The notes under the pieces were generated by a model. The model did not search any database. It had not been told where the DNA came from and worked only from the letters and a program-made list of their open reading frames with translations. Shown here piece after piece: positions 1-64,000 of a DNA stretch of 64,000 bases. The DNA comes from Bacteroidaceae bacterium (lineage in GTDB: Bacteria > Bacteroidota > Bacteroidia > Bacteroidales > Bacteroidaceae): assembly GCA_017483605.1 (NCBI GenBank), contig JAFUWG010000027.1:1-64000 (forward strand), given 5' to 3'. The translations under genes were made by a program, and so were the position numbers. Position 1 is the first letter of the stretch. Every line of letters starts with the position of its first letter.

Positions 1-728
1 ATCCACCCCCTTTCTCCCCAAGATAATTTTTCCGCAAAACACCCCCAATCCCCACAAAATTTTCCCCAAAACCAACTCTTGACAAAATCCCCTCCCCAAA
101 GAAACCCACCCAATCCGTTCAATCGTAACTCGATCCGTACGCTCGCTATCCATCAACACCCAAGGACTTTGGCGGTATGCCCATGCCGCCTGCCCCTGCT
201 GCCCCTGCCCGACAAAATTTTTGCCACATCGGGCAGGAGACGTCCGACCTGTCGGGCTTGGGAAGCGACAGCCGTCGGGCTACAGTCACCCACCCCTATC
301 GGGCAGGAGCCGCCATCCCTATCGGGCAGGAGTCACCATCCCAGTCGAGCAGGAGCCGCCACCCCCATCGGGTAGGAGATTGTACAGTTGTAGAGGTTTT
401 TTGTCTCCTGGTTTTTTCGTTTTTTTTCTCTCTCCCTCACGCACGCGATTATATATTTTATATATATTTTTTCCTCCTTCTCCCTCCCCTATATAACTAT
501 CCCCCACCGCGAAAGAGGCAGAAGCAAAAGAAACCAAAAAGACAAGAGACAAAAAACCGGTGGAACCCTTGCTCGCCCGCACGGGCTACTTGCAAAGGTA
601 AGTGGTCAAGCAGAGTGCATATTTGCCATTGTGTACGTGCACAAATAGCATGTTTTTCATTCAATTTGTGCTGTTTTTCTTGGAATTCAAGATTCTTCCC
701 TAAAAAGTGAAAAAAGGGGGTTAATGCT
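1..728. other. Gene-free intergenic stretch with degenerate repeats
   Basis: No convincing gene lies before the mfd stop codon. Short open frames here have no family resemblance and are rich in Pro, Arg and Ser, as expected for translated repeats. Bases 225-385 contain degenerate direct repeats around the core ATCGGGCAGGAG followed by CCGCCAT or CACCAT. The rest is A/T- and pyrimidine-rich with poly-T and poly-C runs. No promoter or terminator is clear. Confidence 0.6.
225..385. repeat. Degenerate direct repeats (ATCGGGCAGGAG core)
   Basis: The core TCGGGCAGGAG, or variants such as TCGAGCAGGAG and TCGGGTAGGAG, recurs roughly every 20-25 nt and is usually followed by CCGCCAT, CACCAT or CCGCCAC. 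It is intergenic and downstream of mfd. The function is unknown. A loosely similar TGCCCG-containing repeat tract occurs at 51530-51770. Confidence 0.6.
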
Positions 729-3700
729 TTATTGCCGTGGTGTCTCCATCGCTTCTAATATACTCAAGGCACCATTCATTGTGGTAATGTTTTTGACGAG
801 AAGCGATTTCCGCTCACCGTCACGTAGTTGACAGGCTCTTCCGTTGCGAGCAACGAATTGGATGACTTTCTCGAAGGCACGACTTTGGAAGTATTCGTCT
901 TCGAGGGCGAAGTAGAGAATCATCCTGCCTTGTTTCAGTACCACCTTCTCGATGCCTAAGCGTTGTGCTGCCCACTTGATGGGCATGACGGTGAGAAGCG
1001 ATTCGCCCACGTCAGGAATTTGCCCGAATCGGTCGATGAGGCGTTTCTTGTAGTCTTCCAGTTGTTGTGGGCGAGTGAAGGAGTCAAGTTCGCGATAGAG
1101 GCTCATGCGTTCGCCGCTGCTGGGTACGTATTCTTCGGGGAAGAAGGCTTGGATGTCGCTCTCCACGTTAGTTTCAGTGACAAATTTTTCCCCGCTGATT
1201 TTGCCGCTTTCGTCTTTGTCCTCTTCGGCGAAAAGTTCTGTGAATTCGTTGTCTTTCAGTTCAGCGACAGCCTCATTCAGGATCTTCTGGTAGGTCTCGT
1301 AACCGAGGTCGGTGATGAAGCCGCTTTGTTCCGCACCCAACATGTTGCCGGCACCACGGATGTCGAGGTCTTGCATGGCGATGTGGATGCCGCTGCCGAG
1401 GTCGCTGAAGTTTTCCACGGCTTGCAGACGGCGACGGGTTACGTCATTGAGGGCGGCGAGGGGTGGGGCGATAAGGTAGCAGAAGGCTTTTTTGTTGCCA
1501 CGTCCCACACGCCCACGCATCTGGTGGATATCAGAGAGCCCATAATTCTGAGCACTATTGATGATGATGGTGTTAGCGTTCGGCACATCAATGCCGTTCT
1601 CCACGATGGTGGTGGAGAGCATCACGTCATAGTCATAATTCATGAAGTCGAGAATAATCTTCTCCAAATCTTGTGGATTCATCTGACCATGACCAATACA
1701 CACGCGAGCATCAGGTACGTACTTGTGTATCATCTCTTCCAGTTCACGGAGGTTGCTGATTTTGTTGTTCACGATGAACACCTGCCCATTGCGGCTCATC
1801 TCGAAATTGATGGCTTCGGCAAACACCTCGGGAGAGAAAGTGTGGATTTCTGTCTGAATGGGATAACGGTTGGGCGGAGGCGTTTGGATGATGGAGAGGT
1901 CTCTGGCTCCGAGCAAAGAGAACTGCAAGGTGCGGGGAATGGGTGTGGCAGTCATGGTGAGGGTATCCACATTCACTTTCATGCTGCGAAGTTTCTCTTT
2001 GGTCGAAACACCAAACTTCTGTTCTTCGTCGATAATGAGCAGTCCTAAATCCTTGAATTGCACCTGCTTGCCTATCAGTTTGTGGGTGCCGATGATGATG
2101 TCAACTTTCCCTGCTTTCAAGTCCTCGAGCACCTCTTTGGTTTCCTTGGCTGTTCGTGCTCGGGTGAGGTATTCCACTCGGACGGGGAAGTCTTTGAGGC
2201 GTGAGGAGAAGGTCTGAAAATGTTGGTACGCCAACACCGTTGTAGGCACCATCACCGCCACTTGTTTTCCGTCAGTGGCAGCCTTGAAAGCCGCACGGAT
2301 GGCAACCTCGGTTTTGCCGAAGCCGACATCGCCACACACCAATCTGTCCATCGGGCGTGGTTTCTCCATGTCCGCCTTCACGTCTTGGGTGGCTTTCAAC
2401 TGATCGGGCGTATCTTCGTAGGCAAAACTTGCCTCCAACTCATGCTGCATGTAACTGTCCTTGCTGTAGGCAAACCCTTTCTCTTTCAGGCGGGCGGCAT
2501 AGAGTTGGATGAGGTCGCGGGCGATGTCTTTCACCTTTGTCTTCACCCGTTCCTTCATGCGTTCCCATGCACCTCCGCCGATGCGGTTGAGGGTTGGGGC
2601 TTCTCCTTCTTTACCTTTGTATTTCGACACTTTGTGCAATGCGTGGATGGAGACGTACACGGTATCTTCGTTGCGATAGGTGATTTTTATCATCTCCTGC
2701 ATCACTCCGTTCTGCGGCACACGTACCAATCCTCCGAACCGTCCCACGCCGTGATCAATGTGTACCACATAATCGCCAATCTCAAACTGCTGTATCTCCT
2801 TCAGTGTCAGTGCAACCTTTCCCCGTCGAACCTTGTCGCTCTTGAGGTTGTATTTGTGGAATCGGTCGAAAATCTGATGGTCGGTGAAGAAGCACAACTT
2901 CAGCGTGTGGTCGATAAATCCCTCGTGAATGGCTTTGCCTACAGGAATGAACCTGATAGCATCCGCCTCCGTCCGTGCTTGCTCTTCAAAGATGTTTTGC
3001 AGGCGGTCAATCTGTTTCTCACTGTCGGCGAAGATGTATATTTTGTACCCCTCATTTTGCAGGCGGTGAAACTCCTGATTGACTAAATCGAAGTTCTTGT
3101 GGAAGAGTGGCTGTGGAGCCGTGTTGAAGTGGATCGCCTTCTCGTCTGTCGTGCTCCCTTTCTTCATTTCCAGATGCCGGAACTGCACAATCTGTCTTTT
3201 GAACGTCTCTTCGTCAATGATGAAATGTTTGACCAGCGTTTCTGCGTTCGTCTCTGCCTCGAATTGTGCTTGACTCGAAAAGCCCTCCTCGTGAATCTGT
3301 GCAATCTTGTCACACACAAACTCGAGGCTCTGTGTCATGACCATCGTTTCCTTTGGCAAGAACTCCAGAAACGAAATGTATTCCGCGTCATCCTTTTTCA
3401 TGTTAGGCACGATGGTCATCTGCTCCACCTTGCTTTCCGACAACTGGCTCTGAATGTCGAACGGTCGGATGCTATCAACCTCATCGCCGAAGAAGTCGAT
3501 GCGGTAGGGTGTGTCCGACGAGAACGAATAGACGTCCACGATGCTGCCTCTCACGGCAAATTGTCCTGGTTCGTACACGTAATCTGTCCGCTCAAAGCCC
3601 AAGTCAAAAATCTGCTTTTCCAGGTCGTTGATGTCGAACGTGTCCCCCACCTTGATAGGGAGTGTGTTTACATCCAACTCTTTCTTCGACACCACCCGCT

Positions 3701-4094
3701 CAGCCAAGGCGTCTGGATAGGTGACCACCAACAAGTCTTGTGCCTCTGCCACCCTCGTCAGCACCTCTGTTCTCAGTATCTCATTTCCCGCATCTTTCTG
3801 GTTATACTTGATGGCACGTTTGTAGGAAGACGGAAAGAACAGTATCCGTTCTGTACCCATCATCTGTGTCAAGTCGTGGTACATATATCCTGCCTCATCT
3901 GCATCGTTCATCACCACCAACAAATTGGGGTTGTGTCCCCTCCCGCTCATGATGGCAGCCAACAACACAGCAGCCGACGAACCGCTAAGTCCGTCAGCCT
4001 TCACCTGTTTTGCCTTGCCATTTCTGATGCACTTGGCAAGTTCCTTGGCTTCGTCAGAAGAAGCCAAAGACGTGAGTACTTTACTTGTGTCCAA
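729..4094 (-). CDS. mfd: Transcription-repair coupling factor Mfd
   Basis: Mfd is a large SF2 ATPase that removes RNA polymerase stalled at DNA lesions and recruits UvrA. The protein is about 1121 aa, near full length for the family. An N-terminal UvrB-like module is followed by the RNA-polymerase-interacting region (IGDYVVHIDHGVGRFGG). The helicase core has Walker A GDVGFGKT near residue 590, the DEEQ box (IIDEEQKFG), TATPIPRT and the translocation motif region RGRVGRG. A C-terminal TRCF domain follows. The frame is closed by TGA three nucleotides upstream of a TTG at 4094, and the next in-frame ATG would remove about 48 conserved residues, so TTG is the likely start. An out-of-frame ATG at 4098 opens a tiny ORF overlapping it. 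It lies 14 nt downstream of a small gene and probably shares its promoter. Confidence 0.96.
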   Translation of the reverse strand: MDTSKVLTSLASSDEAKELAKCIRNGKAKQVKADGLSGSSAAVLLAAIMSGRGHNPNLLVVMNDADEAGYMYHDLTQMMGTERILFFPSSYKRAIKYNQKDAGNEILRTEVLTRVAEAQDLLVVTYPDALAERVVSKKELDVNTLPIKVGDTFDINDLEKQIFDLGFERTDYVYEPGQFAVRGSIVDVYSFSSDTPYRIDFFGDEVDSIRPFDIQSQLSESKVEQMTIVPNMKKDDAEYISFLEFLPKETMVMTQSLEFVCDKIAQIHEEGFSSQAQFEAETNAETLVKHFIIDEETFKRQIVQFRHLEMKKGSTTDEKAIHFNTAPQPLFHKNFDLVNQEFHRLQNEGYKIYIFADSEKQIDRLQNIFEEQARTEADAIRFIPVGKAIHEGFIDHTLKLCFFTDHQIFDRFHKYNLKSDKVRRGKVALTLKEIQQFEIGDYVVHIDHGVGRFGGLVRVPQNGVMQEMIKITYRNEDTVYVSIHALHKVSKYKGKEGEAPTLNRIGGGAWERMKERVKTKVKDIARDLIQLYAARLKEKGFAYSKDSYMQHELEASFAYEDTPDQLKATQDVKADMEKPRPMDRLVCGDVGFGKTEVAIRAAFKAATDGKQVAVMVPTTVLAYQHFQTFSSRLKDFPVRVEYLTRARTAKETKEVLEDLKAGKVDIIIGTHKLIGKQVQFKDLGLLIIDEEQKFGVSTKEKLRSMKVNVDTLTMTATPIPRTLQFSLLGARDLSIIQTPPPNRYPIQTEIHTFSPEVFAEAINFEMSRNGQVFIVNNKISNLRELEEMIHKYVPDARVCIGHGQMNPQDLEKIILDFMNYDYDVMLSTTIVENGIDVPNANTIIINSAQNYGLSDIHQMRGRVGRGNKKAFCYLIAPPLAALNDVTRRRLQAVENFSDLGSGIHIAMQDLDIRGAGNMLGAEQSGFITDLGYETYQKILNEAVAELKDNEFTELFAEEDKDESGKISGEKFVTETNVESDIQAFFPEEYVPSSGERMSLYRELDSFTRPQQLEDYKKRLIDRFGQIPDVGESLLTVMPIKWAAQRLGIEKVVLKQGRMILYFALEDEYFQSRAFEKVIQFVARNGRACQLRDGERKSLLVKNITTMNGALSILEAMETPRQ

Positions 4095-4108
4095 ACATCA
4101 AATCTTTT

Positions 4109-4258
4109 TTATGCAACACCCATCACCACCTGCGGTTCATAGACCCTTGCAAACAACTGCAGGAAAAACAGCGTATCTTTCGATGGACGTACCAAATTGT
4201 TCTTCAGTTCAAAAATTCTTGATGTCTTCTTGTCAAAAAATGGGGTAGAGTCATTCAT
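4109..4258 (-). CDS. Small conserved-looking protein upstream of mfd (49 aa)
   Basis: The 49-aa product starts MNDSTPFFDKKTSRIFELKN and continues with LVRPSKDTLFFLQLFARVYEP. It resembles the short proteins with a PSKETL..F.R.FAR pattern that I recall in Bacteroidetes; the function is unknown. The frame can be extended to a TTG at 4387, but that codon lies inside the -7 promoter box at 4385-4392, so the internal ATG at 4258 is preferred. It is followed 14 nt later by mfd, so the two genes are probably cotranscribed. Confidence 0.55.
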   Translation of the reverse strand: MNDSTPFFDKKTSRIFELKNNLVRPSKDTLFFLQLFARVYEPQVVMGVA

Positions 4259-4384
4259 AGGCAGTCTTGCTTTTACGTTTTCTCTTTCTATTATCAATAA
4301 CGAGTCGAAAACGAGTTTATTATACAAAGCCGCATATTTTTTTCCGAAATGCTCTCTTCTCGTGCCAACTTTGTAAATTGTCGG

Positions 4385-4415
4385 CAAAGTTACACTTTTC
4401 TTCCCAATTGGTCAA
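4385..4415 (-). promoter_or_regulatory. Promoter for the small gene and mfd
   Basis: On the minus strand, TTG (4415-4413), a 20-nt spacer and TAACTTTG (4392-4385) match the Bacteroidetes housekeeping promoter TTG-N19-21-TAnnTTTG. Confidence 0.75.
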
Positions 4416-4453
4416 GAAAAGGGGACGAAACATGGAAAAAGAGGTAGGAGAGG

Positions 4454-4484
4454 TTGCTGTTGTGCTTATTTTATGCTATCTTTG
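4454..4484 (+). promoter_or_regulatory. Promoter for mtaB
   Basis: TTG (4454-4456), a 20-nt spacer and TATCTTTG (4477-4484) form a close match to the Bacteroidetes promoter. Transcription would start about 12-15 nt before the ATG at 4503, giving a very short leader and excluding the in-frame start at 4473. Confidence 0.8.
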
Positions 4485-4502
4485 TACACAAAAACAGAAA
4501 GG

Positions 4503-5813
4503 ATGATAGATTCGAGCATATTGCAGGGCAAGAAGGCAGCGTATTTCACGTTGGGGTGCAAGTTGAACTTCGCTGAGACGAGCAGCGTGGTGCAGCAGTT
4601 GATGCGTTATGGGGTGAGGAAGGCGGAGAAGGGCGAAGTGGCTGACCTGTGCATCGTGAACACGTGCAGCGTGACGGAGGTGGCTGACCACAAGTGCCGA
4701 CAGGCGATTCATCGGTTGGTGAAGCAGCATCCGGGGGCGTTTGTGGTGGTGACGGGCTGTTATGCACAGTTGAAGCCACAAGAAATCATTGAGACGGATG
4801 GGGTGGATTTGGTTTTGGGAAGTGAACAAAAAGGAAATATCATTCCAGCCATCCTCAATGGCATGACTGGAGCATATACCGTGAAGACGGCGGACATCAA
4901 GACGTTTGCGGAAAGTTGTTCAAGAGGGGATAGAACCCGTTATTTCCTCAAAGTGCAGGATGGGTGCAACTACTACTGCACCTACTGCACCATTCCGATT
5001 GCTCGTGGACGGAGCCGCAACGGAAGCATCGCCTCGATGGTGGAGCAAGCCGAACGGGTGGCACAGGAGGGCGGCAAGGAGATTGTCATCACGGGTGTGA
5101 ACATCGGCGATTTTGGACGTTCGACAGGAGAGACCTTTTTCGACCTCGTGAAAGCCATGGACAAGGTGGAGGGCATTGAGCGGTATCGCATTTCGAGCAT
5201 CGAACCCAATTTGCTGACCGATGAAATCATCGAGTTCTGTGCAGGGTCACGTGCGTTCATGCCGCATTTCCACATTCCTTTACAGAGCGGATGCGACGAG
5301 GTGTTGAGGCTGATGCACCGGCATTACGACACAGCGCTTTTCCGCAGCAAGATTGAGAAGATTCGACAGGTGATGCCTGATGCCTTCATTGGCGTGGACG
5401 TGATTGTGGGCACTCGTGGCGAGACTGCCGACTATTTCGAGCGTGCCTACGACTTTATGCGGAGCATCGACGTGTCGCAGTATCATGTCTTCTCCTACTC
5501 CGAACGTCCAGGCACGAAAGCCCTCGAAATACCTCACGTCGTCACTCCGCAGGAGAAGCACGAACGCAGCCAACGTGTCCTCGCTCTCTCCGCTGAAAAG
5601 ACACACGATTTCTATGCCCGATTCATCGGCTCGACACGTCCCGTCCTCCTCGAACACGCTTCCCCTCGCAAGCCCATGATGAACGGCTTCACAGATAACT
5701 ACATCCGTGTGGAAGTGCCGAACCGCCCCGAATGGGACAATCAAATCGTGCAGGTGCAACTCGGAGGCTTCAACCAAGAAGGAGATGCGTTAATGGGAGA
5801 AATAAAGGCATAA
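4503..5813 (+). CDS. mtaB: tRNA t6A37 methylthiotransferase MtaB
   Basis: This radical SAM methylthiotransferase converts t6A to ms2t6A at position 37 of tRNAs. The 436-aa protein has an N-terminal UPF0004 domain with cysteines in TLGCKLN, VNTCSVT and GCYAQ for one Fe-S cluster. It has a radical SAM CxxxCxxC motif (CNYYCTYC) for the second cluster, and a C-terminal TRAM-like region. The sequence TLGCKLNFAETS is typical of the MtaB branch rather than MiaB or RimO. The start at 4503 is chosen because the promoter lies at 4454-4484. A glycosyltransferase gene follows 8 nt after the stop, so the two are likely cotranscribed. Confidence 0.93.
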   Translation: MIDSSILQGKKAAYFTLGCKLNFAETSSVVQQLMRYGVRKAEKGEVADLCIVNTCSVTEVADHKCRQAIHRLVKQHPGAFVVVTGCYAQLKPQEIIETDGVDLVLGSEQKGNIIPAILNGMTGAYTVKTADIKTFAESCSRGDRTRYFLKVQDGCNYYCTYCTIPIARGRSRNGSIASMVEQAERVAQEGGKEIVITGVNIGDFGRSTGETFFDLVKAMDKVEGIERYRISSIEPNLLTDEIIEFCAGSRAFMPHFHIPLQSGCDEVLRLMHRHYDTALFRSKIEKIRQVMPDAFIGVDVIVGTRGETADYFERAYDFMRSIDVSQYHVFSYSERPGTKALEIPHVVTPQEKHERSQRVLALSAEKTHDFYARFIGSTRPVLLEHASPRKPMMNGFTDNYIRVEVPNRPEWDNQIVQVQLGGFNQEGDALMGEIKA

Positions 5814-5821
5814 GAAAATTC

Positions 5822-6850
5822 ATGAAGAAACTTGCTATTGTCATATTGAATTGGGATGGTGCTGACATGATGCGTCGGTACTTGCCTACGGTGTTGGAGA
5901 ACAGCGTGGGGGATGTTGTGGTGGCTGATAATGCCTCGACGGATGGGAGTGTGGATATGCTGTTGCAGGAGTTTCCGCAGGTGCCCGTGGTGGTGTTGGA
6001 GCAGAACTTTGGGTTTGCGGAGGGATATAACCGTGCGTTGGCACAGTTGCCCGATTATGAGTATTACCTGCTGCTCAATTCCGATGTGGAGATACGGCAG
6101 AAGGATTGGGATGCACCGCTTGTCAAATATATGGACGAGCACCCCGAATGTGCGGCATGCCAGCCCAAACTCCTTTCGTTAAGAGAGCCTGGAATGTTTG
6201 AGTATGCAGGAGCCGCAGGTGGTTTCCTCGACAACTATGGCTATCCGTTCTGTCGGGGACGTGTGATGAGCACGGTGGAGAGGGACGAGGGTCAATATGA
6301 CGAAGTGGTTCCGCTCTTGTGGGCGACAGGTGCAGTCCTCATGGTGCGGGCTTCCGATTGGCAGGAGAGTGGAGGCCTGGATGCCCGTTTCTTTGCCCAC
6401 ATGGAGGAGATTGACCTTTGTTGGCGACTCCGCACGATGGGCAAATCCGTGGTGTGTGTGCCTCAGAGCACGGCTTACCATTTGGGAGGAGCCACGCTCA
6501 ATCAGGGCAATCCTCGCAAAACCTTCCTCAACTTCCGCAACAACCTCCTGATGCTCTACAAGAACCTGCCCGACTCTGAGTTGAAACCCGTCATGCGAGT
6601 GCGTGCCTTCCTCGACTATTTGGCGGCCTTTCAGTTCCTGCTCAAATTCGACCGAGGCAACTTCTCCGCAGTCCTCAAGGCACGCCGTGAGTTCTCCCGC
6701 ATTCGCCCCGATTTCGACAAAGACCGTCGGCACATTCAGCAACTTCGCCAAAACGAACGAGTGCCCGAACGCACCCACTTCCTGCTCCTGTGGCAGTATT
6801 ATGTGAAAGGAAAAAAGACGTTTAACGCATTGATGCAGAAGAAATCATGA
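5822..6850 (+). CDS. Family 2 glycosyltransferase (WbbL/rhamnosyltransferase-like)
   Basis: The 342-aa protein has a GT-A fold N-terminus: KLAIVILNWDGADMMRRYL, then ADNASTDGS and LLLNSDVEI. The last is the region that usually binds the nucleotide sugar and metal. The later HMEEIDLCWRLRTMG segment is typical of rhamnosyltransferase-type GT2 enzymes. No membrane segment is obvious, so it is probably a cytoplasmic or membrane-associated enzyme of cell-surface polysaccharide synthesis; the acceptor and donor cannot be read from sequence. The ATG at 5822 is preferred over an upstream in-frame start inside mtaB. Its stop overlaps the next ORF by 4 nt (ATGA), indicating an operon. Confidence 0.85.
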   Translation: MKKLAIVILNWDGADMMRRYLPTVLENSVGDVVVADNASTDGSVDMLLQEFPQVPVVVLEQNFGFAEGYNRALAQLPDYEYYLLLNSDVEIRQKDWDAPLVKYMDEHPECAACQPKLLSLREPGMFEYAGAAGGFLDNYGYPFCRGRVMSTVERDEGQYDEVVPLLWATGAVLMVRASDWQESGGLDARFFAHMEEIDLCWRLRTMGKSVVCVPQSTAYHLGGATLNQGNPRKTFLNFRNNLLMLYKNLPDSELKPVMRVRAFLDYLAAFQFLLKFDRGNFSAVLKARREFSRIRPDFDKDRRHIQQLRQNERVPERTHFLLLWQYYVKGKKTFNALMQKKS

Positions 6851-7848
6851 GGAAGAACATATTATGCCTGCTATTTTGGATGACGCTCGTGCCGTTGGTG
6901 TGCCTTGCCCACAAGCAGGACTTTTCCATCGTCGGCGTGTGGATGATGAAGAGTGAAACCGCACCCGACGGGAGGGTGACGGAATCCATTTATACGCAGT
7001 ACACCCGATGCAAGATTTACGACCCCGACAGCACCTACTACACCGTGCAGTTACATGCCGTGGGGGAGGATATGCTGATTATTGCCCATGAGATGGGGCG
7101 GTATCATTGGGACGGAACGACCTACATAGAGAATGGCCGGGTGATGCCCCTGCAAGTCATCGACGATACCACCTTTGTCACAGATTATCAGGGTTACAAA
7201 GAAATGATGGTGCGCTCCAACACCATGACAGAGGAACGCAAGAATGAGATTCGGGAACTTGTGAGAAAGTACCCCAACGATGGCGATGCCCCTGTGAAGC
7301 ATTACGTGCTTTCCACCACCGAACGGAAGTTGAAGGCGGAGAACAAGGTGTTCCTCTATATTATTATAATAATGTGTACCATTGCGGCAGGGGTGGCGGT
7401 GTATGTCTATCGCTTGCGGAAGCGGAAACGCGAGGTAGAGGCGAAATTGGCAGAGATTGAAGAGGCGAACCTGCTCCGTCCTGAACCCGTTGCCACAGCC
7501 ATGAAGCAGGTGGAGGCCGAGTTCTATCAGTCGGAGTATTACCAGACTTTGCGTCGCCGCATCGAGGCCGGGGGAAATCTGAAGCCGCAAGACTGGAAAG
7601 AGTTGGAGCATCAGTTGAAGGTCGTCTATCCCAATTTCAGCAGCAGCCTCTATGGGCTTTACCATCTCTCCGACACCGAGTTTCAAGTGTGCATGTTGAC
7701 CAAGATTCGTACCTCGCCGAAGGACATTTCCGAGGTGTTGAACAAGGATAAAAGTTCGGTCAGCAGCATCCGAAAGCGTCTTTACAAGAAGGTTTTTGGC
7801 AAGGAAGGTAGCGGAAAGGAATGGGATGAGTTCATCCTGTCGCTTTGA
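6847..7848 (+). CDS. Membrane-anchored regulator with C-terminal HTH
   Basis: The 333-aa protein starts with a signal-like segment (LCLLFWMTLVPLVCLAH). A periplasmic region of about 150 aa follows, built like a small lipocalin-like sensor (FSIVGVWMMKSE ... YHWDGTTYIENGRV). There is one transmembrane helix (FLYIIIIMCTIAAGVAVYVY), a short coiled coil and a cytoplasmic C-terminus. The end SDTEFQVCMLTKIRTSPKDI ... SSVSSIRKRLYKKVFG has the shape of a LuxR-type or similar winged HTH. I infer a one-component transmembrane transcription regulator, a design common in Bacteroidetes; ligand and targets are unknown. It overlaps the upstream glycosyltransferase gene by 4 nt and ends the mtaB operon. Confidence 0.7.
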   Translation: MRKNILCLLFWMTLVPLVCLAHKQDFSIVGVWMMKSETAPDGRVTESIYTQYTRCKIYDPDSTYYTVQLHAVGEDMLIIAHEMGRYHWDGTTYIENGRVMPLQVIDDTTFVTDYQGYKEMMVRSNTMTEERKNEIRELVRKYPNDGDAPVKHYVLSTTERKLKAENKVFLYIIIIMCTIAAGVAVYVYRLRKRKREVEAKLAEIEEANLLRPEPVATAMKQVEAEFYQSEYYQTLRRRIEAGGNLKPQDWKELEHQLKVVYPNFSSSLYGLYHLSDTEFQVCMLTKIRTSPKDISEVLNKDKSSVSSIRKRLYKKVFGKEGSGKEWDEFILSL

Positions 7849-7954
7849 TTTCTTTCTTGCTCATTATAAACAAGTTAAGTGGAGTTTGCAAACTTTTTGC
7901 AAACTCCTTTTTTGTGGCTCAAAGCAAAAATCAACTATTTGCCAACTCCTTTTC

Positions 7955-7985
7955 TTGGCAGGGAAACGGGATTGCCGTATCTTTG
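7955..7985 (+). promoter_or_regulatory. Promoter for the first TlpA-like gene
   Basis: TTG (7955-7957), a 20-nt spacer and TATCTTTG (7978-7985) match the Bacteroidetes consensus. The leader to the ATG at 8099 is about 107 nt and contains a terminator-like hairpin. Confidence 0.75.
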
Positions 7986-8024
7986 CAATCGAGTTAGATC
8001 AGTTAAACTCAGTTAAACAAGGTG

Positions 8025-8063
8025 CCCTCGCCTTTGGTCGTGAGGTTAGAGGCGAGGGTTTTT
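8025..8063 (+). terminator. Terminator-like hairpin inside a 5' leader
   Basis: CCCTCGCC (8025-8032) pairs with GGCGAGGG (8051-8058) and is followed by TTTTT. It sits between the promoter at 7955-7985 and the start at 8099, so it could attenuate transcription of the downstream gene. The flanking AGTTAAACAAG also precedes the terminator at 18188. Confidence 0.55.
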
Positions 8064-8098
8064 AGTTGAACATTCATCAATTGAAATATCGATGTTAT

Positions 8099-9169
8099 AT
8101 GAAAAAGATTTTATTCCTATCTGCTCTGTTGCTGGCGTTGTCGGCCCAGGCACAACAAGTGAAGTACACCGTCAAGGGTGTGAGTAAGGAAAACGGTAAG
8201 ATGGTCTATCTGGAAGACCGCTTGACATCCAAGTCGGTGGACAGTACCCTCGTTGCCAAAGGAAAGTTTTCCTTCAAAGGTCTGGCGGAGAAGGATGCCA
8301 TCTTTGGCATCACCTTTGACCCGAAAGACTGGCGTAGTTGGCGGACGCTTTTCTTCAATGACGGCAAGACCATCAGCGTCAACATGAACGACAGCACGCT
8401 GAAGGGTTCGCCGCTGAACGAGCGACTTGCCTACTATAATAAAGAAATCATGGGTTTGCCGAGCAGTTATTATCCAGAATATAAATTTAAGATGACCAAG
8501 AAAATGTTTGAGGAGGAACGCGAGTCCCTTCTGCCTGCTGCACTCATCGTGGAAGGTCAAAGAGCATTTGGAGGGAAAGGGTTGCTTAGTATGCTGGAAG
8601 AGAAGCCTGCATACGCCGAGCATCCAAAGGTCAAACAATATGAGGATTTCCTGAAGAAAATGGCTACGGCAACAGTCGTCGTAACGACGGGCAGAACCGA
8701 TAAAGTAAGAGCAACCGAAAAGGAGGCGAAAGATGCTTTCATCGGTCAGCAGTTTACCGACTTCGAGATGGCTGACACGTTGGGAAACGCTCACAAACTG
8801 AGCGAATATGTAGGCAACGGGCATTGGCTATTTGTTGACTTTTGGGCATCGTGGTGTGGGCCTTGTCGTGCAGAGATGCCCAATGTGGTGGCGGCATACG
8901 AGAAGTTTCACACCAAGGGGCTTGACATTGTTGGTGTTTCGTTGGATGGACAGAAAGAACCTTGGGTGAAAGCCATTGTCAGTTTGAAGATGCCGTGGGT
9001 GCATCTCTCCGATTTGAAGGCATGGGAGTCGTTAGTCACGAAGATATATAAGATTAACGCCATCCCTGATAACCTGCTCATCGACCCGCAAGGCAAGATT
9101 GTGGCAAGGAATCTCTACGGAGAAGAATTGCACACCAAACTGGCAGAAATCTTTGACGGGGATAAATGA
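8099..9169 (+). CDS. TlpA-like thioredoxin-family protein (DUF4369-type)
   Basis: The 356-aa exported protein has a signal peptide (KKILFLSALLLALSAQAQQ). A beta-rich N-terminal domain follows (VKYTVKGVSKENGKMVYLED), as in DUF4369 proteins. The C-terminal thioredoxin fold has active site WCGPC (C253, C256) and a cis-proline near INAIPDNLLIDPQG. Family members act as periplasmic or envelope thiol-disulphide oxidoreductases. The ATG at 8099 places the signal peptide at the N-terminus; the in-frame start at 8066 adds a non-signal extension. It is the first of four TlpA-like genes in tandem. Confidence 0.85.
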   Translation: MKKILFLSALLLALSAQAQQVKYTVKGVSKENGKMVYLEDRLTSKSVDSTLVAKGKFSFKGLAEKDAIFGITFDPKDWRSWRTLFFNDGKTISVNMNDSTLKGSPLNERLAYYNKEIMGLPSSYYPEYKFKMTKKMFEEERESLLPAALIVEGQRAFGGKGLLSMLEEKPAYAEHPKVKQYEDFLKKMATATVVVTTGRTDKVRATEKEAKDAFIGQQFTDFEMADTLGNAHKLSEYVGNGHWLFVDFWASWCGPCRAEMPNVVAAYEKFHTKGLDIVGVSLDGQKEPWVKAIVSLKMPWVHLSDLKAWESLVTKIYKINAIPDNLLIDPQGKIVARNLYGEELHTKLAEIFDGDK

Positions 9170-9187
9170 ATTCATGATAAATTTATA

Positions 9188-9471
9188 ATGATTATCCGCA
9201 ATCGTACCACTAAAGTCCCGAAGGGACGAAAGACCACAGGCAGGAGGTGGAGTCCTGTAAGGACGGAACCCCTGCTGATGGGTATCACATCCATTCAAGC
9301 CCTGAAGGGGCGATGGACTGCTCCAGCAGAAGGCACACAAACCTGTCCGTCACCCCGTCGGGGTTCCCGTGAGGGTGTCCACTTAGCAGGGGTTCCGTCC
9401 TTGCAGGACTCCACCTCCTGCCTGTGGTCTTTCGTCCCTTCGGGACTTTAGTGGTACGATTGCGGAATCAT
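9188..9471. repeat. Large inverted-repeat element, copy 1
   Basis: The arms start ATGATTATCCGCAATCGTAC and end with the complement GTACGATTGCGGAATCAT. Each imperfect arm runs about 85 bp, with inner matching blocks such as GGAGGTGGAGTCCTG and CAGGACTCCACCTCC, around an unpaired centre. Copy 2 lies at 10558-10785, with the same termini and a divergent interior. Open frames inside it are translated repeat, not genes. Confidence 0.8.
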
Positions 9472-9500
9472 TTAAATTATTTGTAAAACTTAAGACCGAT

Positions 9501-10550
9501 ATGAAAAAAAATTTGATTGTAGCCTTGTGTGTTGGTTTGTTGTCGTGTCAGCACACGACACCGAGGCAAGATGTGTTGGAAGTCAATTTCCCTGTGGGCA
9601 CGGAAGGCTTTGTGGAGGTGACTTTCGGTGCGGAAGGAGAGCGGTGTGACACGTTGCCGATAGTGGATGGACGGCTGTTAATGGAAAAAGACAGTTTGCC
9701 AATGACGGTCACATTGAAATTCCTGAAAGAGCGAGATGCCGACGACAAGGTGTGGTTGGCGGTGCAGGGTGAGCATGTCCGATGGGGAAGCATCCCATTG
9801 GGGTATGGCCGCACGGTGGTTACGTTCGACTCGCTTTCGTCTATGGTGTCCGTGGGAAGCATTGCTGACGAATATGGTGATTTTGAAGCCAACGATGTCT
9901 TTTTCAATGCCCCTCAACACTTTCGGAGTCGAGACTTCTTGAAAGCCCATTCTGAAAGCCTTCAGGCATTGCACCTCTTGTCGAAGGCGTGGGATGCCGA
10001 CACTTTGCAGATGGCTCTGGATTGTTTCTCCGCATCGTTGCGTAACTCAGACAAGGGGCAGGAATTGCAGCAAATCATCTTGGCTCGCAAAGAGAAGGGT
10101 GGGGTGGCAAGGCTTTTCCCCATGTGGGACACGGCTGGGAACGCCTATTCCTTCCAGGAGTGTCTGGATGGGAAGGAGTATATGCTACTGAACCTGTGGG
10201 CAAGTTGGTGCGGTCCTTGTCGTGCCGAGATTCCCGAACTAATAGCATATTATGAGGAATGCCATGACCGTGTGGCATTTGTCAGCGTGACCATCGATGA
10301 AGACCGAGACGCTTGGCTGAAAGCGGTGGATGAACTGCCGAAATGCACATGGGCGAACCTCTCCACCAAGTTCGATGGCACCTCGGAAGGGCGACCACGT
10401 CCCAGCCTCTTCAACAATGGCTTTGTCCCCTTCTTCTACATCCTTGACAGAGACGGGAATACGGTTTACAGTTCGTTGGAATTTGGAGGCGGAAAACCAT
10501 TGGACGACGCAAAGCGGCGGCTCAACGAACTACTTGCCAAACAAAAATAA
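9501..10550 (+). CDS. TlpA-like thioredoxin lipoprotein
   Basis: The 349-aa protein begins MKKNLIVALCVGLLSCQH, a type II signal with lipobox LLSC, so it is probably anchored in an envelope membrane. The N-terminal half is a poorly conserved beta-rich domain. The C-terminal thioredoxin domain has WASWCGPC (C237, C240), followed by RAEIPEL and a late FVPFFYILDRDGN segment typical of TlpA/ResA-like proteins. It lies between two copies of a large inverted-repeat element, which may isolate it from its neighbours transcriptionally. The substrate is unknown. Confidence 0.83.
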   Translation: MKKNLIVALCVGLLSCQHTTPRQDVLEVNFPVGTEGFVEVTFGAEGERCDTLPIVDGRLLMEKDSLPMTVTLKFLKERDADDKVWLAVQGEHVRWGSIPLGYGRTVVTFDSLSSMVSVGSIADEYGDFEANDVFFNAPQHFRSRDFLKAHSESLQALHLLSKAWDADTLQMALDCFSASLRNSDKGQELQQIILARKEKGGVARLFPMWDTAGNAYSFQECLDGKEYMLLNLWASWCGPCRAEIPELIAYYEECHDRVAFVSVTIDEDRDAWLKAVDELPKCTWANLSTKFDGTSEGRPRPSLFNNGFVPFFYILDRDGNTVYSSLEFGGGKPLDDAKRRLNELLAKQK

Positions 10551-10557
10551 AATTTGT

Positions 10558-10785
10558 ATGACTATCCGCAATCGTACCACCAAGACCCTGAAGGGGCCAC
10601 AGATTACAGGCAGGGGTGCAACCCCTGCTATAAGAAACAAGGAAAACAAACCCCAAAGGGGTGGCAGAGTACTCTGTCGCCCTTTCAGGGCTTGTCCCAT
10701 ACGTCGTCTTAGCAGGGGTTGCACCCCTGCCTGTGGTCTTAACAGCCCTTCGGGCTTTGCTGGTGGTGCGATTGCGAATAATCAT
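10558..10785. repeat. Large inverted-repeat element, copy 2
   Basis: It has the same termini as copy 1 (CTATCCGCAATCGTACCAC, and GTGGTGCGATTGCG at the far end). Inner arms include CAGGGGTGCAACCCCTGC and GCAGGGGTTGCACCCCTGCC. It sits directly after a TlpA-like gene, like copy 1. Confidence 0.8.
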
Positions 10786-10841
10786 TTAATTTTATGATAA
10801 ATTCATGAATTATTATAGTAAAATTAAAACCTAAAACTAAG

Positions 10842-12632
10842 ATGAAAAAGATTTTATTATTGTTTGCCCTGTTGCTGACGGTGTCCGCACAGGCAAAGGA
10901 TAGGGTGATAGACCGCCCTGCCTTCAAGTCGTCGAATACATACAGCCTACAACCTGTGAAGGTGGAACTGACGAAGAAAGCGACCATCGTGCATTTCCGT
11001 GTGTCCTGTGCCCATTGGCGTGACTGGAGCATGAACGGAGCACGCCTGGAGAGCGGCGGAAAGACCTATGCCTTTCAGCATGGACGGATTATCACCCATG
11101 ATGGTGCCACGGTGTTGGCAGATGAAGCGTTTGAGATAGGGAGGAAGTACACCGAGAATGCACAGCAGGACTCCCTTATTCTGACCTTCGAGCCGCTGCC
11201 CAAGGAGGCAAAGACCTTCGACTACCTGGAAAGTGATAGCGAAGGCCCATGGAAGATTTACGGCATCCGTCTTGACAACCAACTCTATCCCACCATCTTC
11301 TCTCCCTACCAGAAACCTGCCGATGACGGAGAACCGTTGAAACCCTTGACGCTGAGGTATGGTGAGGCAACCGCCACCCTCACCCAGCACGGAGGCGGTG
11401 CGTTCGACTACTTTGGTGAATTCAGCCGCGACCCCATCACGGGACAATATGAGTGCAAGTCCCAACATAATGACTCTACTACGGCTTATTGCCATCCAGC
11501 GTATGTTGCCACACGTCCCATCATCATTCAGGAGGGCATTGATGGTCAGTTTCCGCTCATCCTCATTCCCGGCGAGACCTTCACGCTCGAAGCCGATGTC
11601 ACTGCCTGTTGGACACTCAAACAAGATTTTGCGGCAGGGAAGCGTTCCTTTCACGACTGCTACCGTTTTGGGGGCACATTGGGCGACCTTAACCAAGTGC
11701 TCTTGGAAAACAAATTCTTGCACTACCGCTACATCAGTGGAACCCCCACTTACACCACAGGCGAGGACGTGTCAGCGTGGTGCGATGCCTTGTGGCAGAG
11801 CCTTGATACCTTGCGCCGTGGTGTGGTCGAACGTCGTGGCTACACACGTCGCCAGCAGGATTTCCTGCAACTGCTTTTGGAAGACTACTATGTGCGCACC
11901 GTGCAAGAACACACGCTCGTTGACGCTCATGCCAGCGACTTGATTCTCTTCCGTGATGGCCGCTCTTACTACCTGCCCCCCATGGCCGCCCGTTTGCCCT
12001 ATCTCGAAGCCAACGGACTCGACCATGGCGAGGTGTACGAGTGGCTGAAAGGATTTGCCGAGGCACAGGAAATAGGCAAGAAGATGAAAGCCGCCGAGGT
12101 GCAGCCCGACAGCGTGATTCTTGCTGTCCATCCTTACTTCCAGCCCGTCCTCCGTGCGTTCAACGACAGCACCCGAGTCCTCGTGGAGCGTCTGCGTCGG
12201 GAGGCAAAAGACCGCATGATGCCCACGCCCGACGTGCCTGCCGACCAACTGCTGCCGTCGATTGTGGCTCAACATCCGGGCAAGGCTGTCTTCTTCGACT
12301 TTTGGGCGACGTGGTGCGGTCCCTGTAAGCAAGGCATCAAGGCGATGGAGCCGCTGAAGGAAACCTTGCAGGGCAGCGACATTGTCTTCATCTATCTCAC
12401 CGACGAGTCCAGTCCCCTCAACCAATGGAGCGAGCAGGTCTTGAAGATTCCTGGTCTCCACTATCGCGTCCCCTCCTCTCTTTGGAGCCACATCCCCGGT
12501 CTTGGTGCCATTCCGCAGTATTACCTCTACGACCGACAGGGCAAACGAGTGTGGGAACAAACAGGTTTTGGCGACGACTCGCTGGAAGAAATCAAACGTG
12601 AAATCCAGAAAACCTTAGACTCACAAAAATAA
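10842..12632 (+). CDS. TlpA-like thioredoxin-family protein with long N-terminal region
   Basis: The 596-aa protein has a signal peptide (KKILLLFALLLTVSAQA). Its long N-terminal portion contains segments shared with the next gene (KVELT.ATI.H..V.C; QDSLIL.FEPLP). The C-terminal thioredoxin domain has FWATWCGPC (C492, C495), then VFIYLTDESSPLNQW and IPQYYLYDRQGK. It is probably a secreted or periplasmic redox protein. The downstream 312-aa gene is a shortened relative lacking the middle of this protein. Confidence 0.8.
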   Translation: MKKILLLFALLLTVSAQAKDRVIDRPAFKSSNTYSLQPVKVELTKKATIVHFRVSCAHWRDWSMNGARLESGGKTYAFQHGRIITHDGATVLADEAFEIGRKYTENAQQDSLILTFEPLPKEAKTFDYLESDSEGPWKIYGIRLDNQLYPTIFSPYQKPADDGEPLKPLTLRYGEATATLTQHGGGAFDYFGEFSRDPITGQYECKSQHNDSTTAYCHPAYVATRPIIIQEGIDGQFPLILIPGETFTLEADVTACWTLKQDFAAGKRSFHDCYRFGGTLGDLNQVLLENKFLHYRYISGTPTYTTGEDVSAWCDALWQSLDTLRRGVVERRGYTRRQQDFLQLLLEDYYVRTVQEHTLVDAHASDLILFRDGRSYYLPPMAARLPYLEANGLDHGEVYEWLKGFAEAQEIGKKMKAAEVQPDSVILAVHPYFQPVLRAFNDSTRVLVERLRREAKDRMMPTPDVPADQLLPSIVAQHPGKAVFFDFWATWCGPCKQGIKAMEPLKETLQGSDIVFIYLTDESSPLNQWSEQVLKIPGLHYRVPSSLWSHIPGLGAIPQYYLYDRQGKRVWEQTGFGDDSLEEIKREIQKTLDSQK

Positions 12633-12745
12633 TTTATGAAAAATTCATGGGTAATTGGCTACGCCGAGCTAAAGGTTCATGATAATTTATGTTCAAAAAT
12701 AAAAACACGAATTACCATGAATTAGCCATGAATTTTTCATGAATT
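12631..12745. repeat. Inverted repeat with AATTGGCTACGCCGA core
   Basis: ATGAAAAATTCATGG (12636-12650) is repeated inverted as CCATGAATTTTTCAT (12726-12740). Between them lies AATTGGCTACGCCGA (12653-12667), which recurs exactly at 24615-24629 within a different inverted repeat. It lies between two TlpA-like genes. Confidence 0.7.
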
Positions 12746-12778
12746 AAAGGGTAGATAATCATTAAAAAATGATGTAAC

Positions 12779-13717
12779 ATGAAAAAGATTTGGACAATTT
12801 TGTGTGTCCTCGTGTCGGCGATGACCACACAGGCACAAAACCGAGTGATTGTGAACCCCTACTATGAAGAAGCGGAGGGTTCCATGGACCACCTTGTCAA
12901 AGTGGAGTTGACCGACACGGCAACAATCCTGCACATCAATGTGCACTGCAACTTTGGTGGCTGGGTGGGAACCAACAACTTGATTGAGGCGAACGGCAAG
13001 CGGTATGCCCTCAAGAGCGGTCGCCGCATCCCCACGATGGATGGCAAGGAACTGAAAGAGGACGTCGAACTCCCTGCGGTCAACAAGGCTGGCGAGAAGA
13101 CGGGCGTTTGGCTCATCAAAGGTGGCGAAGAGCCATTTGTGGAGGGAAAGCCCTACAGGAACACCAGTCAGAAGGATTCGCTCATCCTCCATTTCGAGCC
13201 GCTTCCTGCCGATGTGACCGTATTTGACGTTGGCAACAGTATCCGCAACGTCAGCCTTGTCAAGACCAAAAAGGAGGAACCCATTGCCGATTCCCACCTC
13301 CTCGTCATGCCCGACGCAACGCCCGAGCAGTTCATGGATGCCATTGCCGCCCAGTTTCCTGGCAAGGTGGTCTTCATCGACCTCTGGGCGACGTGGTGTG
13401 TCCCTTGCAAACTGGGCATCGTCAAGATGAGACCCGTGAAAGAGGAACTGAAAGGCAAGGATGTGGTCTTCGTCTATCTGACCAACGAGTCCAGCCCCGA
13501 AGCCGAATGGCGGCAGAGCATCAACCCCATGACGGGCTATCACCTGCGGATGTCCTCCAGTTTCTGGAACAAACTGCCCAACATCGTTGCTTTCTCTGGC
13601 ATCCCCCAATACTTCCTCTATGACCGGCAGGGCAAGCAAGTCCTCCATCAAATCGGTTATGCCGATGGAGCAGAGCAGCACTTCAAGGAGGAAATCCTGA
13701 AAGCCTTGGAGCCTTAG
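12779..13717 (+). CDS. TlpA-like thioredoxin-family protein with CVPC site
   Basis: The 312-aa protein has a signal peptide (KKIWTILCVLVSAMTTQAQ) and an N-terminal domain related to that of the preceding gene. The C-terminal thioredoxin domain carries FIDLWATWCVPC (C207, C210). The active site is CVPC instead of the CGPC used by the other three copies, which should change redox behaviour. IPQYFLYDRQGKQV near the end marks the conserved cis-Pro region. Function is inferred as envelope thiol-disulphide exchange. Confidence 0.8.
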   Translation: MKKIWTILCVLVSAMTTQAQNRVIVNPYYEEAEGSMDHLVKVELTDTATILHINVHCNFGGWVGTNNLIEANGKRYALKSGRRIPTMDGKELKEDVELPAVNKAGEKTGVWLIKGGEEPFVEGKPYRNTSQKDSLILHFEPLPADVTVFDVGNSIRNVSLVKTKKEEPIADSHLLVMPDATPEQFMDAIAAQFPGKVVFIDLWATWCVPCKLGIVKMRPVKEELKGKDVVFVYLTNESSPEAEWRQSINPMTGYHLRMSSSFWNKLPNIVAFSGIPQYFLYDRQGKQVLHQIGYADGAEQHFKEEILKALEP

Positions 13718-13756
13718 CCGCTTTTCCTCAGTACCTCATTTTCGGTGTGCTGGATA

Positions 13757-13837
13757 CCTCTCAAGTGGTCTGAGTCACACCGCCCAAGTGGTGTGACTCA
13801 GACCGCCGAGGCGGTGTGACTCAGACCACTTTTGAGG
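13757..13837. repeat. Triple-palindrome element, copy 1
   Basis: Three 19-bp palindromes of consensus GYGGTSTGASTCASACCRC follow one another with 4-nt linkers (23-nt period), bounded by CCTCTCAAG and CTTTTGAGG. The half-sites can also pair between neighbours, giving hairpins with 4-nt loops. Copies lie at 23703-23782 and 31760-31839. It lies between a TlpA-like gene and the sigma-factor gene. Confidence 0.85.
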
Positions 13838-13916
13838 CTCTTAGCATGAAAAAAAAGAGGAAAAAGGGGCAGGGGGTTAGCGTTTTCTCGTTCCGAGGGG
13901 TATTCCCATAAAAGAC

Positions 13917-14396
13917 ATGATGGAAAAGATGGATATTCAACGGCTGTTTCGGCAGCACTATGCCAAGATGTTGAGGGTGGCACGCACCCTCCTCTTCGAC
14001 GAGCAGGAGAGCAAGGATGTGGTCAGCGACATCTTTGTGGGGCTGCTTCGTGGGCAGACGGTGCTGCTGGAGGGCATGGAAGAGGGCTACTTGCTGACGA
14101 GTGTCCGCAACCAGTGCCTGAAACGGCTGCGTCATGAGGAGACGAAACGGCGGATGGAAGCGTGGGTTGCTGCGGAAGCGATGCCTCCGACGCTGTATGA
14201 GGATGAACGGTTGACGGACATCGAAGAGTGGGTCGCCACCCGTCTTTCGGCACAGGAACAACGCATCTTTCACCTCCGTTTCACCGTCGGATGCAGTTAC
14301 GAAGAGATTGCTGCCTCGGAGGGCATCAGTCGTGTGGCTGTGTGGAAACATCTTTCTCATGCCTTAACCCTCATTAGAAACCATTTTAAACAGTAA
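13917..14396 (+). CDS. ECF-type RNA polymerase sigma-70 factor
   Basis: The 159-aa protein is the usual ECF length. Region 2 is FRQHYAKMLRVARTLLFDEQ ... VVSDIFVGLL. Region 4 is LSAQEQRIFHLRF ... SYEEIAASEGISRVAVWKHL. It should direct RNA polymerase to a small regulon, probably including its own operon. It is followed 5 nt later by a DUF4974 anti-sigma-like protein and then an outer-membrane receptor, the classic Bacteroidetes trans-envelope signalling arrangement. ATGs at 13917, 13920 and 13929 are all possible starts. Confidence 0.9.
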   Translation: MMEKMDIQRLFRQHYAKMLRVARTLLFDEQESKDVVSDIFVGLLRGQTVLLEGMEEGYLLTSVRNQCLKRLRHEETKRRMEAWVAAEAMPPTLYEDERLTDIEEWVATRLSAQEQRIFHLRFTVGCSYEEIAASEGISRVAVWKHLSHALTLIRNHFKQ

Positions 14397-14401
14397 GGAC
14401 T

Positions 14402-15001
14402 ATGCAAACGATGGACAAACAACGCTGCTTCGACATGCAGGAACACCCCGAGAAGTACACCGACGCCGAACTGGAGGCGATGATGGACGACATCGACCAC
14501 GTGCCCGATGTGGAGCGGGCTTGGCAGGAGGTGATGGGAAGGGAGAAAGGAAAAGTGAAAAGTGAAAAATTGGCTACCACACGTGCTCGCGAGCGGTGGG
14601 TGGGTAAGGTGGCGGCGGTGTTCGTTGGCGTTCTCTTTGTCTCGGGCATTGCCTTTGCCGCCCTCCACTTTGTGAATCGCTCGCAAGGCGACGCTGCTTC
14701 TCGCCCCTCACTCTCCAGGGGGCAAAGGGCAACTGCCGAAGGTCAATTGCCGCCATCTCCTGTCTATTTCGACAATCTGCCGCTTGACAGCATCCTCTCC
14801 GTCGTGTCCGCTCATTATCAGAAGGTGGTGACGTTTCGCGACGAGGCACCACGCCACATGAAGTTGATGATGACGTGGCAGACAGATGCACCGCTTGCCG
14901 ACTTCATCGACCGGCTGAATGCCTTCGATGGGTTGAGCCTTCGCGTGGAGAATGATACGATTTTTGTGATGCAGACGGAAGGAGAGGAGGAAAAGAGATG
15001 A
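14402..15001 (+). CDS. FecR-like/DUF4974 anti-sigma-type membrane protein
   Basis: The 199-aa protein has a short cytoplasmic N-terminus, one transmembrane helix (VAAVFVGVLFVSGIAFAALHF) and a periplasmic STN-like DUF4974 domain (PLDSILSVVSAHY ... MKLMMTWQTDAPLADFIDRL). It lacks the large FecR domain, so it is a reduced anti-sigma-like partner. Bases 14551-14581 (translated KVKSEKLATT) match one arm of the intergenic inverted repeat at 54737-54826, so a repeat arm appears to be built into the coding sequence just before the membrane helix. Its stop overlaps the next start by 4 nt. Confidence 0.75.
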   Translation: MQTMDKQRCFDMQEHPEKYTDAELEAMMDDIDHVPDVERAWQEVMGREKGKVKSEKLATTRARERWVGKVAAVFVGVLFVSGIAFAALHFVNRSQGDAASRPSLSRGQRATAEGQLPPSPVYFDNLPLDSILSVVSAHYQKVVTFRDEAPRHMKLMMTWQTDAPLADFIDRLNAFDGLSLRVENDTIFVMQTEGEEEKR

Positions 15002-18000
15002 GGCGATTGTTTTTGATGCTGTTGCTGATGGTGGCAATGGGCGGGCAGGGGCAAACCCTGACCCGCGAATGGGTGGATGTGCCGCTGCTGGAGGCTTTGC
15101 AGGCGATTGGCCGTGAGCAATCGGAATACACCATCGACATTCTCTCCGACAGTTTGGGTGATTTGCGTACGTCGGCCAAGGTGAAGAACCGCTCCGTGCC
15201 CGATGCCGTCAAACTCATCTGCAAGGGGCTGCCTGTGCGGGTGAAGCGGCAGGGCAGGAACATCTTTGTCCAGTATCGGCCGGAGAAGGATTTCACGGAC
15301 AGAACCATCCATCTTTCGGGCGCGGTGTTGGATGAGTTCCTGAAGATGCCGCTGCCCAAGGCGAAAATCTCCGTGTTGAGGGCAGACAGTTCGGTGGTGG
15401 TGGATTCTGCCGACATGGTGAACTTCATCCAGGGCAGCACAGGGAAACTGGTGATGTCGCAGTTCGGGGCAGAGGTGAAAGCGACCGAGAAGACTTATTG
15501 GGTTCGTGCCCAACTGGACGGCTACGGCGATGTGTGGCAACGGGTAGACATCACCGACCCCTCGCGGGAAAATGTGGAGGTGCCTGCCCTGAAAATGCGA
15601 AAGGTGCCGAGCCGAATGCTGCGTGAGGTGACCGTGACTGCCACCAAAATCAAGATGTTCTATCGGGGCGACACGCTCATCTACGATGCCACCGCCTTCC
15701 AACTGCCCGAAGGCTCGATGCTCGACGACCTCATCCGTCAGTTGCCGGGCGTGGAGATGAACGAGAAGGGCGAGATCTTTGTGAATGGCCGGAAGGTGGA
15801 CGAACTGCTCTTAGGCTCGCGTACGTTCTTCGGCGGCAACAAGAAGGTGCTGATGGAGAATCTGCCGTACTATACGGTGAAGCACCTGAAGGCGTATGAG
15901 AAGCAGACGGAACGAAGCGAGGCACTGGACTATGATGTGGAACCACGCCGTTATGTGATGGATGTGATTCTGAAAGATGAGTATAGCCAAGGATATATCG
16001 CCAATGTGGAGGTGGCAGGAGGAACAGAAGAGCGATGGTTGGGGCGTGGTTTCCTGCTGGGCTTTACCGACCGCTTGCGTCTCACGCTGTTGGCGAACGC
16101 AAACAATGTGAACGAGAGTCGCCACGTAGGGCAGACAGGGCAATGGAGTCCTGCCCGTGCCCCCAAGTCGTTGCTCACCACCCGTAGTGTGGCAGGAGAA
16201 ATCAACTACCAATCGGTGGGCGACAAACTGAAGGAGACGCTGCGGACGGAATACACCTCCACCACCGACGAGCAGACGATGAACCAACGGCGTGAGCAGT
16301 TTCTGGAGGGATTGGCTCCGACCTCCCTCACGGAGTCATTCAATCGTGCGGGCAACAAGAAATGGACGGTGCATAATACGTTCTCCCTGACCAAGCCGAT
16401 GTATCTCCGCACCGAAGCCCACTTTGACTATGCCAAGCGTAATGGCTCCTCCCATTCCGCCTTCGACGAATGGAGCGACAGCCTGACCATATCGCAACGC
16501 ACCATCGGCATGAGCGAGGGCAAGGCATGGGCAGCCTATCTGGAGGCAACGGGCACTTTCAACATCAACAAGCAGAAGGAACAACACCTCTCCTTCTATG
16601 CCAAAGTGGAGCACGACAACGACGAGAGCCGCCAAGCCCAACGCTACACCCAAACCACCCAGTCCTTCTCCAGCGGCATCCAGCCCCTCTCCAGCGACAC
16701 CCAGCCCCTGCGCTCAGCGGTTCAGCCGCTGAGTCAAACCCAATACAACACCCACGACTTCTTTCGCCGCACCACCTGGGCTACCGGCAACATCGGCTAC
16801 AACCTCCATTTCCCCAAGAACGTCAACCTCCTCTTCACCGATTGGCTCGACATCAGCAGCGAGCACACCCGCGACTATCTCTACCATCCCGAAAGGCCAC
16901 GAGTAGGCGACGAAACGTCGGAAATATCGCTCCTGCTCCCCTCTCAGATAGATGCCTTGACCGCCATCACCGACCCCGGCAACTCCTACGAGAGCCGTCG
17001 GCATGATTGGACGAACAACCTGAACATCCGTCTGATGAAGACTGCTTCTATCATGCATTCCAACATCCACTGGAAGATGGATTATGAGCGATGGTGCCTG
17101 TACATTTACACACCGCTGCATCATGACGAACTGCACTATCAGCGTGGAGTGCTCGACACGTTGGCTCATCAGACAAAGTTCCTGCCGAGTTTTTCTTTCT
17201 ATTACAAGAATTACTGGAAAGGAGCACGGCGCTATATTTTTTCTAACCTCGATTTTAATCAAGAAAGGCCACTCCTGCTCGACCGCATCACCTTCCGCGA
17301 TGACAGCCAGCCGCTCATCGTCAAACTGGGCAATCCCAACCTGAAAGGAAAGGAATACACGAAGTTCAATATAGAATACTACGACAATGCAGGACGCAAT
17401 CAAGGAATGTGTTACCTGTCTGCCTCCTTCAACTATCACTTCCGCGATGTGGCTCAGTCACTCACCTACAATCCCACCAACGGCGTTTACACCTACAAAC
17501 CCATGAACGTCAGCGGTGTTTGGGGTGCCCTCACCAACTTCAGCATCGACCGAAACATTGGCGAGAAACGCTACTGGTCGTGGCACGCAAACGCCCATGC
17601 CCTTTGGGACCACGCTAAAGACCACGCCATGCTGACGGGCGAGACGGAGAGCCATGTGAACACCGTCAACACCCTCGGACTCAAAGGTGGTGCCCACATC
17701 AAATACAACAAGAATGCTTTCAACATCCGTGCCACAGGGCAAATCAATTGGCGGCACTCCGTAGGCAAGATGTTGGACTTTGAAACCCTCAATGCCTTCG
17801 ACTTCGAGTATGGCATCGAAACGTCCTACACCTTGCCACACCTCAAAACCTCCCTTGCTGCCGATGCCACCATGTTCAGCCGCCGAGGGTATGGCAGCAG
17901 CAACCTTAACACGGACGACTTCATCGTCAACGCCTCCGTCAGCCAACCCCTGCTGAAAGGCAAACTCATCGCTCGCCTCGAAGCCTTTGACCTGCTGCAT

Positions 18001-18123
18001 CAGTTGTCGAACACCGAGTATATGGTGAATGCCCAAGGTCGCACCGTCACTTGGTACCGCTCTTTGCCTCACTACGTGATGCTGCACTTGGTGTATCACT
18101 GGAACAAGAATCCGAAGAAGTAA
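14998..18123 (+). CDS. Outer-membrane receptor with STN domain (TonB-dependent-receptor-like)
   Basis: The 1041-aa protein has a signal peptide (RRLFLMLLLMVAMGGQGQ). An STN secretin/TonB short N-terminal domain follows (VPLLEALQAIGREQSEYTI ... VPDAVKLICKGLPVRVKR), then a beta-sandwich region, a plug-like segment (LPEGSMLDDLIRQLPGVEMN) and a long beta-barrel. The STN domain fits signalling to the upstream DUF4974/sigma pair. An insertion near residues 555-580 carries a repeated QPL motif, and its DNA has the hairpin CTCAGCGG/CCGCTGAG at 16713-16733. The substrate is unknown. No SusD-like partner follows, so I do not call it a SusC. Confidence 0.8.
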   Translation: MRRLFLMLLLMVAMGGQGQTLTREWVDVPLLEALQAIGREQSEYTIDILSDSLGDLRTSAKVKNRSVPDAVKLICKGLPVRVKRQGRNIFVQYRPEKDFTDRTIHLSGAVLDEFLKMPLPKAKISVLRADSSVVVDSADMVNFIQGSTGKLVMSQFGAEVKATEKTYWVRAQLDGYGDVWQRVDITDPSRENVEVPALKMRKVPSRMLREVTVTATKIKMFYRGDTLIYDATAFQLPEGSMLDDLIRQLPGVEMNEKGEIFVNGRKVDELLLGSRTFFGGNKKVLMENLPYYTVKHLKAYEKQTERSEALDYDVEPRRYVMDVILKDEYSQGYIANVEVAGGTEERWLGRGFLLGFTDRLRLTLLANANNVNESRHVGQTGQWSPARAPKSLLTTRSVAGEINYQSVGDKLKETLRTEYTSTTDEQTMNQRREQFLEGLAPTSLTESFNRAGNKKWTVHNTFSLTKPMYLRTEAHFDYAKRNGSSHSAFDEWSDSLTISQRTIGMSEGKAWAAYLEATGTFNINKQKEQHLSFYAKVEHDNDESRQAQRYTQTTQSFSSGIQPLSSDTQPLRSAVQPLSQTQYNTHDFFRRTTWATGNIGYNLHFPKNVNLLFTDWLDISSEHTRDYLYHPERPRVGDETSEISLLLPSQIDALTAITDPGNSYESRRHDWTNNLNIRLMKTASIMHSNIHWKMDYERWCLYIYTPLHHDELHYQRGVLDTLAHQTKFLPSFSFYYKNYWKGARRYIFSNLDFNQERPLLLDRITFRDDSQPLIVKLGNPNLKGKEYTKFNIEYYDNAGRNQGMCYLSASFNYHFRDVAQSLTYNPTNGVYTYKPMNVSGVWGALTNFSIDRNIGEKRYWSWHANAHALWDHAKDHAMLTGETESHVNTVNTLGLKGGAHIKYNKNAFNIRATGQINWRHSVGKMLDFETLNAFDFEYGIETSYTLPHLKTSLAADATMFSRRGYGSSNLNTDDFIVNASVSQPLLKGKLIARLEAFDLLHQLSNTEYMVNAQGRTVTWYRSLPHYVMLHLVYHWNKNPKK

Positions 18124-18187
18124 TCCTCTCACTCAATCCCTTCACCTAACGCGTTATAATGAAAGATAGTTAAACAAGTGTACACAT

Positions 18188-18225
18188 CCCCGCACTGTCA
18201 GCGATGATCGTGCGGGGACTTTTTT
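18188..18225 (+). terminator. Intrinsic terminator after the receptor operon
   Basis: CCCCGCAC (18188-18195) pairs with GTGCGGGG (18210-18217), followed by ACTTTTTT. It lies 65 nt after the receptor stop. Confidence 0.85.
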
Positions 18226-18322
18226 AGATAACCGAGCATTCCTTTCTGCCTGTTTTGAGCACGATTTTATGCTACTTTGTTGATTTTTTCTCTGAAAATG
18301 TGGAATTTATAAGAAAAAGTAG

Positions 18323-18330
18323 TAATTTTG
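18323..18330 (+). promoter_or_regulatory. -7 box for the propeller sensor gene
   Basis: TAATTTTG fits TAnnTTTG. The expected -33 position has GTG rather than TTG. It supports the start at 18417 rather than the longer upstream frame. Confidence 0.5.
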
Positions 18331-18416
18331 CGATAGAATGTGAACATGCTGGAACGTGCGTTGAGGTGTTCAAGGGTTTGGACACGTTTAGTAAAGGACT
18401 GCTAACTACTCACTTT

Positions 18417-20111
18417 ATGAAGCGAAATATTTTTCTTGCTGCATGGTTGTTTGTTCTTGTGCCTATGTTGGTGCAGGCACAGGAACGGATAGTGCCGATG
18501 CCGAACCTCCGTCAGTTGGAGTCGGCACATGTCAGAGTGCTGTTTCAGGACAGCGAAGGCTATATGTGGTACGGCATGAAGTCCGATGGGCTTTATCGCG
18601 ACGACGGCTACAGCCTCACGTCGTTCAGGGCTGATTTTCTGCATCCCGACTGGCTGATGAACAACAACGTCACCGCCATCTGCGAGGACAGCCGCAACCG
18701 TCTGTGGGTAGGTACGAAGCGAGGGCTTTACATCCTCGATAAGCATGACTACAGCATTCGTCCTACGGGTGACCAGAAATTGCAGATATGGACGTTCGAC
18801 GCCTTGAAGGCGGGTGAAGGCGATTCGGTCTTAGCGTATGCCAACAAGCATTTACTCGTCTATGATGGGGAAGGAAAATGCCTTAGCCAGACGCCTGTGG
18901 AGAAGAATCCGCTCGTGACGCAAGACCGAAGGAAACTGACCGACCTGCGGGGCAACTTCTGGCAGATTGACGACGACGGCATTCCTTCGGTGACGATACG
19001 TCCATCGGTCATGCTCACCCAGGTGGCACTTGACACGCTGCCCCTGCGTTGTATGCTTCCACCCTCTATGTCTGGCTTGCCCTCCGAGCATAAGGTACAT
19101 GCGGTGTGGAAGACTGACGACGGCACTCGCTGGACAGGCACCAGCGACGGCTTGTGGATGGTGCGTCCCGACAGTGGCGATGGAGAATGTGAGCAGGTGG
19201 GGCCTAATTTTGGTGTCGTCAACACGCTCTCGCTCGGTAAGGATGGCACCGTTTACATGAACACGGAGTGGCAGGGTCTCGTCAGTTACAAAGACGAGTT
19301 GATTACTCGCCTCGACACGACCATCCGCAATGCCTCGGGACTGTTTCTCGATAAGAATAACCTCTGGATATGCACCACGTCGGGAAGGCTGCTGCTCTAC
19401 GACGTGACGAAGAAGACACTGGACGACTTGTCGGCGAAGTGTTATCTGCATGGCGATATACCGCTTGGCATTGCGGTGCTCAAGGGCAACGTGTGGGTGC
19501 TTTTCAATCAGCGTATTCTCATCTATTCGCCCTCCAAGAAGTCGATGCGATACATCTATCCTTCCGACCTCGACCCGCAGCCGGCGTTCTTCCGGGCGAT
19601 TTACACCGATGGTGTTGGCCGCATCTTTTTGGAGTGTGAGAAGGATTACTTCGAGGTTCAGATGAAGCAGCCCTCGAAGCAGGAGAAGGGGGAGAAAATC
19701 GCCCTTGCCGCCTATCAGACCATTCACGGAACGCGTTGCCCGGGCATGGATACACACCAGTTGAATCTGACGGCAGACGAGCGTGTGGTACACCTTTTCT
19801 TCACCACGTTTGACCATCTGGGCAAACAGCATGTCCGCTTCGCTTTCCGTCGTGATGGTGAGTCGGAGTGGAACTATCTGGAGATGGGACAGAACGATGT
19901 CCGCATCACTAAACTCTCCAAGGGCAAACATACGATTGAAGTGATGGCCACCAACGCCAATGGGCAGTGGGGCAAGGACGTGTTCACGATGACGATTCAG
20001 TGTGAACCTTATTGGTGGGAGACGGTTGGGGCATACATCGCCTATGTCTTGCTGGCAGTGCTGCTGTTGTCGTTCAGTTTCTGGCTGGGCAGGAAGATGA
20101 AACTCAGTTGA
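18417..20111 (+). CDS. Two-component-type propeller sensor lacking a kinase
   Basis: The 564-aa protein has a signal peptide (KRNIFLAAWLFVLVPMLVQAQ). Regulator-propeller repeats follow (FQDSEGYMWYGMKSDGLYR; CEDSRNRLWVGTKRGLYI; NNLWICTTSGRLLLYD). A Y_Y_Y-type domain comes next (HVRFAFRRDGESEWNYLEMG) and one transmembrane helix (GAYIAYVLLAVLLLSFSFWL). It stops seven residues after the helix. Relatives continue into a histidine kinase, receiver and HTH, so this is only the sensor half of a hybrid two-component protein. It may act with a separate partner or be a truncated remnant. Its last 70 nt overlap the convergent gene at 20042. Confidence 0.75.
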   Translation: MKRNIFLAAWLFVLVPMLVQAQERIVPMPNLRQLESAHVRVLFQDSEGYMWYGMKSDGLYRDDGYSLTSFRADFLHPDWLMNNNVTAICEDSRNRLWVGTKRGLYILDKHDYSIRPTGDQKLQIWTFDALKAGEGDSVLAYANKHLLVYDGEGKCLSQTPVEKNPLVTQDRRKLTDLRGNFWQIDDDGIPSVTIRPSVMLTQVALDTLPLRCMLPPSMSGLPSEHKVHAVWKTDDGTRWTGTSDGLWMVRPDSGDGECEQVGPNFGVVNTLSLGKDGTVYMNTEWQGLVSYKDELITRLDTTIRNASGLFLDKNNLWICTTSGRLLLYDVTKKTLDDLSAKCYLHGDIPLGIAVLKGNVWVLFNQRILIYSPSKKSMRYIYPSDLDPQPAFFRAIYTDGVGRIFLECEKDYFEVQMKQPSKQEKGEKIALAAYQTIHGTRCPGMDTHQLNLTADERVVHLFFTTFDHLGKQHVRFAFRRDGESEWNYLEMGQNDVRITKLSKGKHTIEVMATNANGQWGKDVFTMTIQCEPYWWETVGAYIAYVLLAVLLLSFSFWLGRKMKLS

Positions 20112-20368
20112 CCTTCTGGTTGCGTAGTGCGGTTGCTGTAGGCATACTGGTTCTTGCGTAGGTATTGGCTGGCGATGGCAAGGAGATGGTTGAATCGCTC
20201 GATGCGTTCAGGCTTCATCCTGCCTTGTGCAAGGCGTTTCTTCTGATATTTAATCCAATTGAGCATTTGATGCTCCTCCAGGCGATGCTTGGAGGGGCGT
20301 CTTTTTTGTTCTGTCATGAAGTCCAGAATGTCGAGGTAGTTGAGTTCCCAAAGGTCGTCGTGAGTCAT
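20042..20368 (-). CDS. Small protein, possibly helicase-associated-domain-like
   Basis: The 108-aa product has a pattern of tryptophan and basic residues (RLEEHQMLNWIKYQKKRLAQG) that loosely recalls the small helicase-associated domain (a DNA-binding three-helix unit); this is tentative. Its start codon overlaps the comEC stop, but it reads from the same strand and so lies downstream of comEC in the operon. The last 23 residues (after about TTQPEGQ) are antisense to the 3' end of the propeller sensor gene and look unlike a folded domain, suggesting that the reading frame was extended by a junction. Confidence 0.45.
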   Translation of the reverse strand: MTHDDLWELNYLDILDFMTEQKRRPSKHRLEEHQMLNWIKYQKKRLAQGRMKPERIERFNHLLAIASQYLRKNQYAYSNRTTQPEGQLSFIFLPSQKLNDNSSTASKT

Positions 20369-21882
20369 AGGCGTTCGTTCTTGAAGTGTGTGATGAAATA
20401 GCCGAGGATGAGCAGCGGAATGTAGCAGAGCAGGGTGGTGAGGGCGTTAGGGTGCCACTCGATGGATGCATAGGGAAGGGTTGCAATCGTGTGGGTGATG
20501 CTGTTCATGGTGTCGGCTGTCCAGTTGAGCAGGTCGGTGAGGATGGAGTTGATGGGGTCGCACCAAAAGAAAAGCCACCAAAGGAGGCTGCCGTACATGA
20601 CCAGATGGACGAACAGGAAGATGGCGAGATTGCTGACGAGAGAAAGGAGGGGTAGGCAGCCGAAGTGATGGGCAACGAGGGGTGCCGTGAAGAGGCTGCA
20701 AAGGAGGGTGATGACGAGGATGCCCCACAGGAGTCGTAGGATGAAATGAGAGGGCATGTAGCGTCTCAGCAAAGGGCTGCCGTAAAGGGCGATGCAGCCG
20801 ACCGAAACGAAGGAGAGTTGGAATCCGATGTTTTGCAGGTAGAAGGGGTTGACGCAAAGCATGATGAAGAAGGTGAGGGTGCAGGAGTCGATGGACAAAG
20901 GCTTCTGAGAGAAAGATTGGCAGAGCAGCAAGATGGTGAACATGAGGGTGGCACGGACGAGCGAGGGCGACATGCCCGTGATGAGGGCATAACTCCACAG
21001 GGCGATGATGACCAGCAGATTGCTCACCCATCGCCATCGCAAGGGAAAAAGCCGATGGAGGAAGAGGACGTGCAGCATCAGCACGATGATGCCGACGTGG
21101 AAACCCGAAAGTGCCAGCACATGGCTGACTCCCGAGGTGGCGTAGGCTTGCCGAGTGGTGGGGGAGAGGTCGGCTTTCCGTCCGAGGGTCATGGCCTCGA
21201 CAATGCTGCCTGCCTCGCCGTTGATGCCTCGGTCGTCGTAGATTCGGTGCATCTTCTCTTGAATGCTTTTGGCTTGCTGAAGCAGCGAAGGCTTGCCTTG
21301 TCGGGGACGCACCGTCCATTGCCCACGAGGTGCATAGCAGGTGGCACAGATGCCATTGCTGAACAGGTAGTTGTAGAAAGGCCGAAAGGTCTCATCCTCT
21401 GTTTGGTCGGTGGGGTTCAGATGGATGACATGGGCAAGGATGGTGTCGCCGGGAGAAAGACCAAGCCCCTTCCTTGCCTCCATCTCGGGGGTGGTCGGGG
21501 AGCCTATGTACAATAGAATATGTGTACCATTCTCTTGCGCTAAGTTGAGTGCCCACGAGCGTGCTTTCTCGACAGGCATTTCTGTCAGGATGCCCTTGCA
21601 GAAGGTGGAGTCTTGAGGGATGCCTTGTGTGATGCTGTGATGCTTTCCTGTGTAGAGCGTCATGCCGACGAGGAAAGCGAAAATCATGGCGACCACACCA
21701 AACTTGTAGTCTTTGTAGGTGCCCTCCTGTTGGGGAATGAGGAAAAAGAGGAGGGCGAGGACGGCACAGCAAAGGATGAAGAGCACCGTCCTGTCCATGT
21801 GGCAGATAAACAGATTCGCCCCGACCATTCCCAAGGTGAAGGGAATGACGAGGCGAATCAAGGGATTGTTCTGCCAGTTCAT
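20365..21882 (-). CDS. ComEC/Rec2-family membrane protein
   Basis: ComEC proteins form the inner-membrane channel for single-stranded DNA during natural transformation. The 505-aa protein has many hydrophobic segments and the competence-domain motif SHVLALSGFHVGIIV, with an N-terminal DUF4131-like part. It has no C-terminal metallo-beta-lactamase domain, unlike the longest family members. It overlaps rpe by 4 nt and the small gene 20042-20368 by 4 nt, so it sits in a tight operon. Whether the cell is competent cannot be judged. Confidence 0.87.
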   Translation of the reverse strand: MNWQNNPLIRLVIPFTLGMVGANLFICHMDRTVLFILCCAVLALLFFLIPQQEGTYKDYKFGVVAMIFAFLVGMTLYTGKHHSITQGIPQDSTFCKGILTEMPVEKARSWALNLAQENGTHILLYIGSPTTPEMEARKGLGLSPGDTILAHVIHLNPTDQTEDETFRPFYNYLFSNGICATCYAPRGQWTVRPRQGKPSLLQQAKSIQEKMHRIYDDRGINGEAGSIVEAMTLGRKADLSPTTRQAYATSGVSHVLALSGFHVGIIVLMLHVLFLHRLFPLRWRWVSNLLVIIALWSYALITGMSPSLVRATLMFTILLLCQSFSQKPLSIDSCTLTFFIMLCVNPFYLQNIGFQLSFVSVGCIALYGSPLLRRYMPSHFILRLLWGILVITLLCSLFTAPLVAHHFGCLPLLSLVSNLAIFLFVHLVMYGSLLWWLFFWCDPINSILTDLLNWTADTMNSITHTIATLPYASIEWHPNALTTLLCYIPLLILGYFITHFKNERL

Positions 21883-22529
21883 GCTAACTTTTTCAGTTCC
21901 TTGATGCGTTCTTCTGGGTTGGGTGCTCCAAACACATAACTGCCAGCCACGAGCACATCGACTCCTGCCTGCACAAGTCGGCGTCCTGTCTCGCCGTTCA
22001 CGCCGCCGTCCACTTCGATGAGGGCGTGGCTACCCGTCTGCTGAATGAGGGTTTTGAGCCGGCGAACTTTCTCGATGGAGTGTTCGATGAACTTCTGACC
22101 TCCGAAACCCGGATTGACCGTCATGAGCAGCACCATATCCACATCCTGAATGATGTCTTCCAGCACATTGACAGGCGTGTGTGGATTGAGTGTCACACCT
22201 GCCTTCATGCCAGCGGCGTGGATTTGCTGGATGGTGCGGTGCAGATGGGGACACGCCTCATAGTGTACGTTCATCATGTAGGCTCCGAGGGCTTTCACCT
22301 GTTCGGTGAACTTGCCCGGGTCAACAATCATCAGATGCACGTCGAGCGGCTTCTGGCAAATCTTGCTGACGGCTTCGAGCACAGGGAATCCGAAACTGAT
22401 GTTGGGCACGAACACGCCGTCCATCACATCGAGGTGGAGCCAGTCGGCCTCACTGCGGTTAATCATGTCAATGTCCTTGCTCAAGTTGGCAAAGTTGGCG
22501 GCAAGGAGGGAAGGGGAAACTTTTGTCAT
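21879..22529 (-). CDS. rpe: Ribulose-phosphate 3-epimerase
   Basis: Interconverts D-ribulose 5-phosphate and D-xylulose 5-phosphate in the pentose phosphate pathway. The 216-aa TIM barrel is typical length. Landmarks are VSPSLLAANFANL at the start, WLHLDVMDGVFVPNISFG (metal and catalytic Asp), VHYEACPHLHRT, MTVNPGFGGQKFI and IEVDGGVN with the second catalytic Asp. It lies between a coiled-coil protein gene (17 nt upstream) and comEC (4-nt overlap). Confidence 0.96.
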   Translation of the reverse strand: MTKVSPSLLAANFANLSKDIDMINRSEADWLHLDVMDGVFVPNISFGFPVLEAVSKICQKPLDVHLMIVDPGKFTEQVKALGAYMMNVHYEACPHLHRTIQQIHAAGMKAGVTLNPHTPVNVLEDIIQDVDMVLLMTVNPGFGGQKFIEHSIEKVRRLKTLIQQTGSHALIEVDGGVNGETGRRLVQAGVDVLVAGSYVFGAPNPEERIKELKKLA

Positions 22530-22546
22530 TTTTCACTTTTACTTTT

Positions 22547-23458
22547 TCACTTTAACGTGAAGTTTGTTTGTCCTATCATCTGGCTATCGCAGAAGATGAA
22601 GATTCGGTAGGTGCCCGCTTCGAGAAACTCGGCAACGTCGCTGTACATCGTCATCTTTTGTTCTTCGCCCGTATAGTCGATGTATTTCTTTTCTGTGTAT
22701 TCGAGCGAGGTGTCTTCGTAGGTGAACGTGCCTTTCTTGCCCATCACCGAGTTGTCGGGCTTGAGGATGCGGGCATACACGATGCGTTGTCCGTTCTGGG
22801 CGGTCACGTTCTTCACGATGGTGAAGCCAAAGGCGAGCCGCTTCACGTCTTTCACCTTCTGCGTGTCCTTGCCCTTCTTGTTTTTTGGCGTGACCCAGAA
22901 TCCCGTGGCATCCAACTGGGCGGCGATGTTCACTTTGTCCTTCAGTTCGTTGCGCTCGGTGGAGAGGTGGGTGATTTGGGTGTTCTGTTCCGCCATCTGG
23001 GTCTTGATTTGGGTGTTCTCCTCGCTGAGCGACTGGTTCAGTCGATTGAGCGAATCGACCTGCACGATGTAACTTTTCAGCACCTCTCTCAGCGAGGCGA
23101 TTTCCGCTTTCAGGCGTTTGATTTCAGCCGCATCCGTCGCTTTCGTGCGTTCCAGTTCTTCCAGCAGTTGTTGCGTCTTCCTGCGTTCCTCCTCAATCTG
23201 GGCGATGAGGCTGTCGTTCTTGATGGTGCTTTGCAGTTGCTCATACTGCAAGTCAAACTCCCTGTACTGATTCTCCATCTCCTGCTTCTCCAGTTCTGCC
23301 AGTTCCTTCAGTTCCTCGTTCTCCTGCATCAAGGGCTTGGCGTACAGTTGGTGATAGATGAGCACAGCCGCAGCAATCGCCACCAGTGCCACCACCACAC
23401 CCGCGGCAATCATGCCTATGTTGTTTTTCTTCTGTTGTTTTTCAGTTTGTTCTTCCAT
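22547..23458 (-). CDS. Membrane-anchored coiled-coil protein of unknown function
   Basis: The 303-aa protein has a basic cytoplasmic N-terminus, one transmembrane helix (IGMIAAGVVVALVAIAAAVLIYH) and about 130 residues of heptad-like coiled coil rich in Glu, Gln and Lys. A C-terminal beta-rich domain follows (LDATGFWVTPKNKKGKD ... FLEAGTYRIFIFCD). This architecture is widespread in Bacteroidales with no known role. It is the first gene of the operon with rpe and comEC. Confidence 0.7.
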   Translation of the reverse strand: MEEQTEKQQKKNNIGMIAAGVVVALVAIAAAVLIYHQLYAKPLMQENEELKELAELEKQEMENQYREFDLQYEQLQSTIKNDSLIAQIEEERRKTQQLLEELERTKATDAAEIKRLKAEIASLREVLKSYIVQVDSLNRLNQSLSEENTQIKTQMAEQNTQITHLSTERNELKDKVNIAAQLDATGFWVTPKNKKGKDTQKVKDVKRLAFGFTIVKNVTAQNGQRIVYARILKPDNSVMGKKGTFTYEDTSLEYTEKKYIDYTGEEQKMTMYSDVAEFLEAGTYRIFIFCDSQMIGQTNFTLK

Positions 23459-23479
23459 GTCAGTGACGATATCTTAGTG

Positions 23480-23487
23480 CAAAGATA
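23480..23487 (-). promoter_or_regulatory. -7 box for the coiled-coil/rpe/comEC operon
   Basis: The minus strand reads TATCTTTG, a perfect TAnnTTTG, about 22 nt before the ATG at 23458. A TTG at the -33 position is not clear. Confidence 0.6.
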
Positions 23488-23702
23488 CAACATTTATTTT
23501 CTGTAATCGACTTTTTTCCCTCTTTTTTGTGTTTACAGGGAGAAAAAGGCCTATGTTGGCCCTGCGGAAATCCTGTAATTTCATCTGTTCAGACGGAAAC
23601 GCTCCCCTCGGAGGAAAAGAGGACAACCTTTGTGCTGATGGCTGCATCGAGGTCGCCTTTTTTGTCGGGAGCAGTTGTGGGGTTTTGCGAGACGCTCGTG
23701 TC

Positions 23703-23782
23703 CCCTAAAGTGGTCTGAGTCACACCACCTCGGCGGTCTGAGTCACACCGCTTCGGTGGTCTGACTCAGACCACTTTTGAGG
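23703..23782. repeat. Triple-palindrome element, copy 2
   Basis: Three 19-bp palindromes of the GYGGTSTGASTCASACCRC type with linkers CTCG and TTCG, bounded by CCCTAAA and TTTTGAGG. It lies between the divergent coiled-coil operon and blaI. Confidence 0.85.
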
Positions 23783-23928
23783 TTATTGGGGCATCGTTTT
23801 TGCCCCTTCCCCGTTAGGTTTGTGCATCCGCCGAAATCACGCCCTTTCCGTCTGCCTAACCTGGCTTGATGGCCTTCTCTTTCATGTCGAGGGGGCGTTA
23901 TGGTTGAAAAATATGTTAAAAGACGAAA

Positions 23929-23964
23929 ATAGTTTTGTAACTATAAAAATAGTTTCTATCTTTG
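23929..23964 (+). promoter_or_regulatory. blaI promoter with overlapping three-half-site operator
   Basis: TTG (23935-23937), a 19-nt spacer and TATCTTTG (23957-23964) form the promoter. Between and over these lie three alternating 6-bp half-sites, each separated by 4 nt: ATAGTT (23929-23934), AACTAT (23939-23944) and ATAGTT (23949-23954). This dyad arrangement sits where a dimeric BlaI repressor would block RNA polymerase, so autoregulation is likely (inference). Confidence 0.7.
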
Positions 23965-23993
23965 CATCATCAAACCAATCAAAGACTTTAACT

Positions 23994-24404
23994 ATGGCAA
24001 GAAAAGCAGAAACAACAGAAAGCGGAATGCGGGAGTTGACCCGTGCCGAACTGCAAGTGATGCAGATTCTCTGGGATAAGGAACAGGCAATGACCCGCGA
24101 GGTGCTGGAGGCAATGCCCGAGCCGAAACCGGCGTTCAACACGGTCAGCACCGTCATTCGGGTGCTGGAGACGAAAGGCTTTGTGAGTCACAAGGCGTTC
24201 GGCACCACCTATTTGTATTTCCCTGTGGTGCAGAGAGGGGAGTACACATCGCGATTCATGAACAATGTGATGCAGAACTTTTTCGGTGGTTCCCGCTCGG
24301 CGTTCATCTCGTTCTTTGTTCAGCAGGAACAGATGACGGAGGAGGAGATGGAGGAACTGCACGCGTTGATGAAGAAGGTGGAGGCGCGGAAGACAGGTAT
24401 GTAA
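23994..24404 (+). CDS. BlaI/MecI/CopY-family transcriptional repressor
   Basis: The 136-aa winged-helix protein has LTRAELQVMQILWDKEQAMT, VLEAMPEPKPAFNTVSTVI and LETKGFVSHKAFGTTYLYFP, the standard BlaI DNA-binding domain. A C-terminal dimerisation and cleavage region follows. It is expected to repress its own operon and be inactivated through the M56 protein encoded downstream. The ATG at 23994 follows the promoter at 23935-23964; a longer upstream frame would cross the promoter. Family members in Bacteroidetes are often not linked to beta-lactam resistance, and no beta-lactamase is nearby. Confidence 0.9.
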   Translation: MARKAETTESGMRELTRAELQVMQILWDKEQAMTREVLEAMPEPKPAFNTVSTVIRVLETKGFVSHKAFGTTYLYFPVVQRGEYTSRFMNNVMQNFFGGSRSAFISFFVQQEQMTEEEMEELHALMKKVEARKTGM

Positions 24405-24414
24405 CTATTGGATA

Positions 24415-24672
24415 TTTTTTTCAACAACGAATTTTACGAATGAAACGAATTTTTTTATTGGAATGCCGCAAGCAGCGACGAATTGAATCGAATATCCGTC
24501 GCAAGCGACGGGGCTACCGCCTTGCAAACAAGCAGTTCCCTCTCTGCAGGCAGAGAGCCGCCAAGGCTCTCATTCGCAAAAATTCGTTGTCGCTTGCGAC
24601 ATTTGATTTTTTATAATTGGCTACGCCGATTAAAAAAATTCGTTTCATTCGTCAAATTCGTTGTTCAAAAAA
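24415..24672. repeat. Inverted-repeat (MITE-like) element between blaI and the M56 gene
   Basis: Arms of about 40 bp start TTTTTTCAACAACGAATTTT and end with its near complement (AAATTCGTTGTTCAAAAAAC), both carrying the inner block ACGAATGAAACGAATTTTTTT. The centre has shorter inverted blocks (CCGTCGCAAGCGACGG; GTCGCTTGCGAC) and AATTGGCTACGCCGA, shared with 12653-12667. It ends 8 nt before the M56 start codon. Confidence 0.75.
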
Positions 24673-24680
24673 CTCCCGAA

Positions 24681-26216
24681 ATGTTCATAAATATGACAGA
24701 TTTTCTCATCTATGATTTGAAAGTGGCGCTGTTGGTCACGGTGTTCTATGCGTTCTATCGGGTGCTGGTGAGTCACGACACGTGGCATCGGATGAATCGT
24801 GCCGTGCTGTTGGGGTCGGCGGTGCTGTCGTTTGTGCTGCCGCTGTGCATCATCACCACCCATGTAGTGGAGACGGTGGAGCCACTTCCCGCTTTGCCGC
24901 CAGCCTTGCCGTCGGTGGGGGAGGTGAAAGAAGCGGTGGCTCGACAGGAGCATGATGCCGCATGGTGGATGCAACAGTTGTCGGGCATTGCCTCGTGGGT
25001 GGTGCTGCTCGGCATGGGGGTGATGCTCGTCCGTGCCGTGGTGGATGAAGTGCGCCTCATTCGCTTTGTCAGTCGGTTGGAGAAGCACCGCGAGGAGGAC
25101 GGCACCCTTGTGGCAGTGAGCGATGAGGAAGTGCGACCTTTCTCGTGGATGAACACCATGGTGCTTTCTCGCAAGGACTACGAAACGCATGATGCCACGC
25201 TCTTTGCCCACGAGAAAGCACATATCCGTTTCCGCCATTCTCTCGATTTGCTCCTCATGGAGGGGCTACTGATTCTGCAATGGTTCAACCCTGTCATGTG
25301 GCTGTTACGCAATGAATTGCGGGCGGTGCATGAGTATGAAGCGGATGAGGCGGTGCTCTCGTCGGGCTTGGAGGCTCAGCAGTATTTGTCGTTGTTGATG
25401 CAGAAGGCGACGGTGACGGGTGGCTTCGTGTTGGCAAACACGCTGAGCAGCAAGCAGGGATTGCTGCAACGCTTCCGCATGTTGGCTCGTCCGCGTTCCA
25501 GCCGCTGGGTATGGATGAAGGTGCTCTATGTGGTGCCCATCGTGGCGGCGACGCTCTATGCCTCGGCACGGACGGTAGTGGATTATCAGTACGCCATCCC
25601 CAAAAAGACCGATGCCGACTCCACGCTCATCGTGCTGAACGGCAGGAGGTTGTCGCCGCAGCGGATTGAGGAGATTCCGGTGGACAGCATCAAGACGGTG
25701 GACGTGATTAAGAATAAGCAATTACTGCATGAACTCTATGAAGACAGCAGCCTGACCGCCGCCGTGCTCATCAGTACGGAGGCAGAGGAACCACAGGAAG
25801 AGGACGATGAGGGTGTGGTTTTCTATGAGACGGAAGAGCCCGCCGAGTTTGTGGGTGGAGAAGAGGCGAAGATGCGGTATCTCTCACGCCATTTCCGCTA
25901 TCCGAAAGATGCGGTGGAGTATGGCATGAAGGGCAATGTGACGGTCTCGTTCATTGTGCAGAAAGACGGCTCCATCACCGATGTGAAGGCGTTTGAAGTG
26001 TCGCAGACAGATAATGATGCCGATGTGATGGTCAGAACCTACGGAGAAAAGCCAACTCCTTCGCAGATGGCTGAAGACCTGCCGGACGCATTGCACTCGC
26101 TGATGGCATCGGCAGAAGAAACCATCAGGGGAATGCCGCAGTGGAAACCTGCCCGACAACGGGGTAGGGCAGTACGGTCACGCCAAGTGCTCACCGTGAA
26201 GTACGAACTGGAGTAA
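24681..26216 (+). CDS. M56 (BlaR1-like) metallopeptidase with TonB C-terminal domain
   Basis: The 512-aa protein has N-terminal membrane helices (LKVALLVTVFYAFYRVLV; AVLLGSAVLSFVLPLCIITT) and an M56 zinc-peptidase domain with HEKAH (H177) and the distal HEYEADEAVL. Another membrane segment follows near residue 290. The periplasmic part ends in a TonB C-terminal-like domain (MKGNVTVSFIVQKDGSITDV). BlaR1-type proteins sense a signal and trigger cleavage of BlaI; the TonB part suggests contact with an outer-membrane receptor such as the next gene product. The start could be 24681 or 24693. An inverted-repeat element separates it from blaI. Confidence 0.87.
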   Translation: MFINMTDFLIYDLKVALLVTVFYAFYRVLVSHDTWHRMNRAVLLGSAVLSFVLPLCIITTHVVETVEPLPALPPALPSVGEVKEAVARQEHDAAWWMQQLSGIASWVVLLGMGVMLVRAVVDEVRLIRFVSRLEKHREEDGTLVAVSDEEVRPFSWMNTMVLSRKDYETHDATLFAHEKAHIRFRHSLDLLLMEGLLILQWFNPVMWLLRNELRAVHEYEADEAVLSSGLEAQQYLSLLMQKATVTGGFVLANTLSSKQGLLQRFRMLARPRSSRWVWMKVLYVVPIVAATLYASARTVVDYQYAIPKKTDADSTLIVLNGRRLSPQRIEEIPVDSIKTVDVIKNKQLLHELYEDSSLTAAVLISTEAEEPQEEDDEGVVFYETEEPAEFVGGEEAKMRYLSRHFRYPKDAVEYGMKGNVTVSFIVQKDGSITDVKAFEVSQTDNDADVMVRTYGEKPTPSQMAEDLPDALHSLMASAEETIRGMPQWKPARQRGRAVRSRQVLTVKYELE

Positions 26217-26303
26217 TCAATTGTCGTTTTATTGAAAATCAAAGGATTGCAAGTGACGAACGTTGCTTGTACAGCCCTTACTATACCCTAAAACCAAGCA
26301 TTT

Positions 26304-28946
26304 ATGAGACCTATTTTGACCCTTCTTTCAGTTGTCGTGAGCCTTTCGGCAATGGCACAGACAACCATTAGTGGCACCGTCACCAACTTGCAGCACCAGC
26401 CTGTGGGGGATGTGATTGTGCGAGTGACGGATGAAAAGCAGACGTTGGCATTCTCTACGACGAATGCCCAAGGGGCGTATCGCCTCATGGTGAAGGACAC
26501 ACCGAAAGGGGAGACGTTGATTCGCTTCTCCCACATCAGTTATGAGGTGGAGGAAGTGAAGGTTGCTCTGGATGGGAAGCCGCAGGTGAAGGACATGCTG
26601 CTGGTGCCAAAGACCATTGCCTTGAAAGAGGTGAAGGTACGTGCCACGCCGCTCACCCAGATGGGCGACACGCTCAACCACAACCTTGCCTCGTTTCTGG
26701 GCAAAGGGGATGTGTCGCTCGAAGATGGCTTGAAGCGGTTGCCCGGGGTGGAGGTGGCGAAGAGCGGTGCCATCTCCTACATGGGCAAGCCCATCTCGGC
26801 ATTCAACATCGAAGGCTTGAATCTGTTGGGTGGAAAGTATAACCTTGCCACTCGCAACATCCCTGCCGACTACGTCACACAGGTGCAGGTCATTCGTAAC
26901 TATCATGAGCGGAAGGTTGATGAAGACAAGCCGAGCGATGCCGTAGCAATGAACATCAAGTTGGCAAAGAAGGCGAAGATGAAGCCCTTCGGACAGGAAG
27001 AGGCAGGCTTCACTCCCATCCCTTCTTCATCAGGTGAGGGGCATGACCATTGGCAAGCCATCTTGGGTTTGACGGGTATGCTCTTTACGGAAGGCTTTCA
27101 AACGATTTGTTCGGGCAAGTTGGGCAATTACAAGGACTATGCCAACAGCGACTTGACCGACCACTTTGGTGGTTCTGGCATTTCCACCCGTGCCACTTCG
27201 CTCTTCGGAGGCTTTGACGGTGGTCGTCCTCCGCAGGGCGAATACCTCTATCAGCGAAACGCGATGGGGACGGTGAACGGGATACAAAAACTCGATTCCA
27301 TCAGCACCTTTCGTGTCAATGCCGATTACAGTTATCATCGGGCAACCCACGACATTGCGACGGCAACGACCTATCTGGCGGAAGGCGACCAGCATGTGAT
27401 GGTCAGCGAACAGACTTCTCCTCTTTCGTCCTATCATTTGCCTTCCCTCCAGGTGAACTATCGGAGCAATGCCCGTCAGCAGTATGTGTGGGACATGCTG
27501 ACAATGAAGGCAAAGTTTGAGCACAACGAGGGCGATGTACATTATAATAATGTGTGGGCAGAGCAGCGGAGGAAGACGACTTCGCTGGAGGTGGCGAACT
27601 CGCTGAACTTTTCTCGTCGGGTAGGCGGACATACTGTCCATTTCAACTCCGACGTGCATTTTCTGCGTACCCCTTTCCTCTGCCTCTCTTTCGCTGACAG
27701 CGGCGAGGAATGGAGCCAAACGGCACAATCGACCTCGCTGACCACCGAGCACCGCACTTCCTTCGACCTCCATCTCACCAAGAAGTTCACCCTCAACCTC
27801 CCCGTCTCCCTCGTCGCCAACTATGACTTCATCGAGACCGTCCTGTGTGCTGCGATTCCGTCGCAGCAAAGCCAACAGCAGCAACAAAGCCACCAACAGC
27901 AAAGCCACCAGCAGCAAAATGCACACAACCGCCTCCAAGGCACCACCTTCATCCCCTCCTTCTCCCCTGGCTTCGAATGGCGAAACGCCAGCCGTCGCCT
28001 TTACACCCTCCTGTCCTTTCCCTTCTCTTTCCGTCTGATGCACTACGGCTCTACCTCTCTCTCCAAGTTCTACCTCAATCCCAGTGCATCCCTCAGTTAC
28101 ACCTTCTCGGCTAACAGCAAACTCTCCGCCTCCTCTTCCCTCCGTTACGGCACAGGCGATATGCTTGACCTGCTCACGGCTCCGATGCAGACTTCTTATC
28201 GTTCCACACGCACCGCTTCTGGTGTGATTGGCGAGTCACGCAACTGGGCTTCATCTGTAGATTGGAAACTGCAAGTGCCCCTGCACTATTTCACCCTCAA
28301 CCTCGGGGCTTCCCACAGCGAGGGCAAACGGAACACCCTCACCTCCCAGTCCGTCAGCGGCATCGACGTCAGCACCTCGTCGCTCTTTTGCGACACCCAC
28401 TCACGCAGCACCTCCTTCTCCCTTTCTTCCTCCAAGAACATCCCGTCGCTCTTTGCCAAGTTCGGCATCAAGGGGAACTACTCTTTTGGCGACGGAGAGC
28501 AGGCTGTGGACGGCAACGTGATTCAAAACCACCATCGGGGCTGTTCGCTCAGCGGTCATGTGGGCATCACCCCCGTCTCGTGGTTAGAAATGGATGTGGA
28601 CATCAGCCACGACTGGCAGCATTCGTCCTACGAAGCCACCCGCAACACCCTCACGTCCCTCACTCACAGCGGCTCCCTTCATGTCTTCCCCATCTCTTCA
28701 CTTGACATTTCCGTCAACTACGATCATGTGCGTCGTCAAATCACCACAGACCGATACAAGCACATGAGCCTCTTCAATGCTTCGGCACAATATAAACTCA
28801 AACGCCTCATCCTCCGCCTCGAACTCGACAACCTGCTCAATCAGCGACACTACGCCTACACGGTCTTCGATGGCATCAACACTTACAGTTACGACTACGG
28901 TCTTTGTGGTCGCACCACCTTTATCAAAGCAACATTCAAACTCTAA
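26304..28946 (+). CDS. Outer-membrane receptor with carboxypeptidase-like N-domain
   Basis: The 880-aa protein has a signal peptide (RPILTLLSVVVSLSAMAQ) and a carboxypeptidase-D regulatory-like domain (TISGTVTNLQHQPVGDVIVRV). A plug-like region follows (EDGLKRLPGVEVAKSGAISY), then a long beta-barrel ending in an aromatic-rich strand. It lies 87 nt after the M56/TonB gene and 15 nt before the first GLPGLI gene, an association seen repeatedly in Bacteroidetes. A Gln/His-rich tract at about residues 520-545 (27863-27925), made of short CAG/CAA repeats, probably sits in a surface loop and may vary in length. No SusD partner is present. Confidence 0.8.
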   Translation: MRPILTLLSVVVSLSAMAQTTISGTVTNLQHQPVGDVIVRVTDEKQTLAFSTTNAQGAYRLMVKDTPKGETLIRFSHISYEVEEVKVALDGKPQVKDMLLVPKTIALKEVKVRATPLTQMGDTLNHNLASFLGKGDVSLEDGLKRLPGVEVAKSGAISYMGKPISAFNIEGLNLLGGKYNLATRNIPADYVTQVQVIRNYHERKVDEDKPSDAVAMNIKLAKKAKMKPFGQEEAGFTPIPSSSGEGHDHWQAILGLTGMLFTEGFQTICSGKLGNYKDYANSDLTDHFGGSGISTRATSLFGGFDGGRPPQGEYLYQRNAMGTVNGIQKLDSISTFRVNADYSYHRATHDIATATTYLAEGDQHVMVSEQTSPLSSYHLPSLQVNYRSNARQQYVWDMLTMKAKFEHNEGDVHYNNVWAEQRRKTTSLEVANSLNFSRRVGGHTVHFNSDVHFLRTPFLCLSFADSGEEWSQTAQSTSLTTEHRTSFDLHLTKKFTLNLPVSLVANYDFIETVLCAAIPSQQSQQQQQSHQQQSHQQQNAHNRLQGTTFIPSFSPGFEWRNASRRLYTLLSFPFSFRLMHYGSTSLSKFYLNPSASLSYTFSANSKLSASSSLRYGTGDMLDLLTAPMQTSYRSTRTASGVIGESRNWASSVDWKLQVPLHYFTLNLGASHSEGKRNTLTSQSVSGIDVSTSSLFCDTHSRSTSFSLSSSKNIPSLFAKFGIKGNYSFGDGEQAVDGNVIQNHHRGCSLSGHVGITPVSWLEMDVDISHDWQHSSYEATRNTLTSLTHSGSLHVFPISSLDISVNYDHVRRQITTDRYKHMSLFNASAQYKLKRLILRLELDNLLNQRHYAYTVFDGINTYSYDYGLCGRTTFIKATFKL

Positions 28947-28961
28947 AAACATAGAAATCAA

Positions 28962-29840
28962 ATGAAGAAACTAAACATTATCCTTGCCTTTCTGCTGACG
29001 GTGTCAGCACAGGCACAACCGCAGGAGAAAGACACACTCGCCGTGTCTGACTTCATCGCCACGTACATCTATCAATGCCACACGCAAGATGCCGACGGAA
29101 AGGACGTGACCGACTCCATTCAGTTAAGTCTGCAAGTTTCTGGCAACCTGTGGAAATGCTCTCCTGATGATAAAAGCGAAGGTGTGATTGCCAATGACCA
29201 AGCGTATCAAGAGGCATTGATGCACGTGCCGACCCTCTGGATGGGCTATCCCGAAGGGTGCATCACCAGCCACGAAACGCTCTTTCCGTACATCTATGAG
29301 ACACAGGAAGTTCGGCAACCCATCTCTTGGGATATTGCCAGTACGGACACGCTGACCATCGAAGGCTATCTCTGCCATCGTGCCACAGCCACCTACAAGG
29401 GTAAGGTGTGGGTAGCATGGTACACCGAGGACATCCCTTCGTCGGCAGGGCCGTGGAAATTGGGCGGCTTGCCAGGCTTGATTCTCCGAGCCGAAGACCG
29501 CGAGGGCATTCACTCCTTTACGCTCAACGGACTTCTGCAGGAACAGCAACCCATTGTCTTTCAGCACTATCGCAGTGCCCTCGCTTTCAATCAAGGGACA
29601 TTCACTCGTCAACGCTTCGACTTTCAGAAGATGGAGCACGGCAAGTTTTTGAAGTTCAAGAAAAAGATTTTTGGCAACAAACTCTATCCGCAGCATCCCA
29701 ACTTCTATGCACCCAATGCACTGGGTACCTTTGGCTCAGTAGAACACTGGCAGGGGACAGGAGGCCGCACCATTCAGCGTGCGAATGGCGTTGTCATGCT
29801 TGACAAAGCACATGTTTATCAACCTTTAGAACTCAAATAA
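28962..29840 (+). CDS. GLPGLI family protein, copy 1
   Basis: The 292-aa protein has a signal peptide (KKLNIILAFLLTVSAQAQ). The family signature is in SSAGPWKLGGLPGLILRAED, preceded by GYLCHRATATYKGKVWVAWYTEDIP. GLPGLI proteins are exported Bacteroidetes proteins of unknown function. It starts 15 nt after the receptor gene and ends 1 nt before copy 2. Confidence 0.88.
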   Translation: MKKLNIILAFLLTVSAQAQPQEKDTLAVSDFIATYIYQCHTQDADGKDVTDSIQLSLQVSGNLWKCSPDDKSEGVIANDQAYQEALMHVPTLWMGYPEGCITSHETLFPYIYETQEVRQPISWDIASTDTLTIEGYLCHRATATYKGKVWVAWYTEDIPSSAGPWKLGGLPGLILRAEDREGIHSFTLNGLLQEQQPIVFQHYRSALAFNQGTFTRQRFDFQKMEHGKFLKFKKKIFGNKLYPQHPNFYAPNALGTFGSVEHWQGTGGRTIQRANGVVMLDKAHVYQPLELK

Positions 29841-29841
29841 A

Positions 29842-30702
29842 ATGAAGAAATTAAGCCTTATTCTTGCCTTGTTGCTGTCGATGACAGCACAGGCCGAAAC
29901 CAGAGATTCCATTGATGTGTGCCAGTTTGTGGTGGTGTATGACCACCTCATCCACACCTTTGACAAGGGCGGAAATGCCGTGACCGACTCTGCACAAATC
30001 GCAGTGCAGGTGGGACAGCATGTGACCAAATGTGCGGAGTTCAACTTCACCATGATGAATGACTTTGGAGAAGGAGGCAACAAGGAGTATCAGTTGGGCG
30101 AATGGTATGCCCGACTGAAGAATGTGCCGACCATCTTCCTGAACCATCCCGAGGGAGAGATGCGTGTGTTTGATAAGGTTGTGCCCCAACGATACACCAT
30201 CAGTGGAGCATTGCCGCAAATCTCTTGGAAACTCGCCGAAGACACCCTCACCGTGGGCGGCTATCTTTGCCATCGTGCCACAGGCAAATATGCAGGTCGC
30301 ACGTGGACAGCATGGTACGCCGACGAGATTCCTGCCTCAGCGGGTCCTTGGAAGTTGCGAGGATTGCCCGGCATGATACTGCAAGCCACCGATGAAAAGG
30401 GCGTACACGCCTTCACCTTTGCAGGGCTGCTCAATCGCCAAGCCCCCATCATCTACCATGAGGGCAACAACCGTCAAAGCATCACACTCGACAAGTTCAT
30501 TGCCCACCGCAACAAGGTGCTTGGCAATAAACGCTATGTGCAGAATCCACGTTATTACCTGCCCGAAGGAGCCCTTGACGGTGCCATCGAAATGTGGCCG
30601 GGAGGTCCCGAACCTGCACCCGAAGACAAGATGACCGTTCTTGCCACCGATATGGTAGTACCCAAAACTGCCTATGTGTATCAACCTTTAGAACTCGAAT
30701 AA
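29842..30702 (+). CDS. GLPGLI family protein, copy 2
   Basis: The 286-aa protein has a signal peptide (KKLSLILALLLSMTAQA) and SAGPWKLRGLPGMILQATD, a GLPGMI variant of the signature. YLCHRATGKYAGRTWTAWYAD precedes it and AYVYQPLELE ends it, matching copy 1 closely. It arose by tandem duplication with its neighbours and is cotranscribed with copy 1 (1-nt gap). Confidence 0.88.
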   Translation: MKKLSLILALLLSMTAQAETRDSIDVCQFVVVYDHLIHTFDKGGNAVTDSAQIAVQVGQHVTKCAEFNFTMMNDFGEGGNKEYQLGEWYARLKNVPTIFLNHPEGEMRVFDKVVPQRYTISGALPQISWKLAEDTLTVGGYLCHRATGKYAGRTWTAWYADEIPASAGPWKLRGLPGMILQATDEKGVHAFTFAGLLNRQAPIIYHEGNNRQSITLDKFIAHRNKVLGNKRYVQNPRYYLPEGALDGAIEMWPGGPEPAPEDKMTVLATDMVVPKTAYVYQPLELE

Positions 30703-30738
30703 CTCAAGTTTCGGATGTGTCTTTTTACGCTTCGCGTG

Positions 30739-30862
30739 ACGAAAGAAAAACAGAAAAAAACAAGTAAAAACAAATAAAAACAGGTCTTTCTTGTTTCATT
30801 TCTGTTAGACGAAGAACATGTTTTTCTCTGTTTTTACTTGTTTTTTTCTGTTTTTTCTTCGT
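30739..30862. repeat. A-rich inverted repeat between GLPGLI copies 2 and 3
   Basis: The left arm (30739-30782) has ACGAAAGAAAAACAG and AACAAGTAAAAAC; the right arm (30819-30862) is its near complement ending TTTTTTCTTCGT. Arms of about 44 bp flank a 36-nt centre. It may act as a terminator or be an inserted element. Confidence 0.7.
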
Positions 30863-30920
30863 CCGCCGCAGGCGAAAGGAACTTCCTAAACGTGAATCGA
30901 ATAAATAAAAATTGTAAAGA

Positions 30921-31748
30921 ATGAAAGCGATTTTATTTTTGTTAGCCTTTGTGCTCGTATTGACCGCCCAAGCACAAGAGACCACCCTTGACACAACCCT
31001 CTTCACCGCCGTCTATGACTACCAACTGCAGACCCTCGATGCAGACGGCGTTTCCGTCTGCGACCAAATTCCCATTGCCGTCCGCATCGGCAGCCACGTT
31101 ACCCACTGCACCCTCTTCTGCCCCGCTCATCAAGAGGGGAATGTCTCCATCGAAACCTTGATGGCACAAGAGCAGATGCACTTCCCGCAACTGTGGCTCA
31201 ACTATCCGGAAGGACAAACCACGACCCACGAACGCATCCTTCCCAACACCTTCGTCGGCATCGAACCCACCCCCACCCAAGACTGGGCTCTCTCCCCCGA
31301 CACGCTCACCCTTGCCGGCTACCTCTGTCATGCTGCCACCACCACCTTCCGAGGTCTCACATGGCACGTGTGGTACACCGACGAAATTCCCTCCTCTACT
31401 GGCCCCTGGAAACTGCACGGGCTCCCTGGGCTTATCGTCCGAGCAGAAAGCGATGCACACACCTTCACGCTCTCCAGACTCATCACCGAAGCCGAGCCCA
31501 TCACTTACAGCGATTCGCCCGACTTCCAGAAGATGAAGCAGTCCAAACTCACCGCCCATAAGAACAAAGTGTATGGCGACCGCCGCTATCTGCAGCAGCC
31601 CACCTACTACGTCCCCGACCTCCTCTCTACCGTCACCCACGTTGAAGTCTTCAACCTGAAAGACGGCAGCAAGGCCGCTTCCATCAACGGCTACTTCCTC
31701 CCTCAAACGGTTCACGTCTATCAACCTTTAGAGAAGACCTCCAAATAG
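30921..31748 (+). CDS. GLPGLI family protein, copy 3
   Basis: The 275-aa protein has a signal peptide (KAILFLLAFVLVLTAQAQ) and TGPWKLHGLPGLIVRAES, with YLCHAATTTFRGLTWHVWYTD before it and HVYQPLEKTSK at the end. It is the most divergent copy. It is separated from copy 2 by 218 nt holding an inverted repeat, so it may be expressed separately. Function is unknown. Confidence 0.87.
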   Translation: MKAILFLLAFVLVLTAQAQETTLDTTLFTAVYDYQLQTLDADGVSVCDQIPIAVRIGSHVTHCTLFCPAHQEGNVSIETLMAQEQMHFPQLWLNYPEGQTTTHERILPNTFVGIEPTPTQDWALSPDTLTLAGYLCHAATTTFRGLTWHVWYTDEIPSSTGPWKLHGLPGLIVRAESDAHTFTLSRLITEAEPITYSDSPDFQKMKQSKLTAHKNKVYGDRRYLQQPTYYVPDLLSTVTHVEVFNLKDGSKAASINGYFLPQTVHVYQPLEKTSK

Positions 31749-31759
31749 CCTCCCTCGAT

Positions 31760-31839
31760 ACCTCAAAAGTGGTCTGAGTCAGACCACCGAAGCGGTGTGA
31801 CTCAGACCGCCGAGGTGGTGTGACTCAGACCACTTTTGA
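31760..31839. repeat. Triple-palindrome element, copy 3
   Basis: Three 19-bp palindromes with linkers CGAA and CGAG, bounded by CCTCAAAA and TTTTGACG. It sits between convergent genes (GLPGLI copy 3 and the acyl-CoA synthetase) and could terminate transcription from both. Confidence 0.85.
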
Positions 31840-31858
31840 CGTTACGAGGAAGGCTTTT

Positions 31859-33922
31859 TTATGCTTTCTCCACCAAGATGCGTGCATCCACCGCAATCAC
31901 GTTCCGCTCGTCTGCCAACAACGGGTTGATGTCCATCTCCTTGATTTCGGTGGCGAAGCGGAGAAGGGTGGAGAGGCGGACAATGATTTCGGCATACTTG
32001 CGTTCGTTCACGCCCTGCTGTCCGCGGGTGCCCTTGATGATGCGGTAGCCTCGCAAGGAACGAATCATGCTGTACGCTTCTTCGTAGGACAGGGGGGCGA
32101 GACCGCTCGACACGTCTTTGAGCACTTCGACAAAGATGCCTCCCAAACCACAGAGGACGACGTGGCCGAAACGGGGCTCGTACTTGGCTCCGATGAAGAG
32201 TTCCGTGCCCGTGAGCATCTTCTGCACCATCACCGCCGTGGCGTCAGGTATCTGCATCATGCGGTCGAACTCCAGGGCGAGGTGGTCGGCGGTGCGGACA
32301 TTGAGCGCCACGCCACCCACATCGCTCTTATGGACGGGACCGACCACCTTTGCCACCACGGGATAGCCGCATTGTTCGGCAAAAGCCAAGAGGTCTTCTT
32401 TTTGGCTGCTGACAAACTCGGGCACGGTGGGGATGCCTGCACTTTCGAGCAATTCGTGTACGAGGGTGGGGGAGATGTAGCCGTTCTGGTGGATGCCGTC
32501 GATGATGCGGCGGATGCGAGGCACGTCCACGCCGTGAATCTCGATTTGCTGGTCGGCAGGTGCAGGGGTCTTCATCACCTGTGTGAGTGCCGTTGCCAGC
32601 ACCACCTCGTCGGAGAAGTTGACGTGTCCCCGACGCAGGAACTCATGCACTTCGGGGCCTGCCGTCGTGGTGCTGGGCAGGATGGGGAAGATGGGTTTCT
32701 TGCCCTCGGTGATTTTCTTGTGCAACACGTCGTAGGCTTCGTATATCTTCACCAGCCCAGGTGTACCGAAGATGACCATGATGGCATCGATGTTGGGGAA
32801 CTTCTGTTCGCAATAGTCGATGGCGATGCCCAGTTGTTCGGGTGTGCCTGTGGCGAGGATGTCGATGGGGTTTGACACCGATGACCCCGGCAGGAGTTTC
32901 GACTTCAGTTCCTCTGCCACCTCGCCTTCCAGCGGAGGTACGTTCATGCCTCCTTTCGACAGGGCATCAGTCAGCATCACACCGGGGCCTCCTGCATGGG
33001 TGACGATGGCGAAGTTCTTGCCTGTGAAACGGGGCAGCGTGAAGATGCACCCCACGGTGGTCAGTTCGTCGCGTGAGAAGCACCGCACGATGCCAGCCTT
33101 TCGGAAGAGTGCCTCCACAGCAGAGTCGCTGGAGGCGATGGCACCCGTGTGGCTCGACGCGGCTCGGCTGCCACTCTCCGACGAGCCTGCCTTGATGGCG
33201 GCGATGCGGCATCCCTTGCGGATGAGTGATGTGGCATGGTAGAGCAACTTGTCGGGGTCGGCAATGTTCTCGATGTAAAGCAACTTGACGGGCGAATCAG
33301 CCTCGGGGTCGAAGTGCTCGTCCATGCACTGCAACACGCTCTCCACGCCAATCTGCCTGCCGTTGCCGACCGACCACACGGAATTGAAGGGCAGACCTTT
33401 CGTGACGGCACTTTCGAGGATATATACCGCCGTGGCTCCCGAACTGGAGATGAAGTCCACACCCTTGGGGGTGAGGTGAGGAATGGGCTGTGTGAACACC
33501 GAGTGGTGCCAACGGTTCATCAAGCCGATGCAGTTAGGCCCGATGAGGGCACAGCCGTGCTGTTCGCAGGTGTCGAGAATGCGTTGTTCCAGTTCTGCTC
33601 CTGCCCGGGTCTCTTCGCCAAAGCCTGCAGAGATGATGATGAAGGCTTTCACCTGCTTCTCGGCGGCTAATAGTTCCACATAGTCAGGACAGAACTTGGC
33701 CGCTACGACCAAGATGGCAAGGTCGGTGGGCGGCAGTTCGCTCACGTCGTGAAACACCTTGATGCCTTGCACCTCGTCTTCTTTCGGATTGACAATACGC
33801 AGCACACCCTGGTAGCCGCCGCTGATGAGGTTACGCACCACAGCACCGCCTGGCTTATGCACATTATTCGAGCCGCCAATGACGACGATGCTCCCTGGTT
33901 GTAAAAGTTGTTGGTTAATCAT
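31859..33922 (-). CDS. ADP-forming acetate/acyl-CoA ligase family protein
   Basis: These enzymes convert acyl-CoA, ADP and phosphate to the acid, CoA and ATP (or the reverse), or act as CoA-binding regulators. The 687-aa protein fuses a CoA-binding domain (SIVVIGGSNNVHKPGGAVVRN), two succinyl-CoA-ligase-like domains with the phosphohistidine loop AASSHTGAIASSD, and a C-terminal ATP-grasp domain (GYPVVAKVVGPVHKSDVGGV ... FGHVVLCGLGGIFVEVLKD). The ATG at 33922 is used because the promoter lies at 33956-33985; the open frame continues upstream but crosses it. It is divergent from nrnA. Confidence 0.92.
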   Translation of the reverse strand: MINQQLLQPGSIVVIGGSNNVHKPGGAVVRNLISGGYQGVLRIVNPKEDEVQGIKVFHDVSELPPTDLAILVVAAKFCPDYVELLAAEKQVKAFIIISAGFGEETRAGAELEQRILDTCEQHGCALIGPNCIGLMNRWHHSVFTQPIPHLTPKGVDFISSSGATAVYILESAVTKGLPFNSVWSVGNGRQIGVESVLQCMDEHFDPEADSPVKLLYIENIADPDKLLYHATSLIRKGCRIAAIKAGSSESGSRAASSHTGAIASSDSAVEALFRKAGIVRCFSRDELTTVGCIFTLPRFTGKNFAIVTHAGGPGVMLTDALSKGGMNVPPLEGEVAEELKSKLLPGSSVSNPIDILATGTPEQLGIAIDYCEQKFPNIDAIMVIFGTPGLVKIYEAYDVLHKKITEGKKPIFPILPSTTTAGPEVHEFLRRGHVNFSDEVVLATALTQVMKTPAPADQQIEIHGVDVPRIRRIIDGIHQNGYISPTLVHELLESAGIPTVPEFVSSQKEDLLAFAEQCGYPVVAKVVGPVHKSDVGGVALNVRTADHLALEFDRMMQIPDATAVMVQKMLTGTELFIGAKYEPRFGHVVLCGLGGIFVEVLKDVSSGLAPLSYEEAYSMIRSLRGYRIIKGTRGQQGVNERKYAEIIVRLSTLLRFATEIKEMDINPLLADERNVIAVDARILVEKA

Positions 33923-33955
33923 CGCAAAGAAAAAAAGGGTTAGTGAATGAATGCA

Positions 33956-33985
33956 CAAAAGTACGAGAAAACGGGGAAAGTTCAA
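33956..33985 (-). promoter_or_regulatory. Promoter for the acyl-CoA ligase gene
   Basis: The minus strand has TTG (33985-33983), a 19-nt spacer and TACTTTTG (33963-33956), 33 nt before the ATG. Confidence 0.7.
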
Positions 33986-34036
33986 AGAGTTTTTTCCGAA
34001 AAGTAAAACATTGCCCTTTGAAAAATGTGCTTTCAT

Positions 34037-34067
34037 TTGGAAAATAGGGAGGAAAGGCTTATCTTTG
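34037..34067 (+). promoter_or_regulatory. Promoter for nrnA
   Basis: TTG (34037-34039), a 20-nt spacer and TATCTTTG (34060-34067), 17 nt before the ATG at 34085. Confidence 0.8.
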
Positions 34068-34084
34068 CACAAAAGAAGAAGCCC

Positions 34085-35122
34085 ATGTTGAAACAGAAAA
34101 TAAGTCCGCAGGAAGTGGCGGCAGTGAAGAAGATTTTTGTGACGTGCAAGAATGTGGTGATTGTGTGCCACACGTCGCCTGATGGAGATGCGATAGGCTC
34201 ATCTCTTGGTTTGTACGAATATTTGAAGCGGAAAGGAAAGAACGTCAGTGTGATTGTGCCGAACTATTTCCCCGATTTTCTGCATTGGATGAAAGATGCA
34301 GACAAAATCATCATGTTCGAGCGTCAGAAGTCCTTGTCCTATAGCCTGCTGAAGATGGCAGACCTGATTTGCTGTCTTGATTTCAACGACATGCGTCGTA
34401 TCGACGAACTGGGTGGGGCAATCGGCAAGATGCGATGCAAGCGGATTCTGATTGACCACCATCTGGACCCCGACAAGTCGAAGTTTGATTTTATCCTCTC
34501 CCGTCCCGAACTGAGCAGCACGAGCGAACTGGTGTTCCGTCTGTTGGATGCGATGGGCGAGAAGGATGTACTGACCTTTGCGGCAGCCGAAGACCTCTAT
34601 GCAGGCATGGCGACGGACACGGGCTTTTTCTCGTTCAACAGCAACGACCCCGACCTTTTTGTCATCATCAGCGAACTGCTGAAGAAGGGCATCGACAAGG
34701 ACTTGATTAACCGCCGCATTCAGAACAACTATTCGCCCGACCGCCTCCGACTGATTGGCTATGTGCTGTATGAGAAGTTGGAGGTCTATCCCGAACTGCA
34801 CGCCTCGTTGTTTGCCATCCGAAAGGAGGAACTGACGCAGTTCCACTATCTGAAGGGAGATATGGAGGGCATCGTGAACATGCCGCTGCAAATCAAAGGG
34901 CACAAACTGAGCATCTGTCTGAGAGAGGACACGGAGAAACCGCTCATCAGGGTGTCAACCCGTTCGGTGGATGACTTTCCGTGCAACGAGTTGTGTGCCC
35001 AGTTCTTCAATGGCGGCGGACACAAGAATGCAGCAGGAGGAACCCTCGAATGCTCGATGGACGAAGCCATCGAAATCACCAGGAAGGCATTGGAGGCATG
35101 GAGTGAACAACTGAAAGCGTAA
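34085..35122 (+). CDS. nrnA: DHH-family oligoribonuclease / pAp phosphatase NrnA
   Basis: It degrades short oligonucleotides to mononucleotides and can dephosphorylate 3'-phosphoadenosine 5'-phosphate. The 345-aa protein has the DHH motifs HTSPDGDAIGSSLGL, DLICCLDFND, LIDHHLDPDK and AGMATDTGFF, and a C-terminal DHHA1 domain with FNGGGHKNAAGG. Length and order match NrnA. The ATG at 34085 fits the promoter just upstream. The GH97 gene follows 21 nt later and is probably cotranscribed. Confidence 0.93.
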   Translation: MLKQKISPQEVAAVKKIFVTCKNVVIVCHTSPDGDAIGSSLGLYEYLKRKGKNVSVIVPNYFPDFLHWMKDADKIIMFERQKSLSYSLLKMADLICCLDFNDMRRIDELGGAIGKMRCKRILIDHHLDPDKSKFDFILSRPELSSTSELVFRLLDAMGEKDVLTFAAAEDLYAGMATDTGFFSFNSNDPDLFVIISELLKKGIDKDLINRRIQNNYSPDRLRLIGYVLYEKLEVYPELHASLFAIRKEELTQFHYLKGDMEGIVNMPLQIKGHKLSICLREDTEKPLIRVSTRSVDDFPCNELCAQFFNGGGHKNAAGGTLECSMDEAIEITRKALEAWSEQLKA

Positions 35123-35143
35123 AAACCAAAAACTTTACTAAAT

Positions 35144-37189
35144 ATGAAGAAAAACCTATTGCTTTTATCTCTGATGCTTGTTTCGGCAGGCATGAATGCT
35201 CAGGTGGCAAGTGTGACCAGTCCTGATGGCAAACTCAAAGTGAACGTGGACGTGAAGGCTGGCAAGCCTGTCTATGAAGTGATTTACGACGGCAAGCAGA
35301 TGCTCGACGAGAGTCCGCTGGGCTTTGTGGCAGACAATGGAGACTTCTCCAAGGAGGTGGCTTTCGACAGCAAGAAAGAGGCACATCTGGAGTTCAACTA
35401 CGACCTGCGTGTCAGCAAGTTCAGCCATGTGCATGTGGATGCCAACCAATTGGTGGTGACGCTGAAAAATGCCAAGGGGATGAAGTACGATGTGGATTTC
35501 CGTGTCAGCAACAACGATGTGGCATTCCGCTATGCCTTGCCCAACTATCCGAGTCGCCCCAACGGAAAGAAGTTCTCCATCCGCATCATGAGCGAGGCAA
35601 CAGGTTTTGACCTTCCAAGCCAAACCACCACCTTCCTCACGCCGCAGTCGGACGCCATGATTGGATGGAAGGGTACGAAACCCAGTTATGAGGAGGAATA
35701 CAAGTTTGACGAGCCTATGACAACGAAGAGCCAGTATGGGAAGGGCTACACGTTCCCCTGCCTTTTCCATGTGGGCGGAGCCGAAGCAGTAAATAGTAAA
35801 TCTTCAAATGGTAAATCTTCCGGGGCATGGGTGCTCATCTCCGAAACAGGTGTTGATTCTCGCTATTGTGCGTCTCGTCTTTCCGACATGAAAGGTGATG
35901 GACTCTACACGGTGGAGTTCCCGATGGCAGAAGAGAACAATGGAAACGGAACGGTGGAGCCCGCTTTTGCTCTCCCGGGTGTGACTCCTTGGCGTACCAT
36001 CACCGTGGGCACTTCTCTCAAGCCTATCGTTGAGACTACTATCCCATGGAACTATGTGACACCTCGCTACGAGACCACTCATCAATATAAATATGGAAAA
36101 GGTACATGGAGTTGGATTGTTTGGCAAGATAATTCCATCTGCTGGGACGACCAGGTGAAGTACATCAAACTGGCAAAGGACATGGGCTATCAGTATGTGC
36201 TCATCGACAACTGGTGGGACAACAACATTGGCAAGGACAAGATGACCGAACTGGTGAAGTATGCCCAAAGCCAAGGCGTTGACGTGTTCTTGTGGTACAG
36301 TTCCAGCGGCTGGTGGAACGACATTGAGCAGGGCCCCATTAACATCATGTCCGACCCGATTATTCGCAAGCAATACATGCGTTGGATGAACGAGATAGGC
36401 GTGAAGGGCATCAAGGTCGATTTCTTCGGTGGCGACAAGCAGGAAACGATGCGTCTGTACGAGCAGATACTTTCCGATGCCGACGACAACGCCCTCATGG
36501 TGATTTTCCATGGTTGTACCCTCCCTCGTGGATGGGAACGCATGTACCCCAACTATGTGGGTTCTGAAGCCGTTCTGGCATCCGAGAATATCTACTTCTC
36601 TCAGCACTTCTGCGATGTAGAGGCACAAAACACCGCTCTCCATCCCTTTGTCCGCAATACCGTGGGCTGCATGGAGTTCGGCGGCTGTTTCATGAATCGC
36701 CACATCAATCGTGGCAACACGGGTGGCAACACACGCAAGACTACCGACTGCCACGAACTCGCCACCTGCATCCTCTTCCAGAACCCTATCCAGAACTTTG
36801 CCATCACGCCCGAAAACCTCCCCACAGAGGCCACGAAAGACTTGGCTCCTAATGAGAAGGGTGCTCCCGCTCCTGCTCTCTGCATGGACTTCCTTCGTCA
36901 AGTCCCCACCACATGGGATGAAACCGTCTTCATCGACGGCTACCCCGGTAAGTACTGCATCCTTGCCCGTCGCCGTGCTGGCACATGGTACATCGCCGGC
37001 AACAACGCCACAGGTGCTCCCCTCACGCTCAAACTCAACCTCCCCATGCTGCAGAAAGGCGACAAGGCAACCCTCTACAGCGACAACCTCAAAGACCGCG
37101 AACCCCAAAAGTCCGACCTAAAGGTCTCCAACCCCAAAGCCTTCACCATCACCATGGCAGACCAAGGTGGTTTCGTCATCGTGAAGTAA
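35144..37189 (+). CDS. GH97 glycoside hydrolase, retaining type (alpha-galactosidase-like)
   Basis: The 681-aa exported enzyme has a signal peptide (KKNLLLLSLMLVSAGMNAQ), an N-terminal beta-sandwich (TSPDGKLKVNVDVKAGKPVY) and a TIM barrel. GIKVDFFGGDKQ supplies an Asp (D426) at the position used as nucleophile in retaining GH97 enzymes; inverting SusB-type members have Gly there. An acid/base Glu lies in VGSEAVLASE (E475 or E481). I infer alpha-galactosidase-type activity; specificity is not certain. A small in-frame insertion at about residues 216-226 has a duplicated GTAAATCTTC (NSKSSNGKSSG). It is downstream of nrnA and is followed by a terminator. Confidence 0.86.
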   Translation: MKKNLLLLSLMLVSAGMNAQVASVTSPDGKLKVNVDVKAGKPVYEVIYDGKQMLDESPLGFVADNGDFSKEVAFDSKKEAHLEFNYDLRVSKFSHVHVDANQLVVTLKNAKGMKYDVDFRVSNNDVAFRYALPNYPSRPNGKKFSIRIMSEATGFDLPSQTTTFLTPQSDAMIGWKGTKPSYEEEYKFDEPMTTKSQYGKGYTFPCLFHVGGAEAVNSKSSNGKSSGAWVLISETGVDSRYCASRLSDMKGDGLYTVEFPMAEENNGNGTVEPAFALPGVTPWRTITVGTSLKPIVETTIPWNYVTPRYETTHQYKYGKGTWSWIVWQDNSICWDDQVKYIKLAKDMGYQYVLIDNWWDNNIGKDKMTELVKYAQSQGVDVFLWYSSSGWWNDIEQGPINIMSDPIIRKQYMRWMNEIGVKGIKVDFFGGDKQETMRLYEQILSDADDNALMVIFHGCTLPRGWERMYPNYVGSEAVLASENIYFSQHFCDVEAQNTALHPFVRNTVGCMEFGGCFMNRHINRGNTGGNTRKTTDCHELATCILFQNPIQNFAITPENLPTEATKDLAPNEKGAPAPALCMDFLRQVPTTWDETVFIDGYPGKYCILARRRAGTWYIAGNNATGAPLTLKLNLPMLQKGDKATLYSDNLKDREPQKSDLKVSNPKAFTITMADQGGFVIVK

Positions 37190-37214
37190 AGGCTCATTTG
37201 ATAACCAACCAAAC

Positions 37215-37251
37215 AAAAAGGCGAAGCATCCATATTGTGCTTCGCCTTTTT
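37215..37251 (+). terminator. Intrinsic terminator after GH97
   Basis: AAAAAGGCGAAGCA pairs with TGCTTCGCCTTTTT with a short loop. It lies between convergent genes and can serve both strands. Confidence 0.9.
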
Positions 37252-37262
37252 CCGTTTCTGCT

Positions 37263-38453
37263 TCATTTGAACAGTAAATTCAAGTCCATTGAAAGGAATT
37301 CCTCGACCCCCAATCCACCAGTTCCGACAATGAATGCACGGAAGGGATGAAATAAAGTCGAGAATTTAGGTAATCCTTCATTGGTTGTTCTTCTCCCGGT
37401 TTTCACCTCAATGGCAACAATCTTCTTTCGGCGTACCAATACAAAATCGACCTCGTCGTTCTTGTCACGCCAATAATATACTTGATAGTCACATATTCCT
37501 GCTTGACTTACCAAGTAAGCCCCTATGGCAGATTCCACATATCTTCCCCACGCTTTGGGATTTTCTATCGCATCCATATAGTCCTCTTCTGCATAGACAT
37601 TTCGTAGGGCATTGTTGTACACCTGAAATTTAGGCACCGAATTGTACTTTCTGGCAGTGTCTGCGGCATACTTCTGGAGACCGCATAGCAAGCCGCATTC
37701 ATCCAGCAGTTGCAAATAACCCGCCAAAGTCGTGACATTCCCTGCGTCTTGTAACTGGGCCGCCACTTTTGTCAATGAAAGCAATTCGCCACTATAACTA
37801 CTGCCCAATTCAAACAATTGTCGCAACAACTGTGGTTTCATAATTTTAGTGTCCATCAGCACATCCTTTGAAATAGAAGGTTCGATAAGGGCATCCTTCA
37901 CATAGTTTCGCCATCGCATATCGTGCTGTATGTAAGTGGCAGCACCTGGATAGCCCCCATAGTAGATGTATTGAGGCAATGTCCATCCGAAACACTCCTT
38001 CATTTCTGTAAAGGTCCAGTGTGGCAGACGGATCAGTTCAAAACGTCCAGCCAACGACTCCGTTAGCCCTTTTTCTATTAGCATACGCGATGAACCTAAA
38101 AGAACTACAGACAAAGGACGATGCTCCCGAGTGTCTCTATCCCATTCTGCTTTTACCGTTTCGCTCCAATTTTGAATCTTTTGTATCTCATCTACTACCA
38201 AAAGTCTCTTTTGTTCACCACGTGCCACCATCTTCATGCGTTGTGCTTCCCAAATTTGAGCCAACCAAGAAGCCCCCACACCCACGACATCATCGGCGGA
38301 GGAACTTTCGAATGGAACATCACACTCTTCAAGCACTTGTCCTATAATTGTGGATTTCCCCACCTGCCGTGGCCCCACAATCACCTGAATCTTTCCTCTC
38401 GGCTCATTCACTCGCTCGAGAATCCATTGAAACTGAGGACGTTTGTATCCCAT
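37263..38453 (-). CDS. AAA ATPase with DUF4143 domain
   Basis: The 396-aa protein has Walker A GPRQVGKST, Walker B LLVVDEIQKI, an arginine/sensor segment VVLLGSSRMLIEKGL, and a C-terminal DUF4143 region with a PD-(D/E)xK-like core (EVDFVLVRRKKIVAIEVKTG). This family is widespread and variable in bacterial genomes; the biological role is unknown, possibly nuclease or defence related. Three 22-bp direct repeats lie between its promoter and start codon. Confidence 0.88.
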   Translation of the reverse strand: MGYKRPQFQWILERVNEPRGKIQVIVGPRQVGKSTIIGQVLEECDVPFESSSADDVVGVGASWLAQIWEAQRMKMVARGEQKRLLVVDEIQKIQNWSETVKAEWDRDTREHRPLSVVLLGSSRMLIEKGLTESLAGRFELIRLPHWTFTEMKECFGWTLPQYIYYGGYPGAATYIQHDMRWRNYVKDALIEPSISKDVLMDTKIMKPQLLRQLFELGSSYSGELLSLTKVAAQLQDAGNVTTLAGYLQLLDECGLLCGLQKYAADTARKYNSVPKFQVYNNALRNVYAEEDYMDAIENPKAWGRYVESAIGAYLVSQAGICDYQVYYWRDKNDEVDFVLVRRKKIVAIEVKTGRRTTNEGLPKFSTLFHPFRAFIVGTGGLGVEEFLSMDLNLLFK

Positions 38454-38458
38454 AATTC

Positions 38459-38524
38459 AAAAATGTTCAATCTGTTTGTGAAAAATGTTCAATCGTTTGA
38501 GTAAAAATGTTCAATCTGTTGCAA
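38459..38524. repeat. Three 22-bp direct repeats in the ATPase leader
   Basis: AAAAATGTTCAATC begins each unit at 38459, 38481 and 38503, followed by 8 variable nt. The units lie between the -7 box (38522-38529) and the ATG at 38453, hence in the transcribed leader or over the start site. They may bind a regulator as tandem operators, or act in RNA. Confidence 0.85.
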
Positions 38525-38529
38525 AGGTA
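38522..38529 (-). promoter_or_regulatory. -7 box for the ATPase gene
   Basis: The minus strand reads TACCTTTG, fitting TAnnTTTG. It overlaps the end of the 22-bp repeat array. Confidence 0.6.
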
Positions 38530-38680
38530 ATCATCTTTCGTCAAATAGCCAAGAAAAAGGTCGGTTTTTGCAATGAATCGTACAAAATAGTTCGACTTCC
38601 CCGCCAATGATACAAATTCAATGATTGAAAAAAGCATCATTTGAGATTCCTTTCTTTTGAAGGCTCTCATAAAGACAAAC

Positions 38681-38719
38681 AGCCCGACGAGACACACCAG
38701 AATGCAGTCTCGTCGGGCT
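38681..38719 (-). terminator. Hairpin terminator after the lipoprotein cluster
   Basis: AGCCCGACGAGAC pairs with GTCTCGTCGGGCT over a 13-nt loop, 20 nt past the stop at 38739. The minus strand continues GTTTGTCTTT. Confidence 0.8.
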
Positions 38720-38738
38720 GTTTTCGTTGAGTCTGCTT

Positions 38739-39200
38739 CTACTCAGCCGTTGCCACTTTCATCACATCTCCATCACCCACGTAGTAAACGATGGGGAGCA
38801 AGTCGGTCGGTACGTCTTTGACGAGTGGGTCGTAGTTGTTGCCAGTAGGTAGGTCGCCCAACTGCCTCATGTCCTCTTGCGTGAGAGGTCTCTTCTTGAA
38901 AATGTATGACTGATAAGTGCGGTTCTCATACATGGCATCAGATGAGTCAAAGCAAGGGTAGGGATGCCATTGCTCTCCCACATGCACCTCACATTGTTGC
39001 TTGGGTTTCAACACAGATGCATCGTCCCGTAGAAGGGCACTTTTATACAGTGACATCTCCACATACTGCTTGATGTCCTCCAATCCGTGAAACACGTGTC
39101 CCAGCAGTTTTACATCTGCCGTGATGGGGTACTCCCTCACCACCATCTTCTTCTTTGGCTTCTGATTCCTCCAGAAGTTAAACCTGAAAATATTTTCCAT
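38739..39200 (-). CDS. Hypothetical protein
   Basis: The 153-aa protein has a basic N-terminus (WRNQKPKKKMVVREYPI) and no signal peptide or membrane helix. No family is recognised. It ends the series of minus-strand genes from 42507 and is followed by a terminator. Confidence 0.6.
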   Translation of the reverse strand: MENIFRFNFWRNQKPKKKMVVREYPITADVKLLGHVFHGLEDIKQYVEMSLYKSALLRDDASVLKPKQQCEVHVGEQWHPYPCFDSSDAMYENRTYQSYIFKKRPLTQEDMRQLGDLPTGNNYDPLVKDVPTDLLPIVYYVGDGDVMKVATAE

Positions 39201-39222
39201 ATCGTCTTGATTTTTAAAGAGA

Positions 39223-40008
39223 TTATTTCTTTACTAAATTCTTCAGCCGCTCTATCACTTTGGGGTCAACCTCTCTTTCGCCCTTTTGAGCAACATAGGT
39301 GTAATATCCCAGCAAGAACTGCACCCCACCATCATCCAGACAGGTTTGTTCTTCGGCTTTAAGATAGAAGGCCTCCGCCTCAAGCACATTTGTGTTACTG
39401 CTGTCAGCCCTTTCTATACACATTCTTGCCAACTCATTATACAAAGGCGGAAAATCCTTTGCCACCACCGACATTGCATCCATATCTTGCCTCAAAATGG
39501 CCGCAAAGAAACGTGCCATTCTGCTCCCTTTTCTATCCAAGGTGTCAAATATTTCTATCGCCTCATCTGTCTGGTTCTTTTTCATGGCGATGAATCCTTC
39601 CACCAACTTCGGAGAGAATCCCGCACCCTCCAACTTCTTCCCTTTCGCAAGTGCTTTATCATATTGGTGCTCTTCAACCATCTTGGCTATGTTGTAAACC
39701 ATCTTGACTGAGTCTTCGTCTTCCAAAGATTCAAATACCGTATGGAAAGAAGGGGTTAAACCATAGAGTTCTGCCATGACACCCATCGATGCCATCTTGA
39801 TGACACGCTGCTCCAAATGAGGTTCTCTTTGGTGATAGCACTCCGCCAACCTCAAATAAGCCATACGATTTCCCTGCCGAACTTGTTCCGTATAATGCGT
39901 AATGCTGTCGCTCCAGTTCGCATTTTCATCTCTCGTACTCTTGGTGCTTTGCTTCTGGCAACCGAAACAAAACAATGCTATCGCCAATGTCAATAATTCC
40001 TTTTTCAT
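39223..40008 (-). CDS. Lipoprotein with TPR-like helical repeats
   Basis: The 261-aa protein has a lipoprotein signal (ELLTLAIALFCFGCQK; lipobox CFGC). Alpha-helical repeats follow that look like TPR/Sel1 units (YDKALAKGKKLEGAGFSPKL; NQTDEAIEIFDTLDRKG). The role is unknown. It lies 22 nt upstream of the hypothetical 153-aa gene and probably shares its transcript. Confidence 0.65.
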   Translation of the reverse strand: MKKELLTLAIALFCFGCQKQSTKSTRDENANWSDSITHYTEQVRQGNRMAYLRLAECYHQREPHLEQRVIKMASMGVMAELYGLTPSFHTVFESLEDEDSVKMVYNIAKMVEEHQYDKALAKGKKLEGAGFSPKLVEGFIAMKKNQTDEAIEIFDTLDRKGSRMARFFAAILRQDMDAMSVVAKDFPPLYNELARMCIERADSSNTNVLEAEAFYLKAEEQTCLDDGGVQFLLGYYTYVAQKGEREVDPKVIERLKNLVKK

Positions 40009-40100
40009 CCTTTTTCTTCTTTACATTCAACAATGAGATGCTTCAATCCTTTTTTTCTTTTTTCCATTCTCAAAACTTCTTGCCACAGACCTCTGTCTAT

Positions 40101-41114
40101 CTATTCTTTTAGAATCATTTTTCCCTCTGGGGTCATGTATGGCTCCAACTTCTCGTATGGAACCACGAAATGGAAAGCACCTGCGGCAAAGCAACTCAAA
40201 ACGTATGGCTGATAAGAAAAAACCACCCCTTCCTTCACAAGACCTACAGAGACATCCTTATATTCATCGGTCAGTTCTCCCTCATCATCTTGTTTAAGAA
40301 AATTCTCTCTGATTTCCGTCATTGTCTCATCTCTCTCCCAATACCTGTATTTCTTGTCATTGCTTGCCTCTTCAAAAATCAGCATCATAATATCCTCCTT
40401 ACTTTGAGGCTTGAACAGATAATCCCAATCAATCTCCTTCTGATTTGCAGGGTCAAAAGAATAGACTCTTTCCAGATACAATCCATGTATGCCGCCCCAA
40501 TAATTGTCCACAAACCCTTGATAAGACACAAATTTCTCAGTCGCAATGAAGGCTTTCATGCAGATGTGCTGATACAATCCATACGGATAATTATTTTCAT
40601 CCTCATCTTCACCCATATCAATCAACTTGAAAAATCGGTCTCTGTAGAATTGAGCAATTTTATCATCCTTATAGATGTCACCTCTATACAAGGATTCTCC
40701 AGAATCGTTAAAATGCACCTCGCTATACAAAGACAATGCTTCTTCAAATCTTCCAATCAACCATTTCCTGATACTTAAGCAATATACCATTTCTCGTTTA
40801 GGGAAATCCACACAAACCCCATACTCAAAATCTCTGCCGAAATCTGCCTTGTATGTCTTCTCAAACCTTCTGAGCGAAGCCAATGCCTTATCAGGAGCCA
40901 GCGACCAGAAGAAACTGTCCTCCGGTTGCTCCCGTTCCTCTTCCTCCTCATCCGCATTCTCCTGATCCTCCAACCCCCAAGCAGCCGTATCAACCTCATT
41001 GTTCACCTTCTCAATCTTCGGCTCGCCATGCCACCATTTCTGCAAGCCTTTACCGAACATGCCCAAGGCAATCAGTATCGCCCAAGCCACTACCAACCAT
41101 TTTGTATTCTTCAT
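40101..41114 (-). CDS. Membrane-anchored DUF3298/RsiV-like protein
   Basis: The 337-aa protein has an N-terminal membrane anchor (WLVVAWAILIALGMFGKGL), an acidic linker with a Glu run, and a soluble domain. The C-terminal GVVFSYQPYVLSCFAAGAFHFVVPYEKLEPYM is characteristic of the DUF3298/RsiV family, whose known member is an anti-sigma factor that also binds lysozyme. Here the function is unknown. Confidence 0.65.
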   Translation of the reverse strand: MKNTKWLVVAWAILIALGMFGKGLQKWWHGEPKIEKVNNEVDTAAWGLEDQENADEEEEEREQPEDSFFWSLAPDKALASLRRFEKTYKADFGRDFEYGVCVDFPKREMVYCLSIRKWLIGRFEEALSLYSEVHFNDSGESLYRGDIYKDDKIAQFYRDRFFKLIDMGEDEDENNYPYGLYQHICMKAFIATEKFVSYQGFVDNYWGGIHGLYLERVYSFDPANQKEIDWDYLFKPQSKEDIMMLIFEEASNDKKYRYWERDETMTEIRENFLKQDDEGELTDEYKDVSVGLVKEGVVFSYQPYVLSCFAAGAFHFVVPYEKLEPYMTPEGKMILKE

Positions 41115-41168
41115 CTTCGTTATTTAATTTTTATGTACACCCCATCTTCTATCTGTCACGCTACAAAC

Positions 41169-42101
41169 CTAATATTCAGGGAAAAAGTTCTTTTTTGAAT
41201 ATTGCTGGATAATTCTCTCAGTCATGTAGTCAAACCATGTAGCATCTTTCTTGTTGATTTGCATAGCCACTTTCTTGCGATATTGATACCATTCCTTTAC
41301 AACTCCCGTCATCGTGTCTGTCTTCACAGCACTTTTTGCCATTTGACCCATACTCTTCCCTTGTATCAAAGCATCCTCCTCTTTCAAAAGATTCTTTCGC
41401 CAACTTGCCACAAGATTCAGAATCCCCTCACACTCGACTGGGAGCATGGTATAGTAATCTTGGTTTTTCAATGCCTCTTCACGCCATTCCCCTGCACATT
41501 GCAAACCCAACCTTGCCCAAAAGCAATAATCATCATAATAGGCATCTTTCAATGTCGCATTCTGTGTGTGAGATATGAGCGTCTTATACATGTCAATCAA
41601 CCGATAATCTGCAGTAATCGCCCATCCTTTTGCAGAAATACTTAACGAGCCAATGCAAGAATAATCGTTATACCCATCCTCCAATTTTACCAAAACCCTC
41701 TCATAATCAGCCGTATCGTGCGGAGCGACATCCCCCATGCTTGATTCCAGATAAATGTCCATTTTCTTTTTCACCTTGTCATGCCACTTCCACATTTTGT
41801 TCACTCCATCCTTCCATTCTTGCCGATTCTCCCAATCCACATCAGGATACTCATCCGTCAAACATAACTCCACCTCCAACAGCCCGTCAGGAAACAGTTC
41901 ATCCATCGTCGTTTCGCTTGACAACCCTTTGCATGGGTCATCCAAAGAATCCAAATCCACATACAACACATCATTACTGTCACTGGGTACATCGTCTGCC
42001 ACTTGTACCTCCTTCTCCCTGCTTGAAGGCGGCGTTCCATTGTTCTTGCAGCCAACAACTGCAAGTCCGCATACCATCACAAAATAAATAATCCTTTTCA
42101 T
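41169..42101 (-). CDS. Putative lipoprotein
   Basis: The 310-aa protein starts MKRIIYFVMVCGLAVVGCKN with lipobox VVGC. The start at 42101 puts the lipoprotein signal first; the in-frame codon at 42125 adds 8 residues. An acidic linker leads to a mostly helical domain with repeated Trp and Lys. No family is recognised. It is adjacent to the RsiV-like protein and TPR lipoprotein, suggesting a common envelope function. Confidence 0.6.
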   Translation of the reverse strand: MKRIIYFVMVCGLAVVGCKNNGTPPSSREKEVQVADDVPSDSNDVLYVDLDSLDDPCKGLSSETTMDELFPDGLLEVELCLTDEYPDVDWENRQEWKDGVNKMWKWHDKVKKKMDIYLESSMGDVAPHDTADYERVLVKLEDGYNDYSCIGSLSISAKGWAITADYRLIDMYKTLISHTQNATLKDAYYDDYCFWARLGLQCAGEWREEALKNQDYYTMLPVECEGILNLVASWRKNLLKEEDALIQGKSMGQMAKSAVKTDTMTGVVKEWYQYRKKVAMQINKKDATWFDYMTERIIQQYSKKNFFPEY

Positions 42102-42121
42102 CTTTTCATTATTTGAACCTA

Positions 42122-42507
42122 TCATAAATCTCTCATATTGTAATCCAGTCTCTCAACATCAGCCAGCAATCGCCCTAATAATGCTTCATCGTCCAACTTA
42201 TTCAGGATGTCCTGTTTCGTTCCCGACTCAATCATCATCTCTACAGCAACAGCATCCTCGTCTGCTCCCTCCATTCTTTTGCCATCAGCATTTTGCTTAA
42301 ATGCCACATAAAACAAACCTCGCTTCACGTCCCTGCTTGTAACCCCACAGGTGGTTGCCGCACCTCCAGCATCAACCAGCCTATACAAAACTTCGGGTTT
42401 GACAATGCCGCACCAGCCGTCACCGCTTCAAAATCCCCACATACGGGCACGTCTTTTTCAACTTTCACCCGCATATCCTGAATCATGTTTCCTAACAAAG
42501 TTTCCAT
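42122..42507 (-). pseudogene. Frameshifted hypothetical gene
   Basis: Two overlapping frames read as one protein. The first begins METLLGNMIQDMRVKVEKD and runs to about ALSNPKFC, then the sense continues in another frame as YRLVDAGGAATTCGVTSRDV and ends DVERLDYNMRDL. The switch lies near 42385-42400. A -7 box TACATTTG at 42533-42526 precedes the ATG. Each frame alone is truncated, so this is either a pseudogene, a sequencing error or a programmed frameshift. Confidence 0.5.
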
Positions 42508-42628
42508 CACATTCAAACATTTTTGCAAATGTACAACACTTCTTCCAATTCTCCAATCGATTTCCCTTTTAGATTTATCATTTCCCTCAAATTGTCCCCT
42601 TGCGATGTCCCTTTTCTCCTAAAGAGCA

Positions 42629-42662
42629 GCGACCATGAAGAAATCTATCACTTCATGGTCGC
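42629..42662 (-). terminator. Hairpin downstream of the AT-rich island
   Basis: GCGACCATGAAG pairs with CTTCATGGTCGC over a 10-nt loop. It has no long U-tract. It lies about 70 nt after the last gene of the minus-strand island (42730). Confidence 0.5.
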
Positions 42663-42729
42663 AGGGACAAGATTGTCAAGTATCACAAACCACGTATGAT
42701 GAGTAAGGACTTTCCATAAATAGGTGACT

Positions 42730-43251
42730 TCAAGATAATTCTCTACCTGTTTCCAAATCGATATCTCCATGAACTTCTCTCCCTAGAAATCCAATACGGA
42801 CATATTCCGTAATATTACCTCGATTATACTTTGAGAAGCCTTTATACTTATAGTCTGTTATTGCTATGTCCACAGGTTTTATTAAAGCACATCTATCATT
42901 ACTCCACGCAACATATATATCTCGCCAAGCATGTGATAAGTATTCGTACTTAAAATGGAATGCTGTAGAAAGCGTGTCTCTATAAAGCCCTCCCCAGCAC
43001 TCATTTTTCTGCAACAGAATGATGCCATTATAACATTCTACAAATCCCGAGTCATAGATTGCAGGGATTACAAATTGTCCTCGTAGGTTAATCCATCCCC
43101 ACTTCCCATTTTTTTGTACACCTAGCAGAGAACAAGAGGACGATGATTCTATTAAAGAGTTGTCCAGTCCTACATTATACTCTCTTAATAACTCTATATC
43201 ATCAAACTGATAACGAAAACGAGTTACATTTAGGTCATTAAATTTTTCCAT
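42730..43251 (-). CDS. WG-repeat-like protein
   Basis: The 173-aa protein contains a WG repeat (LLGVQKNGKWGWINLRGQFVIPAIYD) and a second weaker one (ECWGGLYRDTLSTAFHFKYEY). WG repeats are beta-rich binding modules of unknown role. No signal peptide. It is the last gene of the minus-strand island that carries the radical SAM maturase. Confidence 0.65.
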   Translation of the reverse strand: MEKFNDLNVTRFRYQFDDIELLREYNVGLDNSLIESSSSCSLLGVQKNGKWGWINLRGQFVIPAIYDSGFVECYNGIILLQKNECWGGLYRDTLSTAFHFKYEYLSHAWRDIYVAWSNDRCALIKPVDIAITDYKYKGFSKYNRGNITEYVRIGFLGREVHGDIDLETGRELS

Positions 43252-43279
43252 AAAGTGATTTGTCTAAAAATAATTGTTT

Positions 43280-43819
43280 TTAATGTCTATAAAAATTCCA
43301 TAATTCTTTTACTTCACTAAGTGTGGGTACAGGACACAACTTCTTAATCGCGAGGCTTACTAATTTCGACAGAACCGTGTCGACTCCACAGTAACGAAAA
43401 ATCTCATCAAATGCGGTACCTAATCGCCACGTGTAAAAATAGTTGATTATACAGTTTGTCGCCAACCCAATCCAGGCACCAACTCCCGAATATGTTAAAA
43501 TTTTAACAAGTATACCAGAACCAACCATGAAAGTCGAAGCACTCATAAGTATTGATGTCGCAATTTTCAAACAAGTTTCATTGCTAAACTCTACGTCATA
43601 TTCTTTTGCTATTTTATAAATCATTGTGCCCCAGATTGCAGCTAAAGCGGGGGCATCCGTTGTGAAAGCACCGATCAGCCCTACTCCAGCCGCTGCGTGG
43701 CATCCAACTTTAATGATTTTTGCTATATCATAATTTAGAACCATAGTATTTGTTATTGTAGATAAATGTGCCAATATTTTCTTTGTCTTTTTAGAAAGAT
43801 GCGGATTTGAAAGAACCAT
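43280..43819 (-). CDS. Hydrophobic Gly/Ala-rich membrane-associated protein
   Basis: The 179-aa protein has several hydrophobic Gly/Ala-rich segments (VGCHAAAGVGLIGAFTTDA; ATSILMSASTFMVGSGILVK; YSGVGAWIGLATNCIINYFY) like the membrane parts of DUF697/YcjF-type proteins, but no GTPase motif. No family is assigned. In a RiPP context a membrane protein of this kind could be an immunity or export factor (inference). Confidence 0.55.
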   Translation of the reverse strand: MVLSNPHLSKKTKKILAHLSTITNTMVLNYDIAKIIKVGCHAAAGVGLIGAFTTDAPALAAIWGTMIYKIAKEYDVEFSNETCLKIATSILMSASTFMVGSGILVKILTYSGVGAWIGLATNCIINYFYTWRLGTAFDEIFRYCGVDTVLSKLVSLAIKKLCPVPTLSEVKELWNFYRH

Positions 43820-43834
43820 TTTATGTTCAGTTCC

Positions 43835-44410
43835 TTATGTCTTTTGTGTATCTATAAGCCTATCGAACAGTGATTTAAAGAACCAATAGATTTTCCATGA
43901 CATTCCATATGTTTGGGGATGTTCTATTTTGTCATGTTTGAGCCAAATTTCTTTTTTTTCTTCAATTTCAAGAATGAGTTCCATCGCATCTGCTTGCAGT
44001 TCTCTGATCTCATCCTTTTTTTCTGTCAAAAATGTTAATTCAAAATGGCATAAAATTTTCAAATCCCTAATGGAAGCATAAAACTCATTATAAACATTAC
44101 TATTCGATAACGAAATGTTACATAGGGCAATCAAATAATGACTAAACCCTCGCAAAAGATACATGTATGCATCTTGGTATTTTTTGTCTCTTTTACTGTT
44201 GTTGAGGAGTTTTATGGATTTTAGTGCTTCTTTTTTTGCCAATTCTGCATTATCAGAGTCTGTAGCCGTTTGCAAATGTTCCATTGCTTTTTGTAACATA
44301 TGGTTATTTTCAGACAAATATTCATCCAAAAATGTACCAAGATCCCAACCGATTTTAGTTGCTTTATAAATATCCCCTACAATGGGGACATATTTTAAAA
44401 AAGATTCCAT
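43835..44410 (-). CDS. Hypothetical helical protein
   Basis: The 191-aa protein is predicted mostly helical. Its N-terminus MESFLKYVPIVGDIYKATK is amphipathic; then charged helices (QKAMEHLQTATDSDN; EIRELQADAMELILEIEEKK). No family is recognised. It is 15 nt upstream of the hydrophobic 179-aa gene and AT-rich like the rest of the island. Confidence 0.55.
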   Translation of the reverse strand: MESFLKYVPIVGDIYKATKIGWDLGTFLDEYLSENNHMLQKAMEHLQTATDSDNAELAKKEALKSIKLLNNSKRDKKYQDAYMYLLRGFSHYLIALCNISLSNSNVYNEFYASIRDLKILCHFELTFLTEKKDEIRELQADAMELILEIEEKKEIWLKHDKIEHPQTYGMSWKIYWFFKSLFDRLIDTQKT

Positions 44411-44430
44411 AGATTTAATCCATTTTGTTT

Positions 44431-44946
44431 TTAATAAAAATGTGTATCTTTATAAAGGGAAAGTTGATAATCTTTTAGAGAAGCCTTTGTTATTGTCAAA
44501 CTTTTGAATCCAAAATTTAAAAGTATTTTCTCCGAAATGATATTGTCATCTCGGATTTGTGTATTGATGGCACTACATTGTATTTCTTTCCGTATGTATT
44601 TGAGAACCATTGCTATGCACTCCTTCATTATCCCTAAATTTCTATACAGAGGGTGAATTGCATAGAACAATGCTGGTCTTGTCGACAAATCCATGATGGC
44701 AATGAATCCAATCAAGCGTTTTTTTAACTTGATGCCCCATAAAATTCCTTCATTTTGAATTAGATATTTCTTAAAACAAGTAACAAACAACCTCATTCCT
44801 TCTTTTGTTCTCACCAAGCTATAAAGTTCAGGCAAGAAACGCTGAGACTCAGCATTTTCCATTATTTCATGGAGAAAAGGTCCGTCCTCTTGGCATATTT
44901 CATCAAGAACACATCTGTTAGTATATAATTTAGGAACATTTTTCAT
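44431..44946 (-). CDS. GNAT-family N-acetyltransferase
   Basis: The 171-aa protein follows the RimJ/RimL-like GNAT pattern: NRCVLDEI at the start, GIKLKKRLIGFIAIMDL, YAIHPLYRNLGIMKECIAMV for the acetyl-CoA loop (a degenerate R-x-x-G-x-x form), and NIISEKILLNFGFK at the end. Its start overlaps the stop of the radical SAM gene by 4 nt, so the two are translationally coupled. In that setting it may acetylate the modified peptide or provide self-protection (inference). Confidence 0.8.
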   Translation of the reverse strand: MKNVPKLYTNRCVLDEICQEDGPFLHEIMENAESQRFLPELYSLVRTKEGMRLFVTCFKKYLIQNEGILWGIKLKKRLIGFIAIMDLSTRPALFYAIHPLYRNLGIMKECIAMVLKYIRKEIQCSAINTQIRDDNIISEKILLNFGFKSLTITKASLKDYQLSLYKDTHFY

Positions 44947-46172
44947 ATCATTAATCCCCTTTCTGCCATTTCACAAAACAGCAACATGTACAATCGGGCA
45001 TATACTCGTTCATTATGACATAAGACATCCCATTGTTCATCATTAAACTCTATAGCAGTAAGACAAAGGTCACACATACGAATAGCAGGGCAATAGGTAC
45101 ATCTACAAACTCGTTTGTTGTAATATTGTAACGCCAACTCATTTGCTTTATGCCAATTAATACCGTTCTTGATGTTTCCAATACGATATTGGTCAGAAAT
45201 TTTCTCGCAAACTGCAATTTGCTTGTTTGTGTCAATATACAACTTTGTATTGACAGGCATACAAGTTGCCATAGGGACAGAACTATCGACCTCAACAATG
45301 GGGCGGTCTTTCCAGTATGCGATACATCCATTAAAGAAGGCTTTGAGTACAAGCCAGTCTTGGTGTCGCTCATATATATCCAACAAGTACAAATACTGGT
45401 CTCGAAGTTTATCCCAATTGTATGTTTTTACCACTTTTGCGAAATTGGGTGCTAAACCTACAATTTGCGAGGGAGATAGTTTGTGTAAGATGATGTCCTC
45501 ATTCCAGTCTTCCGCCAAAGCCTCCAGTTGCTCTATGGAAGGAAGCGTCATTAACAATTGTATGTTAGAAACGTATTCAGGATAGTTGCAAACAATATAG
45601 GATAATGCGTCATATACCCGAGAGAATGAGCCTTTGCCTACCTCATCGATACGGTAACGGTCATGGAATAGCGCTGTCCCATCTATAGATATTGCTAATT
45701 TCACATGATGGGTGATTAACCAATCTGCCTTTTCTTTTGAAAGAAGCGTGGCATTTGTAGATAAGGAGAAAGAAACATCTTGAGGCCACAGGTATAATGC
45801 TTTCTCAACAGCATATTTGATGCGTTCGTATTGAAGCAAAGGCTCACCACCATAGAATACGATTTGTACTGGACGTTTGCGAATTACATGCTGAATAAAA
45901 GTATAGACCTCATCAATGTCAGCAGGACTCATTGAACGAACACCATGAGTGCGGTTGTTCTTATATTCACCAGAATAACAGCAATAGGAACAACGAAGAT
46001 TGCATTGTTCTGTGATACTTAAAATAAACATCTCCACCTCTGGCATTGCAAAAAAAGGGTGGAATGGCTCAAACGACCACGCATACCCATCATCATTTAC
46101 AGCACCACAGACGATTTCACCAGTTTGCCGTAGATAGGAGTATATATTATATCTGGTCGTTTTTACTTGCAT
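44943..46172 (-). CDS. Radical SAM/SPASM peptide maturase
   Basis: The 409-aa protein has a roughly 50-residue N-terminal domain, then SITEQCNLRCSYCCYSGEYK with the radical SAM CxxxCxxC motif (C57, C61, C64). IVFYGGEPLLQYERI and LAISIDGTA are typical of peptide-modifying members. The C-terminal SPASM domain has many Cys (MATCMPVN; AVCEK; VCRCTYCPAIRMCDLC) for auxiliary Fe-S clusters. Such enzymes install thioether or C-C crosslinks in ribosomal peptides. The ATG at 46172 is preferred to a TTG at 46178. A 55-aa Cys-containing peptide gene ends 6 nt upstream and is the likely substrate. I do not recognise a named subfamily. Confidence 0.9.
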   Translation of the reverse strand: MQVKTTRYNIYSYLRQTGEIVCGAVNDDGYAWSFEPFHPFFAMPEVEMFILSITEQCNLRCSYCCYSGEYKNNRTHGVRSMSPADIDEVYTFIQHVIRKRPVQIVFYGGEPLLQYERIKYAVEKALYLWPQDVSFSLSTNATLLSKEKADWLITHHVKLAISIDGTALFHDRYRIDEVGKGSFSRVYDALSYIVCNYPEYVSNIQLLMTLPSIEQLEALAEDWNEDIILHKLSPSQIVGLAPNFAKVVKTYNWDKLRDQYLYLLDIYERHQDWLVLKAFFNGCIAYWKDRPIVEVDSSVPMATCMPVNTKLYIDTNKQIAVCEKISDQYRIGNIKNGINWHKANELALQYYNKRVCRCTYCPAIRMCDLCLTAIEFNDEQWDVLCHNERVYARLYMLLFCEMAERGLMI

Positions 46173-46178
46173 ATCCAA

Positions 46179-46346
46179 TTAATGCTTACTATGATAATGA
46201 CCATTACATTGATGACTTAAACACCTAACTTGGCAGGAACTAAGTCCCATTGCTTTAATAGCCTCTTTCTGTCCCGGCTCAGATATTCTATTCGAATTGA
46301 GTTGAAACAGAATGCTTGTATTACTTGTAATGAAAGAGGTCTGCAT
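46179..46346 (-). CDS. Putative RiPP precursor peptide (55 aa)
   Basis: This ORF runs from an ATG at 46346 to a TAA at 46181-46179, and is too short for usual gene-length cut-offs. The peptide has a polar N-terminal leader-like part (MQTSFITSNTSILFQLNSN) and a KEAIKAMG segment. Its C-terminus is GLSSCQVRCLSHQCNGHYHS, ending KH. The three cysteines are C38, C42 and C47, with Ser, His and Asn beside them. Position (32 nt after the previous gene, 6 nt before the radical SAM start) and the Cys-containing C-terminus are what a thioether-type or other rSAM substrate would show. No homologue is recalled, so the assignment is inference. Confidence 0.6.
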   Translation of the reverse strand: MQTSFITSNTSILFQLNSNRISEPGQKEAIKAMGLSSCQVRCLSHQCNGHYHSKH

Positions 46347-46378
46347 GTATTTAATTCGATGAACAATTAGGGGTTTAA

Positions 46379-46618
46379 TTATGCAGAAAAATCCTCACCA
46401 CAATTGCAACAATGGTATCCTTTGCAGTCTGCTGGTTTCATTTTGTCCCACACATTTTTCGCAGCGCCCCCACCCAATGCAGGATGAAAGACACCAAACA
46501 CAACGCCTGCACCTAAAGCAACTGCTCCCCTGCCAACATTGAGAATACCATGTACTACCCTATTCTCTATTGCCATTTCTGTATTATAAGAATGGCATTT
46601 TGGACATTGTTTAGACAT
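46379..46618 (-). CDS. Small zinc-ribbon protein with glycine-zipper segment
   Basis: The 79-aa protein has an N-terminal CPKC and a C-terminal CCNC pair that can bind zinc. They flank a hydrophobic Gly/Ala-rich segment (GRGAVALGAGVVFGVFHPAL). The segment could insert in the membrane. The motif NVWDKMKP resembles KDVWDK at the end of the other small zinc-ribbon protein (47582). It directly precedes the precursor peptide gene. Confidence 0.6.
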   Translation of the reverse strand: MSKQCPKCHSYNTEMAIENRVVHGILNVGRGAVALGAGVVFGVFHPALGGGAAKNVWDKMKPADCKGYHCCNCGEDFSA

Positions 46619-46636
46619 AATTCTATTTTTATAGGT

Positions 46637-47569
46637 TTATAATGATCTTAAATTCTTATCAATAATCTGTTTATACCCTGATGAGTTATACCAATCAAGC
46701 AAATTCTTTGCTCTGACCACAAGCCACGGAAACTCTGCAGAACGGATTGAAAGAGCCTTTACTGCCTTGTCCATAGTGCTCGTGAAGTTTTCATCAAAAT
46801 TTTTTGCTTGTTGGATGAAGCTCTCTATATCAATATGGTGATAACATTTCTTTGGTAACCCTGCTTTCTTAATCATGGTAGACAGAGCGGCGTTAATATC
46901 TTGACAACAAAGCAACCCCACTCTGTCTGCCGTATAATCAGAGGTTCGATACCACTCCAATAAAGGCAATTTGATAATAGCCCCCCATGCCTTAAATGCC
47001 GCATCATTGATGAATGGCATATAGAATGTCTCCAACAGCATGTGATACGGTTTATGACCACATACTATATGCCCTAGCTCATGACCAAGAGTGAACATCA
47101 TTTCATCTTTTGTAAACAAATCTACACTTCCTGAAACCATAATAATTCTGCGATGTGTCTCTCCGTTAGAAGAATGATAGGGGGCATAGAACCAATTTGT
47201 AGAATAAGTAGGAACCTCTTTTATTCCTAAAATTTCGCATGCCTCAACTAATTGTCGGTACATTTGAGGAAGGCTCTTATTTGTTATGTTGATTCCTTCT
47301 CCTTGATATTCAACCTCATTATATGCTTCACGATATTTGCTTGTTGTTATGCGAAGAAAATCCTTAAATGTATAATAGTCCTTTCCCGCTTTCAAAATCT
47401 CTAACCATTCTTTCAACAATTTATCTTTGGGGTGTTTTATCATTTCACGTATAAATTCCTTCAATGAATAATAAGGCACTTGCAAACCATTCAGCCAATC
47501 AATAGTTCGCTTATCATCAGGGTGCATAACTGCATTGTAATTTATACGAGAGAATTCTTTTCGTTTCAT
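46637..47569 (-). CDS. M48-family metallopeptidase, copy B
   Basis: The 310-aa protein has the zinc motif GHELGHIVCGH (near residue 162) and the distal SDYTADRVGLLCCQD supplying the third ligand, as in M48 proteases. No clear signal peptide; one hydrophobic segment follows the active site. It is a paralogue of copy A (47888), sharing SxxTADRxGLLCCQ. In the island it could trim the leader of the peptide (inference). Confidence 0.82.
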   Translation of the reverse strand: MKRKEFSRINYNAVMHPDDKRTIDWLNGLQVPYYSLKEFIREMIKHPKDKLLKEWLEILKAGKDYYTFKDFLRITTSKYREAYNEVEYQGEGINITNKSLPQMYRQLVEACEILGIKEVPTYSTNWFYAPYHSSNGETHRRIIMVSGSVDLFTKDEMMFTLGHELGHIVCGHKPYHMLLETFYMPFINDAAFKAWGAIIKLPLLEWYRTSDYTADRVGLLCCQDINAALSTMIKKAGLPKKCYHHIDIESFIQQAKNFDENFTSTMDKAVKALSIRSAEFPWLVVRAKNLLDWYNSSGYKQIIDKNLRSL

Positions 47570-47581
47570 CTTAAATACCCC

Positions 47582-47833
47582 TTATTTATCCCACACATCT
47601 TTGCCTGACAGATTTTTTTCTGACGGGTATAGACATTCACTGCATTTCCAATACCGATGTCCTTGAATATTTTGGAGCATTTCATAGATTCCCATTCTTG
47701 AAATAATTCGTTCTATTTGTAACTGAGTACCTTCTATGCCCTGCAATGCAAGATATTCTTCAGCCTTGATCTCTAAATGCCGTGTGTTTTTTCTGCATTT
47801 GCTACAATAAAAAGCATTTGTTGCCATATGCAT
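47582..47833 (-). CDS. Small zinc-ribbon protein
   Basis: The 83-aa (or 81-aa from the second ATG at 47827) protein has FYCSKCRKNTRHLEI near the start and YWKCSECLYPSEK near the end, a two-CxxC zinc ribbon. The middle is helical. It lies between the two M48 genes, 12 nt from copy B. Confidence 0.6.
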   Translation of the reverse strand: MHMATNAFYCSKCRKNTRHLEIKAEEYLALQGIEGTQLQIERIISRMGIYEMLQNIQGHRYWKCSECLYPSEKNLSGKDVWDK

Positions 47834-47887
47834 CTTGATATTATTAACAATAGTTTTTGTATATTATATATTACTTCTTCCAACATC

Positions 47888-48700
47888 TCAAATAACACAT
47901 TGTTTATACCCTCCTGAATCTATCCATTTCAGCAATTCTGCAGATCTCATTACCGTCCAGGGATGGCTTTCATCTGCAATAGAAAGGAATTTAACAACTT
48001 TATTCATGTTATCGTAATCGAGCATTTTGAAATCATGTGCCTGTTGCAGGAATGTCTCTGTACGTATAGTTTTGAACTCCTTAATAGGAAGTCCTGCCAT
48101 TTTAATAAAAGTACGAATCATTGCCTCTTGATTTTGGCAACACAAAAGCCCTGCACGGTCAGCCGTAAATTCGGACATTCGATTCCAATAATAAAGAGCG
48201 TACTGAATTCCACCAGAGATAAGACTTGCTCCAGATATTGCATCAATAATAAAATTAATCACTTGTGCCATCATATGATATAACATATGATTCGATTTAA
48301 TATGTCCGCATTCATGACCTATAATAAACATGATTTCATCTTCGTCACATAAATCAATAAGTCCCGAGTTCAAGATGATAATAGGATTCTCTGCCCCTAT
48401 CGTACACGCATTTATTCCATAACTCCATTGTAAATAGAGGTCTGGTACTTTCTTTAAATCAAGGATTCTGCATGCTTCCTCTAAGTATTGGTGTATGATC
48501 GGATAATTTTTATTTGTAACCTTTAGATTGCTACCTGTGTATTGTACAGTATACACACGTTCTACTAGATTGGAAGTCACCCATTCACTTGCTTTTGTGA
48601 GAAAAGGAATGGCTTCCAATTTTTCCAATGCTGCTTTATCAAAAGGATGTTCATACAAACGGTGCTCTAATCCTTTTAATATTTTTCTTTTATGTTCCAT
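47888..48700 (-). CDS. M48-family metallopeptidase, copy A
   Basis: The 270-aa protein has IIGHECGHIKSNHM (HExxH near residue 130) and SEFTADRAGLLCCQNQ. A hydrophobic stretch (VINFIIDAISGASLISGGI) lies between them. It has no N-terminal signal, so it is probably cytoplasmic or inner-membrane facing. It is the first protein gene of the island, downstream of a long structured leader. Its substrate is unknown. Confidence 0.82.
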   Translation of the reverse strand: MEHKRKILKGLEHRLYEHPFDKAALEKLEAIPFLTKASEWVTSNLVERVYTVQYTGSNLKVTNKNYPIIHQYLEEACRILDLKKVPDLYLQWSYGINACTIGAENPIIILNSGLIDLCDEDEIMFIIGHECGHIKSNHMLYHMMAQVINFIIDAISGASLISGGIQYALYYWNRMSEFTADRAGLLCCQNQEAMIRTFIKMAGLPIKEFKTIRTETFLQQAHDFKMLDYDNMNKVVKFLSIADESHPWTVMRSAELLKWIDSGGYKQCVI

Positions 48701-48717
48701 GCTCTTATTTATCTGAA

Positions 48718-48956
48718 GTTAGTTTTATGCGAGGAAGCAGCACTAACTTCGCAAGGGGGCAAAAGAAAAGTGCAGCCTTCGTCGTAATTCCGCTCAGGCC
48801 TGCGACAGCCCTCATAACACCTTACAGAGAAGTCTGCACCATATAGGCACAACTTCAAAGTGTTATGAGATTTGTTCTTAAATTTTCCTTGTTTCGAGGT
48901 CGCAGTTCGAGCGGAAATTTGAACAAATAAAAGTTGTATTCCGAAGAATACGGTTG
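48718..48956 (-). ncRNA. Candidate structured leader RNA or ncRNA
   Basis: The promoter at 48957-48985 would start an RNA whose first part is a hairpin GTATTC-TTCG-GAATAC, with a UUCG tetraloop. Nested complementary blocks follow: CCGCTC (48791-48796) with GAGCGG (48909-48914), CTGCGAC (48801-48807) with GTCGCAG (48899-48905), and CTCATAACAC (48812-48821) with GTGTTATGAG (48860-48869). A further hairpin (AGTGCTGC with GCTGCACT, one mismatch) lies near the downstream end, just before the M48 start at 48700. I cannot place it in a known RNA family. Confidence 0.5.
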
Positions 48957-48985
48957 CAAATTTACATCTTTTTCTTTACAAACAA
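48957..48985 (-). promoter_or_regulatory. Promoter of the AT-rich island
   Basis: The minus strand has TTG (48985-48983), an 18-nt spacer and TAAATTTG (48964-48957). Confidence 0.6.
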
Positions 48986-49064
48986 AATAAAACTTTGTGT
49001 TTTTTTGAAAAAATGTTTGTTTGGTTCACTTTTCTGGTGTTTTATGGCTTGTTTTGTATGAAAA

Positions 49065-49097
49065 GAAAAAAGCGAGGTGGTGGTGCCTCGCTTTTAG
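49065..49097 (-). terminator. Terminator before the AT-rich island
   Basis: AAAAAGCGAGG pairs with CCTCGCTTTT with an 8-nt loop. It lies downstream of the stop at 49125 and upstream of the island's promoter, so it probably separates the two transcription units. Confidence 0.85.
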
Positions 49098-49124
49098 TTG
49101 TGAAGAAAGCAGAAAGATACTTCT

Positions 49125-49499
49125 TTAGTTCTCCGACTCTTCCTCAAACTCCTGATAGGCATGGTGAAACGCTGCTTCGTCGAGGAAGATGTTGGGGTAG
49201 GAGGCAAAGCAGAGGTGGAGGAGGGTGAAGAGGGTGCGGAGTTGGTGATGCCCTTCGGGGGTGTGCCAACGGATGATGAAAAAGACGGTGGCATCGGGAG
49301 GAAGACGATGCTTGAAGAAGTCTTTGGCGGAGGCGAAGCGGTCGCCATAGAGAAGGTGGAGGAGCACGTCCGGCTCTACATATCCACGTGGGAACTCTGC
49401 ATAGAGGCGTTTCAGCGTAGAAAGGTAGCAGTTTCCCACACTAAGGCAGTTGTTCAGTCCTGCCATTTTGAGGACGTTGAAGTTTTGTGGTGTCATCAT
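49125..49499 (-). CDS. Hypothetical protein
   Basis: The 124-aa protein has no recognised domain, signal peptide or membrane helix. The start MMTPQNFNVLKMAGLNN could be either ATG. It follows the DUF5675 gene with 12 nt between them and ends at a strong terminator. Confidence 0.5.
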   Translation of the reverse strand: MMTPQNFNVLKMAGLNNCLSVGNCYLSTLKRLYAEFPRGYVEPDVLLHLLYGDRFASAKDFFKHRLPPDATVFFIIRWHTPEGHHQLRTLFTLLHLCFASYPNIFLDEAAFHHAYQEFEEESEN

Positions 49500-49511
49500 A
49501 TTTCTTCATGT

Positions 49512-50051
49512 TTATTGAGGTTCAACATCTGTTTCTTCATCTATCAAGTTCCAGTCGTAGTCGTCGAATTTGAGGGGCGTGGACTGGAAGAATGCGGACT
49601 TGTTGTAGGTAAAGTCGGGTGCGTGCGTGATGGTGGCAGTGATATACTCTTGCTCATTTTTCAATACTTTTCGTTCCAGAACTTGGATTTGCAGGAACTT
49701 CGCCAGCAGGTTCATTGCCTTATCGCTACCCTTGATGGCAAACTCGCCGTCAAATTCTGTGCCCAGGATGACACTGCCTGATGCCACATCGTCGGGTTCG
49801 GTGCCGCTGTCGAATTGTGCGTTGTGGTAGGTGCCGAAGAGGGCAAAACGCAGGGTGCAGAAAAGAGGGTTGTGTACGAGTTTCATGGTGTAGCGGCCTT
49901 CGGGCAAGGCAAGCATCGCCTTGTTGCGTGTTTTTGCATATTGCGGGTTGGCTGCTTCCAGTGTGTAGCAAGCGAAGGGTGTTCCTTCGATGCGGAGGCG
50001 ACCTTTGGTCACCACTCTGTTGCCAGAGAAACGTTCAATAATGATTTTCAT
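49512..50051 (-). CDS. DUF5675-family protein
   Basis: The 179-aa protein begins MKIIIERFSGNRVVTKGRL and contains CYTLEAANP, LPEGRYTMKLVHN and GTEFDGEFAIKGSDKAM, resembling the DUF5675 family found in Bacteroidetes chromosomes and phages. Function is unknown; the fold is thought to be beta-rich. It is clustered with two small genes of phage-like character and with HU-like genes at 51995. Confidence 0.65.
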   Translation of the reverse strand: MKIIIERFSGNRVVTKGRLRIEGTPFACYTLEAANPQYAKTRNKAMLALPEGRYTMKLVHNPLFCTLRFALFGTYHNAQFDSGTEPDDVASGSVILGTEFDGEFAIKGSDKAMNLLAKFLQIQVLERKVLKNEQEYITATITHAPDFTYNKSAFFQSTPLKFDDYDWNLIDEETDVEPQ

Positions 50052-50077
50052 AATTGTATGGTTTAAGTGTGAAACAT

Positions 50078-50257
50078 TTAAGATTTGTAGATGATTTCTG
50101 TATAAGAGAAGTGGTTCATGGCATACACTCTTATCTGTTGGCAGAGGAGTGAATTCCGCTGAAACGAGAGTGCCATTGCCACAAGGCTTTTCACGACGCC
50201 GAAATGCTCAATGAGTTTTTGGCGGTCTTCTTTGTCAATTTCAATTACTTTTTTCAT
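50078..50257 (-). CDS. Small conserved-type protein (59 aa)
   Basis: The ATG at 50257 opens MKKVIEIDKEDRQKLIEHFG, and the frame continues VVKSLVAMALSFQRNS to TAA at 50080-50078. It is a short helical protein of the kind often seen beside HU-like and DUF5675 genes in Bacteroides and Prevotella; it may bind DNA, but no known domain is certain. A promoter and a large hairpin lie upstream. Confidence 0.55.
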   Translation of the reverse strand: MKKVIEIDKEDRQKLIEHFGVVKSLVAMALSFQRNSLLCQQIRVYAMNHFSYTEIIYKS

Positions 50258-50353
50258 AAAACAATCTTGTTTTTAAGGGTTGCTGAAATTTTTTCTCACA
50301 TTGGGGCTTCTACAAATCAAAGCCCGAAACCAGCACGTGACTGATTTCGGGAG

Positions 50354-50414
50354 CAAAGTTACATAGGGTGCACCCCCTTTTGCACCCTTTCAGGGGAGTG
50401 CAAAATGGGGGTGC
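50354..50414 (-). promoter_or_regulatory. Promoter -7 box with adjoining inverted repeat
   Basis: TAACTTTG on the minus strand (50361-50354) is followed upstream by the inverted repeat GTGCACCCCCTTTTGCAC / GTGCAAAATGGGGGTGCA (about 50369-50415), with an 11-12-nt loop. The repeat covers the -33 region, so it may be an operator; it could also terminate the upstream gene ending at 50427. Confidence 0.5.
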
Positions 50415-50426
50415 AAACGTGTTTTA

Positions 50427-51386
50427 CTATAAATTCTCGCGAATTTCTTTCGCTATCTTTGGAGAAACTTTTTCCAGACAAGATGCGACGAACTCTACAT
50501 CTTTAACTACTGAAGGGTCGTCATAGTTGATGCCCGAAGATGGGATTTTGTTGCGGATGCTACCTTTCGACCTGCCAGACACTCGGCTCAACAGTTCCGC
50601 AAATGCACTGATGTTGGTTTCGCCAGGCACTAATGTCAAATTCAGCAGCGTCTCGAACAAGATTGCCAGTTGGCGATTGGTAAATTGCTTCGTATTGTCC
50701 TCATCATTCACATCAAGGATTTCCGACTCTTCTTTCTGTGCTGGTTTCTTGGGGAGAAAGCCTGTCGGCAATGGCACTTTCTCCATCTGTGTATTGATGA
50801 TGGCAGGAACAACAGCGTCTTGCTCATCGAGAAAAATATTCACCTCTTCCGACCAAAAGACATCGCTGACCATATATTCCTTCAGATAAGGCACAAACAC
50901 TTCATCCCAATATCTTCGGCTATTTGGATGTGGTTCATGCTTAGCCCCCAAACCTACAGTGAACCCACCATTCATGTCAATCCCAACCTCCAAGTCTTCA
51001 ATGTACTTGGTGAAATCGGGCAACCACGATGTTTTTGAGTGATAGGCATTGATACATGTTCTTACACATTCCATGATGACATCGATGGCTTTGTTGATGC
51101 TCTCGTCTGATGCACGTGGGGGTGCAATGCCTCTGTAGTCATCAAAAAAACTTAATTCCAGACTTACCGTGCTATACTTCTTGTTGTCAATTTTTTTGTT
51201 TCTTCTTAAGGTGTCAAGCACCCAGACGCATCCATAGAAGATTTCTGCATGTGACAGTTTGAAGACGGCAACCTTCCTGTCATAGATGGCATAGTAGGGC
51301 GTGAGTCCCTTGTATATAGTGTTTTTACCAAACTTTTCGTCTATCAGATTTTGGTATCTTCTCACTTTGCGTAGTCTTTCTTTCAT
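50427..51386 (-). CDS. Hypothetical protein (RteC-like region possible)
   Basis: The 319-aa protein has a charged N-terminus and no signal peptide. The C-terminal segment TNRQLAILFETLLNLTLVPG ... LSRVSGRSKGSIRNKIP has a helical, possibly DNA-binding character, but I cannot assign a family. It is AT-rich at its promoter (51452-51482) and stands alone. Confidence 0.55.
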   Translation of the reverse strand: MKERLRKVRRYQNLIDEKFGKNTIYKGLTPYYAIYDRKVAVFKLSHAEIFYGCVWVLDTLRRNKKIDNKKYSTVSLELSFFDDYRGIAPPRASDESINKAIDVIMECVRTCINAYHSKTSWLPDFTKYIEDLEVGIDMNGGFTVGLGAKHEPHPNSRRYWDEVFVPYLKEYMVSDVFWSEEVNIFLDEQDAVVPAIINTQMEKVPLPTGFLPKKPAQKEESEILDVNDEDNTKQFTNRQLAILFETLLNLTLVPGETNISAFAELLSRVSGRSKGSIRNKIPSSGINYDDPSVVKDVEFVASCLEKVSPKIAKEIRENL

Positions 51387-51451
51387 CGTCTTGTCCTCCT
51401 ATATATAAATAATGTGTAAAGGTAAAAAATGGTTCTCTCGTTTTCGTGCTG

Positions 51452-51482
51452 CAAAGATAGTCAAAACTTTTGTTTTTGGCAA
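51452..51482 (-). promoter_or_regulatory. Promoter for the 319-aa hypothetical gene
   Basis: The minus strand has TTG (51482-51480), a 20-nt spacer and TATCTTTG (51459-51452). Confidence 0.75.
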
Positions 51483-51529
51483 AAAAAGAGGAGCCTAAAT
51501 GTTCGCCAAAGTTTGTGTTTTTGTCATGG

Positions 51530-51770
51530 TCAACACTGTCGCCAATGTCTTCACTCATCTTTTGCCCGTGTCTTCACTTGTTTCATGCCCGACATCTCGA
51601 ACGGCAGTGTTCCGTGTCTTCCGAGTTCTCTTGCCCGTATCTTGCTTGCTCTCATGCCCGTGTCTTCCGACTCCTCTTGCCCGTCATCACTTTGCTCCGA
51701 GGCTCGTCATCACTTTGCTCTCATGCAGGTCATCACTTCGCTCTCATGCTCGTGTCCACCGTGGAGATGA
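51530..51770. repeat. Degenerate repeats upstream of the HU-like genes
   Basis: Repeated blocks such as TCTTGCCCGT, CTCATGC and GTCATCACTT, with CTTTGCTCTC variants, recur through this intergenic stretch. They loosely resemble the TGCCCG-containing repeats (reverse complement) at 225-385. No gene is recognised here. Confidence 0.55.
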
Positions 51771-51859
51771 AAAACGTCGGATGAAAATGGATATGGAGAG
51801 GTGAGTTCACAAGGCTGCGGCAACTTGTGAACAATCTGAAAGGGCATTGATTTAGTCCG

Positions 51860-51867
51860 TAACTTTG
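51860..51867 (+). promoter_or_regulatory. -7 box for the HU-like genes
   Basis: TAACTTTG fits TAnnTTTG; the -33 element is not clear. The leader to the ATG at 51995 is about 120 nt and contains AAAGGAG shortly before it. Confidence 0.55.
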
Positions 51868-51994
51868 CATCGGATTCAAGAGAGAATCGGGGCATGAAAG
51901 GCTCATCCGGAGGGGTGTTTCAGACCTTGATACGCTGGCGGATCCAAAGTTAAAAGAAGTATTAACAACTTAAACAAAGAAAGGAGACACCATT

Positions 51995-52393
51995 ATGGCA
52001 GTCAAGTATCGTTCAGTAAAGGCTATCCTCGGTTACATCGAGGAAAAACCGCAGGTATGGAAGGTACAGAAACTTACCTTCCCGGTGATTAAAGAAAATG
52101 CACTGGTTGAGTACATCGCCAACTCTGCCCACATTCCTAAGAGCACGGTCAAGGGTTGTGTGCTTGCCATCAGCGAGGCAATTGCATACTTTGTCATCAA
52201 CGGACACTGCGTGACGTTCGATTCGTTCGGCTCTTTCTATCTGAAGGTGCAGACGAAGGTCGCTCAGACGCTTGAAGAATGTGATGCCAACGTGATTGAA
52301 AACACCACGCTCGGATTTCGTGCCAACACCAAACTTGCCGAACTTGCTAACAAGACAAAGGTGGAGCGAGCAGCGTCCCTCAATCTGGACTAA
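51995..52393 (+). CDS. HU-like DNA-binding protein, copy 1
   Basis: The 132-aa protein belongs to the Bacteroidetes HU-like group with extensions at both ends. The IHF/HU core is recognisable in ALVEYIANSAHIPKSTVKGC ... ISEAIAYFVINGHCVTFDSFG. The region after it replaces the usual DNA-binding arms with a variant. AAAGGAG sits upstream of the ATG, an unusually clear Shine-Dalgarno for this organism. It is followed by a paralogue. Confidence 0.82.
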   Translation: MAVKYRSVKAILGYIEEKPQVWKVQKLTFPVIKENALVEYIANSAHIPKSTVKGCVLAISEAIAYFVINGHCVTFDSFGSFYLKVQTKVAQTLEECDANVIENTTLGFRANTKLAELANKTKVERAASLNLD

Positions 52394-52433
52394 TCAACAA
52401 ATTTGTTTTACATTCAAAGAAAGGAGTTTTTTT

Positions 52434-52937
52434 ATGAACACATCAATTTCCCCTATCAAGGGTGCAACCCTGATGTACCCCAAGAAAGTGACCCTCAACT
52501 TCATGGAGGATAAGCCCGAAGTTTATCGTCTCTGCTATCTGCGTGGCAGCGTGATTCACGACAAGGAGGTCATCTACTATGCAGCAAAGGCTGCCCACGT
52601 GCCAGAAAGTACCATTAAGTTGGCTGAAGAGGCTCTCTTCGATGCCATCAGTTACTTCTGCACCAATGGACACGCCGTGCAAGTTCCTGGACTCGGTTCG
52701 TTTGGTATTCAGTTCAACACCAATGTGGCTGAAACCGAAGAGGAGGCGACTGAGGAGTGTATCAACCGCAAGTATATCCGCTTTTGGCCCAAGCACGACA
52801 TCCGTGACCTTTGTAGTCAGAAGAATCTCAATGTCGAGGTGAAAGACCTGCTGAAACTCAAACAGGCGAACAACACACCTTCTGATGATGATTCGGGTGA
52901 CAACACGCCTGATACACCTGACACCCCTACTCCATAG
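52434..52937 (+). CDS. HU-like DNA-binding protein, copy 2, with acidic Pro/Thr tail
   Basis: The 167-aa protein has the same core as copy 1 (YYAAKAAHVPESTIKLAEEA ... NGHAVQVPGLGSFGIQF), then a C-terminal tail DDDSGDNTPDTPDTPTP with short repeats. AAAGGAG precedes the ATG at 52434; an in-frame upstream start at 52296 lies within copy 1 and is not used. A terminator follows. Copies 1 and 2 probably form heteromeric nucleoid-type proteins (inference). Confidence 0.82.
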   Translation: MNTSISPIKGATLMYPKKVTLNFMEDKPEVYRLCYLRGSVIHDKEVIYYAAKAAHVPESTIKLAEEALFDAISYFCTNGHAVQVPGLGSFGIQFNTNVAETEEEATEECINRKYIRFWPKHDIRDLCSQKNLNVEVKDLLKLKQANNTPSDDDSGDNTPDTPDTPTP

Positions 52938-52968
52938 TTGGGTAGTGCATGGTTCTGACAACATGAAG

Positions 52969-53001
52969 AGAGGCTCCGCATGGAATCCATGCGGAGCCTC
53001 T
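52969..53001. terminator. Bidirectional terminator between HU-like and aroB genes
   Basis: AGAGGCTCCGCATGG pairs with CCATGCGGAGCCTCT over a 3-nt loop, with T-rich ends on both sides. It lies between convergent genes. Confidence 0.9.
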
Positions 53002-53017
53002 TTGGGTTGCAGGTGTC

Positions 53018-54067
53018 TCAGTTGCCATCCCTGAAGAAGTCGAGCATCTCGAAGATTTCTTGTTTGTCGGCTGATTGGTTGATGCGGATGTCGCCCACAT
53101 CGCCCAGGAGGGTGAAGTTGATGATGCCGGCAGTGTTCTTCTTGTCGTGGGTCATGTATTGGTAGAGTTCTTCGTAGTCGTCGCAGGTGATGGGGAGGGT
53201 GCCGTAGTTCTCCTTGATGAAACGTACCGTCTGCCGCATCTTGTCGGTGGGGAAGCCGGTCTTGATGCAGGAGAGGTAGAGTTCGCAGATGAGTCCCCAT
53301 GCGACGGCATAGCCGTGCAGATAGGGCTTGCGAGAGAGTGCCCAACTTTCAAAGGCATGTCCTGCCGTGTGTCCGAGGTTGAGGGCTTTGCGGATGCCGT
53401 GCTCGAAGGGGTCTTCGAGGACGACACGCTCTTTGATGGCAACACTCGTTCCGACCATCTTCCCCAAGTGCAGATAATCCACGTCGTTGAGGTCGAAGTT
53501 GAGCAGTTCGGCAAAGTTCTCGTTGTTGGAAATCAGTCCGTGTTTGAGCATTTCGGCATAGCCCGAACAGATGTTTTCGTGGTCGAGCGTCTTGAGAAAC
53601 TCTGTGTCGAGAATGACGGTTTCGGGCGAGTTGAACACGCCGATTTCGTTCTTCAACCCGTTGAAGTTGATGCCTGTCTTGCCGCCTACGCTGGCATCGA
53701 CCATAGAGAGCAGGGTGGTGGGGATGTTGATGTACTTGATGCCGCGTTTGAAGGTGCTGGCAGCAAAGCCGCCAAGGTCGGTCACCATGCCGCCGCCGAG
53801 ATTCACCATGAGTGAGTGGCGTGTGCCGCCCCCGTTGCCCATCTCTGTCCACACGTGGGAGAGGGTTTCGAGGTTCTTGTGGGTGTCGGTGGCACCGATG
53901 GTGATATGTATTGCTTCTTTCAAGCAGGGAATATCCTTGACCACAGGAAGGCACAGTTTGTGTGTGGTCTCGTCGGTCAAGAGGAAGAGTTTGTCGTGCT
54001 TCACTTCACTCACCGCTTCGGTCAGTGTTTGTGTAATGTCGGTCGAAATAACTACTTTATTTGCCAT
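53018..54067 (-). CDS. aroB: 3-dehydroquinate synthase
   Basis: Second step of the shikimate pathway, converting DAHP to 3-dehydroquinate with NAD and zinc. The 349-aa protein has the NAD-binding and active site series GGGMVTDLGGFAASTFKRGI, NIPTTLLSMVDASVGGKTGI, NFNGLKNEIGVFN, and the metal ligands in NLGHTAGHAFES and LHGYAVAWGL. The length is typical. It is divergent from rfbC and converges on the HU-like genes. Confidence 0.96.
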   Translation of the reverse strand: MANKVVISTDITQTLTEAVSEVKHDKLFLLTDETTHKLCLPVVKDIPCLKEAIHITIGATDTHKNLETLSHVWTEMGNGGGTRHSLMVNLGGGMVTDLGGFAASTFKRGIKYINIPTTLLSMVDASVGGKTGINFNGLKNEIGVFNSPETVILDTEFLKTLDHENICSGYAEMLKHGLISNNENFAELLNFDLNDVDYLHLGKMVGTSVAIKERVVLEDPFEHGIRKALNLGHTAGHAFESWALSRKPYLHGYAVAWGLICELYLSCIKTGFPTDKMRQTVRFIKENYGTLPITCDDYEELYQYMTHDKKNTAGIINFTLLGDVGDIRINQSADKQEIFEMLDFFRDGN

Positions 54068-54086
54068 ATCTCATTGAATATTTTTG

Positions 54087-54094
54087 CAAAGGTA
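54087..54094 (-). promoter_or_regulatory. -7 box for aroB
   Basis: The minus strand reads TACCTTTG, 20 nt before the ATG at 54067. Confidence 0.6.
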
Positions 54095-54116
54095 GGAAAT
54101 AAAATTAAAAAATCCG

Positions 54117-54124
54117 TATCTTTG
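54117..54124 (+). promoter_or_regulatory. -7 box for rfbC
   Basis: TATCTTTG, 26 nt before the ATG at 54150. The -33 element is not clear; this promoter and that of aroB are only about 22 nt apart and divergent. Confidence 0.65.
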
Positions 54125-54149
54125 CATCAGATTTTAATAAGGAATAGTT

Positions 54150-54728
54150 ATGATTAACGTGATTGACACCGAGATAGAAGGTGTAAAAATTATTGAGCCG
54201 AAGTTGTTTGGCGATGCTCGCGGCTACTTTTTTGAGAGTTTCTCGCAACGGGAGTTCGAAGAAAAGGTATGCAAGACGGTGTTCGTACAAGACAACGAAA
54301 GCCAGTCGGTGGCAGGTGTGGTGCGTGGCTTGCACTTCCAGAAGCCGCCTTTCACACAGAGCAAGTTGGTGCGTGTGGTGAAGGGTGCGGTGCTGGACGT
54401 GGCTGTCGATATCCGCAAGGGAAGTCCCACGTTTGGCAAGCATGTGTCGGTGGTGCTGACGGCTGACAATCACCGTCAGTTCTTCGTGCCTCGTGGCTTC
54501 GCTCATGGTTTTGCCGTGTTGAGCGATGAGGCTGTTTTCCAATACAAGTGTGACAATTATTATGCTCCGCAGAGTGAGGGTGCCATCGCATGGGACGACC
54601 CCGACTTGGGCATTGACTGGCAGGTGCCCAACGAGAACCGCATCCTTTCTGAAAAGGATGCCCATCATCCTCGGTTGAAGGATGCCGAATTGGTGTTTGA
54701 CATCAACGTGCCGTTGTATGAAAAGTAA
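54150..54728 (+). CDS. rfbC: dTDP-4-dehydrorhamnose 3,5-epimerase
   Basis: Third step of dTDP-L-rhamnose synthesis. The 192-aa cupin protein has FFESFSQREFEEKV, VRGLHFQKPPFTQSKLVRVVKG, the catalytic His region, DVAVDIRKGSPTFGKHVSV and FVPRGFAHGFAVLSD, then YKCDNYYAPQSEGAIAWDDPDLGIDW. The length fits the family. No other rml genes are adjacent. A large inverted repeat follows it. Confidence 0.95.
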   Translation: MINVIDTEIEGVKIIEPKLFGDARGYFFESFSQREFEEKVCKTVFVQDNESQSVAGVVRGLHFQKPPFTQSKLVRVVKGAVLDVAVDIRKGSPTFGKHVSVVLTADNHRQFFVPRGFAHGFAVLSDEAVFQYKCDNYYAPQSEGAIAWDDPDLGIDWQVPNENRILSEKDAHHPRLKDAELVFDINVPLYEK

Positions 54729-54736
54729 AAGAAGGG

Positions 54737-54826
54737 AAAAGTGAAAAATGAAAAATTTGCTACCGCACTTGTTCGTTATTTTGTTGGCTTACTGCTGCGG
54801 TAGCAAATTTTTCACTTTTCACTTTT
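54737..54826. repeat. Inverted repeat between rfbC and GH53 genes
   Basis: AAAAATTTGCTACCGCA (left arm 54737-54767) pairs with TGCGGTAGCAAATTTTT (right arm 54796-54826); the arms also share GTGAAAAATG / CACTTTTCAC. Half of it matches 14551-14581 inside a gene, and a short part matches about 22529-22553. It may also terminate transcription. Confidence 0.8.
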
Positions 54827-54859
54827 ACTTTTTCACTTAAATCTCACTTCTCCCTACTT

Positions 54860-56104
54860 TTACTTTTTCAATATCTTTTTCCCGTCTTTGATGTAAATGC
54901 CTGGTGCAGACATGGAGGACACCTGTTGACCGCTCAGGTTGTAGATGGGTGATGTGCCTTGCCCTGCCACCTTGATGTCATAGATGCCCACCGCCTCTTT
55001 TTCGGTGAGGAAGTTCTGAAGTTTCAGAATGCCAGCGTTGATTTTGTGGGTTTCGTTGTCCCAGAGACCTCGGTTAATCCAGTTCTTCAGCACGGTGAAC
55101 GTGTTGCCGTTGCCATTCTCTTCGGGAAACCAGTAGTAGAGACCTGTGACGTTGTTGTGCTTGGCAAGTTCGGTGCAGAGGTCTTCGATGAAGGCTTGCT
55201 GTCCTGCTGGGGTGTCAGCCCATGTGCCAGTGGTGTTGGTCACATCCTTGGTGGGGAACCACTGGTAGTAATAAGCCGTCTCCACAATTTGCACGGGTTT
55301 GTCGGGGAAGGAAGACGCCAACCGCGTGAGGGTGGTGGAGAGTGTTGACAGATAGCCATGCCAGAAGGGGTAGTAGGAAAGCCCGATGATGTCGTAGTCC
55401 ACTCCATTGTTCTTCATGGTGTTATAGAAATTGACGGTGGCGTTGGCATCGCCGCTCCTTTCGACATGAAGGACAATTTTTGCCTCTGGGGTCACTTCAC
55501 GCACCGCCTTTGCTGCTGAACTCAGAAAATCCGTGAAGCGTTTCCACGTGCTGGTGGTGGAATTTGAATAGCAGCGGTCGTTGTTGGTTCGCCAAAGCAT
55601 ACCATAACTGACTTCGTTGCCAATCTGCACAAAATCGGGGGTGGCATTATTCTCGACCAGATATTCGAGGCAACGCTTTGTGTACCCATACAGGGAGTCT
55701 TGCAAAACAGCATTGCTCGTGTTGCTTTTCCATGTGGATGGAATGGCCTGATTGTCGGGGTCTGCCCATGTGTCGGAATAGTGGAAATCCAGCAGGAAGT
55801 CCATCCCTGCCTCTTTGATGCGTTTGCCCAGATTCTTCACATACTCCAGGTCTTGCACCACTTGCGGGTCTGTTTTGCTGTCGGGTGTCACGAACAGGCG
55901 TACACGCATGGAGTTCCACTTACAGGTGTTCTTCATGTAGGTGAGCACGTCTGGAATCTTGGTTCCTGCACTTGTGTAGTAAGGCGTATTCGCCTTCTCA
56001 TACTGTGGCAGCACCGAAATGTCACCACCCAAGTTGAACGCATTCTGGGCTTGAGCACCCATTGCCATCGTACCCATGATGGCTGCAAATATCAGTTTTT
56101 TCAT
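54860..56104 (-). CDS. GH53 endo-beta-1,4-galactanase
   Basis: GH53 enzymes cleave beta-1,4-galactan, as in pectic arabinogalactan side chains. The 414-aa protein has a signal peptide (KKLIFAAIMGTMAMGAQAQ) and a TIM barrel with FNLGGDISVLPQYE, MRVRLFVTP, DFHYSDTWADP, IGNEVSYGMLW (acid/base Glu) and QIVETAYYYQW (nucleophile Glu). It ends in a tail (IYNLSGQQVSSMSAPGIYIK) typical of Bacteroidetes secretion/sorting C-termini. The ATG at 56104 is chosen because the longer start at 56152 lies over the promoter. It is next to the SusR-like gene, transcribed in the same direction. Confidence 0.88.
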   Translation of the reverse strand: MKKLIFAAIMGTMAMGAQAQNAFNLGGDISVLPQYEKANTPYYTSAGTKIPDVLTYMKNTCKWNSMRVRLFVTPDSKTDPQVVQDLEYVKNLGKRIKEAGMDFLLDFHYSDTWADPDNQAIPSTWKSNTSNAVLQDSLYGYTKRCLEYLVENNATPDFVQIGNEVSYGMLWRTNNDRCYSNSTTSTWKRFTDFLSSAAKAVREVTPEAKIVLHVERSGDANATVNFYNTMKNNGVDYDIIGLSYYPFWHGYLSTLSTTLTRLASSFPDKPVQIVETAYYYQWFPTKDVTNTTGTWADTPAGQQAFIEDLCTELAKHNNVTGLYYWFPEENGNGNTFTVLKNWINRGLWDNETHKINAGILKLQNFLTEKEAVGIYDIKVAGQGTSPIYNLSGQQVSSMSAPGIYIKDGKKILKK

Positions 56105-56149
56105 TGTTGCTTTTATTATAATATATGTGTCAGTCAGTAAAATTGGTTG

Positions 56150-56157
56150 CAAAGTTA
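56150..56157 (-). promoter_or_regulatory. -7 box for GH53
   Basis: The minus strand reads TAACTTTG, 46 nt before the ATG at 56104 and just downstream of the SusR-like stop. Confidence 0.65.
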
Positions 56158-56168
56158 GAAAAAAATCT

Positions 56169-57794
56169 TCACAGTTCCATCAGTTTTGCCTCAAATTCTT
56201 CTTTGGGATAGAGGGATTTGGAGCGGATGCGGGAGCGGTAGTTGTAGATGGTGGGCATGGAGTAGTCGAGGAACTGGGCGATTTGGGCGGTGTCGGTCAC
56301 GCCGAGACGGATGAGGGCGAAGATGCGAAGTTCGGTGTTGAGACGTTCGTGTTTCTTGGGGGTGATGCGGTCTTCGGGACAGAGCAGGGCATTGAAGTTT
56401 TCGACAAAATGGGGGTGGATGTCGAGGAAGGCTTCGTCGAAGTCGCTGTAGAAACGCTGTTGCTCGCTTTCGATGAGGGTGTCGTCCTTGAGTGTCTTCA
56501 TCAGTTCGGCGTGCTGGTTGTTCTTGGCAAGTTTGAGGAGCGACTTGCGGAAGTTCTCCAAGTCGGTGATGTACTTGCGGCAACGGTCGAGGAAGAGGGC
56601 GATGTATTCCTCCTTCACCTTGTCCATCTGTTGCAGCATCATGTTCGACTCTTGTAGATTCTCGTTCCTCACGCCCAATTGCTTGTTTGCGACAGTCAAT
56701 TGCCCGTTTGCCTCTGCCAGTTTCTTTCTGACGAGGGAGAGTTTATGCATTTGGCTACGCAGATAGAGGGCGACGAGGGCGAGAAGGATGACCAGCAGGC
56801 TGAGCCCTAAAAAGAGCATGTGTTCCGTCTTGCGGGCTTCCCGTTCCTTCTGTTTGTATGCTTTTTCGATGATGGGGAAGATTTCGCTGATTTCCACCGA
56901 ACGCAATTTGGCGTTGCAGTAGTTGGCATCTTCCAGACTGCAAAACAGGTAGTTATAAGCCCTCTCGATGTCGCCTCTCTCCATCAGAAGGTTTGCCAGA
57001 ATGGGCAAGGCGGCGTATTCCGTCACGCCACGTCGCAGGTCTTCGATGGCAGCGAGGGCGAGATAATGCATCTGCTCTTCGCGGTTGTTCTGAACGCGGC
57101 TGGTCTCTGAAAGAATAAAGTAAATGTAGGATTTCTGTTCGTTTTTTGCCTGACCGATATGTTTGTTCAGCACCGCTTTCACTTCGTTCTCACGGTCGCT
57201 TGCCAATAGGTAGTCAGCCTTCACCACGTCGCGGCTGATTTCGTCCTGCTCGATGTTGATGATGGAGTCGCGATAGAGGTGTGTCTTTTGCAGAAGTTGG
57301 CTGGAGAGGGTCGGTGTGTTCCGCATGTAGTCTGCCATCCATCCGTAGATGGTGCGGCAGACATGGTAGTAGCGAGTACGAGTCGGGGTGTCCATCTGCT
57401 CGGGAACCAATGAGTTGACAATGCCCTCGGCATCGTTGTAGGCACCCATAATCGCCAGTTGTTCGGCACGGTTCAGTTCCACCTGCGTGCTTCGCCCAGT
57501 ATCTTCTTTCGTTTCGGGCAGGTTGCCCAAGCAATCCAGATAGAAAAGGGCGGAATCGGTGCAGAAATGAGAATACTGCTGATACAAGGCTTCGTACACG
57601 TGGCTCAGTTTCGTGCCTTGTGTGGTTCTCAGCATGACTTTCAGACTGTCGATGCGGTGATGTCGGGGAGTCCGATATTGTTCTTTTTGTTCCACACACT
57701 TGTCCAACTCAATCAGCAAGGCATTTAACTCTTGTGCCTTGGTTGGCAAGAAAAACAGGGATAGGAAGGTGAGGGTAAAGGCGATTTTTTTCAT
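56169..57794 (-). CDS. susR: SusR-like membrane regulator (DUF6377 type)
   Basis: The 541-aa protein has a signal peptide (KKIAFTLTFLSLFFLPTKAQ) and a periplasmic TPR-like sensor region of about 300 aa. One transmembrane helix (LFLGLSLLVILLALVALYL) leads to a coiled coil and a cytoplasmic C-terminus with HTH character (IRLGVTDTAQIAQFLDYSMP, then YNYRSRIRSKS). Length and architecture match SusR, the maltose-responsive activator of starch genes in Bacteroides. It is divergent from susA, as expected for control of that locus. The name is by position and architecture; the ligand is inferred. Confidence 0.78.
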   Translation of the reverse strand: MKKIAFTLTFLSLFFLPTKAQELNALLIELDKCVEQKEQYRTPRHHRIDSLKVMLRTTQGTKLSHVYEALYQQYSHFCTDSALFYLDCLGNLPETKEDTGRSTQVELNRAEQLAIMGAYNDAEGIVNSLVPEQMDTPTRTRYYHVCRTIYGWMADYMRNTPTLSSQLLQKTHLYRDSIINIEQDEISRDVVKADYLLASDRENEVKAVLNKHIGQAKNEQKSYIYFILSETSRVQNNREEQMHYLALAAIEDLRRGVTEYAALPILANLLMERGDIERAYNYLFCSLEDANYCNAKLRSVEISEIFPIIEKAYKQKEREARKTEHMLFLGLSLLVILLALVALYLRSQMHKLSLVRKKLAEANGQLTVANKQLGVRNENLQESNMMLQQMDKVKEEYIALFLDRCRKYITDLENFRKSLLKLAKNNQHAELMKTLKDDTLIESEQQRFYSDFDEAFLDIHPHFVENFNALLCPEDRITPKKHERLNTELRIFALIRLGVTDTAQIAQFLDYSMPTIYNYRSRIRSKSLYPKEEFEAKLMEL

Positions 57795-57815
57795 GTTCGT
57801 TTACTTTTTCTGCGG

Positions 57816-57823
57816 CAAAGGTA
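57816..57823 (-). promoter_or_regulatory. -7 box for the SusR-like gene
   Basis: The minus strand reads TACCTTTG, 22 nt before the ATG at 57794. Confidence 0.6.
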
Positions 57824-57955
57824 AGAAAATCTTTTCTAAAAGCATTTACTTTTTTACACTTTTTTATCAATCTTTTTCTTTTGTTATTCAAATAGTTACT
57901 TGTTTTTAATATTTATATTTTTATTATAATTCCCTTTATGCGTTAATATTTGTTG

Positions 57956-57963
57956 TAATTTTG
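57956..57963 (+). promoter_or_regulatory. -7 box for susA
   Basis: TAATTTTG, 65 nt before the susA ATG. There is no clear TTG at -33, as might be expected for an activator-dependent promoter (inference). Confidence 0.5.
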
Positions 57964-58027
57964 CAACCGTAATCGGATTTACGATGAAACAAATAGCGAT
58001 TTACAATCTGTAAAATATCACTAACCT

Positions 58028-59893
58028 ATGAAACGTACAATCGGACTTGTTATGATTCTTTTCAACCTTTTCGGCTTTCTTGGCTTGAAGGCTGCTACTC
58101 CAGTGATTGACCATGTGCATCCCCTCAACTGGTGGGCAGGGATGGTGAACCCCGGACTGCAAATCATGCTGCATGGCAAGGGCATAGGCGGCTTGGATGT
58201 GGAACTGAAGGATGCTCAGGACATCGTGGTGAAAAATGTGGTGAAGTTTGACAATAAGAACTACCTTATTATATATGTGGACACGAAGGGTGCTCCTGCT
58301 CAGAAGTTTTCCATCGTGCTGAAGGATGGCAAAAAGGCAGTCAAGACGCTGCCTTACGAACTGAAGCAGCGTGAAGAGCGGAAAATTGACAGTTTCGATG
58401 CCAGCGATGTGGTGTATCTGCTGATGCCCGACCGTTTTGCTACGGGCACAACAGACAAGCAGAAGAAACAGATGTATAAAGGCAAGCGTGAGGACACTTG
58501 GGACAGAGGCGTGGACATGGCACGTCATGGTGGTGACTTGCGAGGCATGATTCAGCACCTCGACTACTTGCAGGAGTTAGGTGTGACGGCACTTTGGCCC
58601 ACGCCGACGTTAGAAAATGACATGGATGAGCAGTCTTATCATGGCTATGCCATCACCAACTATTATGAGACAGATTCTCGTTTCGGAACAAACGACGAAT
58701 ATAAGGAACTTGTGCGTGAGGCACACAATAGGGGGATTAAGGTAATTAAAGATATTGTTTTCAATCATTGTGGTGTGCGGAACTTCCTGTTTGCAGACAG
58801 ACCAGCCGACGATTGGTTCAACTACAACAGCAAGTTCACACCCACGGGTTATAAGACTGCGGCGGCAGGCGACCCACACGCATCGGGTATTGACCGTGAA
58901 CAGACCATTGACGGTTGGTTCACGAGTCAAATGCCTGATGTGAACGGGAAAAACAAACTCTTTGCAGATTACCTGATTCAAGCCTCCATCTGGTGGATTG
59001 AGTATGCAGGCATCGACGGGTTCCGGCAGGACACCTACCCTTATAATGACTTTAACCTGATGAAACGGTGGTGCCACGAGGTTGAAGCGCAATACCCAGG
59101 CTTCAACATTGTGGGTGAAACTTGGATTAACAACAATGTGGGTGTGAGTTACTGGCAGAAAGACAGCAAGTTATCGGCTCCGCTCAATAGCGAACTGAAG
59201 ACCGTGATGGACTTCCCGCTCATGTACATTCTGGATTCGTTTGGCAACGAAGAAACCGACGAGTGGGACCACGGGCTGGCAAAATTGTATGCTTACATCA
59301 CGCAAGACATGGTGTATGCCGATGTCAATCATCTGCTGACCTTCCTTGCCAACCACGACACCGACCGTTTCCAACCGACAAAAGAGAAAGCACAGGATGT
59401 GAATCGTTATAAGCAAGCCCTCACGTTGTTGCTTACGTTGCGTGGCATTCCGCAGTTGTATGTGGGTGATGAGATTGGTATGTATGCCAACAAGAGCGTG
59501 AACGACGGCGCACTTCGTCAGGACTTCCCAGGCGGCTTCCCCGGCGACAAGAACAATGCTTTCACGGCAAAGGGTAGAACAAACTTGCAGAATGAGTATT
59601 TCGACTTCACGAAAAAACTGCTCAACTGGCGTAAAGGTAATGACACGGTGGCTTTCGGCAAATTGACACACTATGCCATCCGCAACGGTTGTTATGTCTA
59701 TGCTCGGCAGAAAGACGGAAAGACCGTGACTGTGATTGTGAACGGAACCAGCAAGGAGCAGACGCTTGACCTTAGTATCTACCAAGAAGTGATGCCGCAA
59801 TCGAAAGCATACGACGTGATTTCGGAGAAGAAAGTGACGCTTGGTAAGAGCCTCAAAGTGCCAAGTCGAGGCATCTATATCTTGAATTTCTAA
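58028..59893 (+). CDS. susA: GH13 neopullulanase-like alpha-amylase (SusA)
   Basis: The 621-aa exported enzyme hydrolyses starch oligosaccharides in the periplasm. It has a signal peptide (GLVMILFNLFGFLGLKAAT), an N-terminal beta-sandwich (VHPLNWWAGMVNPGLQIMLH) typical of neopullulanases, and the GH13 barrel. The four conserved regions are visible: VIKDIVFNHCG, DGFRQDTYPYND (nucleophile D335), IVGETWINN (acid/base E364) and FLANHDTDRF (D444). A C-terminal beta domain follows. Gene order with susB and susC matches the Bacteroides sus locus. Confidence 0.93.
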   Translation: MKRTIGLVMILFNLFGFLGLKAATPVIDHVHPLNWWAGMVNPGLQIMLHGKGIGGLDVELKDAQDIVVKNVVKFDNKNYLIIYVDTKGAPAQKFSIVLKDGKKAVKTLPYELKQREERKIDSFDASDVVYLLMPDRFATGTTDKQKKQMYKGKREDTWDRGVDMARHGGDLRGMIQHLDYLQELGVTALWPTPTLENDMDEQSYHGYAITNYYETDSRFGTNDEYKELVREAHNRGIKVIKDIVFNHCGVRNFLFADRPADDWFNYNSKFTPTGYKTAAAGDPHASGIDREQTIDGWFTSQMPDVNGKNKLFADYLIQASIWWIEYAGIDGFRQDTYPYNDFNLMKRWCHEVEAQYPGFNIVGETWINNNVGVSYWQKDSKLSAPLNSELKTVMDFPLMYILDSFGNEETDEWDHGLAKLYAYITQDMVYADVNHLLTFLANHDTDRFQPTKEKAQDVNRYKQALTLLLTLRGIPQLYVGDEIGMYANKSVNDGALRQDFPGGFPGDKNNAFTAKGRTNLQNEYFDFTKKLLNWRKGNDTVAFGKLTHYAIRNGCYVYARQKDGKTVTVIVNGTSKEQTLDLSIYQEVMPQSKAYDVISEKKVTLGKSLKVPSRGIYILNF

Positions 59894-59945
59894 GCGTGGA
59901 ACGAGAGAAAAGTACCGAAAATAGATAAAAAAGTACCAATAATAT

Positions 59946-59976
59946 TTGACGAACTCAATAATTTAGTATAAATTTG
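59946..59976 (+). promoter_or_regulatory. Promoter for susB
   Basis: TTG (59946-59948), a 20-nt spacer and TAAATTTG (59969-59976), a close consensus match. It suggests susB and susC can be transcribed apart from susA. Confidence 0.75.
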
Positions 59977-59995
59977 CAATTGACAACTAACCTAA

Positions 59996-62206
<2,211 letters not shown>

Positions 62207-62224
62207 TGGTAACAAAAAAGAATC

Positions 62225-62285
62225 GTACCCGAGGGGTACACCACGCCGTACCCGAGGGGTACGACACACCGCACCCGAGGGGTAC
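62225..62285. repeat. Three 23-bp repeats between susB and susC
   Basis: GTACCCGAGGGGTAC (a palindrome) starts at 62225, at 62248, and as GCACCCGAGGGGTAC at 62271; 8 variable nt separate the copies. Each can form a short hairpin. They lie in the intercistronic gap. Confidence 0.9.
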
Positions 62286-62352
62286 GGCAAAATAGAAATG
62301 TATTATAACAAACAATATTTATTAATCAAATCAAAAACCTAAATCCAAAAAC

Positions 62353-64000
62353 ATGAAACAGAAGCTAAATCTGAGATTCTTGATGACCCTGCTCATCGGA
62401 GTCTTCGTGTCCGTTTCAGCGTTTGCCCAAAACATCACGGTGAAGGGTAACGTCAAGGACACAACTGGTGAACCTGTTTTCAGTGCTGCGGTCAAAGTGA
62501 AAGGCACAGGCACTGGATGTGTTACCGACCTCAATGGTAATTTTACGCTCTCGGTAGCAAGGAATGCAGTTCTTGAGATTTCCTTCATGGGCTACAAGAC
62601 TCAGGAGGTGAAGGCTGCTCCTTCGCTCATCGTCATTCTGCAGGATGACAACCGTCTTCTCAACGAGCAGATGGTCATCGGTTATGCAAAGGTGAAGAAA
62701 TCCGACATGACGGGTTCCGTTGCCGCCATCAAGCCCGACGAAATGTCGAAGGGTATCACGACCAGTGCTCAAGACATGCTCACTGGTAAGATTGCAGGTG
62801 TGAGCGTCATTTCAGATGGTGGTACTCCTGGTGGCGGTGCTTCCATTCGCATTCGTGGTGGCTCTTCACTTTCTGCATCCAACGACCCTCTGATTGTGAT
62901 TGACGGTCTTGCCATGGATAACAACGGTGTGCAAGGTCTTGCCAACCCGCTTTCGATGGTGAATCCAGAGGATATCGAGTCGATGTCTGTCTTGAAGGAC
63001 GCTTCCGCAACGGCCATCTATGGTAGCCGTGCATCTAACGGTGTGATTATCATCACCACCAAGAAGGGTAAGAAGGGTAGTGCTCCAAAGGTGAACTACA
63101 ACGGTAATATTTCTATCGCTTCTCCTCGTAAGACATACGACCTGCTGTCAGGTAACGAGTTCCGTGCATACGCAGCAACACTCGGTTTCTCTGACGCAGT
63201 CCTGGGTACATTGGGCAATGCGAATACCGATTGGCAGGACGAGGTTTATCGTACCGCCGTTTCAACAGACCATCAGATTTCTGTGGCTGGAGCAACCAAG
63301 AATCTTCCTTATCGTGTCAGCGTGGGTTATACGGACAACAACGGTATAGCCAAGACTTCAAACTATCAGCGTTTCACGGGCAGTTTGAATCTTTCTCCGA
63401 CATTCTTGGACGACCATCTTTCTGTGAATTTCAATGCGAAGTACATGTACGCTCACAACCGTTATGTGGATGGTGGCGTATTTGGTGCTGCAATTGACCA
63501 AGACCCCACTCAGCCTGTTTATGCAGACCAGTACGCAACAGGTGGTTACTGGCAGATTACAACGGGCGACTTCTCGAAGGCAGGTTGGGCAAATCCTATC
63601 ACGAACACCAATACTCCTCAGAACCCATACGCATTGATTAAGAATAAGTATGACCGTGCCAATGTGAACTCACTGATTGGTAACCTCGAAGTGGATTATA
63701 AGATTCATGGCTTCGAAGACCTCCGCATTCATGCCAGTGTGGGTGCTGACTATTCAGAAGGTCGTCAGTTGACAGACATTTCTCCTTATTCTTACAGCAA
63801 CAACTACTATGGTTGGACAGGTGTAAGCCAGTCTTACAAGTACAACCTTCAGGGCAATATCTATGCAGACTACTCTCACAACTTTGATGATGTTCACAAT
63901 GTGGACTTCATGATTGGTACTGAGGAGCAGCACTTCAACCGTAAGACTTACAACTACGGGGGGGGTAATTATCTGGGTGAAGTGCTTGTGACAGACGCAA
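62353..64000 (+). CDS. susC: SusC-like TonB-dependent receptor (5' part)
   Basis: The window holds 549 codons of an open frame running past its right edge. It has a signal peptide (TLLIGVFVSVSAFAQ), a carboxypeptidase-like domain (ITVKGNVKDTTGEPVFSAAV), a TonB-box region and a plug (MLTGKIAGVSVISDGGTPGG ... IRIRGGSSLSASNDPLIVID), then beta-barrel strands. The signature SVLKDASATAIYGSRASNGVIIITTKKG is typical of SusC/RagA. It should import malto-oligosaccharides with a SusD partner expected just beyond the window. A run of eight G near 63958-63965 is in frame. Confidence 0.95.
   Translation, partial: MKQKLNLRFLMTLLIGVFVSVSAFAQNITVKGNVKDTTGEPVFSAAVKVKGTGTGCVTDLNGNFTLSVARNAVLEISFMGYKTQEVKAAPSLIVILQDDNRLLNEQMVIGYAKVKKSDMTGSVAAIKPDEMSKGITTSAQDMLTGKIAGVSVISDGGTPGGGASIRIRGGSSLSASNDPLIVIDGLAMDNNGVQGLANPLSMVNPEDIESMSVLKDASATAIYGSRASNGVIIITTKKGKKGSAPKVNYNGNISIASPRKTYDLLSGNEFRAYAATLGFSDAVLGTLGNANTDWQDEVYRTAVSTDHQISVAGATKNLPYRVSVGYTDNNGIAKTSNYQRFTGSLNLSPTFLDDHLSVNFNAKYMYAHNRYVDGGVFGAAIDQDPTQPVYADQYATGGYWQITTGDFSKAGWANPITNTNTPQNPYALIKNKYDRANVNSLIGNLEVDYKIHGFEDLRIHASVGADYSEGRQLTDISPYSYSNNYYGWTGVSQSYKYNLQGNIYADYSHNFDDVHNVDFMIGTEEQHFNRKTYNYGGGNYLGEVLVTDA

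What the first reader, a model, noticed from the sequence alone, without database searches (positions are those of the whole stretch)
44431..46346. Unannotated 55-aa Cys-containing peptide paired with a radical SAM/SPASM maturase and a GNAT
A previously uncalled ORF (46179-46346, minus) ends 6 nt before a radical SAM/SPASM gene. Its C-terminus has three Cys (C38, C42, C47) in GLSSCQVRCLSHQC with flanking Ser, His and Asn, after a polar leader-like part. The maturase has CxxxCxxC at C57/C61/C64 and a Cys-rich SPASM domain. The maturase and a GNAT gene overlap by 4 nt. This is the architecture of a RiPP system, and I recognise no named family for the peptide. Seen: ORFs, motifs, spacing. Known: rSAM-SPASM enzymes modify peptides. 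Inferred: the peptide is the substrate.
Basis: partly seen in the sequence, partly recalled or inferred. Interest (0 to 1): 0.88.

Follow-up and report, generated by a model that had tools for sequence, protein, structure and literature searches.

The report
Hidden peptide in Bacteroidales defence-like operons
A tiny gene encodes a cysteine-containing peptide that was found beside the same radical enzyme, acetyltransferase and protein-cutting enzymes in twelve bacteria of one order, mostly inside large gene sets that resemble predicted bacterial immune systems, which suggests a new kind of internally used modified peptide.

Summary
Observation confirmed. The 55-codon ORF (46179-46346, minus) is a real gene: 12 of 12 distinct loci with a close relative of the radical SAM/SPASM enzyme (window plus 11; 40-56% identity) have a 45-68-residue ORF directly before it, with MG-x3-C-[QN]-x2-C. 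The GNAT overlaps the maturase by 4 nt in 8 of 8 unfused loci and is fused to it in 4, one clade. In 10 of 12 loci, neighbours over Pfam cut-off are types known from predicted conflict systems (Hsp70, tubulin-like, DO-GTPase2, kinase, PP2C, caspase-L12) or DUF4407. The window itself has a minimal version, in a ~15.8-kb segment missing from 4 of 6 same-genus relatives examined. Best reading: an internally used, Cys-crosslinked, protease-released, probably acylated peptide; a Bacteroidales counterpart of the "peptide-processing systems" of Kaur et al. 2020, with a different precursor and maturase. Chemistry and role are inferred, not shown.

The parts
46179..46346 (-). Putative precursor peptide, 55 aa: N-terminal part with the LNxN motif, then AMGLSSCQVRCLSHQC core-like tail rich in Cys/His
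44943..46178 (-). Radical SAM/SPASM maturase (409 aa from ATG 46172); CxxxCxxC and eight C-terminal Cys invariant in 12 of 12 aligned homologues
44431..44946 (-). GNAT acetyltransferase; 4-nt overlap with the maturase here, fused to it in 4 of 12 loci
46637..47569 (-). M48 (HtpX-like) metallopeptidase, HELGH, no clear membrane helix
47888..48700 (-). Second M48 metallopeptidase, HECGH
46379..46618 (-). 79-aa ORF with Cys pairs (zinc-ribbon-like) and a Gly-rich hydrophobic middle; a gene of similar layout lies beside the own-genome paralogue (L035)
   Evidence: by eye, family matches below cut-off
47582..47833 (-). 83-aa ORF with Cys pairs (zinc-ribbon-like)
   Evidence: below cut-off
43835..44410 (-). 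191-aa protein of unknown family, same strand directly after the GNAT
43280..43819 (-). 179-aa DUF697-like protein (20.3 bits, cut-off 27.7)
37191..53024 (.). Accessory segment holding the operon; in 4 of 6 same-genus relatives examined its two borders lie only about 43-124 bp apart

Best explanation
The small ORF is the substrate of the adjacent radical SAM/SPASM enzyme. The N-terminal part (LNxN motif) is the leader and the MG-x3-C-[QN]-x2-C tail the core. The enzyme most likely makes Cys-based (thioether) crosslinks. The M48 peptidases, which look cytosolic, then cut off the leader, and the GNAT, some of whose nearest solved relatives are ribosomal-protein N-terminal acetyltransferases, acetylates the new N-terminus or a lysine. 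The product stays in the cell as a toxin or signal of an accessory conflict-type (defence or stress) operon. SHOWN by sequence: the gene is real, conserved and coupled to maturase, GNAT and M48 in 12 of 12 loci; accessory distribution; conflict-type neighbours in 10 of 12 loci. INFERRED: that the peptide is modified, which bond, the order of steps, internal use and the defence role. My estimates: substrate 0.9, thioether 0.6, M48 trimming 0.6, GNAT acts on the peptide 0.7, internal conflict role 0.5.
For: Small ORF before the maturase in 12 of 12 loci; purifying selection in the informative pairs; motif nearly exclusive to that place; 391 of 393 genomes of the order draw lack precursor hits at E<1e-3, the other two hold the maturase. 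Precursor stop to maturase start is -1 to 13 nt. GNAT overlaps by 4 nt in 8 of 8 unfused loci and is fused in the 4 others, one clade at 98/96. Precursor and maturase distances correlate, r=0.89. All 32 M48 copies mapped keep HExxH; largest 19-residue hydropathy mean 1.94. Closest maturase models: CcpM, GG_samocin_CFB, RumMC, lachnocin, PapB; closest solved chain 5wgg (recalled as the SCIFF maturase CteB). The 9 solved GNATs matched include 2fck, 3igr and 9mto, labelled ribosomal-protein acetyltransferases. Conflict-type neighbours; 5 of 6 DUF4407 genes over cut-off in the 12 genomes lie within about 6.1 kb of the maturase.
Against: The window's locus shows no hallmark neighbour, and its assembly (81.5% complete) has no DUF4407 or Tubulin_2 hit, so the conflict link rests on relatives. 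Tubulin_2 lies at the locus in only 1 of 3 genomes that have it. PADLOC gave no defence assignment, only weak domain-level matches. Only two Cys are invariant and the tail varies, so the bond cannot be named. The maturase is far below every curated cut-off. The 9 solved GNAT matches also include spermidine and aminoglycoside acetyltransferases. M48 and HtpX do not occur in the RiPP protease review searched. Distance correlation is also expected from plain joint inheritance. An exporter elsewhere in the genome is not excluded.
Confidence: 0.6

Rival explanations
1. A conventional secreted RiPP (bacteriocin or signal) whose exporter lies elsewhere in the genome; the conflict-type genes are coincidental members of long accessory operons.
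For: Nearest maturase models (CcpM, RumMC, lachnocin) are named for Cys-rich peptide, sactipeptide and lachnocin systems; the tail is variable as in bacteriocins.
Against: None of 375 ORFs of at least 60 aa within 22 kb of the 12 maturases (fewer bases where contigs end: 2.8 kb upstream in L051, 3.6 and 4.4 kb downstream in L046 and L045) shows the ABC ATPase motif pair. The check is crude: its control found 2 ORFs in L055 but none in L037-L040, three of which hold members of the cluster I take for ABC/peptidase transporters. None of 60 neighbour proteins scanned was a peptide exporter; one was a P-type cation ATPase. By eye no double-Gly leader. M48 copies look cytosolic.
Confidence: 0.15
2. 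A peptide-derived intracellular cofactor or metal ligand, in the manner of PQQ or mycofactocin (recalled): the maturase modifies the peptide, peptidases cut it, and it serves an enzyme in the operon.
For: Peptidases that look cytosolic, no exporter seen, one very conserved core motif, tails with Cys and His.
Against: The tail varies in length and sequence; apart from M48, precursor, maturase and GNAT no protein cluster was common to all loci; the locus is sporadic (3 of 251 family genomes with a maturase over 50% identical).
Confidence: 0.15
3. The small ORF is not a substrate but a short metal-binding partner or regulator of the maturase, and the true substrate is another protein of the operon.
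For: Cys/His-rich; strict pairing is also expected of a subunit.
Against: Leader/core-like conservation with a variable tail; the peptide maturases that it resembles act on such neighbours (recalled); no other small protein is shared by all 12 loci in the clusters, which hold ORFs of at least 50 and 60 residues.
Confidence: 0.08

Closest known systems
Peptide-processing systems of predicted conflict operons (Kaur et al. 2020, PMC7159879, section 24; FxSxx-COOH type)
   Same: Small precursor, zincin metallopeptidase and, in the FxSxx type, a radical SAM/SPASM enzyme, coupled to NTP-dependent conflict systems; the authors predict the peptide is a toxin or signal.
   Different: Here in Bacteroidales; other precursor (MGxxxCQxxC, no FxSxx end, no meaningful NCBIfam match), other maturase (FxsB 65.7 bits vs cut-off 370), a GNAT, M48 peptidases; scanned neighbours include DUF4407, Hsp70, tubulin-like, GTPase and caspase proteins, and no VMAP or AP-ATPase was recognised.
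CcpM / RumMC / lachnocin / PapB radical SAM/SPASM maturases (NCBIfam)
   Same: These models match 12 of 12 members; CcpM scores best (180.7 bits for the window, over nearly its whole length).
   Different: Far below cut-offs (500, 720, 550, 340) for the window; best E-value of any member 6.9e-56. The match starts near residue 45, leaving too few residues for an RRE domain (size recalled); different precursor.
GAP1-N2/DO-GTPase conflict systems with tubulin, Hsp70, kinase, PP2C and vWA (Kaur et al. 2020, section 29)
   Same: The same component types recur around the module.
   Different: Section 29 places these mainly in actinobacteria, firmicutes and a few other phyla and does not mention a radical SAM peptide module with them; GAP1 was not detected by Pfam in the two L048 candidates.

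Membership tests
RiPP system (general) | Ribosomal precursor with conserved N-terminal part and core next to a modifying enzyme | tested here: met
   12 of 12 loci
RiPP system (general) | Post-translational modification of the core | not testable with these tools
   needs mass spectrometry
CcpM (TIGR04068) maturase | Score over curated cut-off 500 bits | tested here: not met
   180.7 bits for the window
RumMC sactipeptide maturase (NF035951) | Score over cut-off 720 bits | tested here: not met
   151.7 bits for the window
PapB ranthipeptide maturase (NF047865) | Score over cut-off 340 bits | tested here: not met
   131.8 bits for the window
GG_samocin_CFB maturase (TIGR04148) | Score over cut-off 300 bits | tested here: not met
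   152.5 bits for the window
FxSxx-COOH peptide-processing system | FxSxx C-terminus and FxsB-type maturase | tested here: not met
   no FxSxx end in any of 12 precursors; FxsB 65.7 vs 370 bits
Peptide-processing system of conflict operons (as a kind) | Zincin metallopeptidase plus small peptide gene | tested here: met
   M48 with HExxH in 12 of 12 loci, precursor in 12 of 12
Peptide-processing system of conflict operons (as a kind) | Linkage to NTP-dependent conflict components | tested here: met
   component over Pfam cut-off in 10 of 12 loci (DUF4407, the only one in L041 and L050, is my addition and not named in the paper's main text); not in the window, unresolved in L045
Peptide-processing system of conflict operons (as a kind) | VMAP, MoxR or AP-ATPase partner | tested here: inconclusive
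   none recognised among 60 scanned neighbours (one AAA-kinase protein near L042); many neighbours not scanned
Ranthipeptide/sactipeptide | Cys thioether to an acceptor residue | not testable with these tools
   chemistry inferred from related maturases only

The most novel reading that the evidence does not exclude
Bacteroidales carry an immune-like system whose effector or alarm is a radical-SAM-crosslinked, acetylated peptide made and kept in the cytosol, released by M48 proteases when tubulin/Hsp70/GTPase/caspase-type sensors fire: a RiPP used as an intracellular immune signal or suicide toxin rather than as a secreted antibiotic.
Probability: 0.35. Interest if true: 0.9.

Novelty: new variant of a known kind. 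Interest (0 to 1): 0.72.

Why it matters
It would add a precursor/maturase family below the cut-offs of all NCBIfam models that it matches, a natural radical SAM-GNAT fusion, and a possible role of M48 enzymes in peptide maturation. It would also carry the idea that modified peptides work inside NTP-dependent conflict systems, described by Kaur et al. mainly in actinobacteria, to Bacteroidales, where it can be tested with one coexpression experiment and a phage challenge.

Tried and rejected
A scan of genome contigs with the window maturase alone found no relative; alignment A2 did. Of its 31 loci, 11 (40-56% identity over nearly the whole query) were used. The other 20 (22-38% in the best segment) were dropped before counting; of these only the neighbourhoods of L052 and L055 were listed. 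L052 has a different small acidic Cys ORF and no M48 or GNAT cluster member; the other 18 were not examined for small ORFs. L046 duplicates L034 and L051 duplicates L033 (same contigs); each was counted once. G384 is taken to be the L042 genome (same contig number and coordinates).

Plasmid (64 records, all under 60% identity, the 20 listed 23-30%) and viral (none) collections gave no family member. A phylum draw gave only the own genome at E<=1e-50 (395 genomes; at most 4 candidates per genome scored). PADLOC gave only domain-level matches in 4 of 10 proteins: viperin (50 bits) to the maturase, CapP (14.4 bits) to one M48, PD-T4-6 and others to the kinase-vWA protein, PDC-M61B (18.4 bits) to Hsp70. 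NCBIfam gave no meaningful precursor match.

Literature: searches listed nothing that I recognised as this module in the held open-access library; most listed papers were seen only as titles and abstract starts. Of PMC7159879 I read sections 24 and 29 whole and passages; of PMC10352776 and PMC10885120 passages only. The 2022 radical SAM RiPP atlas in the reference list of PMC10352776 was not looked up.

Of two submissions then sent in one turn, the first held only the opening fields.

Full report
OBSERVATION. The ORF at 46179-46346 (-) is present as described, with Cys 38, 42 and 47. It ends 6 nt before the ATG (46172) of a radical SAM/SPASM gene; a TTG at 46178 is an alternative start. The GNAT gene overlaps the maturase by 4 nt. 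The maturase matches Radical_SAM and the GNAT Acetyltransf_3; the peptide matches nothing in Pfam or NCBIfam at E<=1.

THE ORF IS A GENE. In 251 genomes drawn from the family only three (own, G128, G196) hold a maturase of over 50% identity. An alignment-based scan of genome contigs gave 31 loci, 11 of them close. All 11 and the window have a 45-68-residue ORF directly before the maturase. Columns L16, N17, N19, M33, G34, C38 and C42 are invariant and Q39 nearly so (11 of 12; Asn in L047), while the tail after C42 varies in length and sequence. pN is several-fold below pS in the moderately diverged pairs, e.g. 0.07 vs 0.66 and 0.14 vs 0.57. The near-identical trio L044/L045/L051 is less telling (0.015-0.037 vs 0.08-0.11), and pairs with the window are near saturation (0.39 vs 1.06; 0.47 vs 0.73). 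In 441,517 bases around the loci, read in six frames, MG...C...C occurs at the 12 small ORFs and once more, with a stop inside. Searching 393 genomes drawn from the order with the precursor profile gives 2 at E<1e-3, the same 2 that hold the maturase at E<=1e-60. Both supplied rows to the profile, so the test is the absence elsewhere; weaker matches (E<=1) occur in 186 of 393 and I take them for chance.

THE MODULE. Stop-to-start distances from precursor to maturase run from -1 to 13 nt. In the 8 loci where the GNAT is separate, its chosen Met start overlaps the maturase stop by 4 nt; in L044, L045, L050 and L051 the two are one ORF of about 570-580 residues. The fused proteins form one clade, 98/96. 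The CxxxCxxC Cys and eight C-terminal Cys are invariant in the 12. Precursor and GNAT distances correlate with those of the maturase (0.89, 0.94; 0 of 5000 permutations as high), as also expected of a unit inherited together. Within the stretches mapped, every locus has one to four M48 genes (32 in all; 7 of 12 loci have three); all have HExxH, and the largest 19-residue hydropathy mean is 1.94. An M48 gene lies directly before the precursor in 11 loci; in the window a 79-aa ORF lies between.

THE SETTING. Sixty neighbour proteins of the 12 loci were scanned against Pfam. Over cut-off: DUF4407 (L041, L042, L044; also in L046 and L050), Tubulin_2, DA1-like and FGE-sulfatase (L051), PP2C (L042, L046), kinase-vWA and AAA-kinase (L042), protein kinase (L046), Hsp70 (L043, L044, L047), DO-GTPase2 (L048, L049), a caspase-EF-Tu-D2-L12 protein right after the fused maturase (L044), NusG and DUF445 (L044), and Schlafen AlbA_2 and OLD-like TOPRIM proteins a few kb after the module (L041). 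Below cut-off: dynamin-like (L042, L044), sigma-70 region 4 and anti-sigma (L050), the vWA proteins of L041 and L051. So 10 of 12 loci have at least one hallmark over cut-off, if DUF4407, which the paper's main text does not name, is counted as one; for L041 and L050 it is the only one. L045 is unresolved (contig ends 4.4 kb on; its scanned 494-aa neighbour had no match), and the window has none. The hallmarks lie up to about 16 kb from the maturase. As a control, of 6 DUF4407 genes over cut-off in the 12 genomes, 5 lie within about 6.1 kb of the maturase. Tubulin_2 is weaker: 3 genomes, 1 at the locus. An ABC-ATPase motif test found 0 of 375 ORFs around the 12 loci, but its control was only partly positive (L055 yes; L037-L040 no).

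THE WINDOW'S LOCUS IS ACCESSORY. Window 37190 and 53025 (aroB side) are about 43-124 bp apart in 4 of 6 same-genus relatives examined (L106-L109). In L105 only aroB aligns, and in L110 only aroB and a stretch beyond it. The 16 same-genus genomes listed have no maturase hit at E<=1e-10.

HOW IT MOST LIKELY WORKS. The maturase lies nearest CcpM, GG_samocin_CFB, RumMC, lachnocin and PapB, below all cut-offs, and its closest solved chain is 5wgg (recalled as CteB, a thioether-forming SCIFF maturase). A Cys-based thioether is therefore the likeliest bond, with C38 and C42 as donors. The M48 enzymes are the natural leader peptidases. Three of the GNAT's 9 solved matches are labelled ribosomal-protein acetyltransferases, others spermidine or aminoglycoside acetyltransferases; the former suggest N-terminal acetylation of the freed core. 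The NusG relative, the weakly matched sigma/anti-sigma pair and the conflict-type partners suggest tight control and internal use. These steps are inference.

COMPARISON. Kaur et al. 2020 (PMC7159879, sections 24 and 29 read) describe peptide-processing modules, in actinobacterial VMAP and in FtsH systems, with a zincin, a small precursor and, in the FxSxx type, a radical SAM/SPASM enzyme. The present module works like these but is not the FxSxx type: no FxSxx terminus, FxsB score 65.7 against 370. The paper also reports L12/ClpS domains in bacteroidetes vWA proteins (passage), in line with the caspase-L12 protein here. M48 and HtpX do not occur in the main text of the RiPP protease review searched, nor GNAT, M48 or acetyltransferase in that of the Bacteroidales RiPP survey.

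VERDICT. The finding is real and richer than reported: a new precursor/maturase family, new variant of a known kind. The bold reading, an intracellular immune peptide, is open and testable.

Noticed in passing
own genome C52:72919-74127 (L035): Paralogous maturase (29% identity, CcpM 199 bits, below cut-off) preceded by an 86-aa very acidic ORF with a Cys-containing tail and a zinc-ribbon/Gly-rich ORF like window 46379-46618; no M48 or GNAT cluster member nearby. Looks like a second, different peptide system.
   Followed up: partly
L052:715-3446: Related maturase with a 105-aa acidic ORF ending in a Cys-rich tail, next to a glycyl-radical-enzyme-activase-like radical SAM protein (TIGR02494 144 bits, cut-off 174).
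   Followed up: partly
L047:10347-12933: A second radical SAM/SPASM protein (best model CefB, 222 bits, below cut-off 600) followed by a Mur-ligase-like protein, under 1 kb after the GNAT.
   Followed up: partly
L044:9845-11392: Caspase domain joined to EF-Tu domain 2 and ribosomal L7/L12 C-terminal domain, directly after the fused maturase-GNAT.
   Followed up: partly
L082:6121-10134 (L051 contig): 1338-aa protein with a C-terminal FGE-sulfatase domain in the same-strand run of genes as the module.
   Followed up: no
window about 23400-34060: A second stretch of the window whose borders lie close together in relatives L106-L108.
   Followed up: no
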